Shown one piece after another: positions 1 to 21,231 of a DNA stretch of 21,231 bases. A program made the translations under genes and the position numbers. Within the stretch, counting starts at the first letter, position 1. The number at the start of each line of letters is the position of its first letter. A model generated the notes under the pieces. It saw only the letters and a list, made by a program, of their open reading frames with translations, was not told the DNA's origin and ran no database searches. Source of the DNA: a virus. The stretch lies in IMG/VR virus record IMGVR_UViG_3300031565_004159, positions 1 to 21,231 of that record. One strand, written 5' to 3'.

Positions 1-780
1 GGATGCGGTGCTCCTCGCAGTAGCATAATCCGCATTGCTACCATAGACCATCCCATCCGCCGTGCTGCCCGTGAAGTCGGGGTCTATGGTTATCGGGTAC
101 ACGGCGTGGGCCAGTTCGGTCACGGGGATGCCGGTGTAGAGCACTCCGTCTCGCCAGTATCTGCGGCACGTCAGTGGCTCGTCGTTCGCGTCCCAGGCCA
201 CTGGCATAGGCGACCAATGCTCAGAGATAGCATACTCGCCCTCCACCCAGCCGTTCGGCAGAGTGACGCCGCCCACCAGCGTTTCCAGAACCAGGAAGTC
301 GCCCACCTGTGCCTGTGGAATGTCGGGCCTGACTTTCAGGGTCAGCAATTCGCGGTAGCCCGTAGCCGTGATCCGCCGCTCCACGCGCCATTCGTCGCGT
401 TCGGCAACCAGCGCGTCGCCCTCCCTCTGTCCCAAAGGCACGTCGCGCGTCGCCAGCAACTCCATCGTGCTGGGCCTGAACAGCCCGATGCGCTTCGTCC
501 ACTGACTGTAGTCGCCCAGGCGCACCACGCCCTCGCCCGTGATGACCACGTTCAGGCCAGGGCAGTACCACAGACCACGCCCCACGTCGTACAAGGGCAT
601 GGTGTCCAGGGCCTGCCACTGGCCCTGGTCGTCCTGATAGTGACAGGGTGCGCCCGTGAACAGGCCCAGAATCTTGCCGTCGGGACGGCGCAGATGCAGA
701 CTGCGACGTGCCCGCTTTGCAACGGGCAACGCCGCCAGGTCAGGATTCGCTTCTAGGATTTCCCGAACCCAGTTAGCCAT
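1..780 (-). CDS. N-terminal part of a probable tail or surface structural protein (runs off the left edge)
   Basis: I translated this frame by hand: it is open without a stop for 260 codons, from an ATG at 778-780 to the window edge, so the C-terminus is missing. An AAGGA ribosome site lies 8 nt before the ATG. The start is MANWVREILEANPDLAALPV, followed by a mixed-charge, probably beta-rich region with several Trp and Tyr. Near residues 228-233 is a YPITIDP-type motif, followed by a Gly/Ser/Asn/Thr-rich stretch (DFTGSTADG, YGSNADY). From general knowledge, a YPxxxDP motif leading into such a stretch is common in phage tail, fibre and cell-surface beta repeats (DNRLRE-like); that assignment is inference. 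It is the last gene of the unit, after the 135-aa structural-type gene and a stem-loop. Reading frames on the opposite strand here are shadows. Confidence 0.7.
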   Translation of the reverse strand, partial: MANWVREILEANPDLAALPVAKRARRSLHLRRPDGKILGLFTGAPCHYQDDQGQWQALDTMPLYDVGRGLWYCPGLNVVITGEGVVRLGDYSQWTKRIGLFRPSTMELLATRDVPLGQREGDALVAERDEWRVERRITATGYRELLTLKVRPDIPQAQVGDFLVLETLVGGVTLPNGWVEGEYAISEHWSPMPVAWDANDEPLTCRRYWRDGVLYTGIPVTELAHAVYPITIDPDFTGSTADGMVYGSNADYATARSTAS

Positions 781-830
781 CACCTACGTCCTTACACGAG
801 CCGGACAAAGGCATCCCTCATTCTCTCTTG

Positions 831-850
831 GGGCCAGGCGAACCTGGCCC
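831..850 (-). other. Perfect 8-bp stem-loop with a UUCG loop in the intergenic gap
   Basis: GGGCCAGG at 831-838 and CCTGGCCC at 843-850 are exact inverted copies around 4 nt. Read on the transcribed minus strand the loop is TTCG. It begins 8 nt after the TAG stop of the 135-aa gene and ends about 50 nt before the next ATG. No U-tract follows (the downstream sequence is CAAGAGAGAATG), so it is not a standard intrinsic terminator. It may stabilise or process the mRNA, or terminate weakly. Confidence 0.55.
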
Positions 851-858
851 ACACTAGA

Positions 859-1266
859 CTAGGCCGTTTGCGGCATGGTGAACGTGAACGCCGTGCATGA
901 CACCGCAGCGTTGATCTGGATGGCCACGCTGTTGATGTTCAGGTCGCAGCCCGAAGTGCCCACAGTGCCGTCGAACATCTTCCCGTCCGCGCTCGTGAGT
1001 GCCCGAAACCAGGCCGCCGTCCCCGTTGCGTCAGCAGCCGAGTCCGCAGTGATGGCGTTGGCCTCCGCCACACCATCTGCGGCCCCAGCAAAAGCCGTGG
1101 CGTTCCAGGTCAGCTCGGCCAATTTCACCTGAGCACCAACAGCCGTGTCCGCATCGGTTGGCTGGGTGCCGTCATAGATTTGCAGCTTCCCACTGTTGAG
1201 CAGTGCAAGTGCTGCATCTACCGCTGCGTTGACAAAAGCATCCGCTATCTTGAAGTTGCTTGCCAT
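859..1266 (-). CDS. Small Ala/Asp/Thr-rich phage structural-type protein (135 aa)
   Basis: The start ATG at 1264-1266 follows a strong AAGGAG ribosome site (minus strand AAGGAGAAAAGAAATG). The protein opens with a short helix-like part (residues 1-25), then GKLQIYDGTQPTDADTAV, an ANAITADSAADATGTAAWFR segment, and a GTVGTSGCDLNINSVAIQI segment. It ends in alternating hydrophobic residues typical of a beta sandwich. From memory, small proteins with the pattern LxIYDGTQP...ADATGTAxW...GTSGxDxNxNxxxI occur among phage virion genes near head-tail or tail modules, usually unnamed; I cannot confirm that here. There is no signal peptide. Its position between the giant gene and a tail-type gene fits a virion component. 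The 63-nt upstream gap holds only the ribosome site and a weak inverted repeat. Confidence 0.75.
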   Translation of the reverse strand: MASNFKIADAFVNAAVDAALALLNSGKLQIYDGTQPTDADTAVGAQVKLAELTWNATAFAGAADGVAEANAITADSAADATGTAAWFRALTSADGKMFDGTVGTSGCDLNINSVAIQINAAVSCTAFTFTMPQTA

Positions 1267-1329
1267 TTCTTTTCTCCTTGTGTGATAGTCACTCGACTAC
1301 TGTCTGATAAGGACTCTTCTTGCTCTGAG

Positions 1330-4300
1330 TTATCCTAGCCCTGCCCTGGCCCACATCTGGATCGGCGACTGTGCAAAGCTGGGCTGCCCCATCGCCTGCG
1401 CCCACATACCGACGGGTGAGAAGCCTGGGGTTGTGCCCATCGAGGCGTATTCCCCCAGCATCTCCAATTCCTCTCCAGATACGTCGCCAAAGTATCGGGA
1501 CAGAAGTGGGTGCATAGCCCAAAAGTACCGCCGTTCTGGGTTGCGCAACTTTGCTGCCATCCGGCCATAGTACGTGCCTTCAGGGTCTTGCTGCGCGTAG
1601 ACGGCCCAGGTCACTTCGCTGTCAATATAGGGGTTGGCTCTCCTCAGCGACCTGTGCTTGCGTATCGCCGTGTTAGCCATGTCAGCCTGTTCGTCGGTCA
1701 AGCCTATGTACTGCGGAATGGCCATGTACTGGCGGTACAACTCAAGGGCCTGGACGTACTCAGGGTTGCGCCGTCTGTTGATGTACTCCATCGCCTCCGC
1801 CACAACCTCTGGCGGATAGTACCGCTTCACCTCTTCTCTGCGGCGCACCACGTCACCCGCATCCACCAGCCCCGTGTCTGGGTCACGGACAGCATCGGGC
1901 ACGCCGTAGTACGCATCCATGAAAAGATCGGTCAGATTCTCCGGCTCAGGTGGCGCACCCTTCTTGCCCTGTGCTTCCCACCTTTCCTGTTCCGTGATGG
2001 GCAGGTCCTTGTACCTCGCGGTAGCCTTGAGCTGCTTGGGCACCATAGCCATCAGCATCTCTTGTGCCTGCAACCGCTCGCGGTATTCGTTTCCCGTAAG
2101 TTGTCCGCTCTTCATGGCCGCATTCAACTGCTCTATCTCGGTCTCCATAGGCTTCCGTTGCTGCTCAACCTCCTGCCAGAAGATAGAGCTTTCGTAGCCA
2201 CGCTGCACCCCAACTTCCCGTGCTCGCTCCGTTCGTTTCTGTAGAAGCGGATATGCGCCTCGCAATCCCTCCTGTTTGGCTCGGCTCAGTTCCGTCCAGG
2301 TCTGGCCGTAGACCTCCTGGGCTAGTTCCTCTTCGAGTTCATGTTGTCGTTCCCAAGGAGAAAGACCCCAAACTCGTAGTCCCGCCAACTGTCCTGGCAG
2401 ACCTTCCCATCCTGGGTTCTCCTCTTGCATCAGGTACTCTTCGAGCCAGAAGGGAAGGAGCCGACTGCCAACGTGGGCGAGAACTTGCGTTGGCGTCTCC
2501 AGGGGTTCGCCCAGCCACGTCCTTTTGGTCGCCAAGTCCCAGGCCAGAGCAGGAGCTGGAGCGATGCGGCTACGAAACCACCTCAAGAATGGATTGGCGC
2601 TGCCACTCAGACTCACAAAACCCTCTGGATTCTCCGTAGCCGTCTCGTATATCTCGCCCATCAGTCGCACCAGGGATGTCCAGATGGAACCAGGCCCCAC
2701 ATGCGCATCGCCTACCTTCACGGTCATAAACTTGCCCTGTTCGGGGTCTAAGTTCGGCTCTTGGCCCAGCAGTTTGGAGACAGCGATGTGTAATGCCAGG
2801 CCCCCCATTGCCAACGACGCCAGCGTTCGCAGGGCCTCGCCCGCCTTCCATCGGCTAGCCTGGTAGACGCGGTCGGCTTCTTCCTCGGCTGCCGCTCGCT
2901 CTTCCTCCGATGCACCAGCAGCCAGCGGTTCTGGTTTGGGCTTGCAGAAACCCGCCATATCGAGTATGAGTGCTCCCGCTGCTCTGGTGTATCGCGGCGA
3001 ATAGAAGAGTACACCGCTCTCCCCTGCCCTCTGCGTCGGACTCACGCCCAGGCCCCTGGTGGAGAGCGTGCCCGTCATGTGGTTGATGAGTTCGCCCAAT
3101 TCCGGTAGGGCGTTAGCACGCTCGGCAGTCCTGTGCATGGCCTTCCAGAACTCAACCCGTGCCACTAATCCCCACGCATTGAACGATGTCCCAAATCGGC
3201 CAAAGACCTGTTGCGTTACGATCTTGGGCAGAACCCGCGTCAGCAACCCTCCCTGCTCCAGAGACTCATAGAACTCGCTTGGCCCTATGTCCACCCGATG
3301 AGCCAGCATCTCCTTGAGAGTATCGTAGTTGGCTACAAGGTAGCGTTCGAGGGTCTGCGGATGCACAAACGCCTGAAAGTGGGTCAGTGTCGCCTTTGCC
3401 CAGACCTTCGGATTGCGGGCCAGCATAGGCAGTCCGTGTATCATTGGAGCCGAAAAGTCCATGGCGGTGCCCAGGGTGCGAACGGCTCCCGAAACAGACC
3501 CTGTAGCTCTCAAGAAGGCGTTGGTCTGGGGCCTCAAAGCCTGCTCTACCTTGTCCGTCACCTCGATCGGGAATATCCGCCCAGAGAAGGCGGGATGCCA
3601 GATGTATCCCTCGACCCCTGCCCTTGCCGTTGCCGCTCGCTCCCTGGCTTTGGCATGGGCGAGCTTCGCTGAGGCAAGGTCTGCGTTCACCCTGGTCAAC
3701 TCACCCTGTAGTCGTAGCTCTAAGGGATGACGGGGCCATGTCTGAAACACCTCACGACCAGTCGGAACGGCCATCTCTCGAATCTCCGACTGGGCCGCAC
3801 GGAACTCCTCAGCAAGATCGGGTCTGATTGCGGCAATGGCCCGAATCGAAGCGTCAGGGACATCCTCCCCACGACGCGTGCGCTTGATGAGTTGGTCAAG
3901 TCTGGTCAGTGCCCGCTTCCCCAGGATAGCCTTCTCCCGCGCTATCCTAATCGGGGTTGGGATGCGCTCGGTGATGGTCTCACCTAGTGGCTTGACTATC
4001 CTAGCAAGACGTAGATCGTTCATGGCCTTGTACCCTGAGTCAAGGTAGAGGCCAACTATCTGCTCCAAATCGCCAGCGTAGGTCACTCCCTTCTGGATAC
4101 CCTCTTCCATCGTCTCGTAGAAACGCGCTCTCTGAAATGGCTGCTTCTTGCCTACCCTGCCACCAACGACCCTCGCCCTAATCTCCTTCTCGGCTCCAGC
4201 CACAGCCTCCACAAACCGAGGGAAGTATTCGCCGCCTTCTGGGATGCCGAGTTCCCTAAATGGCACGCCCTCTGCCTTCAATAGTGCCGACATCTCACGC

Positions 4301-7300
4301 ACTATGCGCCGCGCCAGCTTGACCTTCTGTCTTTGCGCCTCTGTCATCTCATAATGATGCGGCCACTGTAGCACGTCGCCTATCGCCAAGCCGTATTCAG
4401 GACTCAAGGGGGTGATCCCAATGGCCCGTGCCTGTTTGTCTGTGCGGATGTCTTTGCCCACGACCCGCAACTGGGCAAGTGCTAATCGCTTTGCGGACTG
4501 GGCCGCGTCCTCAGTGACGTGGTAGGAGATGAGTGCCTGGCTCAAGGGGTCTTCGGCCAACGCCGCCGGACTCACCCAACGCGTTACTCGCTCCAGAGCC
4601 TTGCCCTTCTGTGCTGCCCGTTGCGCAAAGCGGCGCATGGCGTCGGGCCGGAACATCTGCCCAGCTATGGTGTCATAGTCAGGAAGGGGGACAACAATCT
4701 GTCCTGGTTCCTGTGGTGGCAGGGGCACAACGGACTCGCCAGGCTGAACTGTATCCGGTGGCAAGCCCTCTCCCGCTGCTACTGGTTCTGCCTCCTCTGC
4801 TTCTGGTGGCCCAACTGGTGGCTCTTCTGGCGGAACCGCTGGCGGAGCTGCTGCCGCAGGTGTAACTGCCTCTGGCACTGCTACTTCTGGAACCGCCTCG
4901 GCGGGAGCCACTGGTGCAGGCGTCAGCACCCCCGCTAGTTGCTGGACGGCTTGCTGTAGCTGGGCTACGGCTTGAGCTACGGGAGTGGTAGGCGCGGCCT
5001 CGACTGGCGGTGCCTGGGGCAGTTCTGTCACTCGGCCTTGTCTTACAGCATCTAGCACCTCCTGACCTGTCATGGTGCTAGGTGCCTCATACGAGACACC
5101 TTCTATCTCAAGGCGGTCATAACCCGTTTCGGGTCGTGAGGAAACAGGCCGCGTAAGTTCTTTCACACCACGACGCTGAGCCTCAAGGCTGTCGTCTAGC
5201 ATCTTCTCCAGGAAGAATCTGTCCGTCGGGTTAGTGCTGCGACTGATTTGTGCCCGCAAGCTAGCTATCTCGTCAGTGACCTGCACGCGCTCCATCGGGG
5301 TTCGCCTAACACGGGCCTCTACTGGCATTGCCTCTGCGATAGGCGGTGCCGCCTCTGGCGCAACCGGCGCGGGTAGGAGGGCCGGTACAAGTGGCCGAGC
5401 TTCAGAACGCAGGAAACGCTGTAGCATATACCTAGCATCTTCAGGGTCAGGGAAGCGAGCACCAGCCGCTCTAATAGCCGCCTCTGAAACAACGCCTGTG
5501 TCCCATCCCCTTTCCTGCACAAACTGGAAGGCATATCGCATCTGCGCATAAGCTATGCGTTCCGGCTGTGCCATCGCCGTAGGGTCGAGGGTCTCTGGCA
5601 ATTGGGTCAGGACACGCCCCAGAGAGCGCCCTAAAGCCTGCGGGGAATCGAAGTCCAACAATCCAAGTGCATCCCTGTAGTCTTCGACCTCGTCAAGCGT
5701 GTATCCCACTTCGGTCAGACCGAACAAGCGTTGACGTTGTGCTTCAGTAAGACCAGCTTCCATGCGCTCAATTTGCGCATCGGCTTCCTCAACAGCCTCG
5801 CGGCTAGCCGTGGCGCTGTTAGCACGTCGCTGAAGGGCTGCATAGCGCCTTGCTCCTTCCGCACCAAAGATGCGGGCTTCAACGTCAACCTCCGCGTGCT
5901 TAGCCAGCGTAGCAGCTTCTTCCAATTCTATGGGATTCATCTCCCAGAGCGGTTTGGGGGCCGCCTCTGGCGCAACCGCTGGGACTTCCGCAGCAGGCGG
6001 CACTACGGCTGCGGGTTCTACAGTTGGAGCTAGTCTCCAACGGTTCCCGCCCAGACTTTCCGCGCCCAACATCCTCAGAATATCCGGCTGGTTCACCAAG
6101 TAGTCGCGTGTCCCCACTTTGATTCGCGCCTGTGCTGGAATCCACACTCCCTCTGGATTTGCAGCCAGCAACTCCCGCAATCGCTCGGTGGCGATCCGCC
6201 CTGCTTCCTGCTGGGGACGGGGCTTTGGCACGGGCTTTACTGGGAGTACCGCACCCTCTCGATGGCGGGCCAGTATGTCTCGCAGAAAGTCCACCGAAGG
6301 AAGGGTAACACGGTCATAATGAATAGGCATCAGGATAGCAGCGGGAGTTCCCTCGCGGTAGAGAACCACGGGATTATTGGGTTCTGTTCCCTTTACCTGG
6401 TCAAAGTGAGTCAGGGTATAGATAAGACCTAGCCGCTTGGGGTCCAAACCTATCAACTGACCATCATCAAAGGCGAATGCTGCGGTCAATTCCTGGCCCT
6501 CTGGTGTTATCTGGCCCAAGGGTTCTAGGGGCTGGTTGGCCTCTGAGACGAGGCGGTCAAACAGCTTCTTCCCTACATCCTGCGCTCTTGGCTCTCCTCG
6601 GCCTTTTGCTAGGCGGACTCGAATCTGGTCTAGGAGTTTGATTGCACGGGCTTGCTCACTATCGAGTATCATAAAGCCGTCGGCAAGAAAACGGCCACGC
6701 TCCAGAATCATCCCCTCCCACGCCCCGACTGAGCCACGTGGCAGTTTCTCAGGAGGTTGCCAACTCTCCTGAAGTTTCTGAAGATGCTCCGCCTCCCGTT
6801 CTCTCTCGGCTTCTCTGCGGCTAGCGAGCGAGGTCTTCATGCCTTCCAAACGTATGTTTGCGGCGTTCAAGAAGACTGCGCCTTGCTTTCTCGCGTGCTT
6901 CACCAACTCGGCAGAACCGCCCAGGTCTGCAATGACAGCAGCTCTTTCGTCAGCATTCACTGCTGCTTGCCGTAGCCGAGCGATGGAAGCATCCCCTTGT
7001 CCCTCCGAGGCGACGATTTTCTCTAGTCGGCTACCCCAGGCGTGCCAATCTTCGTATACACCTAATTCTTCCAATAGCGCAGGTGCATACGGAACACGGA
7101 CATAAGGCCACATCCTACTGAGGACATCTGACAAGCTATCTGTTGTCTTGGGCTTGGCTAGATTAAGCGGGCCTTCTAAGACCTCACGCAGAAGAGCGGC
7201 ATCTATCGGCTGATCCCCCCGCTGTTTGCGTACCTCATTTAGAGCATCTTCAATCCCCTTGAGAGCTATCTCTTCTTCGGGGTAATCCAGCCTGTCTTTC

Positions 7301-10300
7301 ATGGTTGAGCGGACACGCTCTATACTCCCACGATAGACTGGTTCCATAGCTTCTATAGAGACTTCGGGCAGTTCTGGTGGCTCCTCTAGTTCCCCATACC
7401 GTGCCCGTAAGCCCGTCTCCTCCTCCTCTGCCAGTTCTATCTCTCGCTGCTCCCGCTGAATCTCCTCCGTCATTGCGTCCGCGGCGGCTGTCTCTGGCCA
7501 CTCCTCAACCCAAGGCTGTAGCTCCTCTGGTGCGGGGGCCTCTGGTGCTACCTCCGCCCTCGGCGTGAATGTCACCGTTGCCGACGGAACATCGTTAGTG
7601 TATGAGCCGATGATGGCCAACGTGCCCCTGTCGCTCTCGTAAGTAACCTCCTGGCCCTCCTGAGTGGCCTCGCCCCGTTTGGCCATCTGCCTCAGCAGTC
7701 GGTACGCCTCAAACTCCGCGCTCTCCCCAGTCCTGCGCCAACTGCGCTTCCCCGTCTCCTCGGCCTTGTCCAGAAGAGCAGAGAGTGTCGGCGGTATCTC
7801 GGCGGGCAGTTCGGGGGCTAGTGGCGCGGCCTCCGCGACAGGCGGCGTGGGCACTGGCTCCGGCACTACTGCCTCCCCGTACTTCTCCGCCAGCTCGGGG
7901 TACTCGGCTAGGACTTCGGGGCGAAGGGACTCGCCCTCGGAGAGAGCACGTTCTGTCCTTGCGAACCTACCTTCTGGCCCGCCAAGTGGCGCAATCCCCA
8001 ATCTCTCAGCCCAATTGTCCAGCGTGTTATCGGGAATCGTCAGCCAGTCCGCTACTCCAGCTCTCCTCCCGCCGTATACTTCGGCCACGCCGCTCTTCGC
8101 TCTCATTTGGGCAGGATTGGTCAGTCTTATTTGCCTCTCGTGGCTACCAATAAGGTACTCTTTGCCACGTGTTATGTCTTCCTGCACGGCACTGACGATA
8201 ACTTCTACGTGTCGACCTCGCGTCATCTCCCACGGCTCTTTGGCCGCCGGGGGCGCGGACGGCCCAGCGGGGACTGCCTCGGCGGGCATCTCAAACTCCA
8301 TCGGCTCGGCTGGGTCGTAGGGCGTGCGCTTGGCCCCCTGTAGGGCTTCTCGCAGGTTCCCCCCTGCTCGCTCTAGGGCGTCAAAGCTGGTTTCGTAGAC
8401 GGTCTTCTCGCTCGCCACGTCGATGTAGATGCTGGCCCCTGCCTTTGCCGTGCGAGCGTCTTGCGCCAGGCCCATCTCTACGATCCGCAGCTTGTCATCC
8501 GATGTGTCCCATACTTCCCAGAGGCCCTTGGCCTTCCAGCGAAGCCAGCCCTTCTTCAGCAAGCCGTTGACGACAGCTTCGTTCGATGCCTCCGTAAGCT
8601 CTAGCTCTTCTCTGGTGACGTAGCCTGCATCTATGGCCGCCTGCCAATGCACCGGCAGTCCACTTGGGGCCGACGGCTTGAAAGGCGTGCCGTCTGGCAG
8701 CATCATGGGGCTGGTCTCGCCCTGGGGCAAAAGCTCTATACCGCCCTGCCGCAGGTTGTTCTTCACCCATTCGAGTTCGGTTGGGGAGGTGCGCCCTGGG
8801 CGAGCGACCTCTGGCGCAACAGGCTCTGCGGGGGCCACGCCATAGCGTTCGGCTAGACCGGGGAGCTCGGGGTGCTCTTCGAGCACCTTTTCAGACAGTA
8901 CCTCCCCGCGCTGGATCGCGTCTCTAACTCGGACTAAGTAATCAGCTCTCAGTCCTCGTTCACGAGCATCGTTCCACGTTTCCGCAGCCCATGGCTGATT
9001 GCGCATGTAGGCAGCCCTGAACTCATCATAGGACATATCCTGGGGGCGCATCGGGCTTGGTACTTCCGCCTTCCCCGGCACTAGCTCCTCGGGTACTACC
9101 GCACCAACCTCGCCCCTGAGCACATCGCCCAGGAAGCCGTGGCCGAGGTCTTTCATGCGCTGCGCTATGCGCTCCAAAGCCCCACCCAGGCCGCCTTGCT
9201 CTGCGTTGTACTGCGCGATGTCCTGCGGGCTAGTGCTCACCCGGTAGGTCTCGCCGAGACCTTCTGCCACCTCTCTCTGCACGTCAGCGGGGATAGCTCC
9301 AATCGCCGGGGGCACTGCTGGCTCAACCCCTTCTGGGGCGACTCCACCGCTCCACTTCCTGAGCAGCTGTCCCAGCCAGTTGAGTTGGGGGTCAATATAC
9401 TCAATGGCACGCATGGCTGCCGCCTGCCGCAAGGTCGCTTGCTCTATGGCACCATTAGCTCCAGCCATCATGCGGCCCGACCATTGTGGGTCTACGTCTT
9501 CGGGCCATGGTTCTCCATAGAAGACGGCACGACCAACTGTCCGCACCTGCTCTGGGCCTCCGGGGAAGTCCTTGGCGACTTTACCTACCTGCGTCAGATA
9601 CTCGTCATAGGCGGCATCGCGGGGGTCACGGCCAGCAATGCGATAGGCCCAGCGAAACTTGTCCGTTATCTCCAACTGCTTGGCAATGGAAGCACCAGCG
9701 GCGAACAGGCCCTGAGTCACTGCCACTTGGAGCAGCTCTTCAGGTGAAGCGGTAGCAGCGTAGAGAGTGTACGCGGCTCGCCTGGCGATGGTGACAGGGG
9801 CACCTGCTGGGGTCCCCGACAGTGCTATGGCAGCGATGGTCAAAGGATCAGCTACAATCCCAGAGAAGAATTGCCAAGCGGGATTCGCCTTTTGCTGTAT
9901 CTGCGTGTACTTCTCCCAGGTCTCCCTGACTTGATGCGGTATCTCGCTGGGGTCTTTTAGGGCATCGAGAGGATGCAGAAAGGCTAGAGGCCCCATTGCT
10001 CCGAACAACGACATCCTTGTGGCGAACTCTTCCTGGGGTATCTGCCCTGTCGCCGCACCCCAAGTTGCCCCCATAACAGGCTGGCCTAGTGCCCGATAGG
10101 GCGTCCCCAAGACCTGGTGCGCTACATCCAGAACCTTTTGCGTCACAGGCTGGGCTGCTGCCATCTGCGCCCAGGGTTGTGCGGGGCCTCCGGTTGTCGG
10201 GAACGGCCCAACCTGCACCGTTGGCTGCTGTGCCCATTCCCGCATTCGCGCAGTGTATTCGGCCTGCACTTGCTCTGGCGTTGTCACGCCACCGAGCATC

Positions 10301-10602
10301 CTGGCCCCTATCTCTGCCGTACCCAGTATCGGTTCAAGGACCCTTCGATAACTCGGCACCTGCTCGCGAAACTGCTGCAACGCTTGGGGTGCCTGCTGCT
10401 GGATGTTCTGCCAGAGCTGAGAGGCCCAAGGGGGAACTTGCAGGCCGCCGGGTTGTGCTGGCTGCGGCATAGGCGCAGGCTGTGGTGTTGGCGCAATGGT
10501 AGGCTGCGGCGGTGCGTAGGCAGGCTGTGGCTGAAGCGTCGGCCCCCCACGCCGCTGGCGATCTCTATGCTCTTCCTCTGACTCCCATTGATACCATTTC
10601 AT
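1330..10602 (-). CDS. Giant modular polyvalent or internal virion protein (3090 aa, LPD38-like C-terminal region)
   Basis: One uninterrupted frame of 3090 codons, starting at an ATG whose first bases overlap the stop of the upstream HNH gene (ATGA, 10599-10602) and ending in TAA at 1330. Residues 1-55 are Pro/Gln-rich. Residues 240-310 form an Ala-rich hydrophobic stretch. Several modules follow, separated by Pro/Ala/Glu linkers (about 585-605, 772-790, 909-940, 1013-1035, 1525-1552, 1738-1765 and the long 1862-1976). Two modules end in a related motif (VLSEKVLEEHPELPGLAERYG-type at about 568-588; LRPEVLAEYPELAEKYG at about 893-909). I associate this motif with phage polyvalent proteins. The region at about 1980-2750, including MTGTLSTRGLGVSPTQRAGE (2509-2528), SPRYTRAAGA (2535-2544), a hydrophobic stretch near 2590-2612 and GQEPNLDP (2613-2620), looks like the large polyvalent protein LPD38 type. 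Residues 2285-2325 may be coiled coil. I infer a protein packaged in the capsid and ejected with DNA. No enzymatic motif is certain. Confidence 0.8.
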   Translation of the reverse strand: MKWYQWESEEEHRDRQRRGGPTLQPQPAYAPPQPTIAPTPQPAPMPQPAQPGGLQVPPWASQLWQNIQQQAPQALQQFREQVPSYRRVLEPILGTAEIGARMLGGVTTPEQVQAEYTARMREWAQQPTVQVGPFPTTGGPAQPWAQMAAAQPVTQKVLDVAHQVLGTPYRALGQPVMGATWGAATGQIPQEEFATRMSLFGAMGPLAFLHPLDALKDPSEIPHQVRETWEKYTQIQQKANPAWQFFSGIVADPLTIAAIALSGTPAGAPVTIARRAAYTLYAATASPEELLQVAVTQGLFAAGASIAKQLEITDKFRWAYRIAGRDPRDAAYDEYLTQVGKVAKDFPGGPEQVRTVGRAVFYGEPWPEDVDPQWSGRMMAGANGAIEQATLRQAAAMRAIEYIDPQLNWLGQLLRKWSGGVAPEGVEPAVPPAIGAIPADVQREVAEGLGETYRVSTSPQDIAQYNAEQGGLGGALERIAQRMKDLGHGFLGDVLRGEVGAVVPEELVPGKAEVPSPMRPQDMSYDEFRAAYMRNQPWAAETWNDARERGLRADYLVRVRDAIQRGEVLSEKVLEEHPELPGLAERYGVAPAEPVAPEVARPGRTSPTELEWVKNNLRQGGIELLPQGETSPMMLPDGTPFKPSAPSGLPVHWQAAIDAGYVTREELELTEASNEAVVNGLLKKGWLRWKAKGLWEVWDTSDDKLRIVEMGLAQDARTAKAGASIYIDVASEKTVYETSFDALERAGGNLREALQGAKRTPYDPAEPMEFEMPAEAVPAGPSAPPAAKEPWEMTRGRHVEVIVSAVQEDITRGKEYLIGSHERQIRLTNPAQMRAKSGVAEVYGGRRAGVADWLTIPDNTLDNWAERLGIAPLGGPEGRFARTERALSEGESLRPEVLAEYPELAEKYGEAVVPEPVPTPPVAEAAPLAPELPAEIPPTLSALLDKAEETGKRSWRRTGESAEFEAYRLLRQMAKRGEATQEGQEVTYESDRGTLAIIGSYTNDVPSATVTFTPRAEVAPEAPAPEELQPWVEEWPETAAADAMTEEIQREQREIELAEEEETGLRARYGELEEPPELPEVSIEAMEPVYRGSIERVRSTMKDRLDYPEEEIALKGIEDALNEVRKQRGDQPIDAALLREVLEGPLNLAKPKTTDSLSDVLSRMWPYVRVPYAPALLEELGVYEDWHAWGSRLEKIVASEGQGDASIARLRQAAVNADERAAVIADLGGSAELVKHARKQGAVFLNAANIRLEGMKTSLASRREAEREREAEHLQKLQESWQPPEKLPRGSVGAWEGMILERGRFLADGFMILDSEQARAIKLLDQIRVRLAKGRGEPRAQDVGKKLFDRLVSEANQPLEPLGQITPEGQELTAAFAFDDGQLIGLDPKRLGLIYTLTHFDQVKGTEPNNPVVLYREGTPAAILMPIHYDRVTLPSVDFLRDILARHREGAVLPVKPVPKPRPQQEAGRIATERLRELLAANPEGVWIPAQARIKVGTRDYLVNQPDILRMLGAESLGGNRWRLAPTVEPAAVVPPAAEVPAVAPEAAPKPLWEMNPIELEEAATLAKHAEVDVEARIFGAEGARRYAALQRRANSATASREAVEEADAQIERMEAGLTEAQRQRLFGLTEVGYTLDEVEDYRDALGLLDFDSPQALGRSLGRVLTQLPETLDPTAMAQPERIAYAQMRYAFQFVQERGWDTGVVSEAAIRAAGARFPDPEDARYMLQRFLRSEARPLVPALLPAPVAPEAAPPIAEAMPVEARVRRTPMERVQVTDEIASLRAQISRSTNPTDRFFLEKMLDDSLEAQRRGVKELTRPVSSRPETGYDRLEIEGVSYEAPSTMTGQEVLDAVRQGRVTELPQAPPVEAAPTTPVAQAVAQLQQAVQQLAGVLTPAPVAPAEAVPEVAVPEAVTPAAAAPPAVPPEEPPVGPPEAEEAEPVAAGEGLPPDTVQPGESVVPLPPQEPGQIVVPLPDYDTIAGQMFRPDAMRRFAQRAAQKGKALERVTRWVSPAALAEDPLSQALISYHVTEDAAQSAKRLALAQLRVVGKDIRTDKQARAIGITPLSPEYGLAIGDVLQWPHHYEMTEAQRQKVKLARRIVREMSALLKAEGVPFRELGIPEGGEYFPRFVEAVAGAEKEIRARVVGGRVGKKQPFQRARFYETMEEGIQKGVTYAGDLEQIVGLYLDSGYKAMNDLRLARIVKPLGETITERIPTPIRIAREKAILGKRALTRLDQLIKRTRRGEDVPDASIRAIAAIRPDLAEEFRAAQSEIREMAVPTGREVFQTWPRHPLELRLQGELTRVNADLASAKLAHAKARERAATARAGVEGYIWHPAFSGRIFPIEVTDKVEQALRPQTNAFLRATGSVSGAVRTLGTAMDFSAPMIHGLPMLARNPKVWAKATLTHFQAFVHPQTLERYLVANYDTLKEMLAHRVDIGPSEFYESLEQGGLLTRVLPKIVTQQVFGRFGTSFNAWGLVARVEFWKAMHRTAERANALPELGELINHMTGTLSTRGLGVSPTQRAGESGVLFYSPRYTRAAGALILDMAGFCKPKPEPLAAGASEEERAAAEEEADRVYQASRWKAGEALRTLASLAMGGLALHIAVSKLLGQEPNLDPEQGKFMTVKVGDAHVGPGSIWTSLVRLMGEIYETATENPEGFVSLSGSANPFLRWFRSRIAPAPALAWDLATKRTWLGEPLETPTQVLAHVGSRLLPFWLEEYLMQEENPGWEGLPGQLAGLRVWGLSPWERQHELEEELAQEVYGQTWTELSRAKQEGLRGAYPLLQKRTERAREVGVQRGYESSIFWQEVEQQRKPMETEIEQLNAAMKSGQLTGNEYRERLQAQEMLMAMVPKQLKATARYKDLPITEQERWEAQGKKGAPPEPENLTDLFMDAYYGVPDAVRDPDTGLVDAGDVVRRREEVKRYYPPEVVAEAMEYINRRRNPEYVQALELYRQYMAIPQYIGLTDEQADMANTAIRKHRSLRRANPYIDSEVTWAVYAQQDPEGTYYGRMAAKLRNPERRYFWAMHPLLSRYFGDVSGEELEMLGEYASMGTTPGFSPVGMWAQAMGQPSFAQSPIQMWARAGLG
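4675..5019 (-). repeat. Long Pro/Ala/Glu low-complexity linker inside the giant gene
   Basis: This stretch encodes residues about 1862-1976, dominated by Pro, Ala, Glu and Val in reiterated PAPVAP, VPEVAVPEAV and PPEEPPVGPP blocks. It separates the N-terminal chain of small modules from the LPD38-like C-terminal third. Shorter linkers of the same kind occur elsewhere in the gene. Two of them share an exact 19-nt DNA repeat at 5348-5366 and 5960-5978 coding for the VAPEAA core. Confidence 0.7.
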
Positions 10603-11330
10603 TGGGCTGTCTCTACACTCCCTATGTATGCCTCAATGTTGGAGATGGCATCTGGTAAGACAAACGCCGCACCACGACCAGTCAGCCACTCAGCAAGAGG
10701 TGTGCTGGTTTTACTCAAGTTACACCGCTTGCAGGCCGGCACTATGTTCTGCGCCACATAGCCGCCACCAGCGGCCAGAGCCACAATGTGCTCTTGATGC
10801 AGAGGAACATCACCGACACCACAGTAGGCACACCGATTCTCGAAAAAGGACAAAGTGCTTTCCCACTCAGCAATAGTAAGCGTGGCAGACAACTCAGCCT
10901 TTCTCGCGCGTCGCTTGTTCTCGCTCCGTAAGTGGATTGTGCGCCCATTGTCCGTCTGACGATACTGCTGTCCGTAAGCTCGTAGCTCGTCTACATGTTC
11001 CTCCCGATACTTGCGCGTTTGTGCTTGGCACTCCTCCTTGTGCTGGTAGTAGTATTCTAGGCTGCGCGCATTCACTTCCTCTTTATGAGCATGCCGATAC
11101 TCCCTTGCCCCTGCACGAAGTTCCTCTCCATGAGCCTCGTAGTAAGCACGCTGGCGTACTCGGCACTCGTCTAGGTGCGCCTCCCGCCACTTCCGTTCTG
11201 ATGCTCGAACTCTCTCTGGATGTTCTCTACGATACCTCTCCATATAAAGTAGGCGCTGTTCTCTGTGCTCCTGATACCACTTCTGGTTGTAGAGCCGCCG
11301 CTTTTCCCTTGTCGTTGTGTCAGTTGGCAT
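10599..11330 (-). CDS. HNH homing-type endonuclease with seven 15-residue helical repeats (copy 1)
   Basis: A 243-aa protein, ATG at 11328-11330, starting 6 nt after the stop of the 510-aa gene and overlapping the giant gene start by 4 nt. Residues 17-121 are seven gap-free 15-residue repeats of the form (K/R/E/A)-(W/Y)-R-x-x-H-x-E-E-x-R-A-x-x-R. After QTDNGR comes a TLTIAEW element. The HNH nuclease follows: zinc cysteines C167-x2-C170 and C200-x2-C203, catalytic-type H181 in QEHIVAL, N195 in NIVPAC and N204 in RCNLSK. HNH proteins nick or cut DNA using a bound metal, and phage versions often act as free-standing homing endonucleases. The C-terminal GRGAAFVLPDA segment is shared with the other two HNH genes here. 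It sits between two virion-type genes with almost no spacer, as an inserted selfish gene would. All catalytic positions are present, so it is probably active. Confidence 0.9.
   Translation of the reverse strand: MPTDTTTREKRRLYNQKWYQEHREQRLLYMERYRREHPERVRASERKWREAHLDECRVRQRAYYEAHGEELRAGAREYRHAHKEEVNARSLEYYYQHKEECQAQTRKYREEHVDELRAYGQQYRQTDNGRTIHLRSENKRRARKAELSATLTIAEWESTLSFFENRCAYCGVGDVPLHQEHIVALAAGGGYVAQNIVPACKRCNLSKTSTPLAEWLTGRGAAFVLPDAISNIEAYIGSVETAQ
10968..11282 (-). repeat. Seven tandem 45-bp units encoding 15-residue repeats in HNH copy 1
   Basis: The codons for residues 17-121 align in register every 15 residues, each unit starting with an (any)-(W/Y) pair and carrying a His at position 6 and acidic residues at 8-9 (EHREQ, EHPER, AHLDE, AHGEE, AHKEE, QHKEE, EHVDE). 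An eighth, degenerate unit begins with QYRQTDNGR. DNA copies have diverged, so the repeat is visible mainly at protein level. It likely forms a long charged helix contacting DNA. Confidence 0.85.
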
Positions 11331-11336
11331 GAATCG

Positions 11337-12869
11337 TTATCCACCCCATTGCGAGATGCCCGTGATAGGGCCACCAGTCGCCCAGCTCTGACTCATAGCA
11401 TTCATCCAGTCAGGCCAATATCCTCCGTACCCGCCAATGGCCTGTGGTGACTCTACGAGGCCCTGGAGCATCGCTTGCTGAGAGGGCTCCATACCGTACC
11501 ACTCTGCTGGTTGCATCTGCTGGGGCAGTAGGTACTGCTGTCCCCAGGTCGGTGCTGCTGGCCCCCCAAACTCCACGCCTTCAGCCTGCGGAGCCACGTA
11601 CTCCTGTCCTTGTTGCTGCATCAAAGCCTGCTGCCAAGCAGGAAGTGGCCCCGCTCCCAGGGCGCTCTGCAATGCCGAATACTGTAGCCAGTTCTCTGGA
11701 CCTCGTTGAGTGGCAAGAAGCCCCAACTCCTCCATGCGCTGCTGGTGAGCCTGCTGTTGTGCACCCAATGCAGTCTCCACCCCCCACTGGTAGCCACCCC
11801 GCTCAAACTGTTGTACGGCAAGGTTGTGGGTCTGCTGGAACTCATAGGCTGCTTGCTCGCCCAGGCCCGCCAGCCTCAGTTGCTCCGTCTCAAACTGGCT
11901 CTGTGCCTGGTCAGCCGCGTAGTAGGAGAGGGTCATCTGCTCATTGAACTGGCGGGTGGCCTCCTCGTCCAGCCCCACCTCCCTGGCAAAGCTCTCGTTC
12001 CAGCGCCGCTTGTCTTCTTCGGTTGCATCCTTCAGTTGCTCTTGACCCGCCTCCCAGCGCCGCACATCCTCATCGTCTAGGCCCTGAGCGCGGAGATAGT
12101 TCCTGTTTGACTCTATCACGCTTTGGTCGTACTGGTCGCGGTTGAGCTTTATGCTCTCCTGAATCTGGTTTATTTGTGCCTCGGTGAGACCTTGGTCAAG
12201 CAGGAACTGCTTATCCCACTGCTCAAGTCCCTTCTCGTATGCCTCTCGCGCTAGCGTCTTCTCCTTCTCTGGCCATCGCCCCCAGGGCGTGACCGTGCCC
12301 TCTGGCACCTCACCCGTGGCCTTTGCGCCCCAGTCTTCACGATCCCCAAAAGGCTCCATCATTCCGTGGCTGATGGCGAACTCGATAGGAGACAGGACCT
12401 TTGTGTTGACGTATGTAAGCCCTGTGAGTTCGTCCGTCCACTCTCTCCCCTCCCTTAGCTCGCCAGTCTCCTCTAGCCAATGCTGCATGTACTTCGTCAC
12501 CGACCAGTTGGGATACTTCTCTGCATGTTGAGCTTGCAGCTTTGGTTTAGCCTCATAGATCGCCTGTAGCGCGTCAGCGTTGGTAGGCGGCGTAGTCGTC
12601 GGCTGAACGTACCCAGTGGCGAGTTGGGCCTGTTGACCTAGACCAGCCGCTTGCGTCAGCGCATCGAGAAGCTGTTGTATCCAGGCATAGCCGCCATAGA
12701 CTTCGCCCCCGGTAGTCGCTGGCGCAGCCTGAGAAGTGGGGGTTGTCGTGGGCTGCACATAGCTCGCGGCCTGTGGCGTAGGAGCAGGCGCAGGTGCAGG
12801 CGGGTTCTTGTAAATCACTGACCCGTCTGGCTGAATCTCATAGTAGTTGCCTGAAACGTCATAAGGCAT
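11337..12869 (-). CDS. Gln-rich probable internal virion protein with 36-residue tandem repeats (510 aa)
   Basis: The start ATG at 12867-12869 lies 3 nt after the TAG of the previous gene, with a GGAGGG ribosome site. Residues 1-20 are Tyr-containing (MPYDVSGNYYEIQPDGSVIY). Residues 22-100 are Pro/Thr/Ala-rich and carry two copies of YVQPTTTP (37-44 and 87-94). Residues 100-215 look globular. Residues 218-361 form four gap-free 36-residue repeats whose Gly-Leu pairs fall at 227, 263, 299 and 335; a degenerate fifth unit follows. The C-terminus (360-510) is rich in Gln, Gly, Tyr and Trp. I recognise no enzyme motif and no transmembrane segment. Its position after the portal and before the giant protein, and its composition, suggest a packaged internal, scaffold-like or ejection protein; that is inference only. 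Confidence 0.75.
   Translation of the reverse strand: MPYDVSGNYYEIQPDGSVIYKNPPAPAPAPTPQAASYVQPTTTPTSQAAPATTGGEVYGGYAWIQQLLDALTQAAGLGQQAQLATGYVQPTTTPPTNADALQAIYEAKPKLQAQHAEKYPNWSVTKYMQHWLEETGELREGREWTDELTGLTYVNTKVLSPIEFAISHGMMEPFGDREDWGAKATGEVPEGTVTPWGRWPEKEKTLAREAYEKGLEQWDKQFLLDQGLTEAQINQIQESIKLNRDQYDQSVIESNRNYLRAQGLDDEDVRRWEAGQEQLKDATEEDKRRWNESFAREVGLDEEATRQFNEQMTLSYYAADQAQSQFETEQLRLAGLGEQAAYEFQQTHNLAVQQFERGGYQWGVETALGAQQQAHQQRMEELGLLATQRGPENWLQYSALQSALGAGPLPAWQQALMQQQGQEYVAPQAEGVEFGGPAAPTWGQQYLLPQQMQPAEWYGMEPSQQAMLQGLVESPQAIGGYGGYWPDWMNAMSQSWATGGPITGISQWGG
11787..12218 (-). repeat. Four exact-length 36-residue (108-bp) helical repeats
   Basis: Residues 218-361 of the 510-aa protein split into four units of exactly 36 residues without any gap. 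Each has an aromatic or hydrophobic residue near position 5, then (L/E/A)xxGL(T/D/G)(E/D) at positions 7-13 (LDQGLTE, RAQGLDDED, REVGLDEE, RLAGLGEQ), then a Gln/Arg-rich helix. Units 1 and 3 begin with Trp, unit 4 with Phe, and a broken fifth unit again begins with Trp (residue 362). The perfect spacing points to duplication followed by sequence drift under length constraint. Confidence 0.75.
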
Positions 12870-12872
12870 CGT

Positions 12873-13736
12873 CTACCCTCCGCCGAACTTCGCTATCGCG
12901 TCCGCGATCCACGACTCCATCTCTTTCCTACTCGGTGCAGGAGTCGGGGCAAGCACCTGCGGCGTGTATCTCGCGCCCCCCATCCTCGCCAGCGCACTTG
13001 CCGCGCCCCCTGGCTCAAACCCCGGAGCGAACATCGTCCCCTTGGGCAACGCGTATGGCATCCCCTGCGCCCAAGTTTGAGCCTGCATCTGTGCTATCCC
13101 CTGTCCAATCCCCGCCCCCATCTCGCGCTTCCTCTGGGCCAACTGCGCGGCCTCTGCCTGGCGTTGGGCCTCCATCTGTGCCCACTGAATCGCTTGTGAG
13201 GCTGCGGCTTGCTGAGAGGATTGAGCCAGCGTTTGCTGCTGGTACGCCTGGGTTGCCCCCATCTGCTCTCTCAAACGCAACTCTTGTATCCGATTGAAGG
13301 CCATCATCTCCTGCTGATACTCGGACATAGGCTCCTGTAGACCTGGCTCCAATCCCAACTGGCGTCTATACATAGTCCACAGGTCTTCCTTGGGCACGCC
13401 AGGAGCCATCGTCTGAAGCTGCCGCGTCATCTGGCTCTGGGCCTGTTGCTGCTGCGCCCAGTCTTGTATCTGTCGTGCTACTCCTGGCTGTACGGTGGGC
13501 ATCTGGCCCGTAGCCCGTAGCGCCCAGGGGTCCATTACGCCTCTGCCCGAAGCCGGGGCCACGGGGGGCAGCGTGCCACCTGTGGGCAACGTCCCGCCAC
13601 CAAACAGCGGCGAGATAGCCGCAGGCCCTGCCGTCGGCCGCCTGAGCGGAACCGTCGGCTGAGGCGTTGGACCCGCTCCCTGGGGATACATGTTCCGAAG
13701 CCATTGCTGTAGTACGGCACTATTCAACTGTGGCAT
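12873..13736 (-). CDS. Gln/Ala/Pro-rich probable virion or scaffold-like protein (287 aa)
   Basis: ATG at 13734-13736 lies inside the end of the previous gene (17-nt overlap) and has an AAGGAG ribosome site 7 nt upstream, which fixes the start. Residues 1-20 are a likely helix (MPQLNSAVLQQWLRNMYPQG). Residues 20-70 are Pro/Gly-rich. Residues 88-220 are a long Gln/Ala/Met/Arg-rich helical region with coiled-coil character (QQQQAQSQ, AQRQAEAAQLAQRKRE). The C-terminus (230-287) is Pro/Gly-rich and ends in a short amphipathic helix and FGGG. I do not recognise a family. The helical Gln-rich character and its place behind the portal would suit a scaffold, internal or neck protein, but no motif proves this. 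Confidence 0.7.
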   Translation of the reverse strand: MPQLNSAVLQQWLRNMYPQGAGPTPQPTVPLRRPTAGPAAISPLFGGGTLPTGGTLPPVAPASGRGVMDPWALRATGQMPTVQPGVARQIQDWAQQQQAQSQMTRQLQTMAPGVPKEDLWTMYRRQLGLEPGLQEPMSEYQQEMMAFNRIQELRLREQMGATQAYQQQTLAQSSQQAAASQAIQWAQMEAQRQAEAAQLAQRKREMGAGIGQGIAQMQAQTWAQGMPYALPKGTMFAPGFEPGGAASALARMGGARYTPQVLAPTPAPSRKEMESWIADAIAKFGGG

Positions 13737-13989
13737 TCTCGCGCTCCTTGAATCGCCTCTCCATACTCAGGCCGTAATCTATCGCGCTCTCCCACCCTCG
13801 CTCCCTGAATAGTTGCGCCACTTGTTCAGGACTCTCTCGAATCTCCTGGTAGCGTTGCATCTGCTCTTCCGGAGAGAGCTTGACCGAGGCAAACGGCTGC
13901 GCCGCCTCCGGCATAGAGCTGACTGCGTCCAGCAACTCCTCTACAAAGCCGTTCAGCATCTCTTCTAGCTCGTTCTGTAAATCACGCAT
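13720..13989 (-). CDS. Small acidic helical protein (89 aa), function unknown
   Basis: I start this gene at the ATG at 13987-13989, 2 nt after the TAG of the 43-aa gene. The frame is open further upstream, but that extension would lie wholly on top of the 43-aa gene and has unconvincing composition. The product (MRDLQNELEEMLNGFVEELL at its start) is strongly acidic and helical in residues 1-30, with a middle segment KLSPEEQMQRYQEIRESPEQ and an end ERRFKERENATVE. There is no membrane segment and no known motif. The last 17 nt overlap the 287-aa gene, whose ribosome site (AAGGAG) is embedded in this coding sequence, so the two are translationally linked. Possibly a small chaperone-like or head-assembly factor; that is a guess. 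Confidence 0.65.
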   Translation of the reverse strand: MRDLQNELEEMLNGFVEELLDAVSSMPEAAQPFASVKLSPEEQMQRYQEIRESPEQVAQLFRERGWESAIDYGLSMERRFKERENATVE

Positions 13990-13991
13990 GG

Positions 13992-14123
13992 CTACTTGCG
14001 CTTCTTCTGCCGCCTGGTGGCGAGATAGCCCTTGTACGCTCGCTCGGCAGCTTGCTGGCTGGTGTACATACAGGGTCCGTTCCCGATGCGCCACTTGCCG
14101 TTACTGCACTTGGTCACGGGCAT
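13992..14123 (-). CDS. Small basic protein with a KCSNGKWRIG motif (43 aa)
   Basis: ATG at 14121-14123 overlaps the end of the 119-aa gene by 23 nt; the stop TAG is at 13992-13994. The product starts MPVTKCSNGKWRIGNGPCMY and continues TSQQAAERAYKGYLA before a very basic tail (RRQKKRK). From memory, small phage proteins with KCxNGKxRIGxGxCxY...AERAYKAYLA are frequent in structural gene clusters and are usually unnamed. Two cysteines (C6 and C18) could bind metal or form a small beta hairpin. The frame is open upstream to 14261, but that extension is low-quality Ser/Thr/Arg sequence lying in another gene, so I use the internal ATG. The ribosome site is weak, so coupling to the upstream gene is likely. 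Confidence 0.7.
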   Translation of the reverse strand: MPVTKCSNGKWRIGNGPCMYTSQQAAERAYKGYLATRRQKKRK

Positions 14124-14460
14124 CAGCCATCTCTCTCTTTCTGGCCTTGCGGTCTTCCCCCCACCACGATTCCTCGCCGGTGTTGTCTCTCCACCACTGC
14201 GCGTTGTCCTCTTCGTCGCCGATGGCCGTGCCATACTTGGTGACAGTAGGAGCGTCATCAATGAGCTTCTGGTGGGCAGTTTCCAGGGCCTCTAGCAGGT
14301 CAGTCCGCCAGGGCGTGCAGTCATAATGTAGATGCAGCCCCCACTCACATCCCTCCCGAGACTCGGGTTTGTATTGGGGTGCAGAAGCACACTCCACAAC
14401 CGCTCCCAGATCGTCGTAGTAGAGCCGTAACCTACCCCCGCAATTGGGACATCTAGCCAT
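14101..14460 (-). CDS. Zinc-ribbon-type small protein (119 aa)
   Basis: ATG at 14458-14460 follows a GAGGGGGA ribosome site, 11 nt after the stop of the 83-aa gene. The N-terminus MARCPNCGGRLRLYYDD is a typical zinc-ribbon knuckle (C4-x2-C7). Further cysteines at 24, 38 and 48 (VVECAS, EGCEWG, YDCTPW) could provide the second pair of ligands. The C-terminal half (residues 50-119) is a charged, probably helical segment with Trp-rich patches (AQWWRDNTGEESWWGEDRK). It may bind nucleic acid or another protein; there is no sign of an enzyme. It lies in the portal-downstream block of tiny genes and overlaps the next gene by 23 nt. Confidence 0.75.
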   Translation of the reverse strand: MARCPNCGGRLRLYYDDLGAVVECASAPQYKPESREGCEWGLHLHYDCTPWRTDLLEALETAHQKLIDDAPTVTKYGTAIGDEEDNAQWWRDNTGEESWWGEDRKARKREMADARDQVQ

Positions 14461-14471
14461 GCTTTCCCCCT

Positions 14472-14723
14472 CTAACTAGACTTCCGAAGCCGTATAGTCC
14501 CACCCACTGGCCCCGCTCCTAGCCCTTGCGGTATGACGAGATTGACGCCCCCTGGTAGGGAGTAATGTTCCCTAGCGCGCACATAAGCCTCTAGGACATC
14601 ACCCCATGTGTATGCTCCGCTCCGATGCCCACAAGCGAGCAGGTATTCCTGGAACTCTCCCAGGAAATCAAGCTCCTCTACGCCCATCTCCACCACGACT
14701 CTACTGTTGTCAGTTAGACTCAT
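14472..14723 (-). CDS. Small protein of unknown function directly after the portal (83 aa)
   Basis: ATG at 14721-14723 overlaps the portal stop (ATGA) and is served by a strong AGGAGG site located in the last portal codons, spaced 8 nt from the ATG. The product begins MSLTDNSRVVVEMGVEELDF and includes GEFQEYLLACGHRSGAYTWG (residues 22-41) and a Gly-rich, basic end (GLGAGPVGGTIRLRKSS). The mixed helix-beta character suggests a small folded domain, but I recognise no family. The tight coupling to the portal suggests co-production with the packaging machinery. Confidence 0.75.
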   Translation of the reverse strand: MSLTDNSRVVVEMGVEELDFLGEFQEYLLACGHRSGAYTWGDVLEAYVRAREHYSLPGGVNLVIPQGLGAGPVGGTIRLRKSS

Positions 14724-16912
14724 TCTGCCCCCCTCCTTCTTGTCCCCGGTGCCCTGCCCGTCGCAATTCCTGATGGCCTAACGACTGGCCCCACTCTCGG
14801 CGGCGCGGGTGCTGCTTGTACCCCCGGAGCTGCCATCACAGCCGTTCCCTGTGGCATCCCCTGCGGTTGCGGCGCTCCCTGTTGTTGGCCACCCATAACC
14901 TGTTGGAGCAACATCTGCACAAGCGTCTCAAGCGGGATCCCTTTCTGCTGTGCATAGGCTATGAGTTGCTGTAGGAGCACCTGCGGCTGTACGCCGAGTT
15001 TTTGAGCTAACATCTGAATAGCCTGCATCAGTTGCGGGCTAAGCTGTGGTGTTGCCTGCGCCCCTTGTCCTGGGACGCCCCCTAACGGCTGGGCTGTCTG
15101 CTGCGGAGCCACTCCAATCCCCTGCGCCCCTTGCCCCAGAGCTGTCCCCATGCCCTGCGCCACCTGGCCCGCCGGGGCCATTCCGATCCCTTCCGCCGTC
15201 TGACCCGCCGGGGCCACGGCGTTGAGTTGCCCCGTGATGAACTGCTGGAAACTGGGAGCTAGCTCTGGATACGCGCCTTGGAGCTTGCTCATGCCCAAGC
15301 CCCCCTGGGCCAGCTTCAGGCCAGCACGCTTCACCGCTTCTGCCGCCATGAACTGCGCGACCTCTGGCCGAGCACGCCAGCCGTCCCTCAGAATCTCACG
15401 CATCTCCTCGTCGGGCTGCTCAATGCCAATCATCTCCATCCCGCTTGACCGGCTTCTCAGCCCACCGCGAACTTCGTTGAGTGCCTGACTACTACGCGCA
15501 TAGGTGTCCGTAGGCATGAGCGGGTTGAGGCTGACCTTTACCTGTCGGTAGCCCTTGAGGTCATCGGGGCCAAGGCTGATCCAACCTCCAGTCTTGCCAT
15601 AGGAATAGACGTGGAGCACCTGTTTGAGCTGGTACTCGATAATGTCATACAGGCAGCATATCTGCGACTCAAGTGCCCGTTCAGCGTGAGCCACGATGGG
15701 CTTGTAGCGCATCCGGGCTGCCGCGATGAGCTGGTTGATGGCGTAGCCGCTGTCTCCCTTACTCTGCCCGTACATCGAGTCGGCGAGACCAGCCCGCTCT
15801 ATCATGTTGGTCACGAGCTGTATCATCTCGTCAGCGTCGGGGCCGTTCCCTTGCCAGGTCAGGAAGCCTATGTCCTCATTCTCGTAGAGCGTCACCATCT
15901 TGCCAGGCGTTATCTCTATCTCGCGCGGAACCGACGTGCCGTCAGGGTTTAGTACCTGCTGTATGAGCTGCTTGAAGATGACTGTCGGCCAGCACCACAT
16001 GCGCACCGCGCTGGCTTTCTGCGAGAGCACGCGGTCTAGGTAGGGAATTAGGTGCCTGACAGGGTACAACACGGAGAGGGCCATATACTTCGGGTCTCGT
16101 GAAGCCGTGGACAGACCCAACGCATAGGCGTAGGGAGGTGTACCATATCTATGCTTGGTGTGATGAACCACCTGGCCCTCGACGGCATAGGTCAGACTAT
16201 CGGGAGTCCACCACTGCTGGAACGTGACCGAGCTACCCGTCTTGCCCTTGCTGCGACTCAGGCGCTCCAGGTCGGGCTTCTCCGCGTTCCACTTCTGCCT
16301 CTGAGAGTCCAGGGTCAACACTTGCCGCTCATCTACCTCCAGGATACCGTACAGGCCATAGTCGCCCCACATCGGGTACACTGTCTGGGGATCACAGTAG
16401 GTCCAGGCTATCGGAAGGGGCTTGCCGCGCTTCCACTCTTCAGCGCGCTGGCTGTAGTCGGCCTCGGGTTCCTGGCCTTTGCGGTTGCGGCGAGGGAATC
16501 CACCCCAGAGTTGGGCGGCGTAGAGCATCCGCAGGCACCCATGTCCATCGGCGATCAGCGTCTCCACGAACTTGTCTACTACGTCCTCATCGCCCTGTTT
16601 CTCCAGTTGGTTGACAGCAGCTAGAGCAAACTTCTCCATCACAGAGGACTGCTCCTGTGCTTTTGCTTGCTCGCTGCCGGGCGGCACGCTGATGGTTAGT
16701 GGGTCTGCGGTGAGCGTGCCGACCATGCGCTCGACGATTTGATGCGCAATTGGGCTTTTGACGATCTCGGTCTCCATGCCAACGGGTACGTCGATGGCCG
16801 TCTCCATGAACCTGAGCTGTCTCATCTCGTCGATCATCAGATCGCGTTCCGCCCACTCGGACTGGAGATCGTCCTGGATCGCCTGGATGTTTGGGTATTC
16901 GTCAGACGCCAT
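14720..16912 (-). CDS. Portal protein (730 aa)
   Basis: The portal is the dodecameric ring at the capsid vertex through which DNA enters and leaves, and to which terminase docks. I start at the ATG at 16910-16912 because AGGAG lies 9 nt upstream; a TTG 33 nt further up sits in the tail of a terminator. Supporting features, numbered from this ATG: an N-terminal helical part with FMETAIDVPVG (35-45) and IAHQIVERMVGTLTADPLTI (55-74); a wing-like region rich in Trp, Tyr and Pro (150-260); VRHLIPYLDRVLSQKASAVR (285-304), a helix typical of portal crown-stem regions; and MIERAGLADSMYGQ (370-383). These resemble P22-type or DUF4055-type portals. Residues 567-730 form a Gln/Gly/Ala/Pro-rich tail with repeats. 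The family call is from overall pattern and from its position soon after terminase, not from a unique catalytic motif. Confidence 0.8.
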   Translation of the reverse strand: MASDEYPNIQAIQDDLQSEWAERDLMIDEMRQLRFMETAIDVPVGMETEIVKSPIAHQIVERMVGTLTADPLTISVPPGSEQAKAQEQSSVMEKFALAAVNQLEKQGDEDVVDKFVETLIADGHGCLRMLYAAQLWGGFPRRNRKGQEPEADYSQRAEEWKRGKPLPIAWTYCDPQTVYPMWGDYGLYGILEVDERQVLTLDSQRQKWNAEKPDLERLSRSKGKTGSSVTFQQWWTPDSLTYAVEGQVVHHTKHRYGTPPYAYALGLSTASRDPKYMALSVLYPVRHLIPYLDRVLSQKASAVRMWCWPTVIFKQLIQQVLNPDGTSVPREIEITPGKMVTLYENEDIGFLTWQGNGPDADEMIQLVTNMIERAGLADSMYGQSKGDSGYAINQLIAAARMRYKPIVAHAERALESQICCLYDIIEYQLKQVLHVYSYGKTGGWISLGPDDLKGYRQVKVSLNPLMPTDTYARSSQALNEVRGGLRSRSSGMEMIGIEQPDEEMREILRDGWRARPEVAQFMAAEAVKRAGLKLAQGGLGMSKLQGAYPELAPSFQQFITGQLNAVAPAGQTAEGIGMAPAGQVAQGMGTALGQGAQGIGVAPQQTAQPLGGVPGQGAQATPQLSPQLMQAIQMLAQKLGVQPQVLLQQLIAYAQQKGIPLETLVQMLLQQVMGGQQQGAPQPQGMPQGTAVMAAPGVQAAPAPPRVGPVVRPSGIATGRAPGTRRRGAE
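15041..15214 (-). repeat. About 12-residue Gly/Gln/Ala repeats in the portal C-terminal tail
   Basis: Four to five copies of a unit like APAGQ-x-A-(E/Q)-G-(I/M)-G-(M/T/V) run through portal residues 567-624 (APAGQTAEGIGM, APAGQVAQGMGT, ALGQGAQGIGV, APQQTAQPLGGV). The DNA copies still show identity: the 13-mer CCCGCCGGGGCCA occurs in both of the first two units. The tail continues Gln-rich and probably helical to about residue 680, then Pro/Arg-rich to the end. Confidence 0.75.
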
Positions 16913-16921
16913 CAGCCTGTT

Positions 16922-16926
16922 CTCCT
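16922..16926 (-). promoter_or_regulatory. Ribosome binding site fixing the portal start
   Basis: The minus strand reads AGGAG here, followed by 9 nt and the ATG at 16910-16912. The more upstream TTG at 16943-16945 has no suitably spaced site and lies at the end of the terminator U-tract. Confidence 0.75.
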
Positions 16927-16943
16927 GCTGATTCTGTTGAGCC

Positions 16944-16975
16944 AAAAGAAAAGCCCGCTCCCCACGGCGGGCCTT
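16944..16975 (-). terminator. Intrinsic terminator upstream of the portal gene
   Basis: On the minus strand AAGGCCCGC (16967-16975) pairs with GCGGGCTTT (16950-16958) to give a 9-bp stem with a single G-U pair and an 8-nt loop, immediately followed by TTTTCTTTT. This is a textbook rho-independent terminator in the direction of transcription. It lies after the GIY-YIG gene and only about 30 nt before the portal ATG. The rest of the gap, 16976-17055, holds no gene and no promoter I would defend. The structure either limits readthrough into the structural genes or acts as an attenuator. Confidence 0.85.
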
Positions 16976-17055
16976 GTTGGCGTAGCCGTGAAACGCGGGC
17001 CGTTAGGACACTAGGTCATATAGGCCGTATCCAATTGTTCGTTCTAGCTATACTT

Positions 17056-17589
17056 TCACGCGTTGCTTACTCTCGCAAAATCGTTGCCTCGCATCCTCTC
17101 ACTCAGTGCTTGCCTGCGTTCAGGAGTCCACGCCTTACTCATTTTCGCGCGTGTCTCGTTGCTGAACTGCTTTCCGTAGTTAGGCCCAATGCACCCCTGG
17201 AGTGCCCTGCTAATTTTCGCGCGTGTCTCTACACTGGGATGTTTCCCCCTACGTGCCTCGCTCATCTTCTCACGCGTCTCTAAGGATCGCCGAACCCCGA
17301 GCGGGCTTCTTGCGATAGGGTGAATGTTGTATTCTGGCCTCAGAGTGTCGAGATAATGTTGCTCGCGTAGGACAAGTTGCGTAGAATCCTCAACATGCTC
17401 CAGGATAGAGAGTACAAATGCTGACTCGCCATATTTGTCAAAGGCGTGCTGCAGGCGCTGATTGTGGTGCCGCCCATGACGAAGGTCGCAAACATGCTGC
17501 CACCATCTTTGCGGAGCGTTTGCAGAGCTACCGACGTAGGACTTCCCGTTCATCTCATTCTTGATCTGATAGATGCCGCTATCCGTCAT
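17056..17589 (-). CDS. GIY-YIG homing-type endonuclease with NUMOD3 repeats (177 aa)
   Basis: The nuclease domain fills residues 1-95: GIY at 5-7, YVG at 18-20 (GKSYVGSS), the catalytic-type Arg at 28 in PQRWWQH, the metal-binding Glu at 76 in LREQHYLD, and the YNI motif at 87-89. Residues 100-168 carry three NUMOD3-type helical DNA-binding units (TREKMSEARRGKHP, TRAKISRALQG, TRAKMSKAW with a further ALSERMRG). This is the layout of phage SegA-like, I-TevI-like mobile endonucleases, which make a site-specific nick or break and spread into phages lacking the gene. ATG at 17587-17589 lies 9 nt after the 53-aa gene, with a weak ribosome site. The key residues I can place are intact. It is free-standing; I see no group I intron around it. 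It is followed by a terminator. Confidence 0.92.
   Translation of the reverse strand: MTDSGIYQIKNEMNGKSYVGSSANAPQRWWQHVCDLRHGRHHNQRLQHAFDKYGESAFVLSILEHVEDSTQLVLREQHYLDTLRPEYNIHPIARSPLGVRRSLETREKMSEARRGKHPSVETRAKISRALQGCIGPNYGKQFSNETRAKMSKAWTPERRQALSERMRGNDFARVSNA
17141..17229 (-). repeat. Direct 17-nt DNA repeats within the NUMOD3 units
   Basis: ATTTTCGCGCGTGTCTC occurs at 17141-17157 and again exactly at 17213-17229; a diverged third copy lies near 17267-17282. They encode the (E)TRAK(M/I)S cores of the NUMOD3 units, so the module was amplified by duplication. Confidence 0.8.
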
Positions 17590-17598
17590 AGTACGTGC

Positions 17599-17760
17599 TC
17601 ATTTGACTCTCTTCTCCAGTGGACCCTCAAAGCCGAACCCCCACCTCTTTGCGAGCGCATCGAGCACGATCCACAGTGCTCTCCATACCTCGCGCGCAAA
17701 CTCCAGGTCGCGCCTACGGGTTTCGTCCTCGCGCTTGCGGGCCTCCTCCACGTCAGCCAT
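17599..17760 (-). CDS. Small charged protein (53 aa), unknown function
   Basis: A frame of 54 codons runs from the ATG at 17758-17760 to the TGA at 17599-17601. The ATG overlaps the stop of the upstream HNH gene as TGATG, typical of translational coupling. The product starts MADVEEARKREDETRRRDLE, a highly charged helix, continues with an amphipathic stretch rich in Trp and Leu (VWRALWIVLDALAKRWGFGF, residues 25-44) and ends GPLEKRVK. The Trp/Leu segment could be a membrane-surface or protein-contact helix but is too interrupted for a confident transmembrane span. It fills an otherwise empty 170-nt space exactly. I recognise no family. It may be the original phage gene at a site where the HNH and GIY-YIG genes have inserted. 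Confidence 0.6.
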   Translation of the reverse strand: MADVEEARKREDETRRRDLEFAREVWRALWIVLDALAKRWGFGFEGPLEKRVK

Positions 17761-18440
17761 CAACTTGTCGCCCCCACTATCTCCAGATACGCCCTGACGC
17801 TGGCCACCGCATCTGGCAAGACAAACCCTGCGCCCCGGCCACTTGCCCAGTCTTCCAAGGCCATGTTATGCTTGCTGGAGTTGCACCGCTTGCAGGCCGG
17901 CACTATGTTATCTGCGGTGTACCCCCCAGCATTCACCAGGGCGATTACATGGTCTTGTGCCAAAGCGATGTCGTCAGCCCCACAGTAGGCACAGCAGCTC
18001 CCGAAGTGGGTCACAACCCGCTGCCACTCAGCCTCAGTAAGCGTGCTCAACAAGCCTGCCTTTAGGGCGGTGCGCCTTGCCGTCTTCAATTGACAAACCA
18101 GACGCCCCCTCTCCGTTTGTCTCCACTTCCTGGCTCGTGCGCGTATCTCATCTAGGTGTTCTGCGTAGTATCGCCTCGCTTGAACCAACATTGAGTCCCG
18201 ATGCCGATAATGGTAAGCTAATGCTGCCTTTCGCTGCTGGTCCAACTTCGCTTGAGGTAGCACCGCGTCCATTCCCTTGTTCCAAGGCGTATGTTCCTTC
18301 TCGAATTGCCCAGCGGTCACGCCATGAGCCTTCCGCCAATCGTGATAGCATCGCTGACTACAAAAGCGGTTAGTGCTCTGCCTACCGTTCTTCTCCCGCC
18401 TGAAGCCCTCACCACACAACTCACATATCCAATGTGCCAT
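17760..18440 (-). CDS. HNH homing-type endonuclease with N-terminal zinc finger (copy 2)
   Basis: A 226-aa protein, ATG at 18438-18440, one nucleotide after the TGA of the terminase gene. Residues 4-33 form a zinc-finger-like unit (C6-x2-C9 and C27-x3-C31). Residues 44-57 contain FEKEHTPWNKG, like the NUMOD3-family or helix-turn motif of homing endonucleases. Two 15-residue helical repeats follow at 75-104, then QTERGR and TLTEAEW. The HNH nuclease has C150-x2-C153, H164 in QDHVIAL, N178 in NIVPAC, C183-x2-C186 and N187. The nuclease and C-terminal GRGAGFVLPDA closely match copies 1 and 3. Compared with them, this copy has swapped most of the repeat array for a zinc finger plus a PWNKG motif. 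The position between terminase and portal, at a junction with no spacer, fits insertion of a selfish endonuclease. Confidence 0.9.
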   Translation of the reverse strand: MAHWICELCGEGFRREKNGRQSTNRFCSQRCYHDWRKAHGVTAGQFEKEHTPWNKGMDAVLPQAKLDQQRKAALAYHYRHRDSMLVQARRYYAEHLDEIRARARKWRQTERGRLVCQLKTARRTALKAGLLSTLTEAEWQRVVTHFGSCCAYCGADDIALAQDHVIALVNAGGYTADNIVPACKRCNSSKHNMALEDWASGRGAGFVLPDAVASVRAYLEIVGATS

Positions 18441-18441
18441 A

Positions 18442-19656
18442 TCAGCTACCTACCCGCCCCCACCGGATTCGGGCCGGCACCATCGGCGGCAGAACATTGA
18501 CCAGCTCATTGAAGGCATCACTGGCTGAGTCTACCTGGTCGTCGTGTCCGCCCACGGGAAACGAACAAACCTCGTCGAGAAACGCCCGATTCCACTCGCC
18601 ACGCACCAGGCTAACATTGCCATGCTGCGCCTGCGCCAGAAGCGGCATGGCTCTTGTCACCTTGTCGCCCGTCACCGCGCCACTGCGCACCACATAGCCT
18701 GCCAGTGCCTTGACCAGTGCATTGAGGGCCAGCTTGCCAGCAGCACCCGGGTCCTGCGGCAGCCGTACCCAAACACCGTAACCGTCCTGTTTCGCCGTCG
18801 AGCGTATCAGCTCGTCCACGCCCCCAGGCCCCACCCGCGCCCGCACCACGTCCTCGACGTAGTACCGACCATTCGCCTTCGCTATGAGTGTGCCCACCGT
18901 CCAGTCCGGGTCGTCCGTCGCCAGCTTCTTCTCTGTCGCGGCCAGGTCCCAACCCCGGACGCGGAACTGTGCTTTGGGTGCGGAATCTAGGATCTCGAAC
19001 CAGACCCGCTTGGCAATCGCACCCTCCAAATCTATAAACAGCCCGCCGAGCTCCTGCCGTGCGTAACTCTCCGTGTACTGGCTGCGCACGCTCTCCACAA
19101 ACTCCGCTGGCACAAAGGGGTTCGCGCTGGTGGGACACTGGAGCAGCTCTACGTCCGCCCCCCCTCGACCAAACACCTCGAATGTCCAATGCTGCTTGCC
19201 CTTCGGTGTGAATGTGGCCGAGAGCCACCCCGCCCGCCCACCCTGGCGGAGGCACGCTATGATGATGTCGAATGCGGCACGGGGCACTAGGCTGGCCTCG
19301 TCTATCCAAGCACCGCTCAGATTCGGGCCACGCGCACGCTCTGGGTCGTCCAGTGAGCGGCACAGGATCTCAGCCCCGTTGGTTAGCGTTACCCGCGTCT
19401 CCGTGCGGTTGAGGTCGGCCAAGACACCAAACCCACGTGCCAACTCCAGGAACGTCCTCAGCGTCGAGTCGCGCAGCATCGGGTAGGAGGGTGCGTACAT
19501 GCCATACAGCCGGTCGGCCTCTGCCCTCACTATCAGGTCATAGGCCCCGGCCCAGGTCTTGCCACCCCCACGACCAGAGGCGAAGCCGCGATACCGCGCC
19601 TCGCCGTGAATGAACTCATACTGTTGTCGGTGGAGCTGTACCTGAATCGTGTCCAT
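18442..19656 (-). CDS. terL: Terminase large subunit (packaging ATPase and nuclease, 404 aa)
   Basis: This is the motor of DNA packaging: it translocates DNA into the prohead through the portal and cuts concatemers. Numbered from the ATG at 19654-19656: Walker A ASGRGGGKT at 26-34, YAPSYPMLRDST at 54-65, Walker B AWIDEAS at 116-122 with the catalytic Glu, and coupling motif SATFTPKGK at 146-154. The RNase H-like nuclease has D237 in GWDLAATE, D302 in LPQDPG, and D372, D373 and D376 in GHDDQVDSASDAF. All expected acidic residues are present. The start is not certain: TTG (19671), GTG (19659) and ATG (19656) are in frame. An AGGAG lies 1 nt before the TTG and farther than ideal from the ATG. 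The gene overlaps the small-subunit gene by about 40 nt, and the HNH gene follows one base after its stop. Confidence 0.93.
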   Translation of the reverse strand: MDTIQVQLHRQQYEFIHGEARYRGFASGRGGGKTWAGAYDLIVRAEADRLYGMYAPSYPMLRDSTLRTFLELARGFGVLADLNRTETRVTLTNGAEILCRSLDDPERARGPNLSGAWIDEASLVPRAAFDIIIACLRQGGRAGWLSATFTPKGKQHWTFEVFGRGGADVELLQCPTSANPFVPAEFVESVRSQYTESYARQELGGLFIDLEGAIAKRVWFEILDSAPKAQFRVRGWDLAATEKKLATDDPDWTVGTLIAKANGRYYVEDVVRARVGPGGVDELIRSTAKQDGYGVWVRLPQDPGAAGKLALNALVKALAGYVVRSGAVTGDKVTRAMPLLAQAQHGNVSLVRGEWNRAFLDEVCSFPVGGHDDQVDSASDAFNELVNVLPPMVPARIRWGRVGS

Positions 19657-20083
19657 CACTGGCAGAAACAATCTCCTCTATGAGACGCAACCGACCCGAG
19701 ACCTCGGCCTCGATGCGTTGCTTTGGCCTGCCAAGAGTCCGGTCGAGGGACTCCTTTATCGCACTGAGCTTCAGGCGCTTGTCGCGGCTCTGTTTCGCCA
19801 ATCCAAGCAGCCCTTCCAAAAGCTCTGGCACCTTGTCCTGTAGGGCTTCCAGTGCCCGCTCAACCGCGCTACTCTTGTAGTCCATGGCCAGAGCATTGAG
19901 ATGGTCGCGGCGCTCTCTCGGCCAGTAGTCCCAGGTGCGGGGGGCGATGCCCGCTATCTCGCACGCCTCCTTGATCGTGGTCGTTGTGGCCCGTGCCTGG
20001 ACATAGGCCAATTCCCGTTCCTTCAAGTTCCGCAATGCTTCCGTAACCATTCCGCAACCCATCCCTAATCCATCTATAGGCAC
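19616..20083 (-). CDS. terS: Terminase small subunit (155 aa)
   Basis: It would recognise phage DNA and load it on the large subunit. The helix-turn-helix is at residues 34-58 (TTTTIKEACEIAGIAPRTWD then YWPRE). Residues 70-118 are helical oligomerisation-type sequence ending in SLDRTLGRPKQR, a motif I associate with the C-terminal part of many small subunits. It directly precedes and overlaps the large subunit, which supports the call. The longest start is GTG at 20081-20083, directly abutting a TGA (TGAGTG); in-frame ATGs at 20062 and 20050 are possible starts, and none has an ideal ribosome site. The tail (residues 140-155) is Ser/Thr/Pro-rich and lies in the overlap with the large-subunit gene. 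Confidence 0.85.
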   Translation of the reverse strand: MPIDGLGMGCGMVTEALRNLKERELAYVQARATTTTIKEACEIAGIAPRTWDYWPRERRDHLNALAMDYKSSAVERALEALQDKVPELLEGLLGLAKQSRDKRLKLSAIKESLDRTLGRPKQRIEAEVSGRLRLIEEIVSASDGHDSGTAPPTTV

Positions 20084-20149
20084 TCACCCCGCTTCAGTGC
20101 CGCTATGTATCCAAGCAACCTTGCGCATCCGCTCTGTCGTGTAGTCCAC
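20084..20149 (-). CDS. Possible 21-aa mini-gene or leader before the terminase small subunit
   Basis: The 68-nt space between two genes is almost exactly filled by a GTG-initiated frame (GTG at 20147-20149, TGA at 20084-20086). A GGGAG ribosome site lies 5 nt before the GTG. The product would be MDYTTERMRKVAWIHSGTEA plus Gly. The TGA touches the GTG start of the terminase small subunit, so ribosomes could restart there. It could also be chance in a short gap. Confidence 0.35.
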   Translation of the reverse strand: MDYTTERMRKVAWIHSGTEAG

Positions 20150-20151
20150 GC

Positions 20152-20343
20152 CTACTCCCGTACTGGCCTCACCGTCACTCTGAGCACCTTGTCGCGCCAG
20201 AGTATCAGCTTGAGCACATCAGCCAGGTCTGTATCCGGCACATCCAGTTGAATGCGTGCCCCACCATCACCTGATATGCGTATCCATCCCTGAAGCGGTG
20301 GCACAGACGCAGAGAATACGACCATCACATCATTCTTATCCAT
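20152..20343 (-). CDS. Small protein (63 aa), unknown function
   Basis: I start at the ATG at 20341-20343 because GGAGG lies 8 nt upstream in the end of the previous gene; a TTG farther up at 20370 is less plausible. The product starts MDKNDVMVVFSASVPPLQGW and has alternating hydrophobic residues in VVFSASV, GWIRISGDGG, ARIQLDVP and DKVLRVTVRPV, with a short helix DTDLADVLKLILWR between them, so a small beta-rich fold with one helix is likely. No cysteines, signal peptide or membrane span. It overlaps the cysteine-rich gene by 8 nt. It resembles in general form small phage proteins near DNA-metabolism or packaging genes, but I cannot name the family. Confidence 0.7.
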   Translation of the reverse strand: MDKNDVMVVFSASVPPLQGWIRISGDGGARIQLDVPDTDLADVLKLILWRDKVLRVTVRPVRE

Positions 20344-20554
20344 TTGGCCCGCCTCCCTGGGCTTCTCCAAGAATACCCCTGTGCCACGTCCTCATACACG
20401 AGCAGGGATAGCTACTCGCCCCCCAGCCACAGACTGGGCAGATATGGTTCTCCCCACACTCACAGCTATACAGCACTGGTGCTGGTTCTGGCCTCGACTG
20501 GTTCTCAGCCGTCGGTTCCCATTGGGGGTGATGGCACATCTGCTTAGGCTTCAC
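20336..20554 (-). CDS. Cysteine-rich, probably zinc-binding small protein (72 aa)
   Basis: The start is a GTG at 20552-20554 with a strong AGGAG ribosome site 6 nt upstream; it overlaps the HNH stop by 11 nt. The product starts MKPKQMCHHPQWEP. Metal-ligand candidates are C7, H8, H9, then C31-x-C33, H37, C39-x2-C42 (ICPVCGW) and C51-x-C53. That many Cys and His in 72 residues indicates one or two small zinc sites. Residues 14-27 are Pro/Glu-rich and probably disordered, and the end is Gly-rich (GEAQGGGPNG). It may bind nucleic acid or partner proteins; no enzymatic motif is visible. Confidence 0.75.
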   Translation of the reverse strand: MKPKQMCHHPQWEPTAENQSRPEPAPVLYSCECGENHICPVCGWGASSYPCSCMRTWHRGILGEAQGGGPNG

Positions 20555-21231
20555 CCAGCACTCCTAGCCTATAAGATTGCACCCTCTCTATCGCTCTCGT
20601 GTCCACAAACGCCGCGCCTCGGCCAGCGACCCATTCTGCAAAGCTCGCTGTGTGCTTGCTGGAATTGCACCTCGCACATACTGGCACGATATTGCCCACC
20701 ACATATCCACCGCCTTGAACCAAGGGGACAATGTGTTCCTGCTCTAGCGGCACATCAGCCGCACCACAATAGGCACAACGATGGTTGAACTGCTGCAATA
20801 CAGCCATCCAGTCCCTGACTGTAAAGGTGTGGGAGACTGCTCGTACCCGAGCCTTCCTAACATGCACGCCTCGCCGATTTTTCGCTTTGCCCTCTGGGGT
20901 CTGCAAATATCGCCTAGAAGCCTCCCGCATTTGCTCTTTATGGGTGGATTGATAAGCTCGTGACCTAGCCGCCGATAACTCTTTATTCTCTTGATACCAT
21001 ACCTTGCGTGCAACACATAGCTCATCGGCATGTTCGGCACGCCATCGCCCCACTCTCTCCGTCACCTCTATGATATGAGCTTCACGCCAAGCCTTGTTGT
21101 AGACTTTCCTGGATTCCTGACGGCTAACCTCATAGGCTCGTCGTTCCACAAGAGTTCTCTGATAGTAAGCCCGCTGCCTGGCAGCAATCTCAACCCGACG
21201 CCCCTCCCGATACCGCGCCGTCTGCTCCAAA
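20544..21231 (-). CDS. HNH homing-type endonuclease with 15-residue repeats (copy 3, 5' end outside the window)
   Basis: The frame is open to the right edge, so the true start probably lies outside; the only candidate inside is a TTG at the very border. Visible: 228 residues. From about residue 47 onward there are four 15-residue helical repeats beginning AWREAH, RWRAEH, VWYQEN and AYQSTH, with less regular ones before. Then QTPEGK, TFTVRDW, and the HNH nuclease: CAYCG near 152-156, H166 in QEHIVPL, N180 in NIVPVC, C185-x2-C188 and RCNSSKH. The C-terminus carries the GRGAAFVDTRA block shared with the other two HNH genes. It ends in TAA, with the next gene overlapping it by 11 nt. All catalytic positions look intact. 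Confidence 0.88.
   Translation of the reverse strand, partial: LEQTARYREGRRVEIAARQRAYYQRTLVERRAYEVSRQESRKVYNKAWREAHIIEVTERVGRWRAEHADELCVARKVWYQENKELSAARSRAYQSTHKEQMREASRRYLQTPEGKAKNRRGVHVRKARVRAVSHTFTVRDWMAVLQQFNHRCAYCGAADVPLEQEHIVPLVQGGGYVVGNIVPVCARCNSSKHTASFAEWVAGRGAAFVDTRAIERVQSYRLGVLGEA
20561..20565 (-). promoter_or_regulatory. Ribosome binding site supporting the GTG start at 20554
   Basis: AGGAG on the minus strand, 6 nt before the GTG of the cysteine-rich gene. It lies within the last codons of the HNH gene and decides for the GTG rather than the internal ATG at 20539. Confidence 0.7.

Follow-up and report, generated by a model that had tools for sequence, protein, structure and literature searches.

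The window analysed here, an IMG/VR virus record of 21,231 bases, carries on its minus strand one unbroken reading frame (1330-10602) that opens with ATG and encodes a protein of 3,090 aa, referred to below as the giant; all window features given here with coordinates lie on that strand. This confirmed the single intact frame of the original prediction and added its orientation. The gene starts in a 4-base ATGA overlap with the HNH gene upstream, and its ATG is backed by a homologue, g54 (MKWYQWESEEEHRDRQRR... vs MNFWDWLPKDEYREHQRR...). GC content by codon position (0.69/0.48/0.63, vs 0.66/0.44/0.71 in the portal gene) resembled that of the adjoining genes over the full length of the frame, so the length is not due to chance. 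The predicted compositional features were also real. Residues 1-60 (10423-10602), an aromatic/acidic start peptide shared with g54 and then a Pro/Gln-rich linker, are 40% P+Q, the linker segments between modules are 53-78% P/A/E, and the last 330 residues contain 8.5% Y/W compared with 4.8% overall.

The giant lies among virion genes, as had been proposed. Downstream is a virion structural protein (859-1266; phrog_3758, 3.6e-29). Upstream are two Gln-rich ORFs, putative internal-protein partners, of 510 aa (11337-12869; 12.5% Q) and 287 aa (12873-13736; 15% Q), followed by the portal protein (14720-16945; phrog_64, 9e-5) and the terminase large subunit (18442-19671; Pfam Terminase_6C, 7e-12; phrog_979, 1.6e-62). 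The same arrangement of portal, 124-, 287- and 510-aa ORFs and giant was found in IMGVR_UViG_3300028837_001486 (57,928 bases; hereafter G054), with identities of 60% for the portal, 63% over 131 aa for the 287-aa ORF and 50% for the 510-aa ORF. In G054, two late ORFs lie after the giant gene, then a scaffold-like ORF and then the major capsid gene (phrog_212, 1.3e-39). Downstream of the giant in another phage, L205, there is likewise a scaffold-like ORF with a capsid gene of phrog_212. By synteny with G054, the giant gene therefore sits between portal and scaffold/capsid genes, behind the two Gln-rich ORFs.

Terminase families differ between the window (18442-19671) and L235 (16611-18161), though portal and giant are syntenic, and the G054 terminase likewise belongs to a different family from that of the window. 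The window terminase shares 58% identity with the terminase of L002, a phage not otherwise related; on this sequence comparison, the packaging module is an exchanged one. Three ORFs for HNH-type endonucleases, related to one another in their C-terminal halves, are inserted between late genes (10599-11330, 17760-18440 and 20544-21230), and the one that overlaps the start of the giant is absent from that site in G054. A GIY-YIG endonuclease gene (17056-17589) has three copies in G054, 51-57% identical, at unrelated positions (4071-4655, 7565-8401 and 53541-53999), and these are mobile genes. G054 also encodes an SbcC-like nuclease subunit (4665-7094; phrog_77, 1.7e-43) and, adjoining it, an ORF judged by eye to be SbcD-like (2872-4074).

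Searches with the giant returned nothing above cut-off in Pfam and PHROGs (whole protein and piecewise) or in NCBIfam (whole protein). There was no tblastn match in 50,697 phage records and none for the C-terminal 1,116 residues in 72,556 plasmids, and scans of IMG/VR and GTDB for its 8-mer peptides returned no relative. When relatives were sought through peptides of the C-terminus, portal and terminase, those of the terminase alone led to close phages, and the phages found in that way, L002 included, have nothing else in common with the window. By the Pfam/PHROGs/NCBIfam, tblastn and 8-mer tests the giant is an orphan. No module matched a known enzyme or nucleic-acid-binding family in the Pfam, PHROGs and NCBIfam scans, and the HExxH metallopeptidase motif is absent from both the giant and g54. 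An unusual length and no relative in isolate phage collections are what an assembly or annotation artefact of fused or frame-shifted ORFs would also give; the coding signal is continuous, however, and an independent contig encodes a collinear homologue of 2,380 aa whose ends match. This homologue already refutes the artefact reading, which retains practically no probability.

That homologue, g54, is encoded at 27436-34578 of G054, and its C-terminal part was first matched as a motif-bearing locus, L176 (phmmer E 1.9e-67 for residues 2755-3090 of the giant). The ends of the two proteins match over about 500 N-terminal and about 720 C-terminal residues, whereas the middle differs. The N-terminal constant block, which has hydrophobic stretches, occupies residues 60-502 (9097-10425; blastp of giant 59-502 vs g54 43-492, 35% identity, 3e-54). 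Residues 503-787 have no counterpart in g54, a second aligned segment follows (giant 788-1050 vs g54 507-753, 2e-15), and the C-terminal alignment covers giant 2365-3074 and g54 1693-2362 (30% identity, 9e-83). In place of residues ~1086-1863 of the giant, g54 contains a ParB-like domain (g54 residues 866-1033; phrog_1033, 9.6e-14). This suggests, from sequence, that the middle is exchanged between phages while the ends stay fixed; the proposal is drawn from the one pair of giant and g54, since one full-length homologue is known.

Identity between the pair is unevenly distributed. Windows of at least 72% identity were found only at residues 458-505, 895-935, 1042-1093 and 1864-1901, with 27-45% elsewhere, and these windows adjoin the joints. 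The first (island 1, 9088-9231; up to 84% in 25-aa windows vs 34% outside) closes the N-terminal block, and that at 895-935 closes the second module copy described below. The other two flank the exchanged segment, with island 2 (7324-7479) bordering the variable middle on the left and island 3 (PVAQAVAQLQQAVQQLAG; 4900-5013) on the right. With the islands defined by protein identity beforehand, silent differences at identical residues were rarer inside them (29/77) than outside (246/403; p=2e-4). Either recombination at the joints or selection for the joint peptide would fit this pattern. In island 2 the protein is identical at 25 of 25 residues despite 13 silent changes in the 25 codons, so protein-level constraint is certainly part of the pattern, and recent recombination at the joints was, for the same reason, supported in part.

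The modules between the constant ends were examined one by one. Residues 601-783 (8254-8802) are absent from g54 and have no assignment or homologue. For residues 930-1020 (7543-7815), kept in g54, AF2 predicted a compact domain of alpha/beta type with a pLDDT of about 86-92; a weak BamC-like similarity in the PDB was not significant (E 0.16). Within the variable middle, residues 1086-1285 (6748-7347), which g54 lacks in favour of its ParB-like domain, are predicted to be helical and have no assignment by blastp, PHROG or AF2. Residues 1286-1455 (6238-6747) recur in one other giant, the 1,775-aa protein of L202 (phmmer E 1.9e-4), and have no PDB or Pfam match; a beta-clamp-like fold suspected by eye found no support in Pfam, the PDB or AF2 and is not claimed. 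Residues 1456-1530 (6013-6237) form a small fold with a pLDDT of 70-85 in part and no homologue, and the remaining middle, including the modules without assignment at 1549-1865 (5008-5958; no convincing homologue), was poorly predicted. No middle module had a significant PDB match. The statement that modules 600-1530 have no function that can be named thus still holds after Pfam/PHROG, PDB and AF2 searches, while the several anti-host modules that had been envisaged could not be assigned to any middle module by the family scans. The giant holds at least two distinct domains that are separable between phages, namely the alpha/beta module, the PEVL module, the module shared with L202 and a C-terminal block.

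The PEVL module links the giant to a larger set of proteins. This module, PWxMT...GKPVPPEVLADYPDL, is present twice: copy 1 (...RDAIQRGEVLSEKVLEEHPELPGLAERYG, about 560-590) and copy 2 (EPWEMTR...RALSEGESLRPEVLAEYPELAEKYG, about 789-911) follow one common pattern, which we took to be frequent among the giant proteins of phages. A degenerate DNA pattern supplied by the analyst, G..[VL]..[EK]VL.[DE][YH]P[DE]L, defined the motif set; it matched twice in the window, in none of 100 shuffles, and in at least 120 stretches of IMG/VR. Among the matches listed, 116 ORFs contained the motif and 84 of these exceeded 1,000 aa (largest 4,201 aa), selection being by motif alone with size no criterion. A PWxMT-like start lay no more than 220 aa upstream in 65 of the 123 motif copies among the matches listed, and in none in shuffled sequence. 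Against a profile built from 107 motif copies, copy 2 (residues 788-916, KEPWEMT ... PEVLAEYPEL; 7855-8241) scored 26.8 bits (E 1.6e-10; best of 1,000 shuffles, 9.2; phmmer 1.5e-10). Copy 1 (residues ~517-592; 8827-9054), degenerate and absent from g54, matches the DNA pattern exactly; it scored 7.3 bits, not above the best shuffle (9.2), with a phmmer E of 0.0075, and is weak by itself. A third copy at residue 1551 (PLWEMN) was rejected for want of a convincing homologue. No Pfam model for the module was matched in the window protein or six scanned giants, and between its fixed ends the interior is variable, spanning 30-190 aa in IMG/VR loci L105-L224.

A Pfam scan of 21 complete motif giants found that together they carry InPase, RadC, LPD1, LPD5, LPD37, LPD38, ART-PolyVal, SLT and VanY domains, and HExxH was present in 20 of 84 motif giants among the matches listed. 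As motif giants carry these polyvalent domains, the PWxMT module belongs to the polyvalent class of Iyer et al., and through it the giant shares a domain, as judged by profile, with known polyvalent-type proteins. Among the matches listed, 24 of the 55 motif giants with complete N-termini open with a tandemly duplicated short peptide, and N-terminal self-similarity exceeded that of internal windows (p=5e-8). The peptides are often aromatic/acidic (NVFDQFD, WDFTGG, DFDAWDKEI) and phage-specific, for example in L130, L132, L167, L184, L199 and L224, and are a possible virion docking signal. No clear duplicated peptide was found at the N-terminus of the window giant, which has only the start peptide common to g54.

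The C-terminus had been predicted to be LPD38-like. LPD38 (PF18857) occurs in other giants with the PEVLADYPDL module (8 of 50 motif-bearing records among the matches listed), but it gave no match above cut-off in the window giant, and profile-profile comparison with eight genuine LPD38 proteins gave a probability of 0.2%. A different recurring block was detected instead. By iterative HMM search, the C-block at residues 2365-2760 (2323-3510) was found in 17 ORFs from about 12 phages. These ORFs are mostly giants, and the PEVL motif was the route by which each had been retrieved; hhalign matched the C-block to L143 at 95%. None of ten members matched Pfam or PHROGs; a DUF1707 match in one of the ten (E 0.002-0.005, far below cut-off) was taken as chance. 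By profile comparison, the C-block is a recurring domain listed by neither Pfam nor PHROGs. Extension of the block upstream to ~1975 had no profile support, and residues 1973-2364 (3511-4686), a predicted part of the C-terminal region, have none beyond g54. Residues 2761-3090 (1333-2322) form a C-terminal extension with 43% identity to g54 (phmmer 1.9e-67) and an all-helical AF2 model. AF2 models were weak overall, with pLDDT values of 59 and 54; the former is that of the C-block (ten sequences), which was modelled as all-helical at modest confidence. The C-block model matched nothing in the PDB, and the only proteins that it matched strongly in Foldseek were unnamed phage proteins of large size (prob 1.00, E 5e-8 to 2e-3).

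A large, helical protein in a late block could also be the tail tape measure of a long-tailed phage, and Foldseek similarities of low probability (prob below 0.2) and a weak TMP_3 match (E 0.08) point the same way. No tape-measure family matched the giant above cut-off in the Pfam and PHROG scans, however, and tube or tape-measure families were absent among the late G054 proteins scanned. The giant lies between portal and scaffold/capsid genes and not behind tail-tube genes, its interior contains folded alpha/beta modules (AF2), and its middle is replaced rather than scaled. A tape-measure role is therefore highly improbable.

The neighbouring Gln-rich ORFs bear on a second alternative. The ejection proteins of T7 (gp14-gp15-gp16) and P22 (gp7-gp20-gp16) comprise two smaller proteins and one large one, encoded in the head-gene block. 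Among the matches listed, upstream neighbours of 49 motif giants were Gln-rich (0.070 vs 0.038, p=3e-10) and abutted the giant in 42 of the 49 cases. The giant might be a purely mechanical internal protein like T7 gp16 or P22 gp16, forming a trans-envelope DNA conduit with its Gln-rich partners, the middle being a spacer or structural element with no effector activity. This fits the order portal, two Gln-rich ORFs, giant, scaffold and capsid, the helical C-terminal model with its hydrophobic helices, and the finding of no enzyme domain in the window giant. The analogy with T7 and P22 is one of layout only: no sequence relation was found, the giant is much larger and has cargo-like modules, and its gene is not placed with respect to the capsid gene as in T7. 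Moreover, the relative has a ParB-like domain in place of the middle, and enzymes, InPase, ART and RadC among them, occur in giants with the same module. Folded domains swapped in the middle argue against a spacer, which would need no such swap, and we consider a purely mechanical role rather unlikely.

The best explanation, to which we assign a probability of about two in three, is that the giant is a phage-type polyvalent protein, a virion-packaged and ejected chassis with exchangeable effector cargo. It builds on the observed modularity, homologue, middle exchange, shared polyvalent module and gene context. Packaging, ejection, action on the host and activity of the middle modules would follow by analogy. 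From gene order, the giant would be made late, together with the portal, the two Gln-rich proteins and the capsid. Its constant ends (start peptide and residues 60-502; C-block and extension, 2365-3090) would place it inside the virion with its Gln-rich neighbours, a location suggested indirectly by the Gln-rich, abutting upstream neighbours of motif giants. As proposed for polyvalent proteins, it would leave the virion with the DNA and enter the cell, where the middle modules, strung on Pro/Ala/Glu linkers, may act as cargo in the new host. The middle would be swapped between phages (~1086-1863 here, a ParB-like domain in the relative), with short, strongly conserved joint peptides bordering the swapped segment.

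Phage-type polyvalent proteins are known chiefly through their enzymes. As in that class (Iyer et al. 2017, PMC5512222), the giant has many modules and adjoins virion genes, and its recurrent module is common to proteins with InPase, LPD1/5/37/38, ART-PolyVal, SLT and VanY. Its homologue bears a ParB-like domain, as does DdrB of phage P1 (PMC5512222). The giant differs in that no listed polyvalent domain was recognized in it, in having no zincin-like metallopeptidase (frequent in the class, not universal), and in its constant ends, exchanged middle and a C-terminal block outside the Pfam LPD families. With DarB and DdrB of P1 it would share the concept of head-packaged anti-restriction factors. 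Neither has a sequence match to it, and the DarB dyad of SWI2/SNF2 helicase and adenine methylase had no Pfam, PHROG or NCBIfam counterpart in the giant. Of the original prediction, a modular protein of polyvalent type therefore stands, on the shared module, the replaced middle and virion-gene synteny. The LPD38 label does not stand, and no middle module of the window giant could be assigned an anti-host activity.

Comparison of the giant with g54 shows directly how one middle can take the place of another while the ends stay fixed, which bears on how polyvalent proteins are loaded and traded. The C-block is newly defined and missing from Pfam and PHROGs, and the PWxMT module offers a means of retrieving many more giants from metagenomic data. 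More tentatively, and with the odds somewhat against it, the C-block and a lineage-specific N-terminal docking peptide may package the chain as a modular injection system, with effectors recombining at the joint peptides. If so, block and peptide would form a general delivery tag for varied proteins in many phages, and if the C-block is a packaging/ejection tag, phage injection of non-DNA cargo would become searchable.
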